Source of the DNA: a virus
Virus record (IMG/VR): IMGVR_UViG_3300042445_000748
Coordinates: 1 to 64,000 of that record
DNA: 64,000 bases
Reading direction: 5' to 3' (one strand)
In this document: positions 1 to 64,000 of the stretch, in pieces
Position numbering within the stretch: position 1 is the first letter of the stretch
Layout: each line of letters starts with the position of its first letter
Program-made: the position numbers and the translations under genes
The notes under the pieces: model-generated
The model's input: only the letters and a program-made list of their open reading frames with translations
The model's database searches: none
What the model was told of the DNA's origin: nothing

Positions 1-12
1 CTCTATATCTTA

Positions 13-21
13 ATTATACCA
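13..21 (-). promoter_or_regulatory. extended -10 promoter element
   Basis: On the minus strand this reads TGGTATAAT, a full extended -10 element. It overlaps the end of the methyltransferase gene and would start a transcript leaving the window at its left edge. No good -35 box is visible. Confidence 0.45.
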
Positions 22-616
22 TGACCCTAGATATATATATATCTGAGTAGTTACAATAGCCAAGAGATAAGGCTACTACCTTCCATTGCCTATTGTTATT
101 TAAAAATTGATTGACTGCTTCAACACATGTGTACTCTTCTTGTTCAAACCATCCCCAAAACGTATAATCATTAATTCCAATAACTCCACCGTCTGCTAAT
201 AATTTAGAAGCCTGTTCTAAATAAAAATATACTGAATCATAATCGTGTTCAGCATCTATATAGATATAACTATATTTATCGTTTAATGTAAGTATGGTTT
301 CTTTAATATTACCCTTAATTGTTTTTATATTTTTTTCTTTTAATAAATCTTTTACATAATCTTCATGATTTTCTGCTGTCCATCTTTCATATCTAGCACA
401 TGGCTCATTAAAGAAATCCATTAAGTCTGATCTTTCAAAATTTTTATTATCTAATAACCACTTAGCATAGTCTCCGCCACCTACACCTAATTCTAAATAA
501 TTTCCTGAATCTGGAATTATTGGAAGAACGTCAAACCTGTCTGCAAAAATTTTTGCGTTATTTAATAGTTCTTGTGGAATATGGACAAACCTTGTATTTT
601 CTTCTCTATGCATCAT
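14..616 (-). CDS. class I SAM-dependent methyltransferase
   Basis: Predicted 200-residue Rossmann-fold methyltransferase using S-adenosylmethionine; acceptor unknown. Motif I is the Gly-rich LELGVGGGDYA at about residues 41-51. An acidic strand (YIYIDAEHDYDSV, about 117-129) and a Gly-Val-Ile-Gly-Ile-Asn-Asp-Tyr segment near 145-152 resemble Methyltransf_24-type enzymes, which often methylate sugars or small molecules. The first of two tandem ATGs lies 5 nt after a TATAAT box, so the mRNA is probably leaderless. It ends the cluster of glycosyltransferase and oxygenase genes, which suggests a surface-modification role. The family is fairly sure; the substrate is not known. Confidence 0.75.
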   Translation of the reverse strand: MMHREENTRFVHIPQELLNNAKIFADRFDVLPIIPDSGNYLELGVGGGDYAKWLLDNKNFERSDLMDFFNEPCARYERWTAENHEDYVKDLLKEKNIKTIKGNIKETILTLNDKYSYIYIDAEHDYDSVYFYLEQASKLLADGGVIGINDYTFWGWFEQEEYTCVEAVNQFLNNNRQWKVVALSLGYCNYSDIYISRVMV

Positions 617-621
617 AATTC

Positions 622-630
622 ATTATAGCA
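622..630 (-). promoter_or_regulatory. extended -10 promoter, leaderless methyltransferase gene
   Basis: Minus strand reads TGCTATAAT. The hexamer ends 5 nt before the ATG at 616, so the predicted transcription start coincides with the start codon. It is back to back with the hsp20 promoter on the plus strand. Confidence 0.55.
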
Positions 631-634
631 TGTG

Positions 635-643
635 TGATATAAT
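635..643 (+). promoter_or_regulatory. extended -10 promoter of hsp20
   Basis: Plus strand TGATATAAT, a full extended -10 element. Predicted start near 650 gives a leader of about 48 nt with a Shine-Dalgarno AAGGAG at 686-691. Confidence 0.6.
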
Positions 644-647
644 TGTG

Positions 648-670
648 TTGTCTGCTCTTAGGAGAGACAA
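648..670 (+). promoter_or_regulatory. 5' leader hairpin upstream of hsp20
   Basis: TTGTCT (648-653) pairs with AGACAA (665-670) and CTC (655-657) with GAG (662-664), leaving one bulged G and a four-base loop. It sits at the predicted 5' end of the hsp20 mRNA. It does not cover the Shine-Dalgarno at 686-691. It could stabilise the transcript or act as an operator or a temperature-sensitive element. Confidence 0.45.
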
Positions 671-697
671 AAATAACTCGCTGAAAAGGAGAAATAA

Positions 698-1111
698 ATG
701 GTAACATCTATGTTGGATCTTTTTCAAGATCCTTTTTTTGTTGGCTTTAACCGTGAGTTAGAGCGTTTCAAAAAGGTACAAACAAACAGCACAGGATATC
801 CACCATATGATCTAATCAAAATTGACGAAGATACATATGAGGTAGATATTGCCCTTGCTGGCTTTGCCAAGGATGATATTGAAGTAACTGTGGATAACGG
901 TTCTCTTATCATTAAGGGTGAAAAGAAAGCCAGTACGGATGATTCTAATACTATACACAAAGGAATCAGTTCTCGTAAATTTACCCGCATTTTTGCGTTG
1001 GGTGAATATATGGAAGTAACTAATGCTGAATTGGTTGATGGACTATTGACTGTCAAGATTGAAAGAATCGTGCCAGAAGATAAAAAACCTAAACAAATTC
1101 AGTTAAAATAG
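698..1111 (+). CDS. small heat-shock protein (Hsp20/alpha-crystallin)
   Basis: 137-residue small heat-shock protein, an ATP-independent chaperone that holds unfolding proteins. The alpha-crystallin domain covers about residues 37-130: DLIKIDEDTYEVDIALAGF, the GSLIIKGEK strand, and the conserved A-x-L-x-x-G-L-L-x-V segment near 110-120, followed by a short C-terminal tail with the I-x-L motif (QIQL) used for oligomerisation. Strong RBS AAGGAG 6 nt before the ATG. It has its own promoter and faces away from the methyltransferase, so it is a separately controlled plus-strand gene. Phage Hsp20 genes are known from cyanophages; a role in folding virion proteins or protecting host enzymes is inference. 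Confidence 0.93.
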   Translation: MVTSMLDLFQDPFFVGFNRELERFKKVQTNSTGYPPYDLIKIDEDTYEVDIALAGFAKDDIEVTVDNGSLIIKGEKKASTDDSNTIHKGISSRKFTRIFALGEYMEVTNAELVDGLLTVKIERIVPEDKKPKQIQLK

Positions 1112-1133
1112 ACTCATAGTTATTTAATATTAA

Positions 1134-2069
1134 CTAGAGGGACCTGAGCATGTCTGTAAACTGCTCTTTTAATATTTTAACTATCTCATACCCATCTGTT
1201 ATTTTTGGTAAATTAATTCTATCAAACTTGAGATTATATGATTCAGCCATCTGTTTAAATATTTCTGTTAAATGAGATTCTGTGTCTGGATTTATTTCAA
1301 CAACAACCGTGCCCTCTTTAGCAAAAATAAGATTGGTAAATCCAGCACCACTTGGACCTATAATTTTTTTTGCATTTCCAAAAATTTGCATCTGATCAAA
1401 AAAAGATATATCGTTTAAATCAAGCACCACATAACCAATATCTTTAAAATATTGTTCAAGGACATCTACATTTAATATTTCTCTATTAGGGTTTATAAAA
1501 TCTTTAACAGTTTTTCTTGTTATGTATATATTATCATATCTACTCTCATCTTTTATAAAATTAGCAAAATGGTTTTTTAATATTTTTAATATTTCTTTAT
1601 ATTGATCTGAGTTATCTCTTAGATATGCTTTACTGGTTATATCATATACATTGTTAAATAATATATTACATTCATTTAAATTAAATAAATACTTACTGGT
1701 ATCGATGCCTATGTAGGAAAAAGCATCACTAATTCTATTGTTAGTTGGCATCTTAAATTCATAGTCATCAAATTCTCTAAACATGTATAGTTTTAAATCT
1801 GGAACAAATTGCTTTATATAAAGATATATGCCTATTTCATCAAACATCATGTGAAAATAATTTTTCGTAAAGGTTGATATATATACTGGATCTGATACTA
1901 CATTAATATCAGTATTGTTGTTTACATAATTTATATGAACATTTGATATTTTTTGAATGTTTAGCCCTATACTAGTATTCTTAAAATTTAACTCAATTGG
2001 ACTTATTGATGTTTCACAATTTTGAACATTGTCCTTAAACCATTCAGATACATTTATTTTCCAAGACAT
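1134..2069 (-). CDS. glycosyltransferase family 61-like (DUF563)
   Basis: About 311 residues. The C-terminal half carries GT61/DUF563 features: a basic strand YITRK near 183-187, the linking segment where VLEQYF precedes YVVLDLNDISFFDQ, and the signature IIGPSGAGFTNLIFA followed by a VVEINPD strand. In this family these residues shape the nucleotide-sugar site. I chose the second in-frame ATG (2069) rather than 2093 because a TATAAT box ends exactly 6 nt before it, giving a leaderless mRNA. The family transfers sugars to proteins or glycans; here the acceptor may be a virion or host surface molecule (inference from neighbours). Confidence 0.78.
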   Translation of the reverse strand: MSWKINVSEWFKDNVQNCETSISPIELNFKNTSIGLNIQKISNVHINYVNNNTDINVVSDPVYISTFTKNYFHMMFDEIGIYLYIKQFVPDLKLYMFREFDDYEFKMPTNNRISDAFSYIGIDTSKYLFNLNECNILFNNVYDITSKAYLRDNSDQYKEILKILKNHFANFIKDESRYDNIYITRKTVKDFINPNREILNVDVLEQYFKDIGYVVLDLNDISFFDQMQIFGNAKKIIGPSGAGFTNLIFAKEGTVVVEINPDTESHLTEIFKQMAESYNLKFDRINLPKITDGYEIVKILKEQFTDMLRSL

Positions 2070-2075
2070 ATTTAT

Positions 2076-2081
2076 ATTATA
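2076..2081 (-). promoter_or_regulatory. -10 box, leaderless GT61-like gene
   Basis: TATAAT on the minus strand, 6 nt upstream of ATG 2069. It lies inside the alternative longer reading (start 2093), which argues for the shorter protein. Confidence 0.5.
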
Positions 2082-2086
2082 CAGTA

Positions 2087-2115
2087 TTGACATAATCTTG
2101 CTATACTGCTATACT
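2087..2115 (+). promoter_or_regulatory. consensus sigma-70/SigA-type promoter, leaderless
   Basis: TTGACA (2087-2092), 17-nt spacer, TATACT (2110-2115) with an extended TGC. The ATG at 2122 lies 6 nt downstream, at the predicted transcription start. One of three textbook promoters of this form in the window. Confidence 0.75.
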
Positions 2116-2121
2116 AGTTGT

Positions 2122-2331
2122 ATGCCTACCCCAAATGATGTTCTTTATCCCTTTGAAGAATTTGTAAAAAATAAAAATAAAACCCTTAGAGGCTATATTT
2201 ATGATTATTTTAGTAAAGAATGGTATTATCAATGCCCATCTTGTTTTACAGATATGTACGCTCCTACTAAAAAAACTATCAGAAAGACAACAAAACATCA
2301 TTATAAAGAAATTTGTGGTGGTGGTTGGTAG
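2122..2331 (+). CDS. small CxxC protein, unknown
   Basis: 69 residues, unrecognised. It is mostly polar and aromatic, with one CPSC motif near residues 38-41 that could form half of a zinc site, and a basic His-rich stretch (KTTKHHYKE) before a Gly-Gly-Gly-Trp end. The start is the ATG 6 nt after a consensus -10 box; a longer upstream reading would run through the promoter. Its TAG stop overlaps the GTG start of the next gene by one base, so the two are translationally coupled. Confidence 0.6.
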   Translation: MPTPNDVLYPFEEFVKNKNKTLRGYIYDYFSKEWYYQCPSCFTDMYAPTKKTIRKTTKHHYKEICGGGW

Positions 2332-2819
2332 TGGCTAAACAGTGTGGTACATGTACAAAATGTTGTGACGGAACGCTATATGGAGATGTAAATGGTCACA
2401 TAATGGGAAATGGCAAGCCATGTATATTCTTAGATGTAGTTAATAAAAAATGTGGTGCATATGAAAAAAGACCAACAGATCCATGCAAAACATATAAGTG
2501 TATGTGGCTTAAGTATGAAGATGTTCCACTGTGGTTAAAGCCAGAAAACTCTCCAGTAATGGTCAGTGCGTTGAGTTATCAAGAAAATGAGTTTTTAATT
2601 TTAAATTGTTTTGGTAAAGACTACCCAATAATGTATTTAAATTATGTAAAAAACTATTGTACAAAAAATAATATTAACTTGATGTACGAGATACCTGGAA
2701 TGAACAATATGAAATTTATTGGCAATATAAAGGCTTGGAACGAAATAATATTTAACTCACCAATATTAGGTCATAACTTTATTCAGTTTACACATGGACC
2801 AATAGAGCAATTAATATAA
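2331..2819 (+). CDS. YkgJ-like cysteine-cluster protein
   Basis: 162 residues. The N-terminal 55 residues carry a dense cysteine array: C-x2-C-x2-CC, then a Pro-Cys, a further Cys before Ala-Tyr, and RPxDPC with C-x4-C, as in YkgJ/UPF0153 proteins thought to bind zinc or an iron-sulfur cluster. The C-terminal 100 residues are not recognised. The GTG start overlaps the preceding TAG by one base and follows a GGTGGTGG stretch. Its 3' end overlaps the convergent oxygenase gene by 9 nt. In bacteria YkgJ-like proteins have no settled function; here it may serve the neighbouring iron-dependent oxygenases (inference). Confidence 0.65.
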   Translation: MAKQCGTCTKCCDGTLYGDVNGHIMGNGKPCIFLDVVNKKCGAYEKRPTDPCKTYKCMWLKYEDVPLWLKPENSPVMVSALSYQENEFLILNCFGKDYPIMYLNYVKNYCTKNNINLMYEIPGMNNMKFIGNIKAWNEIIFNSPILGHNFIQFTHGPIEQLI

Positions 2820-3392
2820 CTTGTAAAGTGCTGGTGCCTTAGATTCATTAGTAGTAAAGCAATATCCTATTACATATCTTGTTCCAGATGTAACTATGTT
2901 TACACCATGTGAATATTCTGTCTCTGTTGCTGGATAAATTAATGCAGATCCAGTTTTTGGTGGCACTATCACTGCCTCATCATTTAAAAATGGAAATACA
3001 ATCTCTCCACCAGTAAAGTCTTCATTAAAATATACTACTGCACTCAAGATACAATCACTACACTCATCATTGATCCAATCAGTATGTACAAGCATTGATC
3101 CACCTGTTGTATATTTTAACAAGTGCATGGTATGAATCCAAACTTTTTTATTTTTATCAATGTCTTCTGGACAAAAATCTAGATATGTTTGATATGCCTT
3201 ATCTGCATATTTTTTTGCTAACTTTACAGATTTTGGATCAACTGGATTATGTCTTCTAACGTGTCCGTGACCTTCTTTGTGAAGCATGTGTTTAAATTTA
3301 GGATCATCTATAATATCAATACCTAAACTTAAATCAAAGTCTTCTACAAAATTATCAATAGCCAACATTTTTTTATTTTTTGTATAATTCAT
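2811..3392 (-). CDS. 2OG-Fe(II) oxygenase, prolyl-4-hydroxylase type (copy 1)
   Basis: 193-residue double-stranded beta-helix oxygenase expected to couple 2-oxoglutarate decarboxylation to hydroxylation. Iron ligands H103-x-D105 and H162, with the 2OG-binding arginine at R172, exactly ten residues after the distal histidine as in prolyl-4-hydroxylases. The strand VVYFNEDFTGGEIVFP is the usual family core. Its ATG overlaps the stop of the upstream oxygenase (ATGA), so both copies are co-translated. Substrate unknown. Confidence 0.88.
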   Translation of the reverse strand: MNYTKNKKMLAIDNFVEDFDLSLGIDIIDDPKFKHMLHKEGHGHVRRHNPVDPKSVKLAKKYADKAYQTYLDFCPEDIDKNKKVWIHTMHLLKYTTGGSMLVHTDWINDECSDCILSAVVYFNEDFTGGEIVFPFLNDEAVIVPPKTGSALIYPATETEYSHGVNIVTSGTRYVIGYCFTTNESKAPALYKLY

Positions 3393-4078
3393 TGTTTAGT
3401 CCAAAACATAGAAAGTGTTTTCCTGACCCCACTAGTCATCATCTCTACTCCATGTATATTGTTAGAATCTCCCTTTAGATTAATTGACATCTTGGGTTTT
3501 GGTTTAATTATTAAATTGTTATGTTCTGGAAAATATAAGTCTCCTCCAGAAAAATCATCATTAAGATAGATTATTGTTGCAAAATGTTTGGTGTGAAAAT
3601 CTTTTTCAAATACATCTAAGTAAGACTTGGTCATTTCATGTTTGTTTAGTGCATCGTGATCGTTATCTTCTTCACTTTCAATATAGTCTATATGTGGTCT
3701 TTGTTCTCTTCCAACCCTCCACCTATTTAATGTATAATCTTCTCTCATTACTTTAAAACCAAATCTTTCTTGTATATGCTTTTTTGATTTATTAGATATG
3801 TCATCAAAAAAATCTACATCTATATTATTTTTTCTCATACGACTATAGTGATGTAAACATTTTCTATTTAGATTTATAGACATGCCCTTCCAACCAATTA
3901 TTCCTTGCCAATAATTTTTATCAACTTCGTGCTCTTTTGGATATATATAGTTAAATTCGTCTTCCCAGTAATCTTCTGTAATGCTATCATATTGATTTAA
4001 TACATACTTTAATTCATCATCTGATAGAAAATCATCTATCATCCTATATTCTGGGCTAAAACTATCTTTGATATTCAT
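3389..4078 (-). CDS. 2OG-Fe(II) oxygenase, prolyl-4-hydroxylase type (copy 2)
   Basis: 229 residues. Metal ligands H129-x-D131 and H209, co-substrate arginine R219 (spacing ten). The TIIYLNDDFSGGDLYFPEH strand pair is canonical. The first 100 residues are a less conserved helical substrate-recognition part. It is first in the operon with copy 1 and follows an extended -10 promoter at 4113-4121. It is distinct in sequence from copy 1 outside the core, suggesting different substrates rather than recent duplication. Confidence 0.87.
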   Translation of the reverse strand: MNIKDSFSPEYRMIDDFLSDDELKYVLNQYDSITEDYWEDEFNYIYPKEHEVDKNYWQGIIGWKGMSINLNRKCLHHYSRMRKNNIDVDFFDDISNKSKKHIQERFGFKVMREDYTLNRWRVGREQRPHIDYIESEEDNDHDALNKHEMTKSYLDVFEKDFHTKHFATIIYLNDDFSGGDLYFPEHNNLIIKPKPKMSINLKGDSNNIHGVEMMTSGVRKTLSMFWTKQ

Positions 4079-4112
4079 TTGCTCGCTTATCTTTTAAACT
4101 GTTTATCCTTTA

Positions 4113-4121
4113 ATTATAGCA
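4113..4121 (-). promoter_or_regulatory. extended -10 promoter for oxygenase copy 2
   Basis: Minus strand TGCTATAAT; predicted start near 4106 gives a leader of about 28 nt before ATG 4078. It is divergent from the plus-strand promoter at 4135. Confidence 0.5.
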
Positions 4122-4134
4122 TATTGACCTTAAA

Positions 4135-4143
4135 TGGTATAAT
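4135..4143 (+). promoter_or_regulatory. extended -10 promoter, leaderless oxygenase gene
   Basis: TGGTATAAT with ATG 4150 six nucleotides after the hexamer, so the mRNA should begin at the start codon. Confidence 0.6.
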
Positions 4144-4149
4144 TAATGC

Positions 4150-4785
4150 ATGGACTACAATAAATATATTTTTGAATATAACAAAATAGGAATTGGCCTA
4201 CATGGGGTAAAAATAGTAGATAATTTTTTAGATGAAGACACTACAGGTTATTTGTCTAAATGGCTAGATGGGGATATTAGGACTAGCGGAATATATAGAA
4301 GCGAAATAGATGATGAAAAAATATTAAAAATATTAGAAGAACAAGAAGAAAGAATATATAAAGAAGTTTATGATCATTATACAGTTAACTATGATGTAAT
4401 TTTTAAAGAAAGGCCAATAGGCAGAACTCATTTATTAAAATGGAACTTACAAGATGGTGACGTTATGCCAGTACATACTGATTGCGAGACTCCAGATGGT
4501 GAACCAGTTTTAGAAAATGAATACTACAGATATAATTTATCTGCAATATGCTATCTTAATAAAGATTTTGTGGGTGCAGAATTAATATTTCCTGAAATTG
4601 ATTTGACTATAGTGCCAGAACCTGGCAAACTAGTCCTATTTCCTAGCAGATACAAACATGGAGTTTTAAATATGGAATCAGGAAAAAGGTATACTATGCC
4701 AACCTGGTTTACATTTGATATTGGAGAAGAAATACCAAAAGAAGAATTAAGATTTACCTATGATGCCTATAAGTTATTGTTTTAA
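4150..4785 (+). CDS. 2OG-Fe(II) oxygenase, prolyl-4-hydroxylase type (copy 3)
   Basis: 211 residues, the only oxygenase on the plus strand. Iron ligands H109-x-D111 and H170, arginine R180 at +10. The loop after HTD is long and acidic (CETPDGEP), probably a substrate lid. The core strand AICYLNKDF-VGAELIFPEI is typical. Leaderless expression from a private promoter separates it from the flanking minus-strand copies. Its stop lies 2 nt from the convergent stop of copy 4. Confidence 0.87.
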   Translation: MDYNKYIFEYNKIGIGLHGVKIVDNFLDEDTTGYLSKWLDGDIRTSGIYRSEIDDEKILKILEEQEERIYKEVYDHYTVNYDVIFKERPIGRTHLLKWNLQDGDVMPVHTDCETPDGEPVLENEYYRYNLSAICYLNKDFVGAELIFPEIDLTIVPEPGKLVLFPSRYKHGVLNMESGKRYTMPTWFTFDIGEEIPKEELRFTYDAYKLLF

Positions 4786-4787
4786 TA

Positions 4788-5444
4788 TTAGATAGAATTG
4801 TCAAAATCTTTAAACTTTGTCCACAATGCTGCAGTATATCTAGTGTTGCCAACAACCTCTTTAACTCCATGCAAATAGTGAGTGTTGCCTGGAAATACTG
4901 CTAACATTCCTGGCTTTGGCTTAATCTCAATATTAAAATCTGGAAAGAATAACTCTCCACCATCAAAATCATCGTTTAAATAAAGTATGGTTGATAAATG
5001 TCCAGTCCAAAAATACGGATAATATTTTTCAATAACAGAAAATTCATTTTTTTCATCATGCTTGGGTTCCCAACCTATGACATCTGTATGTGGATTTATG
5101 TAAGTTCCATTTGGATGAAACGTATATTGCAACGATCTGTCAACAACTTGTTTCATATTATAAAAACTTTCAGCATTTTCTGCAATTTTAGGCATTAAAT
5201 AGAGTGCAAAATTACGCAATTTTTCATTATCAATTTGACCAAATGCTAAAGTTTTTCCATGAACATGATGAGTTTCATATTCAGGTTCGTGTTTTTTGCA
5301 TTCTTCTAATATTTCAGACACTTCTTCTTTGGTTATAAAGTCTTCAAACAAACCTATATTTTTAGGATCAATACCAATTTTTTGTGTTATATTATCTATT
5401 TTCTTTACTTGAGGTCTAACATATAGTTCATTTATCTTATACAA
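4788..5444 (-). CDS. 2OG-Fe(II) oxygenase, prolyl-4-hydroxylase type (copy 4)
   Basis: 218 residues. Ligands H119-x-D121 and H192, arginine R202 at +10; core ILYLNDDFDGGELFFPDF. The start is TTG with a GAGGAT Shine-Dalgarno 5 nt upstream, just after the stop of the 50-residue basic gene. It is likely in one transcript with the small genes upstream. Closest in layout to cyanophage and pelagiphage-type oxygenases whose substrates are unknown. Confidence 0.87.
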   Translation of the reverse strand: MYKINELYVRPQVKKIDNITQKIGIDPKNIGLFEDFITKEEVSEILEECKKHEPEYETHHVHGKTLAFGQIDNEKLRNFALYLMPKIAENAESFYNMKQVVDRSLQYTFHPNGTYINPHTDVIGWEPKHDEKNEFSVIEKYYPYFWTGHLSTILYLNDDFDGGELFFPDFNIEIKPKPGMLAVFPGNTHYLHGVKEVVGNTRYTAALWTKFKDFDNSI

Positions 5445-5446
5445 GA

Positions 5447-5599
5447 CTAATCCTCTTTTTCATGATTAGCCACATATCTTGAAAATTTTTCTTTAATTGT
5501 TCCATCTTTTCTGACACGAACGATCCAACCATCTTTTATTTGAATTTGGTTGTGTGCGTATTTTTTCTTTCTATTTTTTCTTAACCTGTTATTGCTCAT
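5447..5599 (-). CDS. small basic protein, unknown
   Basis: 50 residues found by reading the minus strand. It is very basic at the N terminus (RLRKNRKKKYAHNQ), then a short hydrophobic strand DGWIVRVRKDG, ending with an acidic tail. The size and charge suggest a nucleic-acid-binding or host-takeover peptide, but no family is recognised. The Shine-Dalgarno AAGGA lies about 10 nt upstream, and the start overlaps the end of the preceding small membrane gene by 11 nt. Confidence 0.6.
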   Translation of the reverse strand: MSNNRLRKNRKKKYAHNQIQIKDGWIVRVRKDGTIKEKFSRYVANHEKED

Positions 5600-5693
5600 T
5601 GATTTTTTTTCCTTGATAGGATCTGCCCCAAAAAAATGAGGATATCATTAATAAACCAATAACCAATGAATGCCAAAAATAAAATGTGTTCAT
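5589..5693 (-). CDS. putative 34-residue membrane peptide
   Basis: 34 residues with one hydrophobic segment (about residues 9-22, LVIGLLMISSFFWG) and a polar Lys/Asn tail, so a single-pass membrane peptide is likely. The start is preceded by GAAGG and by an overlapping three-codon reading frame (ATG-GAT-AAA-TGA). A -10-like TATAAT at 5734-5739 could drive it. The gene is short and the call rests on coding context and coupling to the next gene. Confidence 0.45.
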   Translation of the reverse strand: MNTFYFWHSLVIGLLMISSFFWGRSYQGKKINEQ

Positions 5694-5733
5694 TTATCCA
5701 TGTCGCCTTCTTTTATCATATAGTTATTGTACC

Positions 5734-5739
5734 ATTATA
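5734..5739 (-). promoter_or_regulatory. possible -10 box for small-gene operon
   Basis: TATAAT on the minus strand just downstream of the hairpin at 5745-5776; predicted start near 5727. No convincing -35 box. Confidence 0.35.
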
Positions 5740-5744
5740 ATTAA

Positions 5745-5776
5745 GAGACAGGCAGTTAATTAAAACCACCTGTCTC
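5745..5776 (-). terminator. strong 13-bp hairpin, terminator-like
   Basis: GAGACAGG (5745-5752) and CCTGTCTC (5769-5776) are perfect inverted repeats. Pairing continues inward through two G-U pairs and three Watson-Crick pairs to a six-base A/T loop. On the minus strand it follows the 80-residue gene, but the tract after it (TTAATTAT) is only weakly U-rich, so it may be a terminator or an RNA-processing or stability element. Confidence 0.55.
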
Positions 5777-5789
5777 AAATTACACCTGT

Positions 5790-6032
5790 TTACTTTTTAG
5801 CAGGTTTTTTTGCAGACTTTGCTGCTTTTTCAATTTCTGCTACATCTGGAAGTCTTCCAAATGCTGTATCGCTTGGATTAATTGCACGTAATGCTACTGG
5901 GGCAATCGCTGCCAATAGAGCATATGCTAGATCTTTTGGATCTGTTACGCCTGTCATGTACAACGCTAGTCCAGCACCTAGGACAGAGCGTCCGTATGAT
6001 GCAAGAGCAGCCTTTAATTGTTCTTTATTCAT
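5790..6032 (-). CDS. small membrane protein, possible holin-like
   Basis: 80 residues starting at an ATG with GGAGAAATAAA upstream (an upstream in-frame ATG at 6059 is less good). A hydrophobic segment near residues 14-24 (SVLGAGLALYM) and another near 29-42 (AYALLAAIAPVAL) are joined by a short polar turn; the tail is Lys/Ala-rich (AAKSAKKPAKK). The layout resembles small phage two-pass membrane proteins, including holins, but there is no signature and no lysin beside it. It is followed by the hairpin at 5745-5776. Confidence 0.6.
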   Translation of the reverse strand: MNKEQLKAALASYGRSVLGAGLALYMTGVTDPKDLAYALLAAIAPVALRAINPSDTAFGRLPDVAEIEKAAKSAKKPAKK

Positions 6033-6074
6033 TTTTATTTCTCCTTTTTCTTTGAGCATTTAATATGCCCAAAC

Positions 6075-6797
6075 CTATGAGTAATTTTTCTTGGACCAAA
6101 AGTTTTTTTTGTATCCATTTTCCATTACTTTTTTAATACCGTAAGACATTCTTTTAAATTGTTTATCATTATATTCTAATCCCTGAGAAATCCAATCTTC
6201 TCTTTTGATAAATATCATTTGATATATTGGAGTTCCAGCAGGTATCAAACCTTCAAACCCTTTCTTTACCATAAAAGGTATTGGCCCATTAACTGACCAT
6301 TTGTCTGTGTCTATAATACCATTCATTGTTAAGAATGGTAGATCTAATCTGTTTGCTGGATGAAAGTATAATGTGCTATACCCCGCTGGAGTCTGAGGTT
6401 CCCACTGAGTTATCCAATGAAATTCGTTAGTATAGTAGCCATCAAAGTTAGGAAACACTCTTCTAGAATCAGTGTCTTGTGCTCTTGTAGACAATGGTTT
6501 AATTGGACCAGCCCACTTATAAGTTATAATATCATTACCTGTATTTGGATCAATACCAAGATTAGTTATCTCTACATCACATATTAATTCTTGCGTATAC
6601 CCTGAAGTTAATGCATCTAAAAATGGTGGACATTTCTTTGCTGTACCGTCGTCCCTATTACCTCTTAAAGTTGGTTGAAGAGTAGGCATATCCTTAAACC
6701 ATTTTGGCAAATAGTTTTTTGCAGACTGTGGTCTTGGGGTCATAAACTCTACATCCTGGCTAGATGGAATAAAGTTTACCTCTTGACTATTGGTCAT
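6075..6797 (-). CDS. unknown phage protein, three-paralog family (member A)
   Basis: 240 residues. Clearly paralogous to the proteins at 20321-21082 and 21082-21810. Shared blocks in order: a [VIL]-P-[KE]-W-[FY]-K near residue 30; K-[KRM]-C-x-P-x-[FL]-D-x-[LM]-T-[SA]-G-Y near 54-68; a central P-x-G-Y-S-[TV]-[LI] then H-P-x-[NH]-R-x-[DE]-[LV]-P-F (about 138-155); and [KR]-x-[FG]-[KEQ]-G-x-I-x-x-G-T-P with K-R-[ED]-x-W near the end. The conserved Cys, His and acidic residues look like an enzyme or binding pocket. Function not known. The start overlaps the preceding small gene (ATGA). Confidence 0.7.
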   Translation of the reverse strand: MTNSQEVNFIPSSQDVEFMTPRPQSAKNYLPKWFKDMPTLQPTLRGNRDDGTAKKCPPFLDALTSGYTQELICDVEITNLGIDPNTGNDIITYKWAGPIKPLSTRAQDTDSRRVFPNFDGYYTNEFHWITQWEPQTPAGYSTLYFHPANRLDLPFLTMNGIIDTDKWSVNGPIPFMVKKGFEGLIPAGTPIYQMIFIKREDWISQGLEYNDKQFKRMSYGIKKVMENGYKKNFWSKKNYS

Positions 6798-6961
6798 GAT
6801 AAAAACATTTTCCTTTTTAATTGATCCATATGAATATCACATAAATTCAACTCTCGTGGATTATTATTGAATATTTGTGTTGCCTCTTCCTTGCATGAAT
6901 ATTCTTCACACACTCTAAAAGCATTCCACGCTACCTCTGTTTGGTCTTTAAGCCTTATCAA
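6794..6961 (-). CDS. small cysteine-containing protein, unknown
   Basis: 55 residues with a TTG start behind a near-perfect AGGAGG Shine-Dalgarno (6-nt spacing), embedded in the end of the preceding gene (14-nt overlap). Residues RVCEEYSCKEEA (16-27) contain C-x4-C, and a further C-x2-H at 41-44, so it could bind a metal. It ends on an ATGA overlap with member A of the three-paralog family, arguing for co-translation. Confidence 0.65.
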   Translation of the reverse strand: MIRLKDQTEVAWNAFRVCEEYSCKEEATQIFNNNPRELNLCDIHMDQLKRKMFLS

Positions 6962-7391
6962 GATCCACCTCCTCTGGAATTAACTTTTTTAATTCATGAA
7001 ATGATTTAGACACAACTTGCATTTGGTTTCTAGTGTCAGTATCAAAAATAGCACCATACTTATCATGAAATTCTACAATTGGACCTAAGTCTGTTACTAC
7101 ATTACTAAGAGTTTTTTGTACATTTTCTATATATTCAAAAGCAGACTCTCTCGATTGATTAAGAAAGTTTATAAACCCTTCTTGAACATCTGTCTTTACA
7201 GACTCTTCATTATCCTTGTTCTTTAACTTATCAAGTAAAAAAGCATTTGTCGTAGTTGAATCTATTTGCATTTGAAATATTTTATTTAAAGCATCAGTAT
7301 GTTGAAATTTTAACCATAAGTTTTTTAGTATAGTAACTATAGACAATGCTGTAGTAAATATTAATAAAAGCATTAACCAACTATCTTGCAT
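6948..7391 (-). CDS. membrane-anchored coiled protein, unknown
   Basis: 147 residues: an N-terminal transmembrane helix (about residues 4-27, LMLLLIFTTALSIVTILKNL) followed by a soluble, largely helical domain rich in Asn, Gln and acidic residues. No cysteine or catalytic pattern stands out. The start overlaps the upstream gene's stop by 11 nt. Probably faces the cytoplasm (basic KN/LK residues just after the helix). No family recognised. Confidence 0.6.
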   Translation of the reverse strand: MQDSWLMLLLIFTTALSIVTILKNLWLKFQHTDALNKIFQMQIDSTTTNAFLLDKLKNKDNEESVKTDVQEGFINFLNQSRESAFEYIENVQKTLSNVVTDLGPIVEFHDKYGAIFDTDTRNQMQVVSKSFHELKKLIPEEVDLDKA

Positions 7392-7620
7392 CTTTTATAG
7401 CCTCTCTTGTCAATAAAACAATAGCACCATTTTGCTCTAGTGCTTTTTTAACTTTAATTATATACTCAACTGCTGCTATCTTTCCATCATGATCTAATCT
7501 GGCTAAAGTTTTAGGATCTAGTTTAACAGACAAAAAGTTATCATTATCTATAATCTGCACACCAAAGTTTTTAGGTGCAGTAATAGAACGAAAAGCCCTT
7601 TTCATACTGTCAGTATACAT
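7381..7620 (-). CDS. conserved small protein, unknown
   Basis: 79 residues, alternating strands and helices (FGVQIIDNDNFLSVKLD, then a helix EYIIKVKKALEQNG, then AIVLLTREAI). The layout resembles a small alpha/beta fold. It lies first in an operon behind an extended -10 promoter at 7636-7644. Function unknown. Confidence 0.6.
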   Translation of the reverse strand: MYTDSMKRAFRSITAPKNFGVQIIDNDNFLSVKLDPKTLARLDHDGKIAAVEYIIKVKKALEQNGAIVLLTREAIKDAR

Positions 7621-7635
7621 TTTTAGTCCTATAAC

Positions 7636-7644
7636 ATTATATCA
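7636..7644 (-). promoter_or_regulatory. extended -10 promoter
   Basis: Minus strand TGATATAAT; predicted start near 7629, leader about 9 nt before ATG 7620. Confidence 0.55.
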
Positions 7645-7651
7645 GAGGTCG

Positions 7652-7942
7652 CTATTTACTCATACCCATTGTTAGGGTTTGCCAAATATTTGCCCAAATT
7701 GGTTTTGTTTTGTGGTTATTAAACTCTCTAGATATTTCTCCTTGCTCAAGATAAATACCGCCCCAAACTCCCCACTCCTTCTGAGTAATGCCAACAGAAA
7801 AGCATTCTTTCATGACAGGGCACTCTGAGCATAGTTTATCTATCGCTGGTCGAAGCATTAAATCATTTTCATACTTTTCAAAAAAAATATTAGTGTCATA
7901 CTTATAACACAATGCCTTATTTTTCCATTCATATTTTTTCAT
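7652..7942 (-). CDS. WhiB-family iron-sulfur transcription regulator
   Basis: 96 residues. The four cluster cysteines are in the WhiB arrangement: C12, then C38-x2-C41-x5-C47, followed by the G-[VI]-W-G-G turn at 58-62 and a short C-terminal DNA-contacting tail. WhiB-like proteins bind a [4Fe-4S] cluster and usually work with the primary sigma factor of Actinobacteria. Phage copies (for example mycobacteriophage TM4 WhiBTM4) can interfere with host WhiB regulators. This gene is the clearest single marker that the host is actinobacterial. The N-terminal acidic stretch is longer than in minimal WhiBs. Confidence 0.93.
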   Translation of the reverse strand: MKKYEWKNKALCYKYDTNIFFEKYENDLMLRPAIDKLCSECPVMKECFSVGITQKEWGVWGGIYLEQGEISREFNNHKTKPIWANIWQTLTMGMSK

Positions 7943-7943
7943 A

Positions 7944-8153
7944 TTAATCTACATATTTAGTTGGAATATTCCAACCATCTCGTGATGGCGAAAATATTTT
8001 TTTAATATACCATAATCCATTTACAAAAGCACCAGTAGTAGATAGACGCCCCTTGTCTGACTGTGTCATTTCTACTACGTCCCAACCATCCCAAGATAGT
8101 TTTTTATTATCTAAAACAATTGATTCCATAGTTTCTAGTTTATCAATTATCAT
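7944..8153 (-). CDS. small protein, unknown
   Basis: 69 residues, tryptophan-rich (WDGWDVVEM and GLWYIKKIF) and probably a small beta fold. The start overlaps the AdoMet decarboxylase stop (ATGA), and its stop lies next to the whiB start, so the three genes are one operon. Not recognised. Confidence 0.55.
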   Translation of the reverse strand: MIIDKLETMESIVLDNKKLSWDGWDVVEMTQSDKGRLSTTGAFVNGLWYIKKIFSPSRDGWNIPTKYVD

Positions 8154-8533
8154 TTTTTTCCACCGCTATCAATTGCTTCAAATCCGTCTTCTCTATCAAA
8201 CAAGACCCAATCCATTGACTCTATTTGCATTTCTCTATTTATATGTTCAAGAACGATATCTTTATCTAGTTCTCCACATGTATATAAATCAAATTGCAAC
8301 ATTGCAGGATCTTTCTCATCCCAAATATGAAAAGCAATATGGGATGTTTCAATCATTACTATTGCGGTTAAACCACGATTTCCTTCTGCTTCAACATAAG
8401 AAGCAAATGGTCCCTTGATAATCTTCATCTGTATTGCATAAACTAATCTTGTTAAAAATCCAACTCCATCTTCTGGAGTCTTTAATGGATTCTTTACTTT
8501 AGCATTAATTAATATGTGTTTGTGTTGTAACAT
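8150..8533 (-). CDS. speH-like: S-adenosylmethionine decarboxylase-like (SpeH/SpeD class 1b)
   Basis: 127 residues, the size of the bacterial class 1b proenzyme. Conserved residues are in register: the pyruvoyl-forming serine S64 in the ETSH block, H69 (proenzyme processing) and C86 in the YTCGE block (proton donor), matching Ser63/His68/Cys83 of the known enzymes. The residue before the serine is Thr rather than Glu, so cleavage would be Thr-Ser. The enzyme makes decarboxylated AdoMet for spermidine synthesis. No spermidine synthase is in the window, so it would depend on host partners. It also keeps the GLTAIVMIE strand. Confidence 0.85.
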   Translation of the reverse strand: MLQHKHILINAKVKNPLKTPEDGVGFLTRLVYAIQMKIIKGPFASYVEAEGNRGLTAIVMIETSHIAFHIWDEKDPAMLQFDLYTCGELDKDIVLEHINREMQIESMDWVLFDREDGFEAIDSGGKK

Positions 8534-8545
8534 TGTTTTCTTTCT

Positions 8546-8896
8546 CTAGTAGCGAAATATTCCAACTTCAACGTTGTGAAGTTCTGCTTCTGCAACTAAT
8601 GCAGAAGGTTGATCCTGTGGTGTACTTAAATAAGCAAAGTACCCAATTGAATCAAAATTTTCTTTTAGCCAAGTAGGTGCAACTTTAAAGAATTTAATCT
8701 TTTTGCCTCTTGCTCTTAATCCTCTTTCAGATAAATTTGAAAACTCTGAAACCATAGAATTAACTTTTGCAGGACCTGCTGAATAAATATGAAACTTATC
8801 ATCATCTTCTGGCAGAGAAGCCATTGCTACCCCCATAGCCCTAATGAATACGCTATAGTCGTCAAAACCTTTACTGCCCTGAACTGCAACTATCAT
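8546..8896 (-). CDS. SLOG/DprA-like Rossmann-fold nucleotide-binding protein
   Basis: 116 residues. It begins with the strand-loop MIVAVQGSKGF typical of YspA/DUF2493-type SLOG domains, then a helix and the HIYSAGPAKVNSMVSEF segment, and ends with a strand and helix (YFAYLSTP, AEAELHNVEVGIFRY). SLOG proteins bind nucleotides or nucleic acid; phage members often have no known role. It is coupled to the downstream genes. Confidence 0.6.
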   Translation of the reverse strand: MIVAVQGSKGFDDYSVFIRAMGVAMASLPEDDDKFHIYSAGPAKVNSMVSEFSNLSERGLRARGKKIKFFKVAPTWLKENFDSIGYFAYLSTPQDQPSALVAEAELHNVEVGIFRY

Positions 8897-8898
8897 GC

Positions 8899-9300
8899 CT
8901 ATTCACCCTTTCTAAGTTGATCTATGATAAAAAGCATCTTGTCTAATTCTACCTTATTCATACCCATTGTGTCAACTACCTGTGCATTGTTTTTGTCTAT
9001 ATCTCCATCAACAATATTTGACACATAGAATACATTATTTTTGGTCCAGTAGGCTTTTCCCTCTACAATGAGCACCTTTACGTTAGTGTCTTTAAGATGC
9101 TTTCTTGATTGATTATTTTTAATAACAGCCTTAGTTATTTGATCTACCTGCGGCAATATTGGAGACAAAATTTTGTGTATATGACTTTGACTATAACTTA
9201 TTGAAAAAAAGGGTTCACGTTTGTTTCTTTTATTTATTAAAAACACAATAAAAATAAATATTACAAGTGTTGTTGTTACAGTTCCAAGCAAAAAATCCAT
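8899..9300 (-). CDS. single-pass membrane protein, unknown
   Basis: 133 residues with an N-terminal transmembrane helix (residues 4-22, LLGTVTTTLVIFIFIVFLI) stopped by a basic NKRNKR patch, so the rest should be cytoplasmic. The soluble part has two strands (VKVLIVEGKAYWT, VFYVSNIVDGD) and a C-terminal helix. Its gene abuts the next start with no gap. Not recognised. Confidence 0.58.
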   Translation of the reverse strand: MDFLLGTVTTTLVIFIFIVFLINKRNKREPFFSISYSQSHIHKILSPILPQVDQITKAVIKNNQSRKHLKDTNVKVLIVEGKAYWTKNNVFYVSNIVDGDIDKNNAQVVDTMGMNKVELDKMLFIIDQLRKGE

Positions 9301-9639
9301 TTATTGATCCTGATCTTCCATTACAATTCTGATTATTTCTTTTAAACTATATCTATTATTATCTGTTAGTTTATCTACTTCTTTTTTATCAAATGCTTTA
9401 GGCAATATTTTTATCTCTGGATCTTTTTTAGTTATGTCCATAGCAATAAAACCATGTTGCCATAATGCCATTGTCTCTCTACTAAAATATGTAGACATTT
9501 CGTTATGAAGGTCTGGATTAATATCTTGTAGTTTTGAAGTAAAATTATATAGCGGCTCACCAGTTTCTATATCGATACCAGAAACTTCAAGTGCACCAAG
9601 CAAAATAAGATTGGCTATAATGTCTTTATCATCACTCAT
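9301..9639 (-). CDS. conserved phage protein, unknown
   Basis: 112 residues, acidic. The N-terminal helix (IIANLILLGALEVSGID) is followed by a helix-rich middle and an acidic C terminus. No motif. It is in the same operon as the membrane protein at 8899-9300, whose start directly follows its stop. Confidence 0.55.
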   Translation of the reverse strand: MSDDKDIIANLILLGALEVSGIDIETGEPLYNFTSKLQDINPDLHNEMSTYFSRETMALWQHGFIAMDITKKDPEIKILPKAFDKKEVDKLTDNNRYSLKEIIRIVMEDQDQ

Positions 9640-9649
9640 TGTTAACTTT

Positions 9650-10306
9650 CTATTTTATTCGTGTTATGGAAAATGCAGTTTTTTTACAAGGTTTTAATGC
9701 TGCTGTAATTGCATCTTTTTCTTTTTTATCAACAGACAGTGACCATCTAACCTTAACTGAAATCCAGTTAGTTAAATATTCACAGGTGTATGGTTTATTT
9801 GTTGGTAACCATTCTGCTGGATCTCTATCTGATTTTGATCTATTAGATGAACCTGTTACTGCAATTAAATGACGAGGATCTAATTGATCGTTTGCATACA
9901 TCTCACGTTTTTTTGCATCCCATGCACTAGCACCAGAATCCCAGGCTTCTGCTAATGGAACCATATGATCTACATCAAGTTTCTTTGCGTCAGTAACTTT
10001 TGCACTATCATAAATGCTAAGCCACTCTCCACCAACTATATTACATTTTGAATCAACATTTGGCTTTTTAATTGCTTCAGAAATAATAACAGATTTGCGA
10101 GCATCGCAACCATTTCCAGTTCCAACCCAATGCTTAAATTGTTCTCTTTTGTATCCTGTACGAACCTCATCGGCAACCTTTAATGCATTTAATGCTGATA
10201 AAGCATCTTTATATTTATTATCTACAGCATTTGCTGAAATAGTATTTAAAGATAAAACTGTTGCACAAACTGCAACTAATATTTTATTTTGAATTGTGTT
10301 ACCCAT
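9650..10306 (-). CDS. secreted HNH/DUF1524-type nuclease
   Basis: 218 residues. A signal peptide (basic start, hydrophobic core ILVAVCATVLSLNTI, ANA cleavage site near residue 27) precedes a domain with the HNH-like signature LDVDHMVPLAEAW near 112-124 and the downstream N-x(7)-HLIAV/NRSK-S-x-DPAEWLP block. Two cysteine pairs (GNGC / SKC and YTC / KPC) suggest disulfides outside the cell. This fold is common in secreted actinobacterial nucleases. It may degrade extracellular or competing DNA, or attack a neighbour's DNA (inference). Confidence 0.82.
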   Translation of the reverse strand: MGNTIQNKILVAVCATVLSLNTISANAVDNKYKDALSALNALKVADEVRTGYKREQFKHWVGTGNGCDARKSVIISEAIKKPNVDSKCNIVGGEWLSIYDSAKVTDAKKLDVDHMVPLAEAWDSGASAWDAKKREMYANDQLDPRHLIAVTGSSNRSKSDRDPAEWLPTNKPYTCEYLTNWISVKVRWSLSVDKKEKDAITAALKPCKKTAFSITRIK

Positions 10307-10991
10307 ATATATCTCCCATTTTTTCTACAGTAAAACTACTGTTGTTAGTATAAACAATATTTTTAATATTAGGCAACTTAATTATTTTAGCATCTGAAAT
10401 ATTATTTTTAATTAAATTGCTTACTTGTTCAAAATGTAACTTATCATTTTCAGTCATCCCAGAAACATGCTTAATTCCAATAACAACCTGTTTGTTAGTA
10501 GATAAAGCATCTACATACTGTTTAGCATTTTTACCATTCCATGATTGATAAGTGTCAGTCATTAATGTGGTGTCTTCTTTCCAATCAAACAAACCAAATT
10601 TCCTAATAACGTTTATTGCCCTTGTTGGTAAGGCATCTTCGTGTGTATCTCCAGTGTTAACTATTCTATGATCAAAGACTGTTGGATCTTCCCACGCTCT
10701 TGCAGTATTGTTTTCTTTTGTATCTACCCAAACCACTACATCTGCTTTTCCAAATATAGTTCTATATTGCTCTATATTAAATACAGCATCTACTATTACT
10801 GGTTTATCTTGTTTAGATTCTAAAATTCTTGCTAATTCTCCTAGTTTGTGATAGTATGTTAATTCATTAGGCCCTGACAAAAAATTAGTAAAAGTTTCTT
10901 TATCTAAATGTATGCCGTTAATTCTATCTCTTACTGCATCTGCAATCTCAGTTGCACCAGAACCAGGTAGTCCTATAAATTGAATTATCAT
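10299..10991 (-). CDS. APS-kinase-like P-loop protein with altered P-loop
   Basis: 230 residues, starting at the ATG that follows the preceding stop by 1 nt (a longer upstream reading would overlap the neighbour). It aligns by pattern to phage adenylylsulfate-kinase-like proteins: GLPGSG at 7-12, LDKE near 30, VIVDAVF near 78-84, a VVWVDT strand near 96-101, WEDPTVFDH then N-A/R-x-Y. The Walker A lysine is replaced by alanine (GLPGSGAT), so ATP hydrolysis or transfer is doubtful. The last 80 residues are an extra domain. See the partner at 10993. Confidence 0.65.
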   Translation of the reverse strand: MIIQFIGLPGSGATEIADAVRDRINGIHLDKETFTNFLSGPNELTYYHKLGELARILESKQDKPVIVDAVFNIEQYRTIFGKADVVVWVDTKENNTARAWEDPTVFDHRIVNTGDTHEDALPTRAINVIRKFGLFDWKEDTTLMTDTYQSWNGKNAKQYVDALSTNKQVVIGIKHVSGMTENDKLHFEQVSNLIKNNISDAKIIKLPNIKNIVYTNNSSFTVEKMGDIYG

Positions 10992-10992
10992 T

Positions 10993-11445
10993 TTAACTAA
11001 AGTGCCTGTCGTATTGTAAAACAACTTCTGCAACCATACTATCAATAGATCCAATAGATTTAGTAATCATTAGATCATACTCGTCTTCTAGAGGCTCTTC
11101 CCATTTAAAGTCAGAGGGAGCATTTGGTGGTGGAGTTGGAATAATTGCATCCTTTTCATCAATTGTATTTACCCAAACAGTAAATGTTTTTTCCGCATAA
11201 TAAGAATCCTTGAATTGAGTCCTTGCCTCTTTTGTTGGAAAATATCCACTTGGAACATATAGTTGTATGTTATTTTTTGAGGCCACGCTACCAATTGTTC
11301 TTAGCCATCTTGCGTACGGAGACTCAGTGCTTGCAGTTGGCAATTCTCTGTCTGTACAAAAAAAACCATTCATTTTATCTGAAAATTCTTTTGCTACTTT
11401 ATTTCTAATTTCTGGATCTAAGCCAAAAAACTGAACAGTATACAC
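10993..11445 (-). CDS. APS-kinase-like paralog with lost P-loop
   Basis: 150 residues, GTG start with AAGGAC upstream. It keeps the family frame of its neighbour (YTVQFFGL strand, TFTVWVNTID strand, the W-x2-P-x(4)-YDLMI element) but the P-loop is gone (GLDPEIRNKVA), so it cannot bind ATP in the usual way. A Pro-rich insertion TPPPNAP lies near residue 109. It overlaps the upstream gene end and may form a heterodimer with the 10299 product (inference). Confidence 0.55.
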   Translation of the reverse strand: MYTVQFFGLDPEIRNKVAKEFSDKMNGFFCTDRELPTASTESPYARWLRTIGSVASKNNIQLYVPSGYFPTKEARTQFKDSYYAEKTFTVWVNTIDEKDAIIPTPPPNAPSDFKWEEPLEDEYDLMITKSIGSIDSMVAEVVLQYDRHFS

Positions 11446-11447
11446 TA

Positions 11448-11690
11448 TCAGTCCTTTCCTTTTAGTTTGTTTTCAATTAATTTATCTCTTTCATCTATAA
11501 TGTTTATAGCAAATTTCATTATTTTATCGTATCCAACTGCGTTATCCACAATTTTATTGTAGTGATGTGCACAAAACAATAGTTCTCCATCTAAACCTAC
11601 AGCCTTAACATAGGCCTGTGCATTACACCTATCACATCTATCGTTTAATGTCAATAGATATTCTTTTACCTCTGGGGTTGTTGTAGTCAT
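11448..11690 (-). CDS. DUF7455-like zinc-binding protein
   Basis: 80 residues. Motif CDRCNAQAYVKAV near residue 18, then a Gly-Glu-Leu-Leu-Phe-Cys-Ala-His-His box near 34-42, is the signature of a small actinobacterial family (C-x2-C ... C-x-HH, zinc binding). I use the ATG at 11690 because a TATAAT ends 7 nt upstream; the GTG at 11696 would be too close to the promoter. Its function is unknown even in the host. Confidence 0.75.
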   Translation of the reverse strand: MTTTTPEVKEYLLTLNDRCDRCNAQAYVKAVGLDGELLFCAHHYNKIVDNAVGYDKIMKFAINIIDERDKLIENKLKGKD

Positions 11691-11697
11691 TAACACA

Positions 11698-11703
11698 ATT
11701 ATA
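11698..11703 (-). promoter_or_regulatory. -10 box, leaderless DUF7455-like gene
   Basis: TATAAT on the minus strand 7 nt before ATG 11690. Confidence 0.5.
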
Positions 11704-11759
11704 CCTTTGTTTAGTAGTTATACCAATTTTATCATATACCGTGAATTTTGTCCAGTATA

Positions 11760-11945
11760 TTATTTTTTTCTTTTGTCTGTTGAATAAAATCCATCACCAT
11801 TAAATACACTGGCTACTGAATCATATTTTCGAACCAAGGGCACGCTGCACTTTTCACAATCGTACCCTGGATCATTTTCCCTAATTGAGCGAACTTTTAC
11901 GTATTCTGTTTGACATTTTTTACATATATATTCATAGATGGGCAT
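11760..11945 (-). CDS. FmdB-type zinc-ribbon protein
   Basis: 61 residues. MPIYEYICKKCQTEY opening and CEKC at 30-33 form the C-x2-C ... C-x2-C zinc ribbon of the FmdB family, followed by a short tail ending in a basic DKRKK. Family members are small regulatory or RNA-linked proteins. The stop of the upstream DUF2061 gene overlaps its ATG by one base. Confidence 0.82.
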   Translation of the reverse strand: MPIYEYICKKCQTEYVKVRSIRENDPGYDCEKCSVPLVRKYDSVASVFNGDGFYSTDKRKK

Positions 11946-12169
11946 TAGGCCACCTTTTTACCAAACCTTGACCAGGCTCTTTCATGTAAGAAATATCCAA
12001 GCATTTCACATGCTGTATAGATTATTGCAAAAGATCCAGCATATTCCCAGTGTGCTTCACCAGTAATTGCCTTTTCAAAAAAATATACTAACGTACCAAC
12101 AAAACCTATGTGAACAAGGGGCCAACTGACCGTCTTATACAAACTTCTTTTCTTTGAATCTTTTGTCAT
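11945..12169 (-). CDS. DUF2061-like two-helix membrane protein
   Basis: 74 residues with two hydrophobic segments (about 16-31, VHIGFVGTLVYFF, and 44-60, AGSFAIIYTACEMLGYF) joined by an acidic turn. A basic start (KDSKKRSLYKTVSW) and a C-terminal HERAWSRF match DUF2061. It follows a consensus-like promoter at 12185-12213. Family function unknown. Confidence 0.72.
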   Translation of the reverse strand: MTKDSKKRSLYKTVSWPLVHIGFVGTLVYFFEKAITGEAHWEYAGSFAIIYTACEMLGYFLHERAWSRFGKKVA

Positions 12170-12184
12170 ATATCTCCTTAATAT

Positions 12185-12213
12185 ATTATATCACAAAAAT
12201 GCTATATTGACAG
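12185..12213 (-). promoter_or_regulatory. sigma-70-like promoter with extended -10
   Basis: CTGTCA (12208-12213) 17 nt TATAAT (12185-12190) with a TGA extension, on the minus strand, overlapping the end of the glycosyltransferase gene. Leader with AAGGAG before ATG 12169. Confidence 0.6.
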
Positions 12214-13146
12214 TGTTTTGTTTATTTGCCAATACTTTTCTATCATATTTATTTCTTTATAGAAATCTACAATTGTTCTTGGCAAACCTAATAAAGTAAA
12301 ATATTTATTTTCACCCAATAACATTAATTTTTTAACTTCTTTTGTCATTTCATCTTCGTCAAATACCCATATTCTTGTCCAATGATCTGGATTATTCCTA
12401 TCTGTACCAACAAATTTCCACCATCTTTCATCGTATGGAAATGAGTACTTGATATCGTTACCAGCATAATGAACTATTGCATTATTGTACGGAGCAACAA
12501 CATCATATCCTTGACAATATACTGCAATAGACTGCTCTGGTTCTTCAAATGGAAATCTATGGTACGAAGGAAAATTTATTGCCTTAATATCTGAAGATTT
12601 TGCAAATATAAAATTACAAGAAATATAATAATTTTTAAAATATTTTTCATTAACTTTATCCTTATTTGGTACAAACTTAAGTTCAACAACTTCTCCGTGT
12701 ATATCTAGTTGATCAAAGGTTCCTTCTAAGATCCAGTCTGTCTTCCAATTATGCTTACCCTGAATAGATGCTGTAGCCTGCCTAGAGATTATTCTCTTCT
12801 CATTATTCTTAGTTAACTCTTCAATGTCATCTATCAAACATTCATCCCAATTAAGTTCAAAATCTGCATGAGCATCAATGCCCAAAAAATAGGATTCGTC
12901 CTCAATTAGACCCCTTATGGCCTCTCTAATGCCCACTATGCCTGGCAGCCCATCTGCAACATCGCTATCTCTAACAATTTTTACGTTATTAAACATAGAT
13001 AAATCTGGCTCTTGTTTATAGTTAAGCCCAAGTCCAAATACAATATTTTCTGGATAGTATGCTGTATCTAATATGTGGTTCATGGTATCTACCAAATGGG
13101 TATCTTCCCATGCTGGAATTGATACAAATATTTTTTTATTTTTCAT
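12202..13146 (-). CDS. GlcNAc-transferase-like glycosyltransferase (PF11397 type)
   Basis: 314 residues. KKIFVSIPAWEDTHLVDTM opening and an acidic D-A-H motif at 91-93 in a strand (FLGIDAHADF) match the Skp1-type GlcNAc-transferase family, where that motif holds metal and nucleotide-sugar. Later motifs include NFIFAKSSDI and RFPFEEPEQSIAVYCQGYDV, a His/Glu-rich substrate face. The start is the ATG with AAGGAGAAAA upstream and an 11-nt overlap with the SGNH-like gene; the long upstream reading is unlikely. Probable surface glycan transfer. Confidence 0.78.
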   Translation of the reverse strand: MKNKKIFVSIPAWEDTHLVDTMNHILDTAYYPENIVFGLGLNYKQEPDLSMFNNVKIVRDSDVADGLPGIVGIREAIRGLIEDESYFLGIDAHADFELNWDECLIDDIEELTKNNEKRIISRQATASIQGKHNWKTDWILEGTFDQLDIHGEVVELKFVPNKDKVNEKYFKNYYISCNFIFAKSSDIKAINFPSYHRFPFEEPEQSIAVYCQGYDVVAPYNNAIVHYAGNDIKYSFPYDERWWKFVGTDRNNPDHWTRIWVFDEDEMTKEVKKLMLLGENKYFTLLGLPRTIVDFYKEINMIEKYWQINKTLSI

Positions 13147-14008
13147 TTTTCTCCTTATATTTTTTATAGAATTGTTCTGCCCAGTATTTATGAAAGACTG
13201 TGCCATGATGTCCATCTCGTTTTTCCATAGCGATAGAGTTTTTATTTAAAGCAATATAATCTTCATAAGCACGTTCCTCAACTATGGAGGTGTCTACAAA
13301 ATTATCTGAATGCAGATTAAAAAGTTCTAAATCATTAATAAACTCATAATTCCATGTGCTCCAAAAAAAATCTGTTTTAGTTTTGCTGAGTAGGCTTTCA
13401 AAAATTTTAATACTTAAATAGTTATGAATTAAAACCGTATTATAATCGGACTCCGTATACTTTCCTAAAGTTGGCTGTTCTGTATTTTGATCAAAAGCCC
13501 CTACTCTGTAAAAACCACTAGACAAATTATAATCATCTGCATGCATATATGCAGATTGCCTTGGTACGTTAGGTAACATAAAAAATATTGCATCTGGTAG
13601 GCCAAACTCTTTTATGTATTCTGATACGACATTTACAATTTCATCTACCCCTCCGCCAGGAATTCCTATTGAAAAAAAACCAGAACATGTATCATCTTTA
13701 TTGATGCTATCATATAACATTTTGCTCCAGCAATCTTCTATAACAGAACCCTCTCCCCAAGTTTCTGAACATCCAGCAAACAATATGTGATTTTTATCAA
13801 CGTGATCTTTTTTAAATTCATCACATCTCCAACCATAACTGTTTGTTTTTAAATAATATTCTATTCTTTCATTAGTTATGTAATGAGATATGGAATCTAT
13901 TCCATCAAAATTTTTCTCTCTATAGTGTGTTAGAGTTGAAAATGGATATTCTTTATTATAGACTTCTGGCCTAACATCCACTGTTTTGTATTTCCATTTA
14001 CGAGACAT
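13136..14008 (-). CDS. SGNH-like protein with GCS block I (copy 1)
   Basis: 290 residues. A Tyr-Gly-Trp-Arg-Cys-Asp-Glu-Phe stretch (57-64) leads to HILFAGCSETWGEG (74-87), matching SGNH/GDSL block I but with Cys in place of Asp (GCS for GDS). Block II is a SIGIPGGG turn, block III a PDAIFFMLPNVPR stretch, and block V a DGHHG...FH region near the end. The serine and histidine are kept. Possible esterase or acyl-transferase. It is followed by the glycosyltransferase gene (11-nt overlap) and preceded by the carbamoyltransferase. Confidence 0.7.
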   Translation of the reverse strand: MSRKWKYKTVDVRPEVYNKEYPFSTLTHYREKNFDGIDSISHYITNERIEYYLKTNSYGWRCDEFKKDHVDKNHILFAGCSETWGEGSVIEDCWSKMLYDSINKDDTCSGFFSIGIPGGGVDEIVNVVSEYIKEFGLPDAIFFMLPNVPRQSAYMHADDYNLSSGFYRVGAFDQNTEQPTLGKYTESDYNTVLIHNYLSIKIFESLLSKTKTDFFWSTWNYEFINDLELFNLHSDNFVDTSIVEERAYEDYIALNKNSIAMEKRDGHHGTVFHKYWAEQFYKKYKEKNEK

Positions 14009-15441
14009 TATACGATTAAGTCCTTTTTATATACATTCTGCCAATTAATTATATCAGTTTCATCATTTAACAATGGTTGGCCTTTAATATTTAAACTAGT
14101 ATTTAATAAAATTGGAACCTTAGATATTTTGTACCATTTAGACAGTAATTCGTATAATCCAGGATGCTGTTCTTTATTTACAGTCTGAACCCTAGAAGTT
14201 CCATCCTTATGAACTACTGAAGGGATAAGGTCTGGCTTTAAACACTTAACGGCATACTGCATATATGGACTTGTAAAACTCATATCAAACCATTTACTTG
14301 CATGTTCTTCCATAACAACAGGAGCAAACGGTCTAAACAACTCTCTTTTTTTTATTTCATTTACCTTATTTTTAATTTCAGGATCTCTTGGATCAGCAAG
14401 TATGCTTCTATTTCCTAGTGCTCTTGGTCCATATTCTGCTCTTCCACTTGCTACCGCCGCAATTCCGTTATTCACTATTTCATTTAATGCTGCATCGACT
14501 GGATAGTTATCTCCTAAATCATATCCAAGAAATGGTGTTTTAAAATCAATGTGCTTTCCGTACAATGCTGCTGCTGCACCCAGAGAACTTCCAGCATCTC
14601 CAGGGTTTGGCATAATCCATATATCATCAAATATATTCCACAACAATGTATTAGCAGAACAATTAAGAGCACACCCACCCATAAAAACTAATTTATTTTT
14701 TTTAGTTAATCTTTTTGCCATATACATAAAATCTATTAACTTTATTTGATAAACTTCTTGTACTGCTGCGGCAATATCAAACCTATCTTGCTCAGTTATT
14801 TCTGATCCCCAATCAAAAATTCCTTTATGAAAATTATATTTTTGATACCCAATTGATGGAAAGTATTCTAAAACCTTTTTAAAATATTTTTGTTTATCTC
14901 CATAGGCAGCCATGCCCATCATTATGTACTCTTCTTGGTTTGGCATTAGCCCAATAAGTTGAGTAAACGCAGAATAAAATAAACCAAAACTAAAGGGATA
15001 ATTATCTTTGTACATTAACTTAATGTTATTTCCTTCTCCAGTCCAAATAGTAGAGGTGTTGAATTCACCAATTGAATCAAGAACAACTATTGCTGCATCA
15101 TCAAACTTGCTAGTATAGTACCCTGCTGCTGCATGCGAGTAGTGATGTTTAAAATTAGTTCTTGGTATTGCATTAAGATAAGTATGTTCAAACCAAGGCT
15201 TACCGCCACCAAAACCACCACGAGTTTTAACTCTTAGTTTCTTTAAAAATGGATTTTCATAGTAGGCTATTTGATCTGGAATCCCATACTCCAATGCATT
15301 ATCTATTAAACCCTTGTTGGTAAACCAATCATTTTTAACTTTGCTATATCTTTCAGCGTGACCAGCAAATAAAACTTTATCGTCTTGTATTAAAGATATA
15401 GATGCATCATGTGTAGTTTCATTAATTCCCATTATTAACAT
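14008..15441 (-). CDS. carbamoyltransferase (NodU/CmcH family)
   Basis: 477 residues, first ATG with GGAGGT 5 nt upstream. The N-terminal Kae1-like domain shows GINETTHDASI (5-15), an HHYSHAA box (99-105) and a FMGGCALNCSAN strand near 255. The C-terminal domain has the EYGPRALGNRSIL block near 350 and RPFAPVVMEE. These enzymes transfer a carbamoyl group from carbamoyl phosphate to a hydroxyl, usually on a sugar or antibiotic. It is shorter than NodU (about 560 residues) but both domains are present. The position between two SGNH-like genes and a glycosyltransferase points to sugar decoration. Confidence 0.92.
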   Translation of the reverse strand: MLIMGINETTHDASISLIQDDKVLFAGHAERYSKVKNDWFTNKGLIDNALEYGIPDQIAYYENPFLKKLRVKTRGGFGGGKPWFEHTYLNAIPRTNFKHHYSHAAAGYYTSKFDDAAIVVLDSIGEFNTSTIWTGEGNNIKLMYKDNYPFSFGLFYSAFTQLIGLMPNQEEYIMMGMAAYGDKQKYFKKVLEYFPSIGYQKYNFHKGIFDWGSEITEQDRFDIAAAVQEVYQIKLIDFMYMAKRLTKKNKLVFMGGCALNCSANTLLWNIFDDIWIMPNPGDAGSSLGAAAALYGKHIDFKTPFLGYDLGDNYPVDAALNEIVNNGIAAVASGRAEYGPRALGNRSILADPRDPEIKNKVNEIKKRELFRPFAPVVMEEHASKWFDMSFTSPYMQYAVKCLKPDLIPSVVHKDGTSRVQTVNKEQHPGLYELLSKWYKISKVPILLNTSLNIKGQPLLNDETDIINWQNVYKKDLIV

Positions 15442-16243
15442 TTTCTACCTCCTTAATTCTGTACATTGCTTCTTTAAACCATGCGTAGTGAACTGCTTCG
15501 CTAGGGTGTGTCTTATCTGATCCAAATATTGTCATATCTTTATCATTATTTTGTATAAAGTCAAATGTATTTTTTGCAAATCTTTCTTTATTTATTTGAT
15601 AATAGGTATTAAAAGAATCTTTCATCATTTGATGCATATACTCTTCAAAATCTGGAATATAGATATCTATAAAATCAGTAACTCCTGTAACCAAGTCTGA
15701 CCAACCAGTTGTAAACAACTTTACGTTATTAGTTTTACACATATCTTCTAATATACTATATAAGTTAAATATAAAAATTTCTACCAAGGTTCCATCTAGT
15801 CCACGAAATGTATTAAACTTAAACCAGTCTCTTCCATAATTTGGAAAAAGTATAAATATATAATCTGGATATCCATGTTTAGATATATACTTGAAAACAT
15901 TAAGTATTATTTCTATCGTTGATCCACCAGACAATCCAACATTAAAGTATCCACTGCACGGAGTATGCTCATTTATCTGATCATATAACTTATATGACCA
16001 ACTTTTTTTAATATCATTTAACCCGCATCCAACGGTTATAGAGCATCCAGCAAATAAAATATTTGTTTTATCTTTGCTAACTTCTGTAAAAGAATCGCTA
16101 ATATATGGGACAAACTCAATTGATTGTTTTGTTAAGTCTGGATTAAGAAATGGACCTATGATATCTTTATTTTTGTGCAACAAGTATTTAAAGTGCTGAG
16201 GTCTTTCTTCTCTATCTTGATTAATTATATCTTCAAATTCCAT
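15422..16243 (-). CDS. SGNH-like protein with GCS block I (copy 2)
   Basis: 273 residues; GCS at 66-68 in ILFAGCSITVGCG, block II NVGLSGGS, block III DYIFILFPNYGRD, and a block V S-D-K-T-H-P-S-E region near 250. The N-terminal lead lacks the Y-x-S-D-E-F sequence seen in copies 1, 3, 4 and 5, making it the most divergent copy. It overlaps the carbamoyltransferase start by 20 nt. Promoter region 16244-16311 is A+T rich with only weak -10 candidates. Confidence 0.68.
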   Translation of the reverse strand: MEFEDIINQDREERPQHFKYLLHKNKDIIGPFLNPDLTKQSIEFVPYISDSFTEVSKDKTNILFAGCSITVGCGLNDIKKSWSYKLYDQINEHTPCSGYFNVGLSGGSTIEIILNVFKYISKHGYPDYIFILFPNYGRDWFKFNTFRGLDGTLVEIFIFNLYSILEDMCKTNNVKLFTTGWSDLVTGVTDFIDIYIPDFEEYMHQMMKDSFNTYYQINKERFAKNTFDFIQNNDKDMTIFGSDKTHPSEAVHYAWFKEAMYRIKEVENVNNGN

Positions 16244-16311
16244 ATTAATATATAAACTCTCTCTTTTTAAAATGTTTTTTATTTTTTCTTAACCAAAAAT
16301 AAAATTTAATT

Positions 16312-17259
16312 TTATATATTATTTTTTTCATTTAAATACCTTTCATAGAAATATTTATACCATGCATGATGAAATGCATTTCCGTGATGTTTATTTTTAT
16401 CTGGTGCAATAAATAAGTATGGATCGTTTGAATTATTTGTAGCAAACTCATAAACATCTTGTTGAATTTTGTAAATATCCATCAACTTAAAGGTTGCGGT
16501 GTATCTTTCTAAATATTCAAGTTGTTCAAAAGGATATCTTTCTTTAAAATTACTGTATAGTCCAGTATCTCCAAACTTTCCTTCAGCAGTTAGTTGATGA
16601 TTGTATACGTCAACATTAAAGTACTCCTTGTCGGCACCACGCAGCAAACTATCAACAATATTTTTTTTATCATTTAGAACCCAACTAGTTGACACTAACT
16701 TTGTGCCATTGCTTTTGCACAAAAACTCTAAATGCCTATATAGTTCTGTAATGATGGGAGTTAAAGATTTTTCTGGCTCTTTAAAATAACTGGCGTCTCT
16801 TTCAATTTCTGGTAACAGAATAAATATTATTTTTGGAAATCCATAAGACTGAATATATTTATTTATGTTTATTAATATCTCAAATATACTTCCAGCACAT
16901 AATCCTAGATTGTAGTAACCATCAATATTGACATCTTTTTTAATTGCTTCATAAAGTCTATATGACCAAGTTTTTTTATACTCTACGCCAGCACCAAAAG
17001 TATTTGAACATCCAGCAAAAAGTATGTGATCTCCATCATGATCTTCTGTAAACTCATCTGAACGAAAGTTGTCTGAATTTAAAGTGTAGTCTAAATCATA
17101 TTTTAACCCATCCTCCAACTCTTCATCTAACAATTCTTCAGATAAAAAATTTCTTTTTTTATTTATTATAATGTTAAATTGTTCTTTTGACATTTCTTTT
17201 AATCCATTGCCTATTAAAAAAAGAGAGTTGTTGTGAAAAAAATCATTATTATTGTTCAT
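16312..17259 (-). CDS. SGNH-like protein with GCS block I (copy 3)
   Basis: 315 residues from the ATG at 17259 (11-nt overlap with copy 4; RBS AGCAGGT). NSDNFRSDEF (61-70) then FAGCSNTFGAG with GCS at 83-85; block II NLGLCAGS; block III KIIFILLPEIERD; block V P-D-K-N-K-H-H-G followed by FHHAWYKYFYERY. Very similar to copy 4, implying recent duplication. Function unknown beyond fold. Confidence 0.68.
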   Translation of the reverse strand: MNNNNDFFHNNSLFLIGNGLKEMSKEQFNIIINKKRNFLSEELLDEELEDGLKYDLDYTLNSDNFRSDEFTEDHDGDHILFAGCSNTFGAGVEYKKTWSYRLYEAIKKDVNIDGYYNLGLCAGSIFEILININKYIQSYGFPKIIFILLPEIERDASYFKEPEKSLTPIITELYRHLEFLCKSNGTKLVSTSWVLNDKKNIVDSLLRGADKEYFNVDVYNHQLTAEGKFGDTGLYSNFKERYPFEQLEYLERYTATFKLMDIYKIQQDVYEFATNNSNDPYLFIAPDKNKHHGNAFHHAWYKYFYERYLNEKNNI

Positions 17260-18139
17260 CTGTATACCTGCTGTAAAAATATTTATACCAGGCGTAGTGG
17301 AAACCTTCTCCATGATGTTTTCCAGAATCTGGTGCAACAAGTATATTTTTATTATTTACTAATAAAGAATAATTATATATGTTTTCTTTAAAATCTTCTT
17401 GATATAAAACTTTAAAAGTTGATGAATATTTTTGTAAAGTTGCTAACTCATAATATGGATTTATTTCTTTTAGAAAATCATATACTCCACCTTCTGCGTA
17501 TTTGTTATCTCTAGTCTTATAATCTACATAAGAACTATATTCTTTAGTGTAATATTTTGCCATTTCTTCTTCATCCATATTAAGCCAACTTGTACTGAAT
17601 AGTGATGTGTTTGATTTTTTACATAAGTACTCAAACTCATTATACAGTTCAGCAATTATAGTTGTTAATGATATCTCTGGCTTTACAAAATATCTAATAT
17701 CTCTTTCTATTTCTGGAAACAGTAAAAATATAACATCTGGCATGGAATATCTTCTTATATATCTCTGAACATTTACTAATGTTTCAAAGATGCTTGCTCC
17801 TGAAGCACCCAGATTAAAATAACCACTTAACTTTTCTTCTTTTTTTATTTCTTCGTATAGTCTATATGCCCAGGTTTTTTCATATTCAACTCCTTCTCCA
17901 AAAGTATTTGAACATCCAGCAAAAAGTATGTGCTTGTCTTTATGTTTTTTAATAAACTCATCTGATCTAAAATTATCACTATTTAAGTTATATGAAATAC
18001 CAGTTTTTTTAACGTCATCTTTCATTTTGCTGCTTAATGGGTTTACCAAGAAACCTTTATTTCCCTTTATATTAAAGTTTTTATTTGCATTTGTAGGCTC
18101 ATCATCTGAAGATTCAACTTTATACAACTTTTCTTTCAT
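17249..18139 (-). CDS. SGNH-like protein with GCS block I (copy 4)
   Basis: 296 residues. NSDNFRSDEF (53-62) then ILFAGCSNTFGEG with GCS at 74-76; NLGASGAS block II; VIFLLFPEIERDIRYF block III; PDSGKHHGEGFHYAWYKYFY block V. Its first ATG overlaps the upstream oxygenase stop (ATGA). With copy 3 it forms the tandem duplicated core of the island. N-terminal 50 residues are variable. Confidence 0.69.
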   Translation of the reverse strand: MKEKLYKVESSDDEPTNANKNFNIKGNKGFLVNPLSSKMKDDVKKTGISYNLNSDNFRSDEFIKKHKDKHILFAGCSNTFGEGVEYEKTWAYRLYEEIKKEEKLSGYFNLGASGASIFETLVNVQRYIRRYSMPDVIFLLFPEIERDIRYFVKPEISLTTIIAELYNEFEYLCKKSNTSLFSTSWLNMDEEEMAKYYTKEYSSYVDYKTRDNKYAEGGVYDFLKEINPYYELATLQKYSSTFKVLYQEDFKENIYNYSLLVNNKNILVAPDSGKHHGEGFHYAWYKYFYSRYTDEQ

Positions 18140-18810
18140 TCTTGACCTGTAGAATTTCTAATCATGTCAGATGGTACATTATGAAACCAAGTAGGTACTG
18201 CATACCTCGGTCCCTTTAAAACAGAGTCAACTTCGTGAACATATAAAAAGTTAGATGGAAAGAATACAATACTACCTGCCGATGGTTTAATGGTTACATT
18301 TGATTGCTTAAATGTTATTTCTCCACCAACATAGTCATCATTAAGGTATAGCAGTACAGACAAAACCCTTGTACTAACTCCTTGGTCTTGATGTGGTGGC
18401 AAATATCCAGTCTTATCATATCTTAATAAACTAGTTGCGTGTTCTTTTGCTTTAACATTTTTTTGTGCAAATGGATATAGTTTGGTTGAATAATGTTTTA
18501 ATGCTTCATCAATTGATCCATGTATTCTAGAAGATATATTTCTTTGTTCATCTCTAAAGGTATCATCTTCTGATATCTGTTCCATAGTTGGAATAAATTT
18601 TTGCCAACAAAATATTTCTTTGGTTCCAGCACTTTCATTAACCCAAGGAGACCATGGTTGAACAACTGTTTTTTGTTTAACATCTTCAGGACTATTCAAT
18701 AGTCTTTCTTCTAAATCTTCTATATTTCTTATAATCTGATCAGTATTTTTTACAATATTTTTATAATATACTAATCCTAAATCTAGTACCTCATGATCTA
18801 TTAGATTCAC
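18136..18810 (-). CDS. 2OG-Fe(II) oxygenase, prolyl-4-hydroxylase type (copy 5)
   Basis: 224 residues. Ligands H140-x-D142 and H192, arginine R202 at +10; core LLYLNDDYVGGEITF. The N-terminal 110 residues are helical and unlike other copies. Its start overlaps the stop of copy 6 by 20 nt, and its stop overlaps SGNH copy 4, so oxygenases and SGNH-like proteins are co-translated here. That is the best direct hint of joint action. Confidence 0.87.
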   Translation of the reverse strand: MNLIDHEVLDLGLVYYKNIVKNTDQIIRNIEDLEERLLNSPEDVKQKTVVQPWSPWVNESAGTKEIFCWQKFIPTMEQISEDDTFRDEQRNISSRIHGSIDEALKHYSTKLYPFAQKNVKAKEHATSLLRYDKTGYLPPHQDQGVSTRVLSVLLYLNDDYVGGEITFKQSNVTIKPSAGSIVFFPSNFLYVHEVDSVLKGPRYAVPTWFHNVPSDMIRNSTGQE

Positions 18811-19417
18811 GCTCTTCTGCCTCTCGCTCTAATGGATACTCAACGGCTTGCCAAACTGGTTTTTTATTTTCTCCTAAAAAGTCTGGATCTGCATGTTCTG
18901 GAAGAGATGTGTGCATAAACAAAGCAGTATATCTATGCCCTTCAGTTACCTCTGTAATACCATGAATGTATTCAGTACCAGCACTTGGAAAAAATACTGC
19001 TGAATATTTCTTAGGTTGATAAACAAAGTCTTGATTAGGAAAAAATATCTTACCACCTTGATACTCTGGAGTTTCATTTAGGTAAATGATTGTGCTAAAC
19101 TCTATGAATGGTTCAGGACCTTGTGCATCTAGGTGCAACCCACCCCTTGTGCCCTTTACCCAGTGTGATCCAAAACCTTTAAACACATATATGGGATTAA
19201 GAAAACCATTATAGGATCTATGAACTTCGTTTGATTTATTTCCATATTTAATCATTACGTCCATAACGTTTTTGTTATACGGTAAAGATGTTCCACCATA
19301 TCTTTTTCCATAATATTCTGGATATGGATTAACCTCTGATGGGTTGTGCTGTTCCCTTATTAGGGTATCTGCGTCTTCTTTGGTTATAAAATTGTCTATT
19401 ACCGAAATTCTATGCAT
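18791..19417 (-). CDS. 2OG-Fe(II) oxygenase, prolyl-4-hydroxylase type (copy 6)
   Basis: 208 residues. Ligands H95-x-D97 and H152, R162 at +10; IIYLNETPEYQGGKIFFPNQ core. It has its own extended -10 promoter (19438-19446) and an AGGAAA RBS, so it probably begins the transcript running through the SGNH/carbamoyltransferase block. The GxRGGLHLD loop suggests a glycine-rich entrance to the metal site. Confidence 0.87.
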   Translation of the reverse strand: MHRISVIDNFITKEDADTLIREQHNPSEVNPYPEYYGKRYGGTSLPYNKNVMDVMIKYGNKSNEVHRSYNGFLNPIYVFKGFGSHWVKGTRGGLHLDAQGPEPFIEFSTIIYLNETPEYQGGKIFFPNQDFVYQPKKYSAVFFPSAGTEYIHGITEVTEGHRYTALFMHTSLPEHADPDFLGENKKPVWQAVEYPLEREAEERESNRS

Positions 19418-19437
19418 AGTTTTCCTATCTTTCTTAT

Positions 19438-19446
19438 ATTATACCA
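19438..19446 (-). promoter_or_regulatory. extended -10 promoter for accessory island
   Basis: Minus strand TGGTATAAT; predicted start near 19431, about 14 nt before ATG 19417. Confidence 0.55.
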
Positions 19447-20331
19447 CTAGTCAATGTAGTTAATTTTAGTCATAAACTTTTTAGAATCAACATCGTCAAA
19501 TTTGGACAGGTCCTGATCATACTCAACATCGTTCATTGGAAAAGGTAGTGGATGGATAGACTCTGGGTCAATCTTATGTAGTTTTAAAAACATGCTTACG
19601 TCTGGCATCATTGGTTGATCTATTGAATCATACTTATTTTTTTTATTTTTAAGTAGGTCAATCATCTCATTATAGTTATGATATTTTGAAAATGTAGTAT
19701 ATAGATCTTTTATCGTGTCTGACCCTTCCTTTGTATAAAAGTTGTCTGGACAACTATACATTTTGATATTATTAGAAAAATATAATAATGACAAAGTTTC
19801 TTCCTCTCCATAATATTTCATGTATGATGGATAGTTTACAGATTGTAGCGTTGACGTGTGGGCAAAAATTAAATCTCTACTAGTAAAATATACTTGTTCT
19901 ATTTTTTCTGTTTTTATTTCTTCTTTTTTTAAATAAAAAATTCCATCATTTGATAAGATAGTTTTATTCTTACCAGTTATTATTGATTGCTTGTTTGGTA
20001 AACTGCTTAATAAAAATTCATCCCAATCTTGATTTAGAAAAACATTATCTGATAATAATAGTGTATATGAAAATTTTGAATCATTAATAATTTTTTGTCT
20101 ATAATAGCAGGGACTTTTTATTTTATCCCAAAATATATGATTATATGTTAGACTATCAAATTGATCAAAATATTCTTGTTTAGTTAGGGTGCTTTGATCA
20201 TAAATATGCACATATATCATATTTTTTTTAGATGATTTTTGCAATAAATTATCTACAACTTTTTTTAATAACTTGCCTTTATATGAATATATGATTACAT
20301 TAATTGGATTAGGCAAATTTTCATTCGTCAT
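19447..20331 (-). CDS. glycosyltransferase-like protein (GT-A type, tentative)
   Basis: 294 residues. The N-terminal half has the GT-A look of the 12202 gene: strand INVIIYSYKG, strand IYVHIYDQS, SYTLLLSDNVFLNQDWDEFL near 90-108 with an S-D-N in place of the metal-binding acidic motif. A second acidic stretch YYGEEETLS lies near 167-175. No clear nucleotide-sugar signature, so it may be an inactive or new variant. It ends 30 nt upstream of the oxygenase copy 6 start. Confidence 0.5.
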   Translation of the reverse strand: MTNENLPNPINVIIYSYKGKLLKKVVDNLLQKSSKKNMIYVHIYDQSTLTKQEYFDQFDSLTYNHIFWDKIKSPCYYRQKIINDSKFSYTLLLSDNVFLNQDWDEFLLSSLPNKQSIITGKNKTILSNDGIFYLKKEEIKTEKIEQVYFTSRDLIFAHTSTLQSVNYPSYMKYYGEEETLSLLYFSNNIKMYSCPDNFYTKEGSDTIKDLYTTFSKYHNYNEMIDLLKNKKNKYDSIDQPMMPDVSMFLKLHKIDPESIHPLPFPMNDVEYDQDLSKFDDVDSKKFMTKINYID

Positions 20332-21082
20332 CGTATTCCTTTATTCCCTTTGTTCCAAATATTTTTTTTATCCATGCTGTTTTTTTATAATATCCATATA
20401 GCATGGACCTTCTATTCTCTGCTTTAAATTCATGTTCGTCAAACTTTTCTAAACTTGTGTCAACTTTCATCTCCCAGTTATCTCTTTTAAATGGAATTAT
20501 TTGAAACACAGGCGTTCCCCTTTTTATTACTCCTTGAAATCCTCTTTTAAGAAAAAATGCAGTAAAAACTGGTAGTCCCCAAATGTCTGACTCTACTATT
20601 CCAGACATAGTTATGAATGGTAAGTCGTGTCTGTTCATTGGGTGTGTTATTAAAACTGAATAACCTGGTGGTGTTTCGTAATACCAATTCATTCTCCATC
20701 CATAATGTATTGGGTGGCAGTTATCTGGTACAGGGAGATCTATTGTTGGTCTTTTATCCATAATCATTATGTCTTTATCCCAAGACAATTTTGGTTTTCC
20801 ATTTTTATCTAACTCAACTAAAAGATCATCTTCTAATAAATAATAATACCCTGCAGTTAAAGAGTCAAAAAAGGGCATACACATCTTAGTAGCAACTCTT
20901 GCACCGTCTCCACCTATATTATTAACTGGATTTAGATGTTTATCATCATTCCAAATTTCATGCTTTGCTAAACTTTTATACCATTCAGGAACATGTTTAA
21001 CTGCAGGTTCTGGTGGAATAAAAATACCTTCGTAATTTGGACCACCACCTGGAATAAATGATATATTTAAAGGATCACTCAT
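20321..21082 (-). CDS. unknown phage protein, three-paralog family (member B)
   Basis: 253 residues, paralog of 6075-6797 and 21082-21810 and in tandem with the latter. Shows VPEWYKSL near 32-39, KMCMPFFDSLTAGYY (about 67-81), PGYSVLITHPMNRHDLPF (about 156-173), KRGFQGVIKRGTPVFQ (about 199-214) and KRDNW. The 4-residue C-x-P-F-[FL]-D block and H-P-x-N-R look like active or binding residues. Its gene overlaps the GT-like gene by 11 nt. No family name can be assigned safely. Confidence 0.7.
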   Translation of the reverse strand: MSDPLNISFIPGGGPNYEGIFIPPEPAVKHVPEWYKSLAKHEIWNDDKHLNPVNNIGGDGARVATKMCMPFFDSLTAGYYYLLEDDLLVELDKNGKPKLSWDKDIMIMDKRPTIDLPVPDNCHPIHYGWRMNWYYETPPGYSVLITHPMNRHDLPFITMSGIVESDIWGLPVFTAFFLKRGFQGVIKRGTPVFQIIPFKRDNWEMKVDTSLEKFDEHEFKAENRRSMLYGYYKKTAWIKKIFGTKGIKEYDDE

Positions 21083-21810
21083 TACTTATATTCTTTTTTT
21101 TGTCTAAACTTTTCTTTATAAGAATTTCTAAAACTACTTCTAACTAACAACCTTTGTTTTTCTATTTCATCTTTACCATCACCATATGCAACACACTCTG
21201 AATCCCAAGACTCTCTCTTAACTGGTATTGCTTGAATAAGTGGCGTACCTTGTTTTATAATACCTTTAAAATCTTTTTTAATATACATAGAAAAGTGTCC
21301 ATCTGATGCAAACTTATCTGTATCTACAAATGCTTCAAATGCTTTAAAAGGAACTTCGTCTCTATGAAATGGATGAGTAAAGATAGTGCTATACCCTTTT
21401 GGTGTCATTATGGACCAAAATGGCAAGATTCTAAAAATTTGTTTATGGTATAGATTGGTATCTACAGGATAGTTAGAGATTTGCTCTGCAGTGTGAGTTG
21501 CGACCATGTCATTTCCAACAAACCTAAGTTCATTTGGAACGCTCCACTCTATTTTTTCTGGATTAGTAGCGTCTACATATACATCCATAGGAAACTTAAT
21601 AATGTATCCAGCAGTCATTAGATCAAATACTGGCATACATCTTTTTACTGTTCCACTACTCCCACCCTTGGCAATAAAATCTTTATATTCATCACCTATA
21701 AAACCTGGTTGTTGCTTATACCATTCTGGAATAAATTTTGATGCTGCTTCTGGGACAGGTGCAAACATTGCTGTTTTTTCGCTAAAAGGATAAAATTTAA
21801 TCCTGTTCAT
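21082..21810 (-). CDS. unknown phage protein, three-paralog family (member C)
   Basis: 242 residues; IPEWYKQQPGF (about 27-37), VKRCMPVFDLMTAGY (about 57-71), PKGYSTIFTHPFHRDEVPF (about 140-158), KKDFKGIIKQGTPLIQ, KRESW. It has an extended -10 promoter inside the preceding gene (21834-21842), so B and C may be transcribed separately from the upstream gene. It differs from B at the H-P-x-N-R site (H-P-F-H-R). Confidence 0.7.
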   Translation of the reverse strand: MNRIKFYPFSEKTAMFAPVPEAASKFIPEWYKQQPGFIGDEYKDFIAKGGSSGTVKRCMPVFDLMTAGYIIKFPMDVYVDATNPEKIEWSVPNELRFVGNDMVATHTAEQISNYPVDTNLYHKQIFRILPFWSIMTPKGYSTIFTHPFHRDEVPFKAFEAFVDTDKFASDGHFSMYIKKDFKGIIKQGTPLIQAIPVKRESWDSECVAYGDGKDEIEKQRLLVRSSFRNSYKEKFRQKKEYK

Positions 21811-22477
21811 ATAACTTCCTTACTCTCTCTACTATTATATCACTCGCTACGAACCTTATGTTATACATAGGGCTAAACCTTGGTATCTTGCCAAACTCGT
21901 GATCAACCATATGACTACCTGCGTTTTTAAAATGAAAATAAACGAAGTCAGTCTCAATCATCCTAGTAGTTTCAGGTATTTTTTTAAAATTCATTATACC
22001 TGGATATACAACAAAAGGAGAATTTTCTGGCTGTTCTATAAATGCTTCAACTTCCTCGTCAATAAGCCATGGCATATAAAATCTAAAAACATCAGCAAAA
22101 CAATCTTTAGGCAACTCAGGGGGCTCTTGATCTGATAAGTAGTATTGTCTAATCCATGGCCTATCTAAACTATACAAACCATCTTCCTTTTGAAGTAAAA
22201 ATATTTCAGCATGATTAGTTTGTTGCAATGTAATCTCATTATTTTTTATACTGATTAAATTAGGTTTTTGATATAGTTTTTTTGCATACAAGTTTATTGG
22301 TTTAATTATGCTGTCTTTATATTCATCTTTTATTCCTTCTTGATAAGAAAGCCATCTATGTGATACCCTAGACCTTTCATTAATATATAAAAAAGACTCT
22401 GATTTTGATTTATACCAAATATCAAAATCTAGACTTAGTGGAGTAATTGTTTCGTTACTCACTCTTCTTCTGACCAA
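21797..22477 (-). CDS. unknown protein, possible distant relative of the three-paralog family
   Basis: 226 residues with no assigned family. C-terminal FRFYMPWLIDEEVEAF, FVVYPGIMNFKK and TDFVYFHFKNAGSHMVDHEF patches are aromatic and His-rich. Position directly before members B and C, with a 14-nt overlap, suggests a shared job. I do not see the C-P-x-D and GTP blocks of the family, so kinship is doubtful. Confidence 0.5.
   Translation of the reverse strand: MVRRRVSNETITPLSLDFDIWYKSKSESFLYINERSRVSHRWLSYQEGIKDEYKDSIIKPINLYAKKLYQKPNLISIKNNEITLQQTNHAEIFLLQKEDGLYSLDRPWIRQYYLSDQEPPELPKDCFADVFRFYMPWLIDEEVEAFIEQPENSPFVVYPGIMNFKKIPETTRMIETDFVYFHFKNAGSHMVDHEFGKIPRFSPMYNIRFVASDIIVERVRKLYEQD
21834..21842 (-). 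promoter_or_regulatory. extended -10 promoter inside 21797-22477
   Basis: Minus strand TGATATAAT; predicted start near 21827, leader about 17 nt with AAGGAAG before ATG 21810. Confidence 0.5.
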
Positions 22478-22941
22478 TCTTTATTTAATAATTCTTTTGG
22501 TATAACTTTGTAACCACTTCTATCAATACCAATCTCGTATCCTTTTTCAGCCTCTATCCATCCTAATAAATTAACTGTTCTATATTCAGAATCTGATAGT
22601 TCTGCACCCCAAATAATTAAACCACGATTAAGATCCTTTTCACGTACCGCTGGACCAGATTGTGTTCTTACTCTTCTTACTTCTATGTTTGTTCCTACGT
22701 CTGGCATATCTTTATACTTCTTATGCTTTCTACCGTCCCAAACTGAGGCATGCCAATACTGGTTTGTATATTTGGCAACTGCTAATTCACAAATTGCTGA
22801 TGCTGGCTGAGCGTTTCTATCTTCTTCCATACTAGATCTATTGTAGTATGAAGCATCTACCTTATTCCAATTTTCTGTATATCTTCGCATACCAACCATA
22901 TAGGCATGTTCATATTCCCACGGTTCTAATTCAATTATCAA
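22459..22941 (-). CDS. possible PD-(D/E)XK-type nuclease fold protein
   Basis: 160 residues. The pattern E-x-A-V-A-K-Y (about 52-58), DVGTNIEVRRVR (about 81-92) and REKDLNRGLIIWGAE (about 100-114) resembles a restriction-endonuclease-like core (E...D-V-G..E-V-R). I see no other domain. It lies directly after the tRNA genes in transcription order. The nuclease fold is a pattern match, not confirmed. Confidence 0.5.
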   Translation of the reverse strand: MIIELEPWEYEHAYMVGMRRYTENWNKVDASYYNRSSMEEDRNAQPASAICELAVAKYTNQYWHASVWDGRKHKKYKDMPDVGTNIEVRRVRTQSGPAVREKDLNRGLIIWGAELSDSEYRTVNLLGWIEAEKGYEIGIDRSGYKVIPKELLNKDWSEEE

Positions 22942-22968
22942 TTGCTTTCCTATTCTGTTAATGTTGCG

Positions 22969-23040
22969 AGCCTCGACTCAGGTTTGAACTGAGGACCTTC
23001 CGCTTACAAGGCGGATGCACTACCACTGTGCTATCGAGGC
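22969..23040 (-). tRNA. tRNA-Thr (anticodon TGT)
   Basis: Cloverleaf read on the minus strand: acceptor GCCTCGA/TCGAGGC, D-stem GCAC/GTGC, anticodon stem TCCGC/GCGGA with loop CTTGTAA (anticodon TGT), T-stem CTCAG/CTGAG with loop TTCAAAC, discriminator U73. CCA is not encoded. Confidence 0.93.
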
Positions 23041-23041
23041 G

Positions 23042-23115
23042 TGGGAATAGTAGGACTTGAACCTACGATAGCCGAATTATGAGTTCGGTGCCTTAACCTA
23101 CTTGGCTATATTCCC
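23042..23115 (-). tRNA. tRNA with CAT anticodon (elongator Met or Ile2)
   Basis: Acceptor GGGAATA/TATTCCC, anticodon stem CCGAA/TTCGG with loop CTCATAA (anticodon CAT), T-stem GTAGG/CCTAC with loop TTCAAGT, discriminator A73. The G1-C72 pair and lack of GGG/CCC anticodon-stem pairs exclude initiator tRNA. It cannot be told from sequence whether it reads AUG or, after lysidine modification, AUA. CCA not encoded. Confidence 0.88.
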
Positions 23116-23117
23116 TT

Positions 23118-23193
23118 TGGCTGGCGTGGTAGGTCTCGATCCTACGACTTCGAAATTAACAGTTTCGCACTCTGCCAACTGAGTTACACGCCA
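23118..23193 (-). tRNA. tRNA-Asn (anticodon GTT)
   Basis: Acceptor TGGCGTG/CACGCCA, D-stem ACTC/GAGT, anticodon stem CGAAA/TTTCG with loop CTGTTAA (GTT), T-stem GTAGG/CCTAC, discriminator G73 and an encoded CCA, the only one of three tRNAs with it. The T-loop begins A (ATCGAGA) instead of the usual T54, a rare departure. Confidence 0.9.
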
Positions 23194-23199
23194 TCTTTT

Positions 23200-24102
23200 T
23201 TATTCTGAAACTAACACTAACTTGTCAGTAACAGTTAAACCTTTTTGCCATTGTGTTGCAACAGCAACATTTGCAGAAGAGGTTGTTTGAGGAATTAAAC
23301 CAAACAGCACTGAGCCATAATTAAACTTACCTGTTGGCAATACTCCAAAATAATCTGTATTAGCATCATGATTTCCTACTGGAAATGTAGAAACAGAAAC
23401 TGTATCAGTAATACATGCTGGATATGCTACTGGTTTTCTGTTTGAATCATTACCTGTAGAAACAAATACTGGAATGCCTTTATTTTTTAAACTGGCAACT
23501 GTTGATCTAATTGCTGGATCAACAATTTTAACATTAACTAATCCAGTTGGAGAAAGTTTACAATCTCCTGGCTTTGTCATATTTCCACTTAGTCCATAAG
23601 AAAATGACACAGCAGATACATTTGATGAATTAGTATCTACCCATTTTAATGCTGCAAGAAAATCATTTCCATTTAAAATTCCAACTGCACCTTTGTTTGA
23701 TACTGTTGCAGATCTAACTAATATAAGTGGAACATTTGGATTATTTCTACGAGCAACCTCAACCATAGCCATACCATGATTTACTGGATCAGAAACTCTC
23801 TTAGAAGGTTTCGGTGTATTTACACACTTATCTGTTGCAATACAAACAATAGTTGTGTTAGCAACTCTTGTATCAAAGTAACTATCAATAATTACAATTG
23901 GTTTAGTATTAACTGCTGGTGTTGGAGTTGGTGTAACAACTGGTGTTGGTGTAACAACTGGTGTTGGAACAACAACTGGTGTTGGACTCTCAACTATAGG
24001 TGTTGGAGTTGATGTAACAACTGGTGTTGGACTCTCAACTGCATTTGCTGGAACTGCTAGTACTGAAAATAAAACAGATAAAACAATAAACATTTTTTTC
24101 AT
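23200..24102 (-). CDS. secreted subtilisin-like (S8) protease
   Basis: 300 residues. Signal peptide with cleavage after ANA near residue 21, then a Pro/Thr-Val repeat linker (to about 64), then a subtilase domain with the catalytic triad D73 (VIIDSYFD), H109 (NHGMAMVEV), oxyanion N218 (VSTGND) and S275 (TTSSANVA, replacing GTSxAxP). All four are in the expected order. Its ATG overlaps the stop of the 58-residue gene (TAATG). A secreted serine protease could clear host surface proteins or act in lysis (inference). Confidence 0.83.
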   Translation of the reverse strand: MKKMFIVLSVLFSVLAVPANAVESPTPVVTSTPTPIVESPTPVVVPTPVVTPTPVVTPTPTPAVNTKPIVIIDSYFDTRVANTTIVCIATDKCVNTPKPSKRVSDPVNHGMAMVEVARRNNPNVPLILVRSATVSNKGAVGILNGNDFLAALKWVDTNSSNVSAVSFSYGLSGNMTKPGDCKLSPTGLVNVKIVDPAIRSTVASLKNKGIPVFVSTGNDSNRKPVAYPACITDTVSVSTFPVGNHDANTDYFGVLPTGKFNYGSVLFGLIPQTTSSANVAVATQWQKGLTVTDKLVLVSE

Positions 24103-24278
24103 TAAGATAACTCCATTAATCTAATTACATAACAACATGGGTCGCCGCCTTGGTCCCACTCTTCTTGCTCTTCTTCGCTCATGTATTGAAAACCACCATC
24201 ATGAGTACTACAAAATGGCTCAGTTATCCAGCCTTTGTCAATGCCTTGTAACAGCCAAATCTCAAATTCTGTATTCAT
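24102..24278 (-). CDS. small conserved W/C/H-rich protein (THDG family-like)
   Basis: 58 residues found directly on the minus strand. Features F-E-I-W-L-L-Q-G-I-D-K-G-W near the N terminus, PFCSTHDGG (21-29), an acidic stretch EEEQEEWDQ and DPCCYVIRL (46-54). The W...GW...C-x-T-H-D-G...DPC layout occurs in actinobacterial and actinophage small proteins as I recall, possibly metal-binding. It starts 6 nt after a TTGACA-17-TATACT promoter, so it is leaderless. Confidence 0.7.
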   Translation of the reverse strand: MNTEFEIWLLQGIDKGWITEPFCSTHDGGFQYMSEEEQEEWDQGGDPCCYVIRLMELS

Positions 24279-24284
24279 ATATCT

Positions 24285-24313
24285 AGTATAGACCTAGATG
24301 CTTACCGTGTCAA
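24285..24313 (-). promoter_or_regulatory. consensus SigA-type promoter, leaderless
   Basis: TTGACA (24308-24313), 17 nt, TATACT (24285-24290) on the minus strand; ATG 24278 lies 6 nt after the -10. It overlaps the end of the Ntn-hydrolase gene. Confidence 0.75.
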
Positions 24314-24815
24314 TAGGACCAGTGCAAGATGTTGAAAAATTAATAGCAGCACCTACTGCTTGAATGACTCTGTTTCTTCCATTTTTTTGTTTTTGCGTAG
24401 AGTACATTGATCCAAGTGCAAATTCTGATGCTGAACCCATTGCTAAATAATCTAAGTCATATTCTGTTAATGACATATCTACAGCACTGTGTTCAAACAT
24501 TCTACCTTTAACACAAATGATCATTCCAAAGTCTGAGTCTTTAGAAACATCAACCCACCATCTATCATAAAAATCTCTTAAAGATATTAAAAATTTTGTA
24601 TACATAAACTTATCTAGGTTACCTTCTGGAGCAGGTGGTTTAAAGTTTAACCTTATTCTTTCACCATCCATGGTGCCAGCATATCCTATTAGATATTGAC
24701 CAGTCTTCCAAACTTTGGGTGCTTTTAAAGTAAGCATGCTGTTTTCATCTGATGCACCTCTGTCACCAGCCATATAAATCTTATTTTCTTGTCTAACTAC
24801 TGCAATGCAGGTCAA
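24294..24815 (-). CDS. proteasome-beta/HslV-like N-terminal threonine hydrolase
   Basis: 173 residues, near HslV size. The start is TTG followed by Thr, so Met removal exposes Thr1. With Thr as residue 1 the canonical catalytic residues fall in register: T1, D17 (MAGDRG), K33 (APKVW), a Ser near 127 (AMGSAS), and an Asp near 168 (GPIDTV). The strand YLIGYAGTMDGERI matches the family. It would self-process and form a ring protease, or act as an Ntn hydrolase of other type. No HslU-like ATPase is visible. It follows its own consensus promoter. Confidence 0.83.
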   Translation of the reverse strand: MTCIAVVRQENKIYMAGDRGASDENSMLTLKAPKVWKTGQYLIGYAGTMDGERIRLNFKPPAPEGNLDKFMYTKFLISLRDFYDRWWVDVSKDSDFGMIICVKGRMFEHSAVDMSLTEYDLDYLAMGSASEFALGSMYSTQKQKNGRNRVIQAVGAAINFSTSCTGPIDTVSI

Positions 24816-24845
24816 ATGAAACCCTCTCTAGATATGGTTATTTCA

Positions 24846-24874
24846 AGTATACCATTACCCAGGGAGGGTGTCAA
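24846..24874 (-). promoter_or_regulatory. consensus SigA-type promoter of Ntn-hydrolase gene
   Basis: TTGACA (24869-24874), 17 nt, TATACT (24846-24851) with TGG extension; predicted start near 24839, leader about 24 nt with GAGAGGG before the TTG at 24815. Confidence 0.75.
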
Positions 24875-24878
24875 ATAT

Positions 24879-25163
24879 CTACTTAGATTTCTTGTCTACT
24901 GAGTTAAATGCACTATTGATTTCTTCGATGCTTAGTCTTCCATCATCGATAAATCCTCGTGCTAGTTTTTCAACTACTGTAGCAACACCTAGAGTTCCTG
25001 CAAGTATTATTGCACTCATGGTGTCGATACCGATAATTGCACCAGCACCAATAACTCCAAGTCCATTGGCTGCAAATACAGCGATTATTCTAAGTAGAAT
25101 ATTTTTAATACCACTGACTGCTCCCATTGCCTTTTCATCATCTAATTTTGTTTCTTTAGCCAT
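24879..25163 (-). CDS. holin-like two-helix membrane protein
   Basis: 94 residues from ATG with GGAGAAGAATA upstream (overlaps the preceding stop, TAATG). A charged N terminus, then hydrophobic segments at about 20-42 (ILLRIIAVFAANGLGVIGAGAI) and 47-64 (MSAIILAGTLGVATVV), then a polar C terminus with DDGRLSIEEIN. Similar actinophage proteins sit beside lysis genes; the holin role is inference and there is no endolysin in the window. Confidence 0.6.
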   Translation of the reverse strand: MAKETKLDDEKAMGAVSGIKNILLRIIAVFAANGLGVIGAGAIIGIDTMSAIILAGTLGVATVVEKLARGFIDDGRLSIEEINSAFNSVDKKSK

Positions 25164-25648
25164 TATTCTTCTCCTTCCCTTATTCGCATAGTTATTAACC
25201 ATACAAACAAAACAGTTATAATTGCATACCCTACAATAGTTTTTGCACTACCCTCGAGTACTAGCCATGCTGCGAACATACCTAGTAATGTCCACAATTG
25301 GTTTAATGTTTCTACAAATGCTTCTACTAGCCATGCCCATACAAATTTAACTACTGTCCATACTTTATTTAATATCCACACAATTAATTTCCAGATACTA
25401 ACAAATACCCATTTAATTGCATTCCAGATACTTGTAATAATCCAAGTAATAACTTGAGTACCTTCATTAATTACCCCAATTATTACTTTATATATACCTT
25501 TAAGTATCTTCCAAACAAGATTAAGAACATATTTAATTACCGCCATAACCTTGATTAGAATAAACTTAACTAGGTTTATGGGTAACATAACTACGAACTT
25601 AACTGCTTTGAAGATAAACTTAAAAGGTTTTAATATTGCCTTTATCAT
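25163..25648 (-). CDS. amphipathic Trp/Lys-rich membrane protein, unknown
   Basis: 161 residues with an unbroken series of amphipathic segments of 10-13 residues, each mixing Ile/Val/Leu/Trp with one or two Lys (KPFKFIFKAVKF, LVWKILKGIYKV, IWNAIKWVFVSIWKLI). Acidic residues are nearly absent until the last 40. It resembles membrane-lying or pore-forming helical repeats rather than a globular protein. No family recognised. Its ATG overlaps the proline-rich gene stop (ATGA) and its stop overlaps the holin-like gene (TAATG), suggesting a lysis or membrane role. Confidence 0.65.
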   Translation of the reverse strand: MIKAILKPFKFIFKAVKFVVMLPINLVKFILIKVMAVIKYVLNLVWKILKGIYKVIIGVINEGTQVITWIITSIWNAIKWVFVSIWKLIVWILNKVWTVVKFVWAWLVEAFVETLNQLWTLLGMFAAWLVLEGSAKTIVGYAIITVLFVWLITMRIREGEE

Positions 25649-27033
25649 GTTATCCTCCTTATTTCTGCTCTTGCATTCATCTGTACTATGCTTGAAGACA
25701 TTGCTACAGATCCTATTAATTGACCCACAATAACTGTTGCAACAACAACTGATTGTGAGTCCTCTCTTTCTTCTTCTGTCATATCAGCACCCAATTGTCC
25801 AAGTGCTTCTAACACTTGTCCTGGATCTGATACAAACTCTCCTAATAAGGCCCCAGGATCTGACAGTTGTTCAAATACAACTGCAACACCTGCTTCTAAT
25901 TCAACACCTTCACGGTATTCAATTATTTGATTTTCATCTAATTGTTCTAAAAATTCTAAAGTTTGCTCATCATTTAATCCTTCAATTAAATCTGCTACTG
26001 GCATTGCTTCATCTACTTCATAGTTTTCAATTAATAATTCTGCAATGTTTTCTAATTGTTCATCTGTAATTTCTTCTTCATTAACTAACATTTCTTCAAT
26101 TGCATTATCCATTTCTTCCTCTACTGGTATAATTTCTTCTGAAGGAGTTGGTTCAAGTGAAGGTTCGATTACAGGTTCTGGTTGTGGCTCTTCTATCACT
26201 ATTGGTTCTGGTTCCTCTATCACTACTGGCTCTGGTTCGAATGTTGGCTGAGGGTTTGGGTCTGGTTGAACTGGATCAGGAGTTGGACTTGGAGTTGGAT
26301 CAGGACTAGGTGTTTCTGTAGGCGTAGGAGTAGGGCTAGGGCTTTCTGTAGGTGTTTCTGTAGGTGTTGGTGTTGGGGTAGGAGTAGGAGTAGGAGTTGC
26401 TATAGGGGTTGGTGTAGGACTTGGAGCAGGTGGCTCTGTAATAGTTTGAACACTTAATGGAAAAACTTCACCATTCTGAACGTATCTTGCCCCATATCTT
26501 GCACCTCCTGGTGCGTTAGAACTTACTTGATAAGTTGGAGTCCAAGTATAATTAATTGGATTTACTTCTGCTAACATTCTAATATAAACAGGGTCTCCTG
26601 ATGATTGACCCCACACCATAACTTTCCAGTCAACACATATAGATGTTGCAGTTGAGCCATACCTTACGTATAAATCTTTTCCTACACCCCAACCTGGATC
26701 CCATTGAGCACCTGGAGTATTAGCAAAGGCGTGGTAATCCCATGAGCCAATTGATATAGATGGACTTGGTGGGAAAGTCCAAAATGTGTAATCTCCTACG
26801 CCAAAAGTAATTGTTCCCTTTGGACTTACATAAATGTTATTTGTATAAACAGTTTCTCCCCACTTAAGAGGAGTATTTAAATTCATCAAGAAGGCTTGGT
26901 CTCCACCGTTTACCTGATAGGTATCACATGGTGCTGCATTTGCCTGAGCCTGTTGTGGCGTGCAAGAAAGAAATAGTATTGATGCTACTATAAAGACAAA
27001 GAATGCTCTGCGAAGAGTCCTAAAGTTATTAAT
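25645..27033 (-). CDS. signal-peptide, proline/threonine-rich surface protein
   Basis: About 462 residues if translation begins at the ATT at 27033. In-frame codons upstream of the first ATG encode a good signal peptide (basic R-x-x-RR, hydrophobic core AFFVFIVASILFLS, cleavage near NAA). Then come a beta-rich domain of about 150 residues, a 100-residue Pro-Thr/Ser-Glu linker, a Glu-rich acidic domain, and a C-terminal hydrophobic stretch (VVVATVIVGQLIGSV). The layout is of a wall-spanning secreted or anchored protein. The gene ends in ATGA overlap with the amphipathic protein. Shorter alternative start TTG at 26889 would lose the signal peptide. Confidence 0.65.
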   Translation of the reverse strand: MNNFRTLRRAFFVFIVASILFLSCTPQQAQANAAPCDTYQVNGGDQAFLMNLNTPLKWGETVYTNNIYVSPKGTITFGVGDYTFWTFPPSPSISIGSWDYHAFANTPGAQWDPGWGVGKDLYVRYGSTATSICVDWKVMVWGQSSGDPVYIRMLAEVNPINYTWTPTYQVSSNAPGGARYGARYVQNGEVFPLSVQTITEPPAPSPTPTPIATPTPTPTPTPTPTETPTESPSPTPTPTETPSPDPTPSPTPDPVQPDPNPQPTFEPEPVVIEEPEPIVIEEPQPEPVIEPSLEPTPSEEIIPVEEEMDNAIEEMLVNEEEITDEQLENIAELLIENYEVDEAMPVADLIEGLNDEQTLEFLEQLDENQIIEYREGVELEAGVAVVFEQLSDPGALLGEFVSDPGQVLEALGQLGADMTEEEREDSQSVVVATVIVGQLIGSVAMSSSIVQMNARAEIRRIT

Positions 27034-27064
27034 TTAATAACTACCCCCAATGTGAGATAGTACT

Positions 27065-27073
27065 ATTATAACA
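27065..27073 (-). promoter_or_regulatory. extended -10 promoter of surface-protein gene
   Basis: Minus strand TGTTATAAT; predicted start near 27058. It leaves about 25 nt to the ATT at 27033, with GGGGGT as possible RBS 9 nt before it. Confidence 0.55.
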
Positions 27074-27078
27074 TTTTA

Positions 27079-28863
27079 TTAGATTAGTTTAAACTGATCT
27101 AGGTATTCCAGTGCTTCTTTTGGTGGTTCTGGTCTAATAACATTGTTGTTAACAAACAATTCTTTTGATCTATCTGATTTAGGTCTATCTGCAAACGTAT
27201 GAACTTCAACTTCTAAATCAATACTTTTTGGAGTATTGGCAATTGAACCAAATACAGCACCACAAACTGCGTCCGCTAAATCTTTAGATTTTTTACGAGG
27301 ATGATCAACCCTATCATTCTTCATAATCTTTAACTCAGTTAACTCTTCAAACAATAATTCAATTGAAGGCATTACTAATCTTTCTTCATAAATAAGCATT
27401 GCCATATCTTCATAATGCTTTTTAGCAACTGAAACAGTATCTGTTCTCATTCCAACTGCCTTTAATTCATTTTGAATATCAAATGATTGCCAACGATCAA
27501 ATGTTACCAAGCCTATATTAAATCCAGTTCTTCTTAAGTTTTGAATCCATTGCTTTACTTCTGATAGGTTTACTGGACCTTCTACTTTAGGTTCCCACCA
27601 AACCACTGCATCCACAACAACAATAGGAGCAACCTGTTCGTAATCTTTAATTACCTGAACGTTAACCCATTTCTCCACGTGAGCAATGGCTACAGCACAC
27701 TTGTCATGCTTTTGTGCTAAGTCAGCATGAACATAGTAGGTCTTATCTGGATCAGGCTTAAAGGCTTCATCAAATCTTTTAAAATTATCTATAGGGTTTC
27801 TACCAGTCATACAGGCTCTAACTTTTTCTACCTGCTTAAAAAACGCATCTGATGAATAGGTTGGGACGCATGCAAAACGCATCATTGCATCCCCAAGATC
27901 TGTATAAAAGGCTAACTTAAAGTCATCAATCTTCCTGGTCGGATTAACTTCCCATGTTGGTCTTTTTAATGCAAATACTCCAGGATACTTATATGAAACA
28001 ATCTCATCTTCTTCCCACGAAATATCAAATGTATTTCCTACTTCATCTTCTGGTAGTGCTGGATTTAAAATAAACTTATGATTTTTTTCAATAACATCTT
28101 TTTCTAAAACAACATCATCATATCTTTGAGATATAAAATCTCCCACATACCTTGGAAAAGATAACAATACAACCTTACCTAAATCTGGAAAGCGAGAATC
28201 TACTGAACCACGAAATGCTTTATAAATATTTTCTGCAGTTTTTCCTTGTTCATTTCCTGTGCCAACTTCAGAAACAAAACCAGAAATCTCATCAAGCACT
28301 GCAAGCAAAAGATTTAAGCCCTCATGTGACTCTCTTTCTGAATGTCCAGAATAAACTGTAATAGATTTATTAAACTCTACGCTATCTGCCTTTGCATAAA
28401 ACTTTCCTATAAACCATGGAGACTTTTCAATCTTAGTTTTAAAACCTTTAAAGAAAACGTTCTTAGCCTGCTGTGCGTTAATAGCAACGTTAATTAAATC
28501 AATAGCGTCTCCTGATGGTTTACCAAAATATTTAGCGGGATCTTTTAAACAAAGTAACTTATAAACAATATAAGCACAAGCAACTGTAGAAGTAAAATCT
28601 TTACCACTACCTTTACCTAACTGAAGAATGATTTCATTTTTAGTGTACTTGTTATAATATTCTGTACCTTCTTTTTCACCCAATAATTCTATCAAATCTT
28701 CTTTTCTATAAATCTGGCTCATAGCCTCAACTATGTCATACTGAATTTTAGATAGTGCGGGTTGTCCTAAGTAATCTTCATGTTCAATAAATGTTTTAGC
28801 ATCTACTGGGATTTCTTCAAATGGATTATCTTTTAATACTTCTAAAAAGTCATCAAACATCAT
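27079..28863 (-). CDS. terL: terminase large subunit
   Basis: About 594 residues from the ATG pair at 28863 (an earlier TTG start, 28896, is possible). The ATPase domain shows the P-loop LGKGSGKDF near 82-90 and the Walker B LLLAVLDEISGF near 190-200. The C-terminal nuclease domain shows the HADLAQKHDKC strand, VTFDRWQ, and a terminal KDLADAVCG aspartate. It packages concatemeric DNA into heads. It directly follows a small-subunit-like gene (11-nt overlap). It is far from the portal and head genes, which are outside the window. Confidence 0.95.
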   Translation of the reverse strand: MMFDDFLEVLKDNPFEEIPVDAKTFIEHEDYLGQPALSKIQYDIVEAMSQIYRKEDLIELLGEKEGTEYYNKYTKNEIILQLGKGSGKDFTSTVACAYIVYKLLCLKDPAKYFGKPSGDAIDLINVAINAQQAKNVFFKGFKTKIEKSPWFIGKFYAKADSVEFNKSITVYSGHSERESHEGLNLLLAVLDEISGFVSEVGTGNEQGKTAENIYKAFRGSVDSRFPDLGKVVLLSFPRYVGDFISQRYDDVVLEKDVIEKNHKFILNPALPEDEVGNTFDISWEEDEIVSYKYPGVFALKRPTWEVNPTRKIDDFKLAFYTDLGDAMMRFACVPTYSSDAFFKQVEKVRACMTGRNPIDNFKRFDEAFKPDPDKTYYVHADLAQKHDKCAVAIAHVEKWVNVQVIKDYEQVAPIVVVDAVVWWEPKVEGPVNLSEVKQWIQNLRRTGFNIGLVTFDRWQSFDIQNELKAVGMRTDTVSVAKKHYEDMAMLIYEERLVMPSIELLFEELTELKIMKNDRVDHPRKKSKDLADAVCGAVFGSIANTPKSIDLEVEVHTFADRPKSDRSKELFVNNNVIRPEPPKEALEYLDQFKLI

Positions 28864-29386
28864 GGACAACTGTAACCACTTCGCTTTCCCTAGCAATAGT
28901 TGAAAGTCGTCTCATGATTTCATCACGAACCTGTGGATACTCAGAAGCAACATCTTTTAATATGTTCATAAGCACTTCTTGTTTTCTTTCTATTTGTACC
29001 ATTTCTTCTGCCAGTTCTTTATTTTCTAAAAGCCCTGCTTTTTGTAACATATCAATTCTTCTAGATTCAATATCTAAGACTAACTTAATTCCTTGACTCT
29101 TAGCATTTAAGTTAGCACTTGTTGTTGCATCCTCAATAACTTCATAAGCCTTTGTTATTAACTTGCTGTAATGAGTATCTGCTGCAACCAATGCCTCTTT
29201 TGCTCGTGCACGAATTGCATCATTAGCGGAAGCCATAACTTTCCACTCATTAATTAAACTAACCACTTGTTGTCTTGGTATTGCAAGTTGTTTAGATATT
29301 CTTGTAGGATCATTTCCCTTTAAATATTCTTCAACAACTTTGTTTACCTGATCTAAATGTTGCACCAAATCTTGCTCAGTTGACAT
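28853..29386 (-). CDS. terS: probable terminase small subunit
   Basis: 177 residues. A helix-turn-helix at about 24-48 (GNDPTRISKQLAIPRQQVVSLINEW) is followed by long helices (DAIRARAKEALVAADTHYSK) that can oligomerise. DNA-binding head plus helical core plus a short tail is the usual small-subunit plan. The 11-nt overlap with terL supports it; the sequence itself is divergent from named families. Confidence 0.7.
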   Translation of the reverse strand: MSTEQDLVQHLDQVNKVVEEYLKGNDPTRISKQLAIPRQQVVSLINEWKVMASANDAIRARAKEALVAADTHYSKLITKAYEVIEDATTSANLNAKSQGIKLVLDIESRRIDMLQKAGLLENKELAEEMVQIERKQEVLMNILKDVASEYPQVRDEIMRRLSTIARESEVVTVVHDV

Positions 29387-30347
29387 TATTTACCTTCTTG
29401 CGTAAATCATATAACATGTTTGCCCATACATAATGAAACGCTGTGCCGTAATGTCTACCATCTCTTGCTACCATTGTAAACTTATCGTCTTTATGGCTAT
29501 TGCTATATTCAAAAACTTCTTGTTCAATCTTTGCCAATTCTTCTGGACCAGTGGTGCTATAGTAATTATTTAAGTTACATAATTCTAAAAATGCATCAGT
29601 GCCTCTGACGTATGAAAATATATATAACTCTATATTGTGTGATTTGCAATATACTTCTAAAAACATCAAATACTGATATGTATATATTGCTAAGGTATGA
29701 ACAAACATAGATACAGTGGTTTCTCTTTTTACTAAAGAATGTCTATAATTTTCATTTAGTGCATAGAATAATTCTTGAGGACCCATAGGCTTATCAAGTT
29801 CATGACTGTTGTCTGAGTTTAATGCATAGAATCTATTTAGATCTGGTAAATCTAAAAATATAATATCTGGATTGCCATAACTATCTATATACTTAAATGT
29901 GCTTGCTACTATATCAAATATACTTTTTCCAGGTGTACCTATATTGTAGTATCCAGAAACCTTTTCATCTTTTGCAATTAACTGATGCAATAGGTATGAC
30001 CATGTTTCTTTAGTATAAAGTCCTTGTCCGTAAGTAACAGAACAACCATTAAATAAAATATGTTTTCCATCGTGATCTTTTTTAAACTCATCTGATCTGT
30101 ATCCTTGTTTATTAGGAACATACTCATCTTGTGGAAAATCAATCCATAACTGAGTATTGTCAAGTTTCTTTGCGTCTTTATATAGACCCTCTATTAGATT
30201 GTTCCACCCAGTTAACTGTCTGGCAAATGGTAACTCTACCTTTTCATTTTGCAATAAAACTTTATGACTTTGTTTAGCAGTTTTAGTAAATTGTACATTA
30301 AGTGTTTCATATAAATTTACAGGTGCTACTTCTGGATTTTCATTCAT
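29376..30347 (-). CDS. SGNH-like protein with GCS block I (copy 5)
   Basis: 323 residues with an extra N-terminal region. NKQGYRSDEF near 79-88 leads to HILFNGCSVTYGQG with GCS at 101-103; NIGTPGKS block II; PDIIFLDLPDLNRF block III; ARDGRHYGTAFHYVW block V. Like the island copies but lying next to terminase, 11 kb away, so the family is used in two places. It overlaps terS by 11 nt. Confidence 0.7.
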   Translation of the reverse strand: MNENPEVAPVNLYETLNVQFTKTAKQSHKVLLQNEKVELPFARQLTGWNNLIEGLYKDAKKLDNTQLWIDFPQDEYVPNKQGYRSDEFKKDHDGKHILFNGCSVTYGQGLYTKETWSYLLHQLIAKDEKVSGYYNIGTPGKSIFDIVASTFKYIDSYGNPDIIFLDLPDLNRFYALNSDNSHELDKPMGPQELFYALNENYRHSLVKRETTVSMFVHTLAIYTYQYLMFLEVYCKSHNIELYIFSYVRGTDAFLELCNLNNYYSTTGPEELAKIEQEVFEYSNSHKDDKFTMVARDGRHYGTAFHYVWANMLYDLRKKVNNVN

Positions 30348-30627
30348 TGTTACTCTCCTTAGTATTATTATAAACTTTTGAAACTTTTAATAGTATTAAA
30401 TATCCTATTAAATCATCCAAATCATTATCTCCATAAAACTCAGAACCTCTAGATATTCTAGACAGTTTATCGTCAATTCTTATCTTTATCTGTTCGTCTG
30501 AATTTGCTTTAGAGAATATTCTAATTGGATCAAGTGCAGAATCACCATATGATTTATTTTTTTCAATAAGCATATCTTTTATATTATTACAAACATTAGC
30601 AATTGTATGTTGAGTTGAAGTGTTCAT
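30340..30627 (-). CDS. MazG/DUF1599-like nucleotide-modification-associated protein
   Basis: 95 residues, all-helical. Motifs EKNKSYGDSALDP (22-34), IKIRIDDKLSRI (47-58) and D-L-I-G-Y-L-I-L-L (67-75) match the phage DUF1599/nucleotide-modification-associated type in which the two helices hold Mg and nucleotide. May hydrolyse modified or non-canonical NTPs (inference). Overlaps the downstream SGNH-like gene by 8 nt. Confidence 0.65.
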   Translation of the reverse strand: MNTSTQHTIANVCNNIKDMLIEKNKSYGDSALDPIRIFSKANSDEQIKIRIDDKLSRISRGSEFYGDNDLDDLIGYLILLKVSKVYNNTKESNNE

Positions 30628-30782
30628 CTTTTTGATTTCCTTAATCCAAACTTAGCCAAGTAAACGTATATTGTTTCAACACTACATCCACACTCCTTGG
30701 CAATTTCTTCTGGTGATTTTCTATCCATAAGATATCTCTTACGCATAAAAACTTCGCTACTATACATTTTACCAGAAGCCAT
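30624..30782 (-). CDS. small helix-turn-helix protein
   Basis: 52 residues starting at ATG 30782, 1 nt past the previous stop (AGAGG lies 13 nt upstream). Residues RKRYLMDRKSPEEIAKECG-CSVETIYVYLAKFGL form a clear HTH. Probably a DNA-binding regulator or a recruitment factor for replication or packaging. No further domain. Confidence 0.65.
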   Translation of the reverse strand: MASGKMYSSEVFMRKRYLMDRKSPEEIAKECGCSVETIYVYLAKFGLRKSKR

Positions 30783-30783
30783 A

Positions 30784-31428
30784 CTATTGATCATCCTCTG
30801 TATCAATAATATCATAGTTATAGGAGTTAGAGTCTTCTGTAATCCATTTGCTGTACCCTTCGACATCCCAAGCATTTGTATTGATCAATCTATCAATTAC
30901 TAATGATTTTTTAGTAACAAATGATGGCTCGTATAAACGAACCCTATTATTTGGCTGTATAGCAAAATTTCCATCATCGCGTTGAATAACGTGTCCACAT
31001 TTGTGCTGACCTGGATTTTCAGAGTATCCATCATCTAGTATATTGCTATCTGGACTGTGCCAGTCTAAAGTAAACAAGTATTTTCCAAATATATTTTGTT
31101 TAGTTCTGTCTAAATAAGACATCTTCATATTACTTAAATTTTCAAACTTAGTTACTGATATATGTGAACTAAAAGAATTCCAAAGAACTAAATTATGCAA
31201 TGGTTGTTCTGGAGTGTTTGGCTTAGTGCAGAAAGCATTAATTGGCATTCTCCACCAAAGCCCACCGTCTTCCATTAAGAAGTGAAACAACGGACTTCTT
31301 GACTTTACACTTGACACACCAAAAATGACTACAGGAAAATACTTATCATGAGAGTCTTGCTGATCTCTTAAAAAATTGCCTCTAACATAACATTCTATTG
31401 GTGGAATGTTTGCATTTAATTCTGGCAC
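30784..31428 (-). CDS. conserved phage protein, unknown
   Basis: 214 residues, mixed aromatic and polar with no family recognised. Features: ECYVRGNFLRD near 12-22, two-strand PVVIFGVSSVKSRS and GGLWWRMPINAF, TLDWHSPDS near 118-126, and a terminal acidic DTEDDQ. Abuts the RuvC-like gene (stop/start share a base). Replication or recombination context suggests a DNA role, but nothing shows it. Confidence 0.55.
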   Translation of the reverse strand: MPELNANIPPIECYVRGNFLRDQQDSHDKYFPVVIFGVSSVKSRSPLFHFLMEDGGLWWRMPINAFCTKPNTPEQPLHNLVLWNSFSSHISVTKFENLSNMKMSYLDRTKQNIFGKYLFTLDWHSPDSNILDDGYSENPGQHKCGHVIQRDDGNFAIQPNNRVRLYEPSFVTKKSLVIDRLINTNAWDVEGYSKWITEDSNSYNYDIIDTEDDQ

Positions 31429-32015
31429 TATTCTTCAATCCTCATGGCCTTGTTCCAATTATTAATGGCCCAATGACCTATTGCACAGGCATCGGCAACA
31501 TCGTTATCACTTATATTTTTATCATATATGGTATTAACAAACCTTATAGTTCTTTCTTTTCTTAAGTTTCTTTCATATGTTTTATACCAAGACTCTGATC
31601 TACCAGGGTTTTGAGTTGCTATTAATACTCTTTCTTCTTTTGATATCTTCTTATTACCTATAAAGTTTTGCCAGGTAATTGGTGATACTGATCCTATTGT
31701 TGATACCCCGCAAACTTTTAAGGCACCTATAATGGCACCCTGTACAAGGGCTAGATCTGCAGCAGTTTTTGGACTATTCATAAATACTGTATGCTCTATA
31801 ACAACAGCATCTATATCATAAAGATCAAATAGTGCCTGAGTCTTTATGCAAGCATCCCCAACCTTTTCATATGTTGTATTACCAGTAAAATTAATCTTTC
31901 CAAAAAAACTAAGTTGTTTATTATTATAAACAGAAAAAGCCAAACTATTTGTGCTTGCATCTATTGCACAGATATTATTAGGCATAATCTCTAGGCCCCA
32001 CTTATTCTTTGTCAT
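31428..32015 (-). CDS. RuvC-like Holliday junction resolvase
   Basis: 195 residues. RNase H-like fold with acidic residues in order: D19 (AIDAST), E74 (VVIEHTV) and D170/D172/D175 (SDNDVADACAIG). The strand-sheet pattern of RuvC is clear. GAGGAT 8 nt upstream supports this start over the internal ATG at 31985. It cleaves four-way junctions before packaging. The gene overlaps the zinc-finger gene upstream by 14 nt. Confidence 0.85.
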   Translation of the reverse strand: MTKNKWGLEIMPNNICAIDASTNSLAFSVYNNKQLSFFGKINFTGNTTYEKVGDACIKTQALFDLYDIDAVVIEHTVFMNSPKTAADLALVQGAIIGALKVCGVSTIGSVSPITWQNFIGNKKISKEERVLIATQNPGRSESWYKTYERNLRKERTIRFVNTIYDKNISDNDVADACAIGHWAINNWNKAMRIEE

Positions 32016-32286
32016 TAATAATAATCCTCATTTTCTTTAAAGCCTTAACAACTTCTACTGGATTAATTAAACAAAAAGTACATATTGGTTCATCATTATA
32101 TATTGACAAATCATTACCACAATTTTTGCACTTTCTAGTCTTACCAATTCTTTTTTGTCTACGTGAAATAAGATATCTTTCAGCAATTTTTTCTTTAGTT
32201 GCAGACTCTCTGCATTCTTCAGAACAATATATCTGATATGTTACTTTTGCTTTAAATTTGTTTTCACACCATTTACAGTTCTTCAC
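32002..32286 (-). CDS. two-zinc-finger protein
   Basis: 94 residues from GTG 32286. The N terminus has C-x2-C-x(13)-C-x3-C (CKWC ... CSEEC), the C-terminal half CKNCGNDL...PICTFCL, each a four-cysteine zinc site joined by a basic helix (RRQKRIGKTRK). Suggests DNA or RNA binding; position between nuclease genes suggests replication or recombination. TTG 32289 is an alternative start. Confidence 0.68.
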   Translation of the reverse strand: MKNCKWCENKFKAKVTYQIYCSEECRESATKEKIAERYLISRRQKRIGKTRKCKNCGNDLSIYNDEPICTFCLINPVEVVKALKKMRIIINDKE

Positions 32287-33112
32287 CAAGGTTCTCCAAG
32301 GAATCTATTTTAATAGTTCCCGCCTCTGCTTCAGAACATGCTTTTTGAATTGGACATCTTGCACAAATTTTTGAGTTAGATCTATAATTCCTTTTAGGAA
32401 TAGTTTGATCAACCCATGCTTTGCGAACTGTTCTCATCCAATCAAATGCCTGGTTAACCCACCTGCGGTAATGATCGTTTAGTTCAATAGGAAGTGTAAG
32501 CAATTCATGATTATTTTTATTTTCATAAATCAATACACCCTTATCTTTTTTAAATACTTTCATATAAATAAGAACTTGTTTTAAATGATCCATCTTTGGT
32601 TTTCTATGCATTTTTCTATATTCAAAACCTTCATTTGGCACAGTTTTAATTTCGCCAACAATGTCAGTTCCGTTGTAATGCAACATAGCGTCTGCAAATC
32701 CATTGATAGGAGGATCTTCAGATCTTACAGCCAACTCCATTGCTGGATGTATTTGTTTATTATACTTTCTTGGCTCTGGATCCATTTCTAAATCTTCAGC
32801 AAGAACACCAGATTTTAATAAAGCATCTTGAATTCTACCGTGACTTAGATTACCACCTGTTCTATTAGCAACACCGTAAGCATCTGCGTTATCTTCCCAC
32901 ACAGTTCCTTCAAAGGCTAGGTACCAAAATCTTGCACACTCGCCATGGTTCCATACTATTGTTGATGGAGAGAAACTATATTTTTTTGCATACTTAGGTT
33001 TTAAGTTTGCAGTATATCCTTTTTCAATTGATTCAATTAGACCTTTAGTAAAGTCTACATCGCCATTGTGTATTTCTTTTTTAATCATAACTTGCTGTAA
33101 TAAATTTTTCAT
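32273..33112 (-). CDS. Cas4/RecB-like iron-sulfur nuclease
   Basis: 279 residues. The N-terminal HGECARFWYLAF helix (C59) with C-terminal KICARCPIQKAC (about 253-264) gives the four cysteines of a [4Fe-4S] cluster. The PD-(D/E)XK core shows D141 (GFADAML) and E154-I-K156 (GEIKT). Actinophages commonly have such exonucleases, useful in recombination and possibly in capture of host spacers; no CRISPR array is present. It starts behind an extended -10 promoter at 33130. Confidence 0.82.
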   Translation of the reverse strand: MKNLLQQVMIKKEIHNGDVDFTKGLIESIEKGYTANLKPKYAKKYSFSPSTIVWNHGECARFWYLAFEGTVWEDNADAYGVANRTGGNLSHGRIQDALLKSGVLAEDLEMDPEPRKYNKQIHPAMELAVRSEDPPINGFADAMLHYNGTDIVGEIKTVPNEGFEYRKMHRKPKMDHLKQVLIYMKVFKKDKGVLIYENKNNHELLTLPIELNDHYRRWVNQAFDWMRTVRKAWVDQTIPKRNYRSNSKICARCPIQKACSEAEAGTIKIDSLENLGEEL

Positions 33113-33129
33113 GTTTGTCCTTTTAATAT

Positions 33130-33138
33130 AGTATAGCA
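33130..33138 (-). promoter_or_regulatory. extended -10 promoter of Cas4-like gene
   Basis: Minus strand TGCTATACT, just after the previous stop; leader carries AAAGGACAAAC before ATG 33112. Confidence 0.5.
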
Positions 33139-33140
33139 GA

Positions 33141-33476
33141 CTATCGCGTAATGTACTTAAGTGCAGAAACTAAATCATTAATTGACTCTGCAGCAGTATA
33201 ATATATATTCTTTTTTGCTCTATCGTTTTTATCAACATTGGTCATCCAAGTTGCTTTAAAGGACATCTTTGCTGCAATTGCTTGCAGTCTAACTATTTCT
33301 ATAGTTGCAACGTTCATTGGTATATCTGGCTTAATAATAACTTTTGCAATAAATGTTAAGGCTGTAGTTAATTCTTCATCTTGCATATACTCTGCTATTT
33401 CAGCAAGACCATTAACCATCTCTATTGTTGTTTTACCATTCTCAGTTTCCAAGACCAAAACCTCCATTTTTTTCAT
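33141..33476 (-). CDS. conserved small helical protein, unknown
   Basis: 111 residues, helical with hydrophobic stretches (LTTALTFIAKVII, VATIEIVRLQAIAAK) but no transmembrane-length segment. Start ATG 33476 has AGGA upstream; TTG 33452 has a GGAGG with 8-nt spacing and would reduce the overlap with the oxygenase to 11 nt. Not recognised. It sits between the oxygenase array and the Cas4-like gene. Confidence 0.5.
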   Translation of the reverse strand: MKKMEVLVLETENGKTTIEMVNGLAEIAEYMQDEELTTALTFIAKVIIKPDIPMNVATIEIVRLQAIAAKMSFKATWMTNVDKNDRAKKNIYYTAAESINDLVSALKYITR

Positions 33477-34218
33477 CTGGTATTCCTATTTTTCTTCCTT
33501 CTTCATGATACTGTGTCCAACTTTTTTGAAATCTTGGATGTTGATTTAACTCAGTAATATATTTTTGTCTTAGTTCAGGGTGATGTTGATTATCTATTGG
33601 GTTTTCATCTCCTAAAAATCTATAATTATCTGGAGGACAATAATCAAAACTAACTATCTCAACATATTCTCCAGGCTTCCAGTGTCTCTTAGGTCTCCAA
33701 TGAACCTGATTAACTGCACTAAACACCATAGCGTCACCGTTTTTAAGATCATAATGTTCACCATCAATAACTAATTGCCAGTCATCAACGTTGCCACCAA
33801 TTTGATAATTAAAAGTAACTAGGTTCTCATCAGCATCAATATGTGGCGGAAGCGATGGTGCATACTTTCCGTCTCCATACTGCATATCATATTTAATATA
33901 ATTGTAGTGACATAGTTTTATTTCTTCTTTATATACTGGTTTTGCATACGAGTCCATAATATCTTCTATTTCTTTTGGACATTCAAATTCGATTAACTCT
34001 CTAGACATGATTGTAATTTTTTTAGGATAAAACCTATTCATGGCTGATATAGTTGCATCATCTGATTCAATTAAATCATCTACTACAATGTTTCTATTTT
34101 CTTCAATAGTGCTTCTTAATAAATATGCCTCTTGTTGTGTAAATGGTTTTTCAATATAAAATGGAAGTTTTTTATTATACTTATTAAAATCAGTTAAAAA
34201 ATTATGCATTTTTGTCAC
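33442..34218 (-). CDS. variant 2OG-Fe(II) oxygenase-like (array member 1)
   Basis: 258 residues, last of a five-gene tandem array. Iron ligands H126-x-D128 and H173, with an arginine at +2 (HWRP, R175) instead of the usual +10. Strand VTFNYQIGG precedes the helix-strand core. It has a longer C terminus than others. The 2OG-binding residue is therefore uncertain. Substrate unknown. Confidence 0.78.
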   Translation of the reverse strand: MTKMHNFLTDFNKYNKKLPFYIEKPFTQQEAYLLRSTIEENRNIVVDDLIESDDATISAMNRFYPKKITIMSRELIEFECPKEIEDIMDSYAKPVYKEEIKLCHYNYIKYDMQYGDGKYAPSLPPHIDADENLVTFNYQIGGNVDDWQLVIDGEHYDLKNGDAMVFSAVNQVHWRPKRHWKPGEYVEIVSFDYCPPDNYRFLGDENPIDNQHHPELRQKYITELNQHPRFQKSWTQYHEEGRKIGIPDEKNGGFGLGN

Positions 34219-34853
34219 TAGTAAGAACCCTCTACTGGGTTTTCACTAATACCAGAAGTTGACTTCCAAATATCATGTTGATATTTTCTTCTATTTGATA
34301 TTTCTTCTTTTTCTTCTTTGGAAACCATATTGTTAAATTTAGGAATAAAGTGTAAGAATAATGCTTCTAAAAACTCTTCATCGGCAAATTCTTTTTTAGG
34401 TCTCCAGTGAACTTGATGTGTTCCAGAAAATGTTAGTGCTTGGTTATCTTTTAATGTAAAGGCTTTTTCATCTTTCCAGTTATCAACAACTATGTCCCAG
34501 AGAACATTAGATTTTAACTGTACATCTACAGTAAATCTTCTACCAGTAAACGCATCATCAGTATGTGGAAAAAGCAATGGATTAAATAAAAATTTCTTAC
34601 AATCTGATATTGTTTTTTGATATCTTGAAAAATTATACTCTGCTAACACTAATTCTTCACCAACAATGTCTTCTGCATATTGAGTAACCCTATCTATAAT
34701 GTCTTGTGGTAATTCAATGTGCCAACTTGTATAACTTAGGTATTGTTGAAAATCTGTACGATTGGTCTTACTAACAATATTGTATAGTCTATTTATTTGG
34801 TCTTGCGTAAAAAAATTTTCTATTATTACGTTAGGAGCATCTTTATAGTTCAT
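34218..34853 (-). CDS. variant 2OG-Fe(II) oxygenase-like (array member 2)
   Basis: 211 residues. H97-x-D99, H149 with R151 at +2 (QVHWRPK). Shared strand R-x-x-V-D-V-Q-L and a GTHQVHW core. It keeps the LFPH entrance of members 3 and 4. Its gene overlaps member 3 by 11 nt and shares a base with member 1. No R at +10. Confidence 0.78.
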   Translation of the reverse strand: MNYKDAPNVIIENFFTQDQINRLYNIVSKTNRTDFQQYLSYTSWHIELPQDIIDRVTQYAEDIVGEELVLAEYNFSRYQKTISDCKKFLFNPLLFPHTDDAFTGRRFTVDVQLKSNVLWDIVVDNWKDEKAFTLKDNQALTFSGTHQVHWRPKKEFADEEFLEALFLHFIPKFNNMVSKEEKEEISNRRKYQHDIWKSTSGISENPVEGSY

Positions 34854-35505
34854 TTTTTTCCTTTGAGTTTAATGGTACTGGTTGTCTTTCAATTCCAGTT
34901 TTTTCTCTAAACCTATGAGACCAATATTCTAAAATTAATTTTTGATCTTTACCCCAAGGCCTATTGTCTGCATATTTAAAATGAGCAAACAGCATATCTA
35001 CTTTATCGTCATCAGATAAAGTTTTGTTTTCTCTCCAGTGTACCTGTTGGGTTCCAGCAAAAACAAGTCCATCATTATTATCTAAAACAAAAGACTCCCC
35101 TTCTACTACGATTGCCCAGGGAGTTGTTGTATTAAGTTGTATATCAAGAGTTATTCTTTGTCCGTCTTGATCATGGGTATCGAAGTGTGGAAATAACTTT
35201 GGCTTATATCCATACTCATTAGAGTATCTTGCAAAAGATAACTCACCTAAAATCATTTGTTCACCAAGTAGATTGCTTATCCAAACAGTTAAATATTTTT
35301 CTAACTCTGAATTGTGAATCATCCAGGCTTTATGTCCAGCAAAATCTTGAACTAAAAATTCAATGTTTGATTCATTTATTTGACTGTAAATGATATCTTT
35401 ATATTGATCAGTTATTATATTTTTATAAATATAAACCCCAAAATCTCTATCTGGAACAATCCCTTTTTCTAACTCTTCATTATATATTGCTGGATCAAAC
35501 GGCAT
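34843..35505 (-). CDS. variant 2OG-Fe(II) oxygenase-like (array member 3)
   Basis: 220 residues. H107-x-D109 with DGQRITLDIQL strand following, H156 with R158 at +2 (GTQQVHWRE). Most like member 4, with shared DGQR and FAHFKY blocks. The DGQR arginine near residue 117 is another candidate for binding 2-oxoglutarate. Confidence 0.8.
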   Translation of the reverse strand: MPFDPAIYNEELEKGIVPDRDFGVYIYKNIITDQYKDIIYSQINESNIEFLVQDFAGHKAWMIHNSELEKYLTVWISNLLGEQMILGELSFARYSNEYGYKPKLFPHFDTHDQDGQRITLDIQLNTTTPWAIVVEGESFVLDNNDGLVFAGTQQVHWRENKTLSDDDKVDMLFAHFKYADNRPWGKDQKLILEYWSHRFREKTGIERQPVPLNSKEKNEL

Positions 35506-35508
35506 AGT

Positions 35509-36216
35509 CTACTCTCTTCCTTGAAAAAAAACTTCATTTGCTCTTTCAATCCACTCATTTTTAAGTGGCCATTCCGACATACTTTTATCTAACTCTACTA
35601 CTCCAAATTCAATACCACTTTCTTTTTGATAAAATCTTTCCCAATATTCTAATATTTCTTTTTGATTTGGACTTTGTTCTTTTTTATTTTTATATTTAAA
35701 GTGAGCAAAAACAGAAGCGTAGTAATCATCTTTTTTAAACTCTATTTCGTCTCTCCAATGTATTTGCTGAGTTCCAGAAAATATAACCCCTTCATTTTTA
35801 TTACATTTATATCTTTTATTTTCTACAACAAGATCCCAATCTATATTAGCATCTAACTGCACTGACATCGTTACTCTTTGACCGTCAGCACTATGATTGT
35901 CACAATGCGGATATAGTTTTGGCTTATATCCAAAGTTTGGTGTATATACACACAGTTCTACTTCACTAGCGATAACTTCTTCGCCAAGTTCATCACTAAC
36001 AACTTTTTCTAATCTATCAAAAATTTCTTTATAACTCAATCCCCATTTTCTTTGACCAGCATATCCAACTGATTGATAATAATGCTCAAATTTTTTAAAA
36101 TGATGTTTAATTGTATCTAAATGATATTCTTCAAAAACATCTTTAACTGTAGACACTCTAAAGTCCTTATTATCTACAAAGCCTTCTTTTAGTTGTTGAT
36201 CAGATAATGCAATCAT
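35509..36216 (-). CDS. variant 2OG-Fe(II) oxygenase-like (array member 4)
   Basis: 235 residues. H104-x-D106, DGQRVTMSVQL strand, H153 with R155 at +2 (GTQQIHWRD), and the FAHFKY block. It is closest to member 3, a likely local duplication. C-terminal tail differs. Separated from member 3 by only 3 nt. Confidence 0.8.
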   Translation of the reverse strand: MIALSDQQLKEGFVDNKDFRVSTVKDVFEEYHLDTIKHHFKKFEHYYQSVGYAGQRKWGLSYKEIFDRLEKVVSDELGEEVIASEVELCVYTPNFGYKPKLYPHCDNHSADGQRVTMSVQLDANIDWDLVVENKRYKCNKNEGVIFSGTQQIHWRDEIEFKKDDYYASVFAHFKYKNKKEQSPNQKEILEYWERFYQKESGIEFGVVELDKSMSEWPLKNEWIERANEVFFQGRE

Positions 36217-36217
36217 T

Positions 36218-36757
36218 TTATTCCCTATTCTTTGGTTTAGTAAAAAAGAAAAATAACATTTTCACAAACTCTGAATCGTTAAATTTTTTATCTGGCCTTC
36301 CATGTAATTGTTTAAATGGTCTAAGAACTACGGCTTGATTATCTACCAATTGATAATCAACATCGTCAACGGTTATTGCCCACTTTGTATTTGATGCTAA
36401 CTGATAGTCAATTAAAGTTGTGTCATCTTTTACATCGTGATGCTTGTTTAATCTTGGTGTTCCAAACCTTGTCTCGTAGTCAGCAAAGACAGTTCCTATA
36501 TATTCACAATCTCCATAATTATCTTTTAGTACTCTTTTTAACTTTTCAATAATATGTTCTGGTGTTGGAAGTATTTCTGCCATTATTCTTCCATTATTAA
36601 AATCTTTCATAACCACATCATCCTGATTGATCAATGTGTTATTTTCGTCATGCTTAATATCAACATGTGGTCTAATTTCTAATTCATGCTCTACCATTGC
36701 GATTAATTCTTCGCACTCTTCTTTGGTAAACAAATCATTCAATACTATATTTTCCAT
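36218..36757 (-). CDS. variant 2OG-Fe(II) oxygenase-like (array member 5)
   Basis: 179 residues, most divergent and first transcribed. KHHD motif gives H106-x-D108, H152 with R154 at +2 (QLHGRPD; Trp replaced by Gly). Leaderless start 6 nt after a TATAAT that also contains the stop codon of the preceding gene. It may be regulated separately from the upstream replication operon. Confidence 0.75.
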   Translation of the reverse strand: MENIVLNDLFTKEECEELIAMVEHELEIRPHVDIKHDENNTLINQDDVVMKDFNNGRIMAEILPTPEHIIEKLKRVLKDNYGDCEYIGTVFADYETRFGTPRLNKHHDVKDDTTLIDYQLASNTKWAITVDDVDYQLVDNQAVVLRPFKQLHGRPDKKFNDSEFVKMLFFFFTKPKNRE

Positions 36758-36763
36758 AATACT

Positions 36764-36769
36764 ATTATA
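36764..36769 (-). promoter_or_regulatory. -10 box, leaderless oxygenase array
   Basis: TATAAT on the minus strand 6 nt before ATG 36757; the TAA stop of the resolvase-like gene lies inside it. Confidence 0.55.
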
Positions 36770-37049
36770 CCCTATCTGTTAATTGTTCTAATATATCCAT
36801 CTCAATTATGGCTAATCTTGTTTTGTTATTACCCTGCCCTAAAACCACAACTATTGCTGGATCCATGTTTTTCTTAAGAGCGTCTGTTACAGCCTTAGCC
36901 CAAACCTCTTTATTTAAAGTAAAAGACTTAGAAACTTCTTTAAAATCAATTACAAAGTTATTCCAAGAAGCGTCCCCCTTTACAGTGTTTCTTCCTGAAT
37001 TTTTGTGCTGCTTAGCACCTATTCTTTTACTTTCGCTCTTCTCGCTCAT
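36765..37049 (-). CDS. Hjc-like PD-(D/E)XK Holliday-junction or structure nuclease
   Basis: 94 residues. Residues NSGRNTVKGDASW (17-29) then FVIDFKEVSKSFTL (32-45) give the core D26, D35-x-K37 of a small PD-(D/E)XK nuclease. The S-F-T-L strand and the KVW helix fit Hjc-type archaeal and phage resolvases. Overlaps the zinc-finger gene upstream by 23 nt. Together with the RuvC-like gene the phage has two unrelated junction nucleases. Confidence 0.75.
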   Translation of the reverse strand: MSEKSESKRIGAKQHKNSGRNTVKGDASWNNFVIDFKEVSKSFTLNKEVWAKAVTDALKKNMDPAIVVVLGQGNNKTRLAIIEMDILEQLTDRV

Positions 37050-37209
37050 AATCCTTCTTTCTTTTATGTACCAGCGTTACTTTGCTCAAATGCTTTTCTT
37101 TGCACATCCACGTTAACTCTTTAGTCTCTGTGTAAGATCTTAAGGTTGCCACTATAGCCTTGCAGGTATGACAAACAAACTTGCCATTATAAAGAGTATA
37201 GTTAGACAC
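37027..37209 (-). CDS. small zinc-ribbon protein
   Basis: 60 residues with CHTC (13-16) and a single later cysteine in WMCKEKHL, a C-x2-C ... C-x4-H site. A strongly basic tail (KRKKDYEREERK). Between recA-like and resolvase genes (8-nt and 23-nt overlaps), so a recombination accessory is likely (inference). Confidence 0.6.
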   Translation of the reverse strand: MSNYTLYNGKFVCHTCKAIVATLRSYTETKELTWMCKEKHLSKVTLVHKRKKDYEREERK

Positions 37210-38209
37210 TAAGTTTTTTCTTAATCATATCTTGAAGATCAAGGTCCTCTCTTACTCTATCAATGAATCCTTCTCTACCCTGAACTTTTGTACCGTCTTC
37301 AAGTTGATACCACGCACCAGTTCTGTTAATTATACCTACAGACTCTGCTGTATCTACAAGGTCACCTATGGCGTCTATACCAAGGCTGTCTCCTCTAAAG
37401 TAAAAATCATATTCACCAGATTGAAAACCTGGAGATGTTTTTGAAAATTGTAGTTCCCACTTTATCTTTCTTCCAATTTTTTCTTCTATCAACTTATCCC
37501 CAATTTGAATCTTTCCCTTGAGTGCTTGATTGTCTGACTCTGAAGAAAAAAGTTTAACAATGCAAGAAGAATAAAACTTTGTAGCCTGACCACCTGATGG
37601 TTGTTGACTGGTGTACATTGCATTAATATTATTTCTTGATTGAGAAATAAGTACTAACAATGTTGGCTTTACTTTATTGTTTGCGTAATTTAACATTTTC
37701 CAAGCATTACTAAAGTCACGAGATTCGGCACCAATTTGTTTTGTATTTTCTAATGCTTTCATTTCATCAGTATCTTTTTCAAAATAGATTGCAGGAAGCA
37801 TTGATGTTATTGAATCAACAACAATCAAATCAACTCCAGCATTCATTAATCCAACACCTACATCAACCATATCGCTGATGGTTCTTGCCTGTGAATAAAT
37901 AAGTTTTTCTGGATCAACACCAAGTGATTTAGCCCAATCCTCAGAGTATGACATTTCAGAATCAATCCAAGCACAAACCTTTCCTTCTTTTTGTGCAAGA
38001 GCAATCATCTGTAAACACATTGAAGATTTTGCAGAAGACTTACTTCCCCAAATTAAAACCTGCCTACCATATGGAAGTCCTCCACCAAGTGCACGATTTA
38101 ATCCAAAACTAGGTGTAGGTTGATATTCAAAATTTATTCCCACTCCATTACCAAGTCTTTTACGTAACTTAGGATCTAACTGTGCTAATACTTCTTCTAC
38201 GCTAACCAT
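37202..38209 (-). CDS. recA-like: RecA/UvsX-like recombinase
   Basis: 335 residues. P-loop GSKSSAKSS (55-63), an IDSEMSYSEDWA segment near 82-93, Walker B strand LIVVDSITSMLP near 125-136 and the LLVLISQSRNN block are RecA core motifs. The SGGQATKFYSSCIVKLF block follows L2. It lacks the long C-terminal domain of bacterial RecA. ATP-dependent strand exchange; used with the resolvases for recombination-dependent replication. RBS GGAGGAT before the ATG. Confidence 0.93.
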   Translation of the reverse strand: MVSVEEVLAQLDPKLRKRLGNGVGINFEYQPTPSFGLNRALGGGLPYGRQVLIWGSKSSAKSSMCLQMIALAQKEGKVCAWIDSEMSYSEDWAKSLGVDPEKLIYSQARTISDMVDVGVGLMNAGVDLIVVDSITSMLPAIYFEKDTDEMKALENTKQIGAESRDFSNAWKMLNYANNKVKPTLLVLISQSRNNINAMYTSQQPSGGQATKFYSSCIVKLFSSESDNQALKGKIQIGDKLIEEKIGRKIKWELQFSKTSPGFQSGEYDFYFRGDSLGIDAIGDLVDTAESVGIINRTGAWYQLEDGTKVQGREGFIDRVREDLDLQDMIKKKLSV

Positions 38210-41200
38210 TGATATCCTCCAAGATTACGGTTCCGTCTTTTGTTTTGCCCAAAGTAAATTTATAGGCATGTCCTTCTTCTAATTTCATATAAGCCTGTGC
38301 AAATGATGTTGGAAATACCATAACTGAATGTAGGTCTCTTGATGTATCTGCCAAAGTTAGTGATGCCATTTTTTTGCCTGCTTTTGTTATTCTAGGTTTA
38401 AATGATACCACATACATCTCTTCATTTGTAAACGGTAATTGCTTATAGTTTAAAAACTTAACCAAGGCACTTGATGATCCTTTAATTTGATCAACTGGTA
38501 TTGCAGAAAGAATTCTATTATCATTAACAAGAATCAAATATGTTTGTCCAGTTTCAATAGTTGTTTGTTCTTCATCAAATATTCCAACACTACCAGTTTT
38601 ATCTAGCACTTCAACTCTAGACCAACCCTTACTTCTTTTAATACTTTTTACCATGCCCATAATAACAAATGAACCCTTTTCATCATAATCTTCTATTTCT
38701 TTTATAAAGGCATGATAATGTGCGGGAAGACTAACATTAAATTCTGGTAAGTTTAAAACTTCATATAAGTTTTGACGAATGTCTTCATCGTTTCTGGGGT
38801 TATCAGAAAATGTAGCAGCACCAATAAGTTTCAGTGCATTAAGTGCTCTACTGTTTACACCATTACCTTTAGTAAAAGTAAACTCTTCTAACTCTTTATA
38901 TGAATTAAATGGTCTGGCATCAATATACTTTTTAGCAATATTGTCAGATATATACTTAATAGCAGAAAGGCCAAACCTAATTCCTTTACCTTCAATTTTA
39001 AAATCTATATCAGAGTCATTAATATGTGGTAACTTAACTGGAATACCCATTCTTTTTGCTTCAATTAAATATTCAGTACGAGTATCCTTATTGCTTTCAT
39101 TTTTAAGCAAAGCAAACATAAACTCAAGTGGATAATAATACTTTAACCACGCTGTCCAATACGAGAGCGTAGAGTAAGCAACTGCATGAGACTTGTTGAA
39201 CGAATATCCCGCATGTGCCTCAAAGTCATGCCAAAGATCACGAGCAACGTTAGGAGCAACATACTTAGAAGCACCCTCAACAAACTTTTCTTTAAAAACA
39301 TCAAACTCCCTCGCATCTTTCTTTTTACCAATAATCTTTCTAACCTTATCTGCATCGGCCATTGTCATGCCACCAAGGTGCACGCAAGCCTGCATAACTT
39401 GTTCCTGATACAAAACACATCCATAAGTATCAGATGTAAATTCTTTCATTACTTGATGCACATAAGATACATTTTGTTTACCATGCTTACGAGCCAAATA
39501 ATCTTTACCAATAGTATTCATTGCACCTGGCCTAACTAGTGCGTTAGATGCAGCAAGTTCATTTAGATTTTTAACACCCATCTTAACCAATAAGTTTGTG
39601 TATGGTGTTGCTTCACATTGAAACACACCTTTTGTATATCCATCAGAAAGCATTTCATAAACTTTAGGATCTTCCATATTAATTTTTAATGGATCTATAT
39701 CTACATAATGATTTTCTTTAATCATACTTATAGCATCTTTAATAACACTTAAAGTTTTCAAACCAAGTGCATCTATTTTAATCAAACCAATTCTTTCGGC
39801 TTCTTCCATATCAATACCAACTACTGGAATTCTTTCATCGCTTCCAGGTGATGACCTTGTTTCTAGTGGTGCATATCTAAAAATAGGATTCTTACTTGTT
39901 ACAACACCTGCAGCATGAATACCAGTTCCACGAATTCTTCCACGTAGTTGTTCTCCATAAACTTGTACTTCTGGATATTTTTCTCTAAACCAATCTGTTG
40001 ATCTTGAACTACAATATTCTTCCCATGTGTCTACTAACTTTAAAACTTTGTTAACATCTGACAAAGGAATATTTAAAACTCTTGATACGTCTCTAACAAC
40101 ACCTTTATCTTTAAATTGTAAAAATGTAGCAATAGATGCAACGTGTCTATACTGTCTAACTAGATAATCCTTTACCTCATCACGACGTGAGTCTTGAATA
40201 TCTGTATCAATATCTGGAAAATCATTACGTTCTGGATTAATAAATCTAAAGAAAAGTAAACCATGTTTAATTGGATCAATATCTGTAATATTTAAAGCAT
40301 AGCATAAAAGTGATCCAGCAGAAGATCCTCGACCAGGACCAACCATGATTCCTTCTTTTTTAGCCCAGTTAATCATGCTTTGCACAACTAGAAAATATGG
40401 ACCAAACTTTTTATCTTTAATTACCTTTAACTCATCATTAAGTCTTTCTACATATACAGGATCTTCTAACAAACCTTTATCTTTTAAACCCTGCATTGCA
40501 ATGTCTTTTAATTCTTTATCTGGGTTTCTATATTGAACTGGTAATAAGTCCAAGCCCTCTTGTAAGTCATAGTCTTCTACCTTATTGGCAATCTCTATAG
40601 TATTAGAGTATATGTCTTCTCTGAATATACCCTGCTTTTCCATGGCAGATTTAATTTCTTCGTAACTTAACAAATGTATGTCAAATTTATTAAATGTTAT
40701 CTGTCTATCCTTACCGTACAGATAATCTAAACGCTCCATCATATCTTTATGCTTTTTAGACTTATCGTATGTATGATCTTTTTCTACTTTAGCATGTGTG
40801 TTTAACAGCAGTTTAAATTCTTGCACTTCTCTTTGTTCTTTGCAACTATGGTGACAGTCTGGGGTAACAACTACTTTTACACCAAATTCGTCAGCAAGAG
40901 CAATAAGTTGTTTGTTTATCTCAGCAGCATTATGTGGCATTACTTCAATATAATAATCATCTTTAAAAGTATCTTTAAACCATTCAATGTATTTTTTTGC
41001 TACTGCAAATGCATTTTCTTCCAAGGCTTTAACAAGCACACTACTTGGACAAGCAGATGTAACTATAATACCTTCTGAATATTGTTTTAATATTTCAAAA
41101 TCAAATCTTGGTTTTTTAAAATATCCTTCAGTCCAAGCGATTTCATTTATTTTATTTAAGTTTTCTAAACCAATCTTATTTTTAGCGAGAAGGACTATAT

Positions 41201-41474
41201 GGTTATAGACTAAATCAAGTTGACCGTCTCTCTCAGACTTGTCTCTTGTATCAAATCTATCTTGACACATATAGCCCTCTACGCCAAGAATAGGCTTAAC
41301 GTTCTTTGCTTTTGCACCTCGATACAGTTCTCTATGCCCAGATAAGGTTCCGTGATCTGTGATTGCAATTGCTTGCATACCCAAATCAACTGCACGGTCT
41401 ATATATTCTTCTGGAGTAGCAACACCATCAAATAATGAATAGTGTGTGTGAACGTGTAAGCCTACATAACTCAT
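38202..41474 (-). CDS. dnaE-like: DNA polymerase III alpha subunit (DnaE-type)
   Basis: 1090 residues. N-terminal PHP domain intact: GLHVHTHYSLFDG, AITDHGTLSGH, TPDCHHS, consistent with a metal-dependent proofreading nuclease. Palm domain shows GRGSSAGS and the catalytic PDIDTD near residue 420, with KIDALGL as the third Asp strand. A finger domain with a helix-hairpin-helix and a C-terminal OB fold (about 965-1090) follow. It is a bacterial replicase type, unlike the family A or B polymerases of most siphophages. Stop overlaps recA-like ATG by 8 nt. Confidence 0.95.
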   Translation of the reverse strand: MSYVGLHVHTHYSLFDGVATPEEYIDRAVDLGMQAIAITDHGTLSGHRELYRGAKAKNVKPILGVEGYMCQDRFDTRDKSERDGQLDLVYNHIVLLAKNKIGLENLNKINEIAWTEGYFKKPRFDFEILKQYSEGIIVTSACPSSVLVKALEENAFAVAKKYIEWFKDTFKDDYYIEVMPHNAAEINKQLIALADEFGVKVVVTPDCHHSCKEQREVQEFKLLLNTHAKVEKDHTYDKSKKHKDMMERLDYLYGKDRQITFNKFDIHLLSYEEIKSAMEKQGIFREDIYSNTIEIANKVEDYDLQEGLDLLPVQYRNPDKELKDIAMQGLKDKGLLEDPVYVERLNDELKVIKDKKFGPYFLVVQSMINWAKKEGIMVGPGRGSSAGSLLCYALNITDIDPIKHGLLFFRFINPERNDFPDIDTDIQDSRRDEVKDYLVRQYRHVASIATFLQFKDKGVVRDVSRVLNIPLSDVNKVLKLVDTWEEYCSSRSTDWFREKYPEVQVYGEQLRGRIRGTGIHAAGVVTSKNPIFRYAPLETRSSPGSDERIPVVGIDMEEAERIGLIKIDALGLKTLSVIKDAISMIKENHYVDIDPLKINMEDPKVYEMLSDGYTKGVFQCEATPYTNLLVKMGVKNLNELAASNALVRPGAMNTIGKDYLARKHGKQNVSYVHQVMKEFTSDTYGCVLYQEQVMQACVHLGGMTMADADKVRKIIGKKKDAREFDVFKEKFVEGASKYVAPNVARDLWHDFEAHAGYSFNKSHAVAYSTLSYWTAWLKYYYPLEFMFALLKNESNKDTRTEYLIEAKRMGIPVKLPHINDSDIDFKIEGKGIRFGLSAIKYISDNIAKKYIDARPFNSYKELEEFTFTKGNGVNSRALNALKLIGAATFSDNPRNDEDIRQNLYEVLNLPEFNVSLPAHYHAFIKEIEDYDEKGSFVIMGMVKSIKRSKGWSRVEVLDKTGSVGIFDEEQTTIETGQTYLILVNDNRILSAIPVDQIKGSSSALVKFLNYKQLPFTNEEMYVVSFKPRITKAGKKMASLTLADTSRDLHSVMVFPTSFAQAYMKLEEGHAYKFTLGKTKDGTVILEDING

Positions 41475-41477
41475 CTA

Positions 41478-42134
41478 TTACCAGTCAGTGTTTGTTGACG
41501 AAGTAGTAGATGGAGAATCAAACCCCAAGTAGAAAGCCTCTTGTTCTGCATAAGGAACTTTCTTAAGAGCCAATTCTAATGGATGAGGTTCAATACCTTC
41601 CCAATTAAACGGTTCTGTATCTGGAGCAGATGGAATAAGAGTGTAACTAGTTTCAGTTCCCTGACCGTTACGCTTTAACTTCCATGTAATATTTGAAATG
41701 CTTCCTGTTTCTAAAGCATATTCACGAATTGTATTGAAGGATGATTGCTTGCTTAGTCCCATAGACCAAATTGCAACATATGGTGCTTCAATGCCATCGT
41801 CTACAAGAACGTTGCAGTAGAAACGAAGACGGCCTCTCCAGCCAGCCTTTGGATCTTTACGATGCATTTCTTCAGCCCAATCGCGGCCTTCTGTTTCCAT
41901 TGTATCTACAGCACGACGCTTGTAGTCTTTTGGATTTACGTGTTCTCTAACAACTAGTGCTAGTCCACGTTTTTCATTATAGTTAGCAGAATCTTCATCA
42001 AGTTCTTCAATGAATCTGATTTTTGCTGATTGACCATCTGCAAGTTTTAACCACTTTACTTTTGATCCTGCACCTTCATATTTTGGTTTGTCGAGCAGGG
42101 CGTTGATATTTTTTAATCCCTTTACTACGCTCAT
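41478..42134 (-). CDS. single-stranded DNA-binding protein candidate
   Basis: 218 residues between the primase and polymerase. A compact fold is suggested by strands VKWLKLADGQSAKIRFIEE, LALVVREHV and RLRFYCNVLV, in the style of phage OB-fold ssDNA-binding proteins. The C-terminal PSTTSSTNTDW end gives an exposed tail, as in SSBs that recruit partners, though not strongly acidic. Own promoter at 42161-42190 with AAGGAGAACGA RBS suggests high expression. Name rests on context. Confidence 0.6.
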   Translation of the reverse strand: MSVVKGLKNINALLDKPKYEGAGSKVKWLKLADGQSAKIRFIEELDEDSANYNEKRGLALVVREHVNPKDYKRRAVDTMETEGRDWAEEMHRKDPKAGWRGRLRFYCNVLVDDGIEAPYVAIWSMGLSKQSSFNTIREYALETGSISNITWKLKRNGQGTETSYTLIPSAPDTEPFNWEGIEPHPLELALKKVPYAEQEAFYLGFDSPSTTSSTNTDW

Positions 42135-42158
42135 TCGTTCTCCTTTGTTTGTTCTATT

Positions 42159-43103
42159 CTATTTTAGCATAGCGATTATAGAGTTGTCAAATCTAAATTC
42201 AAGTTTCTTTATAGATTCGTCATCCATGTCGCCAATATCTTTGTACTGCTTTTCTAACTTTATTACACCAACACGAGAGCCAAGTTTTTCCATAAGCCTG
42301 TCTTTCATGTTACTTCCTGCTTCATCATTGTCTGCAATAACAATAATATCATTAAAGTATTTTTTAAGCAACTCTACCTGTTGACTAGATATTGTTGCCC
42401 CAAGTGTTGCAACTGCTGGAAATCCAACTTGATCTAATCTTATAACATCAAAAGAAGATTCTACCACATAAACTTTGTTAGCAGTCTTAACTCTATTAAG
42501 ATTAAATAGTGTTTTAGACTTTGGCATACCTGGAGTGTTTTTAAATTCTTTTCCATCAATGGATCTTCCAACAAAACCTATCATCATCCCATCTGGTGAG
42601 TGAACTGGTATCGTTACCATATCTTGTTTTTCAGAATAGCCCAAACTAAACTTAATCATTGATTCTTTAGTTACTTTTCTTTTAGCATAATATTCTACGG
42701 CTCTAGACGATTCCAAAGCCTGATTATTTAATCTTTTAATTATTAACTCGTCAAACTGAACAAAGTCTGGTTTAACAAATAATTTTTTATTAATTTGCTT
42801 TTCAATATCTATATTTTGTTCTTTGTCTTTAATAAATCTCACGGATTCAAAATATGTTCTACCTGTAATATGCATTACAAACTCAATTAAATCTGCTATT
42901 TTATTACAAGAGAAACAAAAAAACATTCCAGTGTTCATGTTAACTTCGCCTGCTGGAGTTCTATGATTATTATGAAACGGACAAAATACAATAAATTCAG
43001 AGCCTACTTGTGACTCAATGTTTAAACCTGATCCTTCAATGACTCTTTCGATTTGTTCTTTCGTGTATATATTGGTGTTGCCTGACTTATTCCGTCTATC
43101 CAT
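42159..43103 (-). CDS. dnaG-like: DnaG-type DNA primase
   Basis: 314 residues. N-terminal zinc finger C41-x2-H44 ... C63-x2-C66 (CPFHNN, CFSC) and a TOPRIM core with VYVVESSFD near 202-210 and IVIADNDEAG near 262-271. No C-terminal helicase-binding domain is visible, so it is a truncated primase of the phage type. The start lies 82 nt inside the preceding gene. Short RNA primers for lagging strand; partner is the DnaB-like helicase at 43355. Confidence 0.9.
   Translation of the reverse strand: MDRRNKSGNTNIYTKEQIERVIEGSGLNIESQVGSEFIVFCPFHNNHRTPAGEVNMNTGMFFCFSCNKIADLIEFVMHITGRTYFESVRFIKDKEQNIDIEKQINKKLFVKPDFVQFDELIIKRLNNQALESSRAVEYYAKRKVTKESMIKFSLGYSEKQDMVTIPVHSPDGMMIGFVGRSIDGKEFKNTPGMPKSKTLFNLNRVKTANKVYVVESSFDVIRLDQVGFPAVATLGATISSQQVELLKKYFNDIIVIADNDEAGSNMKDRLMEKLGSRVGVIKLEKQYKDIGDMDDESIKKLEFRFDNSIIAMLK
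42161..42190 (-). promoter_or_regulatory. SigA-type promoter inside primase end
   Basis: TTGACA (42185-42190), 18 nt, TAAAAT (42161-42166) with TGC extension, on the minus strand. Drives the ssDNA-binding-protein candidate from within the 3' end of the primase gene. Confidence 0.65.
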
Positions 43104-43348
43104 TCACTCTTTCTCTTTCCTACATATATTCCGTATATTGTTATTTCAAACTCAAAACTTTTTGTCTTTAGATTATAGTCTATCGTAAAGTCAGGTTCTA
43201 TGTCAAATTTTGGCACATAACCAGATAGCCTCATCTCTGATACTAGCAGTTTTACATATTCAGATTTAAGCCTTTCAATGGCTGAATCATCGTGTATGGT
43301 TCCACTAAGGTTAAAGTTCTTGATAGGTTTATGATGATAATTGTCCAC
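43022..43348 (-). CDS. small replication-cluster protein, unknown
   Basis: 108 residues, GTG start 5 nt after a TATAAT (leaderless). Strand-rich C terminus (FEFEITIYGIYVGKRK) preceded by a helix. Its last 82 nt also encode the first residues of primase in another frame. No known family; helicase loader or primase partner is speculation. Confidence 0.5.
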   Translation of the reverse strand: MDNYHHKPIKNFNLSGTIHDDSAIERLKSEYVKLLVSEMRLSGYVPKFDIEPDFTIDYNLKTKSFEFEITIYGIYVGKRKSEWIDGISQATPIYTRKNKSKESLKDQV

Positions 43349-43353
43349 ATACT

Positions 43354-43359
43354 ATTATA
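43354..43359 (-). promoter_or_regulatory. -10 box, leaderless
   Basis: TATAAT on the minus strand 5 nt upstream of the GTG at 43348, including the TAA stop of the helicase gene. Confidence 0.5.
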
Positions 43360-44581
43360 ACTGCTTATCTTCATAATCTTTGTATCTGTAATACCCTTTA
43401 TCAAAGTCTACCTGAACAAGAAACTCACCCATAAATCCATTTCTATTCTTTCTGAAAGCACATTCGATAATGTCACTATTGGATGCACGACCAAGTGCCA
43501 TTACCCAATCAGCATCATATGCAATCTGTCTAGACCATGCAGTTTGACCCAATGTTGGGACACTGCTCAAATCGTTTACATCGTCTGGAGTTGCAGAAGA
43601 TATTGCAATAATAGGAATCTCTTCACCAATAGCCATAAGTTTAAGTTCTCTTGAAAGGTTTTTCATTCGTACCGTTTCGTTGTCAGACCTTTGGTTTGGA
43701 CTCATAAGTTGTAAATAATCAACAATAACAAAGTCTGGTTTATACTGATCTATTTTTCCACGAAGTACTGATGGATTAATCTCTCCACCATTGTCATTTG
43801 AGATAATATGAAATTCTGGTTTCCCTGAAATTTTATTTGCATGCCACTTGTTAAACATGTCAAGTTCAATCTCACCCTTGCTTAATTTTCTGTGTGACCA
43901 AAGTCCTTCTCCCATGATCGTGTAGACACGATTTCTGACTTCTGCTTCACCCATTTCTAAAGATATGATCAGTGGAGATTTGCCTTGTTTCCAGGCCTGT
44001 ACGGCAAAATAAAGGGCTAACCAAGACTTACCTATACCTGGGTATGCAAGAAACACTCCCAGTTGCCCTGGCATGATTCCTGACGGTAAGTAGTTATCAA
44101 ACCCTGGAAGCCCAGTGGTAATTCCTACCAAACCAAGTTCTTGTTGTTTTTTAAGATTTTCAAAATATGCAATAGCAGACTGTAAGTCAGTGACATCAAT
44201 ATCACGTATTGCAGAAGTGTTCTTTTTTAATTCTGAAGTTTTTGTAATAAGATTATTTAAGGCTTCTGTACCTTTGTTATCTGAAACATCAGATGCAGCA
44301 GATCTTAATATATCTTTAAGACTATCGTTTAAATATTCAATTTGTAATTCTTCTAAATGATGTTTTGTTGATCCTACATTTTCTACTGGCTTAAAGTCTC
44401 TAAATTTTTCTACGACAAGGGATACTGGTGGAACTGAGGAGTTTTGTTCAAAGTATATTCTAATAAAGTTCCAAATATCATTATGGGTTTTTAATAGATT
44501 GTCAACATTGTTTTGAAGCAGAACATGTAATTGCTTGTCTTGTAATACTGCAGAAATTACTTTTGCTTCAACATTATTCAC
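43355..44581 (-). CDS. dnaB-like: DnaB-like replicative helicase
   Basis: 408 residues. The N-terminal helical domain (about 1-115) is followed by a RecA-like motor with P-loop AYPGIGKS (179-186), LIISLEMGEAEVRNR, Walker B VIVDYLQLM, and a C-terminal PTLGQTAWSRQIAYDADWVMAL motif with the AFRKNRNG segment. Unwinds DNA at the fork as a hexamer. GTG start with AAGGAGTGG upstream, 8-nt overlap with the preceding gene, which may be its loader. Confidence 0.93.
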   Translation of the reverse strand: MNNVEAKVISAVLQDKQLHVLLQNNVDNLLKTHNDIWNFIRIYFEQNSSVPPVSLVVEKFRDFKPVENVGSTKHHLEELQIEYLNDSLKDILRSAASDVSDNKGTEALNNLITKTSELKKNTSAIRDIDVTDLQSAIAYFENLKKQQELGLVGITTGLPGFDNYLPSGIMPGQLGVFLAYPGIGKSWLALYFAVQAWKQGKSPLIISLEMGEAEVRNRVYTIMGEGLWSHRKLSKGEIELDMFNKWHANKISGKPEFHIISNDNGGEINPSVLRGKIDQYKPDFVIVDYLQLMSPNQRSDNETVRMKNLSRELKLMAIGEEIPIIAISSATPDDVNDLSSVPTLGQTAWSRQIAYDADWVMALGRASNSDIIECAFRKNRNGFMGEFLVQVDFDKGYYRYKDYEDKQL

Positions 44582-44882
44582 TTAACCACTCCTTTGCTTT
44601 TTTTCGTCTTTCTAATCTTTCAAAGTTATCTTTTTCTTTATCTATTTTAGCATTCCAAATTTTTTCAGCATTGTATGAAAAATAGTTCCAACTAGGACTT
44701 TGTGCTACCTTGAAATAATATTCAAGCAAATCATAGCATGTACCCAAACCGTATGATTCTATAAGAGCATCAGCAGACCACTGCTCTGTCCATTTATTTA
44801 TTGATGGCTGTTGCCCATACTTAACCTTATGGTGTTTAGCGTATGTTCCTAGCAAAGCCATTCGGTCTTTGCGTTCAGCCAC
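44574..44882 (-). CDS. possible helicase loader or replication accessory
   Basis: 102 residues, helical and basic (KWLSE end, ERRKKAKEW). Starts at GTG overlapping the preceding TAG by one base. Aromatic cluster WNYFSYNAEKIWNA near 65-78. It resembles small helicase-associated helical proteins only by size and place directly upstream of dnaB. Not recognised. Confidence 0.5.
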   Translation of the reverse strand: MAERKDRMALLGTYAKHHKVKYGQQPSINKWTEQWSADALIESYGLGTCYDLLEYYFKVAQSPSWNYFSYNAEKIWNAKIDKEKDNFERLERRKKAKEWLSE

Positions 44883-45091
44883 TAATCGATTATTTCTGCT
44901 TTTGCTTCGTTAATTTTTTCAGTAAGTTTACTTTCAACAAAACCATAAACTCTTTCAAATGCCTCGCTAGTAGTTTCTCCGTCTTTCTTAGAATCTACCA
45001 CACCAAGATCTAATCTTAGTGATTGAAAATTTCCTAAATTTAATGTATAACCAAGAGTAATAGAAACCTTGGTATTATCGTTTTCTTGCAT
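44882..45091 (-). CDS. small replication-region protein, unknown
   Basis: 69 residues from ATG 45091 with AAGGAG 5 nt upstream. Beta-hairpin like ITLGYTLNLGNFQSLRLDLGVV then a helix ERVYGFVESKLTEKI. Similar small proteins occur beside phage helicase genes and are thought to bind DNA or RNA, but no specific match is claimed. Confidence 0.52.
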   Translation of the reverse strand: MQENDNTKVSITLGYTLNLGNFQSLRLDLGVVDSKKDGETTSEAFERVYGFVESKLTEKINEAKAEIID

Positions 45092-45106
45092 ACCCACTCC
45101 TTATTG

Positions 45107-45652
45107 CTAGTTAATCGATTCGTTCCAAATTGGAATAAATCTACCGTCCTCTGTCTTCGTATATTTAAGTATACCATCACCCATTCTTCTAGTCAACTCT
45201 TGTGTACTAGGTGTAATGTCATTTGTAATTAAATTATCTTTTCTTGGTCTACCTATATGGTACGAAGCAAGTATATCACGTATGTCTTTTACCTGTGACT
45301 CTGAGTAGTATGATCTTACTTGCCATCCTCGTGCCCCGCCTTTTTGTGATCCAGTAGGAAATGGTATAATCTCTCTTCTCATTAAAGAAGGCATATATTT
45401 TTTATGTCTATTTACTAATTCAGCCGTCTGTCTAACTGTATATGCACGCTCTCTTTTATTTTTAAAATCAGAAATTAAACAACTTTCAATTCTATCTTTA
45501 TTAATATTATATACAGACATTATTCCATTAGATTTATTAAAGTGATGAATTCTTACCAAGTCGCCATTTAAAAACCAAACTTTTTTATTGCCAGGTATTA
45601 CAGGGGCGAGATTGTATGCTTCGCTCTCAAGATTTCCTTTTCTAACAGCCAT
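45107..45652 (-). CDS. winged-helix/MerR-like DNA-binding protein
   Basis: 181 residues from the ATG with AGGAGG upstream. The middle carries YTVRQTAELVNRHKKY-MPSLMRREIIPFPTG, a helix-turn-helix with wing resembling MerR or excisionase-type domains; RSYYSESQVKDIRDIL follows. Likely a transcription regulator for replication or late genes (inference). Its first 55 nt overlap the end of the zinc-finger gene. Confidence 0.62.
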   Translation of the reverse strand: MAVRKGNLESEAYNLAPVIPGNKKVWFLNGDLVRIHHFNKSNGIMSVYNINKDRIESCLISDFKNKRERAYTVRQTAELVNRHKKYMPSLMRREIIPFPTGSQKGGARGWQVRSYYSESQVKDIRDILASYHIGRPRKDNLITNDITPSTQELTRRMGDGILKYTKTEDGRFIPIWNESIN

Positions 45653-45789
45653 GATCCTCCTATGACGCTCTGTGGTGGGTTCATAAACTCTCTTGTCCCA
45701 CAAGACATGCAATATAATTCTAGATGAAGACGTGAACTATAAAGTCTATCAAGAAACATTCTTCCTTTACATTTTTTACATTCTAACAT
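45598..45789 (-). CDS. small zinc-ribbon protein
   Basis: 63 residues with C-x2-C (CKKC) and C-x2-C (CMSC) typical of a zinc ribbon, at 4-7 and 27-30, followed by a hydrophobic tail. Overlaps the MerR-like gene by 55 nt and shares its first base with the preceding stop. Confidence 0.65.
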   Translation of the reverse strand: MLECKKCKGRMFLDRLYSSRLHLELYCMSCGTREFMNPPQSVIGGSWLLEKEILRAKHTISPL

Positions 45790-46229
45790 TAATTAGGAAT
45801 TCCAAGTGCAATGATATTTATACCAATAGATACATTGCCACTTGTCTTAAACTTTACAACTCCATCTACTTTTGACACTGTGATATTTTTTAAAACTACA
45901 GTAATGTCAGATCCAGCAGATGTGCCGTCTATGTTTATTGGGGTGGCCGTAACAATTGGTGCATATTTAAATCCAGAATAACTTAAAGAAAATGATAGTT
46001 CGTTTCCAGCACTAACGGTACTGTTGTTTGCTACCTCTACGTACCCGCCAACCATTCTCATCTCAGATGATTTGACATCCTGTCTTCCAGAAGAAATAGT
46101 ATCTATTGTCATATATTTATTAAGTGATGGTGAAACTTGGGTAGATAGTGTATTTAAAGTATCTGCTATTTGATATATATATCCAACATCAAGTGGTTGA
46201 CCACGATTTGGGAGAGGTACTCTAGCCAT
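45789..46229 (-). CDS. tail fibre or tip protein with terminal beta domain
   Basis: 146 residues, last of the tail block. A helical N-terminal segment (LDVGYIYQIADTLNTLSTQV) then strand-rich C terminus with repeats VTATPINIDGT...ITVVLKNITVSK...VKFKTSGNVSIGINIIALG. The end resembles the H-type terminal domains of tail fibres. Its gene has a nearby TGGTATAAT (46239-46247). Confidence 0.6.
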   Translation of the reverse strand: MARVPLPNRGQPLDVGYIYQIADTLNTLSTQVSPSLNKYMTIDTISSGRQDVKSSEMRMVGGYVEVANNSTVSAGNELSFSLSYSGFKYAPIVTATPINIDGTSAGSDITVVLKNITVSKVDGVVKFKTSGNVSIGINIIALGIPN

Positions 46230-46238
46230 AGTTATTCC

Positions 46239-46247
46239 ATTATACCA
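46239..46247 (-). promoter_or_regulatory. extended -10 promoter
   Basis: Minus strand TGGTATAAT ending 9 nt before ATG 46229, overlapping the previous gene's end. Confidence 0.5.
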
Positions 46248-46793
46248 TTAAAGGGTTTGTTCACTACTAATTAGATATGTAGCAGCATCAAAAGCCTGTT
46301 TAACTTGTGTAATCTTTTGTACTCTAAACTTCATATGTGTTGGCCCTGTAGATGGATATGTCATAGAGTATTGAGTACCCTGCGAAACTCCAACCCATGT
46401 CCAATTTCCGTATGTTCCACCTGTTTTCCACTGAACGTAAATATCAAAGTTTTTTATTGACGCTTGTTTTTCTTGTAATATTTTTTCTTCATTAGTTGGA
46501 TTAGTTATTAAAAGTGCGGGCATAGTCCAAGAAATTTCTGCAAGATGTGCTATATCATTTATAATAACATTATGAGTAATACTCGTTCCTGCAATATCTT
46601 CAATATCAAAACCAATTTCATCAAACGTACTTGTTGATCCTAGTTTGTGTATTGGTGACCAATGTGAATACCTATTCTTATCTTCAGAAACAATTCTATA
46701 TCTCATTTGATAAAATAGTTCATCATTATTTCCTATATAATTTGGTAAATCTTTTTTTAATATTCTAACTTTTTTTATATTTTGATCTACCAT
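46248..46793 (-). CDS. tail tip structural protein
   Basis: 181 residues rich in strands, with FN3-like segments such as FDIYVQWKTGGTYGNWTWVGVS and MKFRVQKIT. It lies between two tail proteins with 1-nt overlap at its start. Structural role by context; no catalytic features. Confidence 0.55.
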   Translation of the reverse strand: MVDQNIKKVRILKKDLPNYIGNNDELFYQMRYRIVSEDKNRYSHWSPIHKLGSTSTFDEIGFDIEDIAGTSITHNVIINDIAHLAEISWTMPALLITNPTNEEKILQEKQASIKNFDIYVQWKTGGTYGNWTWVGVSQGTQYSMTYPSTGPTHMKFRVQKITQVKQAFDAATYLISSEQTL

Positions 46794-47956
46794 TATTCAA
46801 CATCCATGGCAAACCTAAACTCTATGTAGTTGCTAGTATTAGGACTTTTTACAATTGGTAATGAATCTATATTTCTTATAACTGTATAACCTGTTAAACC
46901 ATATGCTGGATTTATATTGTTTTTGCTTTCAACTCTCAGGGCATCTAGTGCTACATAGTAAGACCCATCTACAGTGTCAGCGGTTGATGCACCAGTTAAA
47001 ACTTGAGAATATACCTTAATTGTGTCTACTGATTTCCATGGAAAACCTTGAGTTATATTAATATCCTTTAATGCTTTGTTAACAACAAAATATCTGTTTA
47101 CATCAAAATCATAAGCAGAGTCATCATTAACATGATCAACTCTTGCTTCCATTCTTGCATACGCACCAGGAGTATTAGATGCAGAAAACTCTACTAAAAT
47201 TCGAGCAGCAATTTTTGATGTATTAATGTCTGGATCATTGCCATCTTTATTTAATACACTAAAAGCAAGTCTGAGTTCATCAGAAGTAGAATATTTTGAA
47301 AGGTTTGCAGATGTTCCAGATAACTGAATAAAATTACCAGCACCAACTAATGTTCCTGTTGATCCAGAAAATGTTGAGGAGTCTCCTCTCATTAAAACCA
47401 TGTTGTTTAAAAATCTTGATCTTTCATTCTTTTCATACCTAGATGTATTTAAGAAAATAGTATTATCTGCATTAGTTTGAAAAATATCTAACTCTAAAGA
47501 TGATCCGTTAACAATAAAATAATCTTTAATAACGTTTAGAATTAATGGGTCATCCAATGGCTCTGCAACAATATTCAAGGTATTAGAACCATTGATACTC
47601 CAGTTTTCTGATTGAGTAAAGGATAGCAATGATTTGCTATCACTAGAGCCTAATAATGGATTAAATCCTGCAGAGTATATTCCAACCTCAGTTATTTCGT
47701 ATCTTTCTTCTGTTGGTAATTCTGCAGTAAGTACAATTTTTGATATACCGTCTTCATTTACTATACCCCTTGAAGAAACTGGTACTCTAAACATTTCAAA
47801 ATCTAGTTCTGTCTTGTTTGAATAGTCTGGCTTTGTACCGCTAACGTATGGCTCTAAAGGCCTTGCACCGCAACCAACAGCGATATATGAAGCATATGAG
47901 GGAACTTGACCAAGTAGGTACTTCAATATTATATTTTTGCCAGTGCTAGTAATCAC
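46793..47956 (-). CDS. tail fibre or receptor-binding candidate
   Basis: 387 residues, GTG start with GGAG. N-terminal helix-strand region (NIILKYLLGQVPSYASYI) matches the usual start of baseplate- or tip-attached fibres; the middle and end are strand-rich. Its place at the distal tail suggests a receptor-binding part. The host receptor is not known. Confidence 0.6.
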   Translation of the reverse strand: MITSTGKNIILKYLLGQVPSYASYIAVGCGARPLEPYVSGTKPDYSNKTELDFEMFRVPVSSRGIVNEDGISKIVLTAELPTEERYEITEVGIYSAGFNPLLGSSDSKSLLSFTQSENWSINGSNTLNIVAEPLDDPLILNVIKDYFIVNGSSLELDIFQTNADNTIFLNTSRYEKNERSRFLNNMVLMRGDSSTFSGSTGTLVGAGNFIQLSGTSANLSKYSTSDELRLAFSVLNKDGNDPDINTSKIAARILVEFSASNTPGAYARMEARVDHVNDDSAYDFDVNRYFVVNKALKDINITQGFPWKSVDTIKVYSQVLTGASTADTVDGSYYVALDALRVESKNNINPAYGLTGYTVIRNIDSLPIVKSPNTSNYIEFRFAMDVE

Positions 47957-47970
47957 TTAAATCTCCTATA

Positions 47971-48453
47971 TTATATTGTATCATAATAGACGCTTCCATT
48001 AGTTAGTATACTTATCTCCACTTGTTCATCATCTTCAATATTAATTAATTCTAGAATTAAATCTCCTGTTGATAATTCCATATAAACGTTTACACCATTG
48101 TTACCATTTGCAACATTTGGTATTTTTTGATCAAGAACAATTGTAAAGTTTTTAAAGTACTCATAAGATGTTTGAAAAACTGGGGCTAGGGTATAAGAAT
48201 TATAACTTTGTAATATTTTATTAGAATTATATATATTATCATAAACAAGATTAGAGCCAAACACTGTATCATTTCTATCAATATTAATAATTTCTTGTCC
48301 ACCAATATCCTCAAATATTAAATTAGACATAGTCTCTATGGATACTTCTTCGTCTCCAACTATTATATATTGCGGCTCTGCAACCTTGACCAAAGAACTA
48401 TCTGATGAACTAGAGTATATTATTTGTGGTGTATTTGGAATTGAATCACTCAT
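47971..48453 (-). CDS. tail tip accessory protein, unknown
   Basis: 160 residues, acidic and Asn/Ser-rich with beta-type segments (VNVYMELSTGDLILELI). It overlaps the large tail protein gene by 8 nt. Probably virion-associated by position. Confidence 0.55.
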   Translation of the reverse strand: MSDSIPNTPQIIYSSSSDSSLVKVAEPQYIIVGDEEVSIETMSNLIFEDIGGQEIINIDRNDTVFGSNLVYDNIYNSNKILQSYNSYTLAPVFQTSYEYFKNFTIVLDQKIPNVANGNNGVNVYMELSTGDLILELINIEDDEQVEISILTNGSVYYDTI

Positions 48454-51400
48454 CGGCTACCTCATAACAATATAACTTCATTGTTGGACCCTGTGCTGAT
48501 CTTGCATACTCAATATTATAAACAACAAATCTTTTATTTTCTGGTGCTATGATATCTTCATCATTAGAATTTTTATAATATAGGCTAACAATGTCTCCAA
48601 GTTGAATTGTTGGCATAGCAAATATGTCTAATCCAATTGCATTTTTAGGATCTATTGTTTTATTAACAATCCATCCAAGTAGTGCTTCAGCATCATCTTT
48701 TGATTGTATATATGGGGTGTCCATAGTAAACTCTTTTGTACCGTACTTGGATTTACTTATTTTTAACTTATTGTAGTTATCTTTAGACTCAGTATTTGAT
48801 TTTATAGCCTGATCATCTAAATATTGTGTTTTAATATAGTTTGAGTTTTCTTTATAATAATCTTCTACTGTCAAAGTGTGATTTGTTGATTGAGTAAATG
48901 CAACACCTTGAATTCTTAAATAGTTTCCAGATGTTTCATCTAGTGACAAAATAGTATCAGTTGCATTAAAAATTAAAAACTCTGCACCGTATGCGTCTGG
49001 CAAAAATCCAGAAACGGTATATCCTTTTATTTTATTAAAGGTTGGAGATATTTTAGAATATAGTGCTGGATATGCTTTATCAAACTTAACATTAAAATAT
49101 GCACACTCTCTCATAATTGACCCAAACTCATCAAAATAAAAGTTATAAGATGGTGGTTCTGAAGGACTTATTCCAGATAAATAGGTTGATTGTATTACAG
49201 AACTTAAGGCATATTTTCTAAATGCATCACTTGAGGTAAGTTCTTGGTTATCAAATATTTTATTAAATGGTATGTCTATATTTTCTGAAACATTTTTAGC
49301 ATAATTACTTCCCAAAGCAAATATATTTTCAAACATAATTTTAGATGTTCCTCTAGTAAACAAACACATGTTATTATAAATAGGAAGTGGATTTGTATCA
49401 TCAACTATAGCAACAATGTTATTATTTATATATAAATAAAATTTTCTTGTTTGTCCAATATCTAAATATTCAACAGCAATATCATATACGGTTGGATTAG
49501 ATTCCCCTGTCATTCTATACTGCCCAGTAAAATTACCATCATCAACCAAAATATTAGTTGAGCCAGACCACAATTTTACAGGAACGGCCATGTCTGTATC
49601 ATTATCTTTTCCTATTTTATAAAACAATAAATTGGCAATTGTGGAGCCATTAGCGTATTTATCTATGTTGGTTTCTGTTAATGCTGCAATTTCAAAATAA
49701 TAACCCACGTTGTTTGTAGGATTAACAATAACTCCTAGGCCACCAGATCCGCCACCAATGCTTATATTTTGAGATGGATCAGTTCCAGGAACTACATAAT
49801 ATGTCATACTTCCAACTGGTGTTTGACCTCTAACTTCATTATTCTCAACTTTGCCAATAATTCTTAATCTGGCACCAAAATGTTTAAACTTACTATCTAA
49901 TGGTTTATAAACATAATTAATATAATTAATTGGCTTTTGTTCAAAAGTAAATGATGGTCCAGTCATAACCAGTGCAGATGATTGTATATTCCCTGATTTT
50001 TTATTAATTGAATTTTTATTATCATATTCTGAAGTATAAGAACTTGATAGAAAGTTTTTAATAATACTGGTCCTAGTTGTTTGTTTTGCTATAGCGTTGC
50101 TCACTCCAGCCGCACCAACAACAACTGTTTTATCTAATGCTTTATCTGCAAACAAATATTCAGAGTACATATTACAGCCCTTTACGCTATTTTCATTAGT
50201 CCAATATGGATTTAATCCAGCATAGTGATTTGTAATTTGTGTCCCAAACTGACCCCTTCCATTCTTTACTACATCTCCTTCTTTTAAAATCTTTACGCCA
50301 TTAACTTCTACATAGTCTAACTCTGTATAAATTCTAATTAATCCAGTTGGATACATTTTTCCATTAAAGGGTAGTTGAGAAAAATAATTCTCATAATCTT
50401 CAACATTAGTTATCCAAATATTTCCTATTCCAGAAACGTTATATTCGACTGCGTCATATCTAATAACCTCACCATTTGAATAAAAATATCCATTATAGTT
50501 ACTAATCCAATATATATTTTCTCCAAGATCTATAATATTATTTAATAATACATTGTGACTAATTGATGGAATTTCGTTTGATAGAGATGAGCCTAGTGGT
50601 ATTGCTGCTAGAACATATGATGACATTGATGCAGCAGACTCATTTACAGTCTTAGTATTGCTTTTTCCAGAAACTTCCCATAACAGTGTTGGCTTATATA
50701 TCCAAGTTTTTTCTTTATCAATTAGTGTTGCTTGCTTTATTGATCCTAAAGTTTTTTGAATATATCTAGTAGTATAGTTAATTTTTCCAGAATTTAAAAC
50801 CTTGGTATCAACTATTGAGGCATTTAGTATATTTTCTTTATTGTTTATTTCATTATTTTTAGAGCCATAAAGAGTAATGTCTGACGTTCTATCTAATAAC
50901 TTTGGCACTGTATAGTTTTTACTCATTACAACCAGATCGTTTTCTTCATTAAAAAACATAGATGATTGAGAAGATATTGCCAAATCATTTAAAACTTGTG
51001 CAATATTTTTTTCTTCATTACAAAAAAAGAAAGGAATAGTAAGTTCTTGTTCATTTTCAATTTTTTTAAATATGTAGTTAGAAAATCCAGCATAGTCTAG
51101 TAGTGTAGAAATTACAAAACTCAAAGATACGTTTGTCAAAAATAAACTAGGTGCATTTATTTGCTCTAAATAAAAATAATAATCTCTTAACTGTATAGAT
51201 GTTTTTCCACTTTTAACATCTGTTTGTGGTACGGTATCTGAATAAAGTTTTTTTAATGGTATGTAATGATGAGCATTATCTATAGTTTGAATATCTTCAT
51301 AAAAACTGAACTTAACATTATTATTTAAATATTTATGCACAATACTATTTGTATTATTTTTATTAAAGGACATATCTGGATCTATTAACTCTAAGTTTCC

Positions 51401-52705
51401 AGTGGACGCTAAAAGTTGACCTACTGGCAATCCGTTTGTGCTTAAATCAGATATTGATTTATTTAAACTATAGTTGGTAACATTATCTGTTATGTCGGCC
51501 AGTAGTCTTGGAGATAATTCTATTAAATCAAAAACACTATCAAACTTGTTCATTGTGCTTACTATAACTCTTATTCCATCTATATACTGAAACTCTTTAT
51601 GTGAGATATTACTAGTACCAGTGTTACTATATGATATTACGTCTACTAATTCGGTTACCCTGGAAGTTTTGTCTATTTCACTTTCTAACAAGTCCCATCC
51701 ATATTCTGGAACAAATGAATCGTAGTCAAATCCATTATAAACATAAAGGGTTCCTATTTCGCTTTTATAGTTTTCAGAAACTAAATATGCATCACCATAT
51801 GAGGCAACACTTGGCAGTAGTGTTGTTGATAAAAGAATATTTATTAAAGAGAAATTATCTTTATATTTTGATGGAATAACTATCCCATACTTTAATTCAA
51901 CATGTCCATCAGAACCAACAATATTACTTCCGTCTGACCTTGCAGAATTTTCATTAAAATTAATTATGTCTATCCAATTATTATTATTTAAGACTTGAAC
52001 CTTCCAGGTGTTTGGAGTTGTCTGATTGACATATCCATAAAATGGATCTTCTATATTTTCAGAAACTGTTGAAAATGGTCCTAAATTAATTTCACCAACA
52101 TTTGTTTGCATCTTAATAACAATTCTATTAACTGGAATGCTATTTTTGTATACCACAAATGGTGCAACGTCGTCTATATAGTTTTTACTATTTAGTATAT
52201 TTTTAGCAATTCCCCTTTCAATATTATCTTCTGTTCTATAAGAACTCCAATATTTAAAATAGTCTCTTTTGTCTGACATATAGTATCTTGGTCTATTGGC
52301 TAAATATGAATTTGAATTATGAAAATATTTATTATTAAAGTACTGCATTTTATTTATTCCAGATCTTGGTCTAAATTTATTAAAACAATCTTCTAAAGAA
52401 AATAATTGTGCTTCTTTTTCTTTAATGGAGGTAAAAAGTTGTGGTTCATCTGAGTCGTCATAGCCACCATCTATTACTATGTCAGCATTAGTTGCGTCTG
52501 TATAAAAATTTCCACTATCGTTAGGGTCATAAAAATTAATAATATTTTTATATTTAGATGAATTTTCTAATGGTCGATGCCTATAGTTTCCAATTTTTAA
52601 TAAATTTTCTGCATCATTAAAATTCCATTCTGCTAAAACTAAGCCTTTAATATTTACATTATTTGACTCTTCAAAAACTTGTTTAACGCTATCATTTTTA
52701 AACAT
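48446..52705 (-). CDS. large tail tip protein with lectin-like domain (Tal-like)
   Basis: About 1419 residues from ATG 52705 (TAATG overlap with the previous stop). Large beta-rich N-terminal region, a middle with many Asn/Ser turns, and a glycine-rich segment IGGGSGGLGVIVNPTNN near 980 followed by about 130 residues of concanavalin-like (LamG) strands. C terminus TIQLGDIVSLYYK resembles tail tip end domains. Fits a tail tip protein that contacts host sugars. No lysin motif seen. Confidence 0.72.
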   Translation of the reverse strand: MFKNDSVKQVFEESNNVNIKGLVLAEWNFNDAENLLKIGNYRHRPLENSSKYKNIINFYDPNDSGNFYTDATNADIVIDGGYDDSDEPQLFTSIKEKEAQLFSLEDCFNKFRPRSGINKMQYFNNKYFHNSNSYLANRPRYYMSDKRDYFKYWSSYRTEDNIERGIAKNILNSKNYIDDVAPFVVYKNSIPVNRIVIKMQTNVGEINLGPFSTVSENIEDPFYGYVNQTTPNTWKVQVLNNNNWIDIINFNENSARSDGSNIVGSDGHVELKYGIVIPSKYKDNFSLINILLSTTLLPSVASYGDAYLVSENYKSEIGTLYVYNGFDYDSFVPEYGWDLLESEIDKTSRVTELVDVISYSNTGTSNISHKEFQYIDGIRVIVSTMNKFDSVFDLIELSPRLLADITDNVTNYSLNKSISDLSTNGLPVGQLLASTGNLELIDPDMSFNKNNTNSIVHKYLNNNVKFSFYEDIQTIDNAHHYIPLKKLYSDTVPQTDVKSGKTSIQLRDYYFYLEQINAPSLFLTNVSLSFVISTLLDYAGFSNYIFKKIENEQELTIPFFFCNEEKNIAQVLNDLAISSQSSMFFNEENDLVVMSKNYTVPKLLDRTSDITLYGSKNNEINNKENILNASIVDTKVLNSGKINYTTRYIQKTLGSIKQATLIDKEKTWIYKPTLLWEVSGKSNTKTVNESAASMSSYVLAAIPLGSSLSNEIPSISHNVLLNNIIDLGENIYWISNYNGYFYSNGEVIRYDAVEYNVSGIGNIWITNVEDYENYFSQLPFNGKMYPTGLIRIYTELDYVEVNGVKILKEGDVVKNGRGQFGTQITNHYAGLNPYWTNENSVKGCNMYSEYLFADKALDKTVVVGAAGVSNAIAKQTTRTSIIKNFLSSSYTSEYDNKNSINKKSGNIQSSALVMTGPSFTFEQKPINYINYVYKPLDSKFKHFGARLRIIGKVENNEVRGQTPVGSMTYYVVPGTDPSQNISIGGGSGGLGVIVNPTNNVGYYFEIAALTETNIDKYANGSTIANLLFYKIGKDNDTDMAVPVKLWSGSTNILVDDGNFTGQYRMTGESNPTVYDIAVEYLDIGQTRKFYLYINNNIVAIVDDTNPLPIYNNMCLFTRGTSKIMFENIFALGSNYAKNVSENIDIPFNKIFDNQELTSSDAFRKYALSSVIQSTYLSGISPSEPPSYNFYFDEFGSIMRECAYFNVKFDKAYPALYSKISPTFNKIKGYTVSGFLPDAYGAEFLIFNATDTILSLDETSGNYLRIQGVAFTQSTNHTLTVEDYYKENSNYIKTQYLDDQAIKSNTESKDNYNKLKISKSKYGTKEFTMDTPYIQSKDDAEALLGWIVNKTIDPKNAIGLDIFAMPTIQLGDIVSLYYKNSNDEDIIAPENKRFVVYNIEYARSAQGPTMKLYCYEVADE

Positions 52706-53343
52706 TATACTTCTTCCAAAGTTATACTTACATCCCATAGGTCGTGGGTATTTGGACTTCTTTTTGTTACGTTATACGAAAAATCAGTTATGTATATTTC
52801 TTTAACTTCTTGATATTCTTTAATTCTATCCATAGTGTTTGTCTGGTCTTTAAAATTACTATATCTATCATAAGAAATAAATAAATAAAATGATTCTGGA
52901 TGGGTTAAGTACCAGTCTAATAATTCGTTTCCTCCTGCTCCACCATCTACCGTGTACTTGTCTGCTGCACCATTATCTTTTCCAGTTGTTACATTAAATT
53001 TAGGAATATTACTAAAAGATCTAGATGGTAGATTTTGCCAGGATACAGATAGAGTAAACTTATCTGCAACAAAGAATGATCTCATTTTTCCGTTTATAGT
53101 TCTTTCTCTTTGTTGTATTCTGTTATTTTTTACATCTATTCCGCCACGATTATGGTCTGATAAGATTAAAAATGCGGCACCCTCTTCGTCAATTTGATCT
53201 GAATTTGTACCAACCTCATAACCTTGAGGTACATGTGTTATACCGTTATCTCCTTCTTCTACGGTACCAGGAGATTCAGCAAACATAAGTGCTTGTGGTC
53301 TACCATATTTTTTTCTACCAGCAAGGTAATTTAAAGTTGCCAT
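52705..53343 (-). CDS. distal tail protein (Dit-like)
   Basis: 212 residues between the tape measure and the tip. Strand-rich, with the SVSWQNLPSRSFSNIPKFN region and the KEIYITDFSYNVTKR strand. The order tape measure, this gene, tip matches siphovirus Dit. Starts at an ATG shared with the tape measure stop. Confidence 0.62.
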   Translation of the reverse strand: MATLNYLAGRKKYGRPQALMFAESPGTVEEGDNGITHVPQGYEVGTNSDQIDEEGAAFLILSDHNRGGIDVKNNRIQQRERTINGKMRSFFVADKFTLSVSWQNLPSRSFSNIPKFNVTTGKDNGAADKYTVDGGAGGNELLDWYLTHPESFYLFISYDRYSNFKDQTNTMDRIKEYQEVKEIYITDFSYNVTKRSPNTHDLWDVSITLEEV

Positions 53344-56300
53344 TATATTCTATTCCCCTTGATTCTTTGAGAATCTATTTGCTTAATCTGCATCATTACC
53401 GTTCTAGCAATCTCGTTAGGGTTTGCATCAGACTTAACATTAACACTCAAGTTATAATTATACACTGAAGATGATTGTTCGTAGTTACCTTTATTTATTG
53501 CCTTTAAGTTATCTACCCCAAATTTATCTACACCATACTTACTTACAATAAATTCTCCAGGGGTTAACATTGCTGGAACGGTGTCTGTTCCAACTGCAAA
53601 ACCACCTGAAGCAAATTTTGAAATCATTCCGCCAAGTGCTTTTTTCTTTGGAGTTAAATATGCTGCAGCCATAGCACTGTATCTTGCTGTTGCTAACTGA
53701 TTAGCGTTAGGGGCTTGTGCTGGAATAGTTGCAATTGGTTTCATTTTATTATCTAAAATTGTTTTAGCAGGGGTATAGGCAAGATTTTGAGCAGCGGTCT
53801 TAAGTAGTCCAGTTGACAAAGTTGCTTTTTGAGAAGCACTTAAACTAGACAAGTTTTGAGATGATGACGATCCTCCTGAGTTGCCCCCTGTACCGCCGCT
53901 ACCAGAAGAGGCTTTTGGTATATCAATTGTTTCTTGAGTTCCATCATCGTAGTATATAGTTGTTGAACCATCTTTATTTTTTACACGTTTTGTTTCTTTT
54001 TTACCAACTGGAGCATTTGGGTTAACTGTGCCTTCAAGTTTTCCACTATTATATTCGTTCATTTTATTTATTACTTCTTGCCATTTATCTTTTAGTATTG
54101 TTACTGCTTCTTGAGAATTTCTAATTGACTGATTGTATCGTCCTGTTGCAAAATCTGCTGCATCAATTTTTATTCTTTGCTCTTCCCATTGATCTTTTGT
54201 CATTCCAGCAATTCTTAATATTTCTGTTGCAGATTTAATTTCTTCATCTATGATGTCTAGTTTTACTTGAGAAAGTCTTGCTTGTTCTTGTAGAGGTGCA
54301 ATAGTATCTTGATCAATTCTGTAATTTTGATTTTTTAGGTTTTTAACTTTTTCTTCTAATTGATCTCTTGTTAATCCATTTGAAGTCAAACCATTAATTT
54401 GATTGTCTCTTGCATTTTCCATACCAATTCTTTGTTGCTCAAGTGAACTTGCTGCATTTTGTGCACGAAGTTCTTGTGCTGCTCGTGCCGCTGCATAAAC
54501 ATCTCCTTCAGAAAGTGCTTGTGCAACAGACAGCCTTCCCTGTTCTTGTCTAGCAATAATTTCATTTACTTTTTGTACTTTATCTAGTAATTTAAACTGC
54601 TTATCATACTTGTTGTTAATTTTTTCTGCTTCATCATTTATTGTATTTAGTCCATCTTCATATCTTGATATTAAATAACTGTTTGCTGCTTGAATACGTT
54701 GTGCTATTTTAATTTGTTTTTCTGCATTATCAACTATTAGTTTTTCTTTATTTATTTCACCTTTTCTTCCAAGTCTAATAATTTGTTCTTGAATATCAAA
54801 GTATTTCATTGCTGCATTATAGCCAGGATCAAATGCTTCTGAATAATTTCCCATACTCATAGCATTTTTAAATTGTGCTACTATTGCTTTTGCTTTAGAT
54901 GATACGATGCTTGTTAAACTTTTGTTTGTTTTTTCAGATGCAACTGCGGCTGCAAATGCATTATCTTTAATTGCTTCATATGCATCAGCAACTGGCATTC
55001 CCGCATTAACTAATTTTTTAAAAGCAACTGCTTGATTATTTGTGTCTGCAACAATTTTTTCTTGATCATTTTGATATTCACCTAAAGCAATATTGTTTAA
55101 TGCTTTTTGTAAAACACTTATGTCCTTAAACATTCCTTTATATTTGTCATAATCTTCTGCGGATAATCCAGTAATAAAATCAATAGTATTTTGATTAGCA
55201 CCTTGACCTCTAAGTTTTTGTGCCAAACCACCAAACCCTAATGTCTCTTTGGATAGTTTCTTTAAGGCCTTTCCAGAGGCATCCCAACCTACTGTGAGTT
55301 CCTGTGTAGCCTTTCTTACGTCTCTTAGTTTTTTTACTATGTCGTCTAATGGTGACCCTGTTGGTCCCCCGCCACTTCCAGCATCATCTTCAGGTTTAGT
55401 TGGAGTTGCTACAGTAGGATCCATTGCGTTTGTTTTCTTTTGTCCAAGTGCATTTGCGTATTGTTGCTTTTGAACTGGAAAAGATGCGTTTCTATATTTT
55501 TCTCCCCCACCAATACTGGCTGGTTCACCTAACCATTTTTGAACTTCTGGGTCACCATCAAAAACAGTCTTATCTTGTATAGACATAACAGTAGCAATTT
55601 CATTTAAATAAACCTGTCTTTCATTTTCAGTTAATTTATCAAAATATTCTTTATCAATTGCACCCAAATATTCTGGTGGTAAAAATGTAGTTGCAACATC
55701 ATAACTTAACTTTCCTTTATTTTCTTTAATCTGATCATACAAATTATTTAGATTATCTCTTGCGTCTTTATTATTTTCATAATAATTAACTAAATAAGCA
55801 ATGTCTAGTTCTCCACCAGTCATTGTTAATTGTTCGTAAAAATCAATAGTGTCTTGTGCTTCTTGATCATTTGCTGCACCTTCAACATTAAGTAAGAAAT
55901 TCTTTTGTGCTTCTTTATCTATTTCACCTTTGCTATCTAAAAACAATGAAGATATTTGTTCAACTCTTGCTGCTGAGGTTCCACCAAATTTTGTTATTAT
56001 ATTCATAACTGCATCAAGGTCTTTTTTGTTATCACCAAAAGAATCTAATAAAGATATCATAGTTGCTGGATCTATATTTTTATTTGCCATTTCCATAGTT
56101 AATCTTACTTTAGCAAGTTTGCTGCCCTGAGAAGCAGCAATTGCATCCTGTGCTAATGGAACAACATCTCCAAACATTGTACCTTCATATGCCTTTGTAG
56201 CCATCTTATCTGCTGAATCCTGATATGCTTTTTGCATTGCACCACTGCTATTTGCAAAATTGTCATCAATTATTTGTGTTGTTTCTTGTTGTTTATCTAA

Positions 56301-59300
56301 TAACTTTTGTCTACTAGTTATATATTCATTTTGAAGTTTATCTGCTTTTGCAGTATCTCCTGCAGCCCTAGCAATTTCAATTCTTTTTTCATATTCAACT
56401 TGTAAGCCATCTAACATTTGTTGGTTTTGTTGTAAGGCAATTGCAGACATAGCCAAATTTCCACCAGCAGCGGCAGACATTCTTGTTTTTCTTTCTGTCA
56501 TGCCTCTTATTCCACCAGCAATGGCACCTACTGCAGTACCAACTCCAGCACCAATAGCGGTTCCAATTACAGGAACAACTGAACCAACTACTGCACCTGC
56601 TAATGCTCCTGCACCTGCACCTGCGGCAACATTTCCTCCAAAACTTTTTACATCTTTTCCTGTAACTCTGGTTGCTCTTGTTGCTGCAGCATTTGACATT
56701 TGTAGTTGTTTGTTTCCTTGATCTACCAATTCCATTCTTACTTTTAATGGATCTTTTACTAAGTTTTCACCATTAGGTCCCAAAAGTTTTGTTAATTCAG
56801 CATTTACCTTAAGTCCAAATGCCATATTGCCCATTTGGTCTCCCATGTTAAGTGCAATAGATCTTGCTTCTTGGGCTGACAATGCTCCAGAAGTTACTGC
56901 TGTTGCCAATTGATTTGTTAAAGATCCACCTGCACCAGAAACCCCATTAGCAGCAATGTTTTGTCCAACTGCTTTAGTTAATGCCTGACCCTTTTCTCCA
57001 GTAACAAAAGATTCACCAAAAGTGGTCTTACCTTGAACTGTTTGATATTGTTTAATTCCATCAGATCTTCTTCTGTTCATTATTTCTGAGGCAGATACAT
57101 TACCTGCAAATTCTGCTAACTCTTGTATACTCTTAGATGATGCTCCAGTTTTTTCTGCTAAATCTATCGCTGCATCTCTTGCTTTGTCCATTGCCATTCT
57201 TTGTTGAACATACAAACCAACAATAGCACCAACGCCAACTGCTAATGCACCAAACTTAGAACTAAGGAGTGGAGTTATAAGAGTAAGAGCCATGAGTGGC
57301 ATCATTAACTTTTGAGATATTTCTCCAATTTTTCCAGGTGCCATTGAACCCATCATTGCGACCATAGAGGCAGACATTGCTGCAGTTCCCATACCAGAAG
57401 AAAGTCTTTGTCCTATAGCACTTTTTGATTGACTGCTTGTTCCTTGATTATTGCTACCGCTTAAAATTCCTTGCTTTGCTAATTTATCTTGTTGTCTTCT
57501 AATTGATTTGTCTGTTGCTGTAATGCCAGTCGATTTTCCATACAAAGCATTTGCTGATTGTGAAGAAGAAACACCTGATGCTCCTGCTTGTCCAAGTTGG
57601 CGACCAACTCTTTGAAAATCATCAACAGATTCTTGCATTCCAACAATTGCACCTTGTGCTCCGTCTTGTGCGGCTTTACGCATTTTTTTAGATGGTGATT
57701 TGTTTTGAAATGCTTCATTAATTCCTTGAGACATACTATCTAGTGATTGTGATACTGCTCTGTTAGCAGTTATATTTAAGTCTTTGGCAATCTTTCTGCT
57801 CTTTCTTTGTATTTCTGCAACTGCTGCTCTATTGGTTGGATTCCCTATACCTGAACCAGTTATGGGAACATTAGGGCCTGCTAAAACTCTATTTTCTGGA
57901 ACTACATGTGCTCTTGATAATGCCTTACCTCCAGGATTTTCTATTGGTAATACTCTTTCAACTCCTGCACTCTTTGATTGAAAACTACTTGCATTTCCAG
58001 TTCTAGCACTATATATTGTTGACCTTGTTATTTCGCCAGTTTTATTATTAAATACAACACCAGGTTTTCTTAAGTTTCCACCTTGACGAATATCTTCGTC
58101 TGTTGGATACATGAGTTTTTGCAAACCTGGAACTGATCTTGCTGCTGAGCCACCCGCTGCAGTCATTCTGTTTAAAATTGCATCTATTTTTGGTTTTGCT
58201 TTAGCAAATGCTTCACTAATATGATTTGAATCTATAGCAGTTTTTCTTACTTCATTTGCTATTTCATCAGTATACATAGTAATTTCTGGTGCAAGTTGTT
58301 CAATGGCTTTTTTAGTTAATCTCATATTTTCTTCTACACCAACTGCTGCAATTGCTGAATTTCTTAATGATTGTGAAAATCCTTTTTCATTAACAAAACC
58401 TTTATCCATTCCAAAACCACCAGCAGTATTTCCTGGTGCAAACATAGTATATGGACCCATAAGTTTAGATTGACCACCATAAATAGCACTGTTATTTGGA
58501 TCTCTTCCTTTAGCAAATCCTGGTATGTTGTTAGCAATCATTCCACTAATTAGTGGTGCATATTTTTTAGCCATTGGTGCAGGAATTATTGCTTCTTTAG
58601 GAGAAAGCATTGCTGGAACTTTATCTCCAGTACCATTTCCTGGAACACTTACTACACCTTTTGCATATCCTTTAGGTTGAGGTCTAGGTCCCTTTCCTGG
58701 TACCCCGCCCAAACCAAAAGCACGTTGTGCTGCAACTGCTTGATTATATGATGCTGCAAGTCTTTTAATTGCTTCTGCTTCTGAATTAAAACTTTGAGTT
58801 AACTTCATATGTGTTTGATCTAATGAAGCAGCAACTGCGGCAGCCTCTAGTTGTTGTTGTGTAAGATAGTCTGTTTGCATTCCCAGAACGGTAGATGATT
58901 GTCCAGCCCTATTAAATACTCCCTTAATGGCTGTAAATCCTTTAATTATATTTGCCAAACCGTTAGCAAGCAAACCAAATGACATAAGTACTACTGGTCC
59001 TATACCTGCTAGGATTGCTGTAAAGTATGTTATAAATTGTTTTGTACCGTCGCTAAAGTCATTAAACTTATTTAATATTTTTGAGAAAAACTCAACAACT
59101 GGAGTTAACGCTTTTAGGAATTCTGCACCAATAGGAACTAAGGTAACTTTTAAGTCTTCAATTTGTTTCTTAAATTTATACATTGGTGAGTCTTCAATTT
59201 TTTTCATTTCTCGCTCAGATAATATTGCTAACTCTTCGACTGTTGCACTGGTTAATTGTGCTACTGTTTGAGCCTGAGTTCCTTCTTTAATAACATTTTG

Positions 59301-60662
59301 AAATAATGTAGACATACGAGCAAACTGAAACTTACCAAATAGTTGCTCAATTGCTTGAGCACGCTTCAATGGTTCTAACTTGTCTAAAGCCAAACCAAAA
59401 TCTATTACAAGTTTTTTAACGTCTCCCTTATTTGCTTCCACAATTCCTTTAAGGTTAATGCCCATGCCACCAAGGAATTCTGATGCCTTTTTGGTTGGAT
59501 TAATTAAAGATGCCAAACCAGACTTTAATGCGTTAGCACCTTCTCCAGCCTGAATACCACCTTCACGCATTGCAGTCATAAAGAATGCTAAGTCTTGAAC
59601 ATCACCACCAAGTTGTTTGATTACTGGTGCTGCTTTAGGAATTGCAGTTGTTAAATCATCAATGTTAAGAATAGTTTGGTTTTCTACTGCGTTTAAAAAG
59701 TCAATATTTTTTGCTAAATCTTCAGAAGCAATACCAAATGTTGAAGTTAAAGAAATTAAAGTATCTAAAGACTTTGCTTGATCAATGTTACCAAGAACTG
59801 CAAGTTTAGATGCTTGTGTTACTTGTGCCATTAAATCTGCACCAACTTTACCAGTTGCAGCCACATCAGCAGCCATCTTCATAGTATCTGCAACGGCTAC
59901 CCCATACTTAGTAAACTCGTTTGCAAGTAGTTGAACATCCTTTAATGCTTTAGTAGCATCTGCTGTTGTTGTAAACATATCACCGTAAACACGCTTAAAT
60001 TTAATGGCCTGCTCTTCTAGTTGCATAAAAGTTTTTGCTGCAACTGTGCCAAAATATAATAATGGTATTGTAAAACCAACCATAAGTTGACGACCAGCCC
60101 ACTGTGTATTCTTACCAAAGTTTAATAGATTTGTAGAGCCTTGTTTTAATAACTGATTAAGCAGTGCTTGTCGTTGAGCAGCCATTGCTGTTTTAGTTGC
60201 ATAGTCATTCATATCCAGTGCTAGTGGACGTATGGACATTGCCTTAAGTGCACCACTTGCATCTCTACCCATTTTAATATATTGGGTTTGTAATGTTTTT
60301 ACATTTTCTCTTGCAACTTTATTGATTGTGTCAAATTCTGATTTAAATAATTTACCAAAAGTTTTTGTAGAAGCACCAGCATACCTGAAGTATTCCTTCA
60401 TTGTAAATTGATTTTTTTCTAGTGCTGTATTAAAAGCGTCAGTAGTTGTTCTGATCTTTTTCATTTCGGCATAGAATTTGCCGCCAGCGTTTATTTGATT
60501 TGCTAGGTTTTGAGAAAGGTTATTAGATACTGCAACACCTGCAGCACCTGTTTTTGCCATTGAGGTGTGAAAGGCTGATATCTGGCGTTGTAACGCTTTT
60601 AATTGCGTTAACGCTTCACCAGTGTCAATACCAATTTTTATATTGGACTCTACATCAGCCAT
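53343..60662 (-). CDS. tape measure protein
   Basis: 2439 residues, the largest gene. N-terminal coiled-coil and a TP901-type core (about 200-460, NIDQAKSLDTLISLTS...GEGANALKSGLASL). Several hydrophobic Gly/Ala segments (near 550, 1150 and 1320) can insert in membrane during DNA entry. Two related Gly/Lys-rich blocks carry the V-P-A-M-L-[ST]-P motif, one near 675 and one near 2350. By the usual rule (about 0.15 nm per residue) the tail would be about 365 nm. Determines tail length; ejected with DNA. Confidence 0.93.
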   Translation of the reverse strand: MADVESNIKIGIDTGEALTQLKALQRQISAFHTSMAKTGAAGVAVSNNLSQNLANQINAGGKFYAEMKKIRTTTDAFNTALEKNQFTMKEYFRYAGASTKTFGKLFKSEFDTINKVARENVKTLQTQYIKMGRDASGALKAMSIRPLALDMNDYATKTAMAAQRQALLNQLLKQGSTNLLNFGKNTQWAGRQLMVGFTIPLLYFGTVAAKTFMQLEEQAIKFKRVYGDMFTTTADATKALKDVQLLANEFTKYGVAVADTMKMAADVAATGKVGADLMAQVTQASKLAVLGNIDQAKSLDTLISLTSTFGIASEDLAKNIDFLNAVENQTILNIDDLTTAIPKAAPVIKQLGGDVQDLAFFMTAMREGGIQAGEGANALKSGLASLINPTKKASEFLGGMGINLKGIVEANKGDVKKLVIDFGLALDKLEPLKRAQAIEQLFGKFQFARMSTLFQNVIKEGTQAQTVAQLTSATVEELAILSEREMKKIEDSPMYKFKKQIEDLKVTLVPIGAEFLKALTPVVEFFSKILNKFNDFSDGTKQFITYFTAILAGIGPVVLMSFGLLANGLANIIKGFTAIKGVFNRAGQSSTVLGMQTDYLTQQQLEAAAVAASLDQTHMKLTQSFNSEAEAIKRLAASYNQAVAAQRAFGLGGVPGKGPRPQPKGYAKGVVSVPGNGTGDKVPAMLSPKEAIIPAPMAKKYAPLISGMIANNIPGFAKGRDPNNSAIYGGQSKLMGPYTMFAPGNTAGGFGMDKGFVNEKGFSQSLRNSAIAAVGVEENMRLTKKAIEQLAPEITMYTDEIANEVRKTAIDSNHISEAFAKAKPKIDAILNRMTAAGGSAARSVPGLQKLMYPTDEDIRQGGNLRKPGVVFNNKTGEITRSTIYSARTGNASSFQSKSAGVERVLPIENPGGKALSRAHVVPENRVLAGPNVPITGSGIGNPTNRAAVAEIQRKSRKIAKDLNITANRAVSQSLDSMSQGINEAFQNKSPSKKMRKAAQDGAQGAIVGMQESVDDFQRVGRQLGQAGASGVSSSQSANALYGKSTGITATDKSIRRQQDKLAKQGILSGSNNQGTSSQSKSAIGQRLSSGMGTAAMSASMVAMMGSMAPGKIGEISQKLMMPLMALTLITPLLSSKFGALAVGVGAIVGLYVQQRMAMDKARDAAIDLAEKTGASSKSIQELAEFAGNVSASEIMNRRRSDGIKQYQTVQGKTTFGESFVTGEKGQALTKAVGQNIAANGVSGAGGSLTNQLATAVTSGALSAQEARSIALNMGDQMGNMAFGLKVNAELTKLLGPNGENLVKDPLKVRMELVDQGNKQLQMSNAAATRATRVTGKDVKSFGGNVAAGAGAGALAGAVVGSVVPVIGTAIGAGVGTAVGAIAGGIRGMTERKTRMSAAAGGNLAMSAIALQQNQQMLDGLQVEYEKRIEIARAAGDTAKADKLQNEYITSRQKLLDKQQETTQIIDDNFANSSGAMQKAYQDSADKMATKAYEGTMFGDVVPLAQDAIAASQGSKLAKVRLTMEMANKNIDPATMISLLDSFGDNKKDLDAVMNIITKFGGTSAARVEQISSLFLDSKGEIDKEAQKNFLLNVEGAANDQEAQDTIDFYEQLTMTGGELDIAYLVNYYENNKDARDNLNNLYDQIKENKGKLSYDVATTFLPPEYLGAIDKEYFDKLTENERQVYLNEIATVMSIQDKTVFDGDPEVQKWLGEPASIGGGEKYRNASFPVQKQQYANALGQKKTNAMDPTVATPTKPEDDAGSGGGPTGSPLDDIVKKLRDVRKATQELTVGWDASGKALKKLSKETLGFGGLAQKLRGQGANQNTIDFITGLSAEDYDKYKGMFKDISVLQKALNNIALGEYQNDQEKIVADTNNQAVAFKKLVNAGMPVADAYEAIKDNAFAAAVASEKTNKSLTSIVSSKAKAIVAQFKNAMSMGNYSEAFDPGYNAAMKYFDIQEQIIRLGRKGEINKEKLIVDNAEKQIKIAQRIQAANSYLISRYEDGLNTINDEAEKINNKYDKQFKLLDKVQKVNEIIARQEQGRLSVAQALSEGDVYAAARAAQELRAQNAASSLEQQRIGMENARDNQINGLTSNGLTRDQLEEKVKNLKNQNYRIDQDTIAPLQEQARLSQVKLDIIDEEIKSATEILRIAGMTKDQWEEQRIKIDAADFATGRYNQSIRNSQEAVTILKDKWQEVINKMNEYNSGKLEGTVNPNAPVGKKETKRVKNKDGSTTIYYDDGTQETIDIPKASSGSGGTGGNSGGSSSSQNLSSLSASQKATLSTGLLKTAAQNLAYTPAKTILDNKMKPIATIPAQAPNANQLATARYSAMAAAYLTPKKKALGGMISKFASGGFAVGTDTVPAMLTPGEFIVSKYGVDKFGVDNLKAINKGNYEQSSSVYNYNLSVNVKSDANPNEIARTVMMQIKQIDSQRIKGNRI

Positions 60663-60687
60663 TCATTAGTACCTCTTTATTTAGTTT

Positions 60688-61008
60688 TTATGGTAAATTA
60701 TTAAGAAGTGCTGCGTCTGATAGTTTAACACCAGATGCCTCTTCAATAATTTGATATACCGTTGGAAGATCCATATTTTCTTCTAACGCTGCTAAGTCTT
60801 CTGCAAGTTCTGGCTTGTATTGTTTCATTGCAATTTGAATACATTCCATTAATATGTTCATTGATTTTTCGTTATCTTCTGCGACCGCTGCTACACCTTC
60901 GAATTTCTTCATAAAAGGACGTAGGAGAGAAATTTTCAGTGGTCTTACTTTGATTTTAGTGCCGTCAATAAGCGTAACTGTTTTTTCTTCGTTAACAGTA
61001 GTTGCCAT
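60688..61008 (-). CDS. tail assembly chaperone, short
   Basis: 106 residues, paralog of the N-terminal part of the next upstream protein: T-V-T-L-I-D-G-T-[KE]-I-x-V-x-P then helical C terminus with VYQIIEEASG (VYKVLEYCAG in the partner). Corresponds to a G-type chaperone. Separate promoter with palindromic operator-like site at 61022-61033 and an AAGGAGG RBS. Confidence 0.75.
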   Translation of the reverse strand: MATTVNEEKTVTLIDGTKIKVRPLKISLLRPFMKKFEGVAAVAEDNEKSMNILMECIQIAMKQYKPELAEDLAALEENMDLPTVYQIIEEASGVKLSDAALLNNLP

Positions 61009-61021
61009 TTTTCCTCCTTAT

Positions 61022-61033
61022 AAGGTTAACCTT
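61022..61033 (-). promoter_or_regulatory. 12-bp perfect palindrome at predicted transcription start
   Basis: AAGGTTAACCTT reads the same on both strands and lies just downstream of the -10 box at 61035-61040, where a repressor would block initiation. Possible operator of the short chaperone gene. Confidence 0.5.
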
Positions 61034-61034
61034 A

Positions 61035-61043
61035 ATTATATCA
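61035..61043 (-). promoter_or_regulatory. extended -10 promoter of short chaperone gene
   Basis: Minus strand TGATATAAT; predicted start near 61028, inside the AAGGTTAACCTT palindrome. Confidence 0.6.
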
Positions 61044-61058
61044 CAGAGGACCTATATT

Positions 61059-61742
61059 TTAACCAACAACCTCTTCATACCCCAAACCATTCCCAATCCC
61101 AAACCCTGCTTTCTTTGCTTTGGCTCCACGAAGGTTTGTTATGTCATTGGCATCTTTTCCATTGTATAATACTCTTTTTTTCATATCTTCCCAAGCATTA
61201 TCACTCTTATCTTTATCTATATCTACTCCTTGCATTGCCGCTGCAAATTTTTTATCATTATGATCAAACTCTCTTCTTACTTCTAGAATAGATATTAACT
61301 CTGGCATAGATAGTGCAAGTTCTAGTTCTTCATAATTTTTCCAAGCACCTATTAAAAATACTTCTGATTCTAATTTGGCTAAATCTAGATCTTGCCAACT
61401 AGACCCACTGCTTTCTGATTTAGCCTGACTTTCAATAGTCTCTTCTTTTTCACTACTTATTGTTATTCCAGCACAATATTCCAAAACCTTATATACTGTT
61501 TTTATATCTAAATTATCTTCTATTAGTTCTACTGAATCAGAAATGGATGGATAAAACTCTTGCATTGCAATTCTGACAGATTCAACCATCATCTCTATGG
61601 CTTCATCTTCTGTGCTATCTTTATCTATTTTATTAAAACTGTCTAATATACCTCTTAGGTATTTTATTTTTGATGGGCCAACTGTTATTTCTGTACCGTC
61701 GATTAATTCGATAACATTTTCTTCATAAACTTTTGTGGCCAT
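61059..61742 (-). CDS. tail assembly chaperone, long
   Basis: 227 residues, the long G-T-like chaperone in one uninterrupted frame. N-terminal 110 residues are paralogous to the short chaperone; the C-terminal part contains FLIGAWKNYEELELALSM near 137-154 and a EVRREFDHNDKKFAAAM block typical of T-type extensions. Leaderless: TATAAT ends 6 nt before ATG. No conventional slippery heptamer seen, so both products seem to come from two genes, not a programmed frameshift. Confidence 0.72.
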   Translation of the reverse strand: MATKVYEENVIELIDGTEITVGPSKIKYLRGILDSFNKIDKDSTEDEAIEMMVESVRIAMQEFYPSISDSVELIEDNLDIKTVYKVLEYCAGITISSEKEETIESQAKSESSGSSWQDLDLAKLESEVFLIGAWKNYEELELALSMPELISILEVRREFDHNDKKFAAAMQGVDIDKDKSDNAWEDMKKRVLYNGKDANDITNLRGAKAKKAGFGIGNGLGYEEVVG

Positions 61743-61748
61743 TAAACC

Positions 61749-61757
61749 ATTATATCA
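61749..61757 (-). promoter_or_regulatory. extended -10 promoter, leaderless long chaperone
   Basis: Minus strand TGATATAAT, 6 nt before ATG 61742, directly after the major tail terminator. Confidence 0.6.
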
Positions 61758-61766
61758 AATAGAAAA

Positions 61767-61788
61767 GCCCACCGTTTTATGGGCGGGC
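61767..61788 (-). terminator. rho-independent terminator after major tail gene
   Basis: Minus strand GCCCGCC pairs with GGTGGGC (one G-U) across an eight-base loop, followed by TTTTCT. Located between the major tail gene and the long chaperone, so it sets different expression levels. Confidence 0.75.
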
Positions 61789-61808
61789 TAATCTTGTAAA
61801 ATTACTTA

Positions 61809-62462
61809 CTAAGCAATTGTACGATCAACAATCTTACCATACATACCGTCATCTAACGGTAACATACGGAAAGTTACGTCAAACATAGATGCTGCATCAC
61901 GTTTTGCTGATGCTACTACGTTTTCGATTGACAAAGCACGGTATCCGATATAGATACGTTCCTTATCGATTGATGGGTCACCAGTTCCTGGACCAACGGC
62001 TACTATACCACGTTCTAGAGGAACGTCGCCTAGTTCACCTGAGTTGATGTCGAATTCTTGGCTTCCTTCTCCAACGCCACTTGTTGCGGATGATAATTCA
62101 TATAAATCATTTGTGTTTGCTGCTACTGCCACTAGAAGGTTTTCTAGTGTTGCTTCTGCAAATGATGTTGCTAAAGATACTTGCATGCCGTCTTTGAAAA
62201 GACGAGCAACGTCAAGAACTTGATCAACTTGAACTTCACCGAAAGATGGTTGGAATGTAAGTTCAATACCATTACTGGTATAACCTACGTTTGTAAAAGC
62301 CTCAGCATTAGACAAAGTTTCTTTGTATGATGTTGCTGCTTCAAATGCTGGTAGTGGTCCACCTGCAGTACCGATTGTTTGTGCTAAAGCACCGTCATTG
62401 TATGTAAACAGTGCGGCTGCACCAACGATAATGTTGTTGGACGATCCACGAGAATATGCCAT
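61809..62462 (-). CDS. major tail protein
   Basis: 217 residues; compact strand pattern with Gly/Ser/Asn turns, no cysteines. It sits between the tail completion genes and the chaperones, the standard place for the tail tube protein. Strong Shine-Dalgarno GGAGAGGTGAAATAA, own promoter at 62528-62536 and terminator at 61767-61788, as expected of an abundant protein. Confidence 0.85.
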   Translation of the reverse strand: MAYSRGSSNNIIVGAAALFTYNDGALAQTIGTAGGPLPAFEAATSYKETLSNAEAFTNVGYTSNGIELTFQPSFGEVQVDQVLDVARLFKDGMQVSLATSFAEATLENLLVAVAANTNDLYELSSATSGVGEGSQEFDINSGELGDVPLERGIVAVGPGTGDPSIDKERIYIGYRALSIENVVASAKRDAASMFDVTFRMLPLDDGMYGKIVDRTIA

Positions 62463-62527
62463 TTATTTCACCTCTCCTTGTAAAGGGTTTTCTTATTTAG
62501 TTGTAAAGCGATGTTTCCTCAAGGTCA

Positions 62528-62536
62528 AGTATAACA
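62528..62536 (-). promoter_or_regulatory. extended -10 promoter of major tail gene
   Basis: Minus strand TGTTATACT; predicted start near 62521, leader about 59 nt with the strong RBS. Confidence 0.5.
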
Positions 62537-62544
62537 CCATTTTG

Positions 62545-63078
62545 TTAGCCCTTATGCCAGTCATAATCTAAAATAATCTTGTTTCCCGCAAAGGTTCTGG
62601 CTGTTCCAAAGTCTATGATGTCTCTAGTCTCTTGAAGTTGGTAGGTTTTAAAGGTGTGAAAATATAGAGGAAGGGACATATCCTTAAGTGCTATGTTTGG
62701 GCCAGGTATAACTGTGTCCTGATTGTCTCTTATCCATTTGTTTATATCAACTGCAGACTCATCCAATGAATTTAAAAGATCTTGAATTTTTTGACTTATG
62801 ATGATTGTTCTTTCAATTGCGTCTTCACCAAAGTTATAAAAATAGTACATTATTTGTTCACAATATATGTGTGGAAATGTTTTTCTATTCATTCTAAACA
62901 TTCTGTCATATACTGCAAATGTTCCTGTAGACTCTGGAAATGATTCAGTTAGAGCAGCAATATCTGTTGGGCTAGTAGGAAAAAACGGTATTGTAAATTC
63001 TTGATCAAAAAACTCACTAATCTTATTTTGTAAATAAGCATTAATCAATGACGGTGGATGATGTATCGTAGCAGCCAT
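62545..63078 (-). CDS. tail terminator/completion protein
   Basis: 177 residues, helical start (ATIHHPPSLINAYLQ) with beta strands later, including ERTIIISQKIQDLLN. The order after the gp10-like gene and before the major tail protein fits a tail terminator. Start shares an A with the previous stop. Confidence 0.62.
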   Translation of the reverse strand: MAATIHHPPSLINAYLQNKISEFFDQEFTIPFFPTSPTDIAALTESFPESTGTFAVYDRMFRMNRKTFPHIYCEQIMYYFYNFGEDAIERTIIISQKIQDLLNSLDESAVDINKWIRDNQDTVIPGPNIALKDMSLPLYFHTFKTYQLQETRDIIDFGTARTFAGNKIILDYDWHKG

Positions 63079-63746
63079 TATGCAATCACCGCATTAGAAA
63101 TCCATTTATATCCAGTTGAATACCCAACACCTTTACCACTGCGTTTTCCTGCTGCCATATTGGTTTTAAATACTTGTGGTCTTTTTATATAATCATATAG
63201 ACCAGATGCTTTTAAAAATGATTGTTTAAAATATTGTAGAAAAAACATATCTATAGTTGACTCAAAACTACCCTGTGCATCTTCTCCACCAGGGCTAGAT
63301 ACTGAAACTGGATTTCTAGTAAACACTGTTTCTCCATCTTGCTCAAAAACCAATACAGGTGATTTCTTAGGTCTTATTATAACTGGAATACCGTTTTCCA
63401 TTATTTTTGCTTTATTATAAAAAGGAGTTGTTGATCCATCTTTTACTTGAGATGATTGTGTAAATGTGGACATCACTGATAATCCTAATCCACTAACAGT
63501 ATATTGTATATCAAATAATCTTGATTCTGGACTTCCAGATTTATACCACTCATAAACATGTTGCAATGCTGCTGGATCTATCCTAGCGTTTGTGTCAACA
63601 AATTGTTTTAAAACCTCTATAGTTTGTTTTCCAAGATTATTTAAAAATAACTTTTTGCCACCCTCAACTCCTTCTAAAAATCCCATAGAGTATTGAACAA
63701 TATTGTCCATATCTCTTTTAAATTGTTTTGTGTTAAATGTTATCAT
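63078..63746 (-). CDS. tail completion/HK97 gp10-like protein
   Basis: 222 residues. Amphipathic helix start MITFNTKQFKRDMDNIVQYSM and a central patch VIIRPKKSPVLVFE with PFYNKAKIMENG-like loop, resembling HK97 gp10-type head-tail connectors. Start overlaps the partial upstream gene (ATGA). Confidence 0.65.
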   Translation of the reverse strand: MITFNTKQFKRDMDNIVQYSMGFLEGVEGGKKLFLNNLGKQTIEVLKQFVDTNARIDPAALQHVYEWYKSGSPESRLFDIQYTVSGLGLSVMSTFTQSSQVKDGSTTPFYNKAKIMENGIPVIIRPKKSPVLVFEQDGETVFTRNPVSVSSPGGEDAQGSFESTIDMFFLQYFKQSFLKASGLYDYIKRPQVFKTNMAAGKRSGKGVGYSTGYKWISNAVIA

Positions 63747-64000
63747 AAATCTATCGCCTGACTATCAGACCTTTTAATTACAATTTTATAGTATTCTGTT
63801 TTTCCAAACAAACCAGAGTATGGGCTTAGTGTTGCAATTTCAAAAAGACTTGATTTACCAGCACGAACCCCACCTGTTTCAACATATATAGGGTTACCTT
63901 CTCCATCTGATATGTTTGTTATAAGAAGATTAGTTAATGCAATTCCACCATTTATATCATCAAATCTAATATCGCTTGGAACTCTGCCTCTTAAAACTGT
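63743..64000 (-). CDS. partial head-tail connector or structural protein
   Basis: The last 85 residues of a gene cut by the window edge. Strand-rich C terminus with VPSDIRFDDINGG and ETGGVRAGKSSLFEIATLSPY. Overlaps the next gene by ATGA. Its position before gp10-like protein suggests a head completion or connector role. Confidence 0.6.
   Translation of the reverse strand, partial: TVLRGRVPSDIRFDDINGGIALTNLLITNISDGEGNPIYVETGGVRAGKSSLFEIATLSPYSGLFGKTEYYKIVIKRSDSQAIDL

Follow-up and report, generated by a model that had tools for sequence, protein, structure and literature searches.

A conserved gene module of freshwater tailed phages that may modify the phage's own tail adhesin

What would a phage modify with oxygenases, glycosyltransferases, a carbamoyltransferase and SGNH-like proteins encoded side by side? 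This question is raised by a compact island of 12 genes, all on the minus strand and most of them overlapping, at 12202-22477 of the DNA analysed here (the window; positions 1 to 64,000 of the 91.5-kb IMG/VR virus record IMGVR_UViG_3300042445_000748). The island genes are as follows.

21797-22477, minus strand, X226: orphan protein that opens the core module
21082-21810, minus strand, D6065a: phrog_7084 protein with a dUTPase-like fold
20321-21082, minus strand, D6065b: second phrog_7084/DUF6065 protein
19447-20331, minus strand, GT2: divergent paralog of the PF11397 glycosyltransferase
18791-19417, minus strand, OG2: 2OG-Fe(II) oxygenase of the prolyl-hydroxylase type
18136-18810, minus strand, OG1: 2OG-Fe(II) oxygenase of the prolyl-hydroxylase type
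17249-18139, minus strand, SGNH4: SGNH-like protein with GCSNTFG and D-x3-H
16312-17340, minus strand, SGNH3: SGNH-like protein, annotated start TTG
15422-16243, minus strand, SGNH2: SGNH-like protein, the only one of the four with a weak Pfam GDSL match
14008-15441, minus strand, CT: O-carbamoyltransferase with Carbam_trans N and C domains
13136-14008, minus strand, SGNH1: SGNH-like protein with GCSETWG
12202-13215, minus strand, GT1: PF11397 glycosyltransferase with an invariant D-x-H

An earlier sequence-only reading had listed two prolyl-4-hydroxylase-type oxygenases, a NodU/CmcH-type carbamoyltransferase, a PF11397-type glycosyltransferase with a second GT-A-like protein, four SGNH-like proteins with GCS, and two members of an unrecognised family, which are the phrog_7084 pair. 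All of these genes were found on the one strand, and the scores given below agree with the assignments, that of the SGNH-like proteins holding at the level of motifs. The list was incomplete in omitting X226, the twelfth gene and a part of the core. The overlaps that it described among oxygenase, SGNH-like and carbamoyltransferase genes are present (OG2/OG1, 20 nt; OG1/SGNH4, 4 nt; SGNH2/CT, 20 nt; CT/SGNH1, 1 nt), and X226/D6065a and GT2/D6065b overlap by 14 and 11 nt, respectively. The larger overlaps of GT1/SGNH1 (80 nt) and SGNH4/SGNH3 (92 nt) are probably artefacts of start codons called too far upstream. GT1 homologs start at a Met equivalent to residue 24 or slightly later, and the real start of GT1 is probably near residue 24; that of SGNH3 probably lies downstream of the annotated TTG. 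Recent transfer of the island was considered on the basis of composition and set aside, the contrast in GC content being slight (30.9% versus 33.2% in the remaining window).

The grouping of these genes is more than chance. Among metagenomic phages, the order X226-D6065-D6065-GT2-OG2-OG1 is kept in ca. 70 of 80 GT2 loci, and X226 and two D6065 genes lie upstream in all 70 testable loci, these counts being of loci that share ancestry and are not independent events. The order persists down to ca. 31% identity and is usually continued by [SGNH]-CT. Homologs are thus not scattered, and the co-located unit proposed from the sequence proved to be a real conserved module, which is missing from some relatives that share its flanks. 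A search of 50,697 phage records gave no match to GT2, X226, or SGNH4. No catalogued cultured phage was found to carry the cassette core, and its carriers are a freshwater phage group. We found no mention of the cassette in a freshwater phage survey (PMC6802176) and no phage literature uniting carbamoyltransferase, 2OG oxygenase, and virion glycosylation.

OG1 and OG2 scored 61.6 and 33.7 bits against PF13640, both above the Pfam gathering cut-off of 27 bits, and retain the HxD...H iron site and the 2OG-binding Arg. The best solved relatives of the oxygenase profile are prolyl 3-hydroxylase 1 (9e-14), a bacterial P4H (4e-9), and PHD2; judging from these relatives, the substrate of OG1 and OG2 may be a prolyl residue. 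The record contains 14 confirmed and candidate 2OG-Fe(II) oxygenase genes. Those outside the island include the following, listed with further paralogs of island genes.

2811-3392, minus strand: PF13640-type oxygenase
3389-4078, minus strand: PF13640-type oxygenase, sub-threshold
4150-4785, plus strand: PF13640-type oxygenase
4788-5444, minus strand: PF13640-type oxygenase
6075-6797, minus strand: third D6065 paralog, close to these four oxygenases
29376-30347, minus strand: fifth SGNH-like paralog, next to the terminase genes
33442-36757, minus strand: tandem array of five oxygenase candidates of phrog_2954 type, the one at 36218-36757 lacking a PHROG match of its own

The additional oxygenases, the third D6065 gene, and the probable substrate beyond the window had also been overlooked in the earlier reading.

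GT1 scored 55.3 bits against PF11397 (Pfam cut-off, 21 bits), and D114 and H116 of its DXH metal motif are invariant among eight homologs; its profile had no match among PDB sequences. GT2 scored 13.3 bits, under the same cut-off, and is related to GT1 by profile comparison (98.4%). Its GEE motif is mostly retained, but the DXH position is occupied by SDN, GDS, YGR, or IDG. GT1 is missing from most module loci; of 56 distant loci that carry it, 10 have an oxygenase next to it. Since GT1 is usually missing and GT2 has no conserved DXH, glycosyl transfer may lie outside the core function.

CT exceeded the cut-offs of both Carbam_trans_N and Carbam_trans_C (115.8 and 176.4 bits), and its closest solved relatives are NovN, GdmN, and TobZ; with 153.9 bits against a cut-off of 1000 bits, it falls short of the NCBIfam NodU equivalog. 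The four SGNH-like ORFs are mutually paralogous (best pairwise E-values, 1e-88 to 2e-20) and all carry GCS in block I. Across 29 sequences of the family, Ser77 (block I) and His275 (block V) are invariant and an Asp is nearby in most, whereas no invariant Asn was seen at the block III site. The best Pfam GDSL score in the island, that of SGNH2, was 18.2 bits (cut-off, 23.6), and the profile gave nothing meaningful against the PDB. Because the block III site shows no invariant Asn and the Pfam score is under the cut-off, the label is limited to SGNH-like, and the acyl or ester exchange proposed earlier is a prediction at the level of motifs.

phrog_7084 was assigned to both D6065a and D6065b, which are 30% identical, and PF19541 matched one of them below threshold. 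The family has at least 589 relatives in IMG/VR; its profile had no match among PDB sequences, and no paper on DUF6065 was found. The AF2 model of D6065a (pLDDT 79) has a dUTPase-like fold, with Drosophila dUTPase as the best PDB match (probability 1.0, E-value 2.6e-4, TM-score by target 0.73). In bacteria, mostly Rhizobiales, DUF6065 neighbourhoods showed no informative partner, and an anti-sigma-like gene lies upstream in 26 loci. The AF2 model of X226 (pLDDT 88) is beta-rich with weak dUTPase-like matches (every PDB match with E > 0.04). X226 was rejected as a sequence relative of D6065 (13.9% by hhalign); the element order of the two models is broadly similar, which may point to a common fold.

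The link of the module to a tail protein is well supported by its neighbourhoods in relatives. The following genes of the record, or parts of them, bear on the substrate.

Record 77927-79171, beyond the window: tail protein built from FN3 domains and a tandem series of aromatic repeats that contain proline
Record 87063-87953, beyond the window: repeat-bearing paralog of this tail protein
Record 90143-90871: collagen-like protein with a PF01391 match
23200-24102 and 25645-26889: genes with Pro/Thr-rich linkers

In relatives, the repeats of the tail protein are of the types FGFSPF, FGFTPF, and FFPP, and module genes adjoin it in two arrangements of the module and three partial ones. A related module, composed of X226, two D6065 genes, GT2, and phrog_2696-type candidate oxygenases and in most cases also the OG pair, lies 0-640 nt downstream of the repeat protein in ten loci and two further records. 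In eight records, a phrog_2696-type candidate oxygenase lies 0-60 nt from the repeat protein, and in another three it adjoins clustered PF13640-type oxygenases together with D6065. The phrog_2696-type proteins are named oxygenases by motif alone; they had no Pfam or PDB match, and their profile against the PDB gave nothing. Repeat and enzyme types tend to go together, FFPP being found with PF13640 oxygenases and GF[ST]PF mostly with the phrog_2696 type. Two loci with proline-free FGAFGAF repeats have D6065 and no oxygenase within 4-5 kb, while in two counter-cases, L409 and L167 (a truncated contig), the repeats contain prolines and D6065 is present, yet no oxygenase lies within 4 kb. The repeat protein was found in 10 of the 10 module-bearing records >85 kb examined, and non-module D6065 genes follow adhesin-like genes in 21 of 41 loci, compared with 14 of 253 background ORFs. 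In the present record, the island and the repeat protein are ca. 55 kb apart, so that for this phage the link is drawn from its relatives.

We consider, with about even confidence, that the phage uses the island as a cassette for modifying protein in the cytosol, the likeliest target being its own tail adhesin, foremost the FN3/proline-repeat protein. In such a scheme, the oxygenases would hydroxylate prolines, or neighbouring residues, of the repeats. GT1, a candidate GT60-like enzyme, would, where present, place a sugar on the protein hydroxyl, by analogy with Gnt1 acting on Skp1 hydroxyproline. CT and the SGNH-like proteins would then add carbamoyl or acyl groups to the new hydroxyls or remove them, and D6065a, D6065b, perhaps X226, and GT2 may bind, present, or assemble the adhesin, with no nucleotide hydrolysis. 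The likely purpose would be altered stiffness, protease resistance, or receptor binding of the tail adhesin. The most complete form of this scheme, in which freshwater tailed phages carry out full cytosolic hydroxyproline-linked decoration (sugar, carbamoyl, or acyl) of tail-adhesin repeats with dUTPase-fold proteins as dedicated adhesin partners, is put forward tentatively and is itself rather doubtful.

The fold of D6065a could instead point to hypermodification of DNA or nucleotides, in which the oxygenases would oxidize a base, GT1/GT2 and CT would supply sugar or carbamoyl groups, and the dUTPase-fold proteins would handle the nucleotide. A phage carbamoyltransferase making 5-carbamoyloxymethylcytosine is known (PMC8670742), D6065 of halovirus HSTV-2 adjoins a thymidylate synthetase gene, and a search of 15 records, each with D6065, revealed no PF00692 dUTPase. 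In that work, however, co-occurrence of the carbamoyltransferase with the PF00303 family (thymidylate synthase/hydroxymethylase) was specific to modified contigs (PMC8670742), and PF00303 was not found in this record (linear and possibly incomplete). The oxygenases are of the prolyl-hydroxylase and not the TET/JBP type (Tet_JBP E-value, 0.015 at best), and the module sits among tail genes in relatives. D6065 as a plain dUTPase was also rejected: the fold matches but the family does not, since PF00692 gave no match, motif V was not observed, and similarity to the dUTPase profile was not significant (1.4% by hhalign). We regard DNA hypermodification as unlikely.

Editing of the host envelope, in which the cassette would alter a surface glycan or its precursor for superinfection exclusion or escape, is likewise improbable. 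NodU/TobZ-type carbamoyltransferases and SGNH proteins often act on glycans or small molecules, which favours this explanation, and the carbamoyltransferase of cyanophage S-CAM1 adjoins heptose-type sugar genes and tail genes. However, none of the 12 island proteins has a transmembrane-like segment, no flippase, polymerase, lipid-carrier enzyme, or other membrane-associated step was recognised among the island genes, and co-location with tail adhesin genes is left unexplained. Of the surface polymer on virion or host suggested by the sequence-only reading, the virion part is supported by the tail-gene neighbourhoods, and the building or editing of a polymer is not. Both DNA hypermodification and host-surface editing rank below tail-protein modification.

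Another virion or secreted target, either the collagen-like protein or the Pro/Thr-rich linkers of 23200-24102 and 25645-26889, appears somewhat more improbable still. Collagen is the classic substrate of prolyl hydroxylases, PF01391 exceeds its cut-off in 12 of 34 related records, and in many loci the island is directly preceded by a homolog of 23200-24102. Nevertheless, collagen-like proteins occur in module-bearing and module-free records alike, and the collagen-like protein was rejected as a module-specific substrate; 23200-24102 starts with a signal-like segment, so export may precede the action of cytosolic enzymes. Very improbable is a small-molecule or peptide biosynthesis cluster akin to antibiotic tailoring cassettes, which combine NovN-, GdmN-, or TobZ-like carbamoyl transfer with 2OG oxygenases: the closest solved relatives of CT do act on antibiotics, but no NRPS, PKS, lanthipeptide cyclase, or other scaffold-building enzyme was recognised in the island, and relatives link the module to tail genes.

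Discussion of 2OG-Fe(II) oxygenases in aquatic phages has so far centred on metabolic roles (PMC3037559). If modification of the tail adhesin is correct, many of them would be explained as virion protein-modification enzymes, phrog_7084/DUF6065, a widespread family of unknown function, would gain a tail-adhesin role, and one specific repeat protein would be named as substrate.

Among known systems, cyanophages P-RSM4 and S-CAM1 carry a distant carbamoyltransferase (ca. 30% identity) whose neighbours are 2OG oxygenases and/or fibre genes but have no relative of D6065, X226, GT2, or SGNH4 by tblastn. The phage 5-hydroxymethylcytosine carbamoyltransferase system (PMC8670742) has the carbamoyltransferase superfamily in common with the island, whose record lacks a PF00303 hydroxymethylase and whose oxygenase, D6065, and tail-gene context differ. 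Trimeric dUTPases have the fold of the D6065a model, and motif-III-like GxVDxD and motif-IV-like GTPxxQ of D6065 align with theirs, in contrast to the family-level differences described above. Collagen prolyl hydroxylation, of which the collagen-modifying enzymes of mimivirus are a further example, is represented by P3H1 and bacterial P4H as the nearest solved relatives of the OGs and by a collagen-like protein in the genome; the protein co-located in relatives, however, bears FN3 and FGFSPF/FFPP and is not collagen. Similar in its logic is the Skp1 pathway of Dictyostelium, Toxoplasma, and oomycetes (PhyA and Gnt1), in which a dual-function P4H/GlcNAc-transferase is known (PMC8724618, PMC3515798). 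Both systems encode a cytosolic prolyl-hydroxylase-type oxygenase together with a GT60-like PF11397 transferase. The phages differ in having no Skp1, in their extra dUTPase-fold, carbamoyltransferase, and SGNH-like genes, in an optional GT1 and a GT2 without DXH, and in that sugar, residue, and substrate are here predicted. If true, the module would show, in a prokaryotic virus, prolyl hydroxylation coupled to glycosylation as it is known in protists.

The source record is linear (91,552 bases, the window being its first 64,000) and is that of a tailed phage, encoding a DNA polymerase, a DnaB-like helicase, a terminase, and tail genes. Twelve tightly packed ORFs fill 12202-22477, in this order of transcription:

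21797-22477, minus, X226
21082-21810, minus, D6065a (DUF6065 protein)
20321-21082, minus, D6065b (DUF6065 protein)
19447-20331, minus, GT2 (GT1 paralog)
18791-19417, minus, OG2 (oxygenase)
18136-18810, minus, OG1 (oxygenase)
17249-18139, minus, SGNH4 (SGNH-like)
16312-17340, minus, SGNH3 (SGNH-like)
15422-16243, minus, SGNH2 (SGNH-like)
14008-15441, minus, CT (carbamoyltransferase)
13136-14008, minus, SGNH1 (SGNH-like)
12202-13215, minus, GT1 (glycosyltransferase)

OG1 and OG2 passed PF13640, kept HxD...H...R, and are related to prolyl 3- and 4-hydroxylases. CT passed both carbamoyltransferase domains, its nearest solved structures being NovN, GdmN, and TobZ. GT1 passed PF11397, which corresponds to GT60, with D-x-H invariant. 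GT2 is a divergent GT1 paralog (profile match 98.4%) with no conserved residue at this site, and may bind rather than transfer sugar. SGNH1-SGNH4 are mutual paralogs retaining Ser and His, not the block III Asn; just one of the four gave a GDSL match, below threshold. D6065a and D6065b belong to phrog_7084. None of the 12 proteins has a transmembrane-like segment. Three tRNA genes (Thr, Met, Asn; 22968-23193) lie immediately upstream of the first genes, and two kinase-like proteins (10299-11445; one matching phrog_10255 'kinase'), whose P-loops are apparently degenerate (GLPGSGATE, GLDPEIRNK), are kept beside the island in many loci.

The island genes form a conserved module, all locus counts referring to related metagenomic contigs, many partial. 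The GT2 scan gave 210 relatives. Among 80 GT2 loci, 75 extended far enough to show the gene directly upstream of GT2, which was D6065 in 71; X226 and two D6065 genes were upstream in 70 of 70 testable loci, and an oxygenase was directly downstream in 75 of 80. The variable part comprised the SGNH genes (0-3 before CT) and GT1 (0-2). CT had 572 relatives in IMG/VR, and 80 loci were kept for comparing its neighbourhood. Flanking genes were conserved whether or not the X226-to-OG1 block was present (homologs of prot173, DUF2061, ZnR, DUF7455, and kin251 were common to, for example, L017, L018, L020, L021, L028, and L029, which lack it), bearing out the sequence-only reading of the island as accessory. 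Within 50,697 phage records, GT2, X226, and SGNH4 had no tblastn match at E <= 1e-3, D6065 occurred in haloarchaeal tailed viruses only, and CT matched cyanophages and others at low identity. Distant phages recombine the same families (GT1-D6065, GT1-OG, SGNH-CT-SGNH-GT1-OG); GT1 adjoined D6065 in 12 and an oxygenase in 10 of 56 distant GT1 loci.

In the simplest reading, the island is probably a toolkit that modifies a tail adhesin. Two proteins encoded beyond the window share a proline-containing repeat:

record 77927-79171, FN3 domains, then tandem FGFSPFxV repeats; PHROG matches are tail proteins
record 87063-87953, PASTA-domain protein with the same FGFSPFxV repeats

By eye, their C-termini (CxDExSLxLTxxGYKKAKxI ... 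GVLVYHLYPID) look Hint/intein-like, with no Pfam match. Homologs of the first (the repeat protein) were found in 16 of 21 related records, the remaining five being 49-80 kb fragments, and in all 10 module-bearing records >85 kb examined. Their repeats were FGFSPF, FSFTPF, FGFTPF, or FFPPFFPP, and the proline-free FGAFGAF in L327 and L421. In eight records, the source included, a phrog_2696-type gene lay 0-60 nt from the repeat protein; H-D-H...H...R is invariant in these genes, whose product is a candidate 2OG oxygenase. In three FFPP-repeat records, the neighbours were PF13640 oxygenases with D6065. A module form of D6065, X226, D6065, phrog_2696-type genes, and GT2, in most cases with the OG pair as well, was directly downstream of the repeat protein in L398, L402, L406, L410-L413, L416-L418, and records G031 and G033. 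The two proline-free loci kept D6065 and had no oxygenase within 4-5 kb; as exceptions, L409 and the truncated L167 have prolines in the repeats, yet no oxygenase within 4 kb. Because the island is ~55 kb from the repeat protein in the source record, we infer the substrate from relatives.

At GT2-free D6065 loci, an adhesin-like gene (Gly-rich, HxH, or repeat) was just upstream in 21/41, versus 14/253 other ORFs (Fisher p 3e-12, on loci related to one another). This label comes mostly from sequence character, and just 2 of 10 sampled upstream neighbours had a PHROG tail annotation.

The chemistry of the whole cassette is predicted: the oxygenases would hydroxylate the proline repeats, GT1, where present, would place a sugar on the new hydroxyl, and hydroxyls would next be open to carbamoylation or (de)acylation by CT and the SGNH proteins. 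D6065 also occurs where oxygenases do not, which suggests that it is a partner of the adhesin rather than a participant in this chemistry. About 14 2OG-Fe(II) oxygenase genes, confirmed or candidate (7 PF13640-profile, 5 phrog_2954 type, 2 phrog_2696 type), occur in the 91.5 kb record, in four regions:

2811-5444, oxygenase genes
18136-19417, oxygenase genes
33442-36757, oxygenase genes
record 73813-77883, oxygenase genes

A GT61 glycosyltransferase is encoded at 1134-2093, and a weak Anp1-like (phrog_1574) protein among the tail genes at record 83801-84532.

The main rival explanation is DNA hypermodification by the island enzymes. A phage carbamoyltransferase acts on 5hmC (PMC8670742), a D6065 homolog adjoins thymidylate synthetase in haloarchaeal virus HSTV-2 (L085, 9899-10768), and the modelled fold of D6065 is dUTPase-like. 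All 50 PDB hits listed for the D6065a AF2 model (26 sequences; pLDDT 79) were trimeric dUTPases (best match E 2.6e-4, probability 1.00, target-normalised TM 0.73). The D6065 profile did not match phage and E. coli dUTPases significantly (1.4%), but in this alignment GxVDxD and GTPxxQ lay opposite motifs III and IV. D6065 lacks the C-terminal motif V and is not matched by PF00692. For the X226 model (pLDDT 88), dUTPase-like matches were no more than weak. Against hypermodification, PF00303 was not found in the source record, the OG oxygenases are not of the TET/JBP type, and the module is linked to tail genes in relatives. Many Rhizobiales chromosomes also carry D6065 homologs (L168-L246), often downstream of an anti-sigma-like gene.

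Other protein substrates, namely a collagen-like protein or Pro/Thr-rich linkers beside the island, remain alternatives to the proline-repeat adhesin. The former (PF01391) is in the tail region, at record 90143-90871 (L083), and was also above cut-off in 12 of 34 related records. PTPTP linkers occur in two proteins, a secreted-looking one encoded next to the island (23200-24102) and another at 25645-26889. Host-envelope editing, which the sequence-only reading had allowed beside a surface polymer on the virion, is argued against by the lack of a recognised membrane step in the island.

The enzyme families are individually known. Within what was searchable, their conserved combination and its absence from catalogued cultured phages appear new, as do the dUTPase-like fold of D6065 and the link to proline-repeat adhesins. 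The proposed hydroxylation by the oxygenases followed by glycosylation by GT1 has the same logic as the modification of Skp1, in which PhyA makes hydroxyproline and a GT60-related pp-alpha-GlcNAc transferase starts the glycan; a dual-function P4H/GlcNAc-transferase is also known (PMC8724618, PMC3515798).
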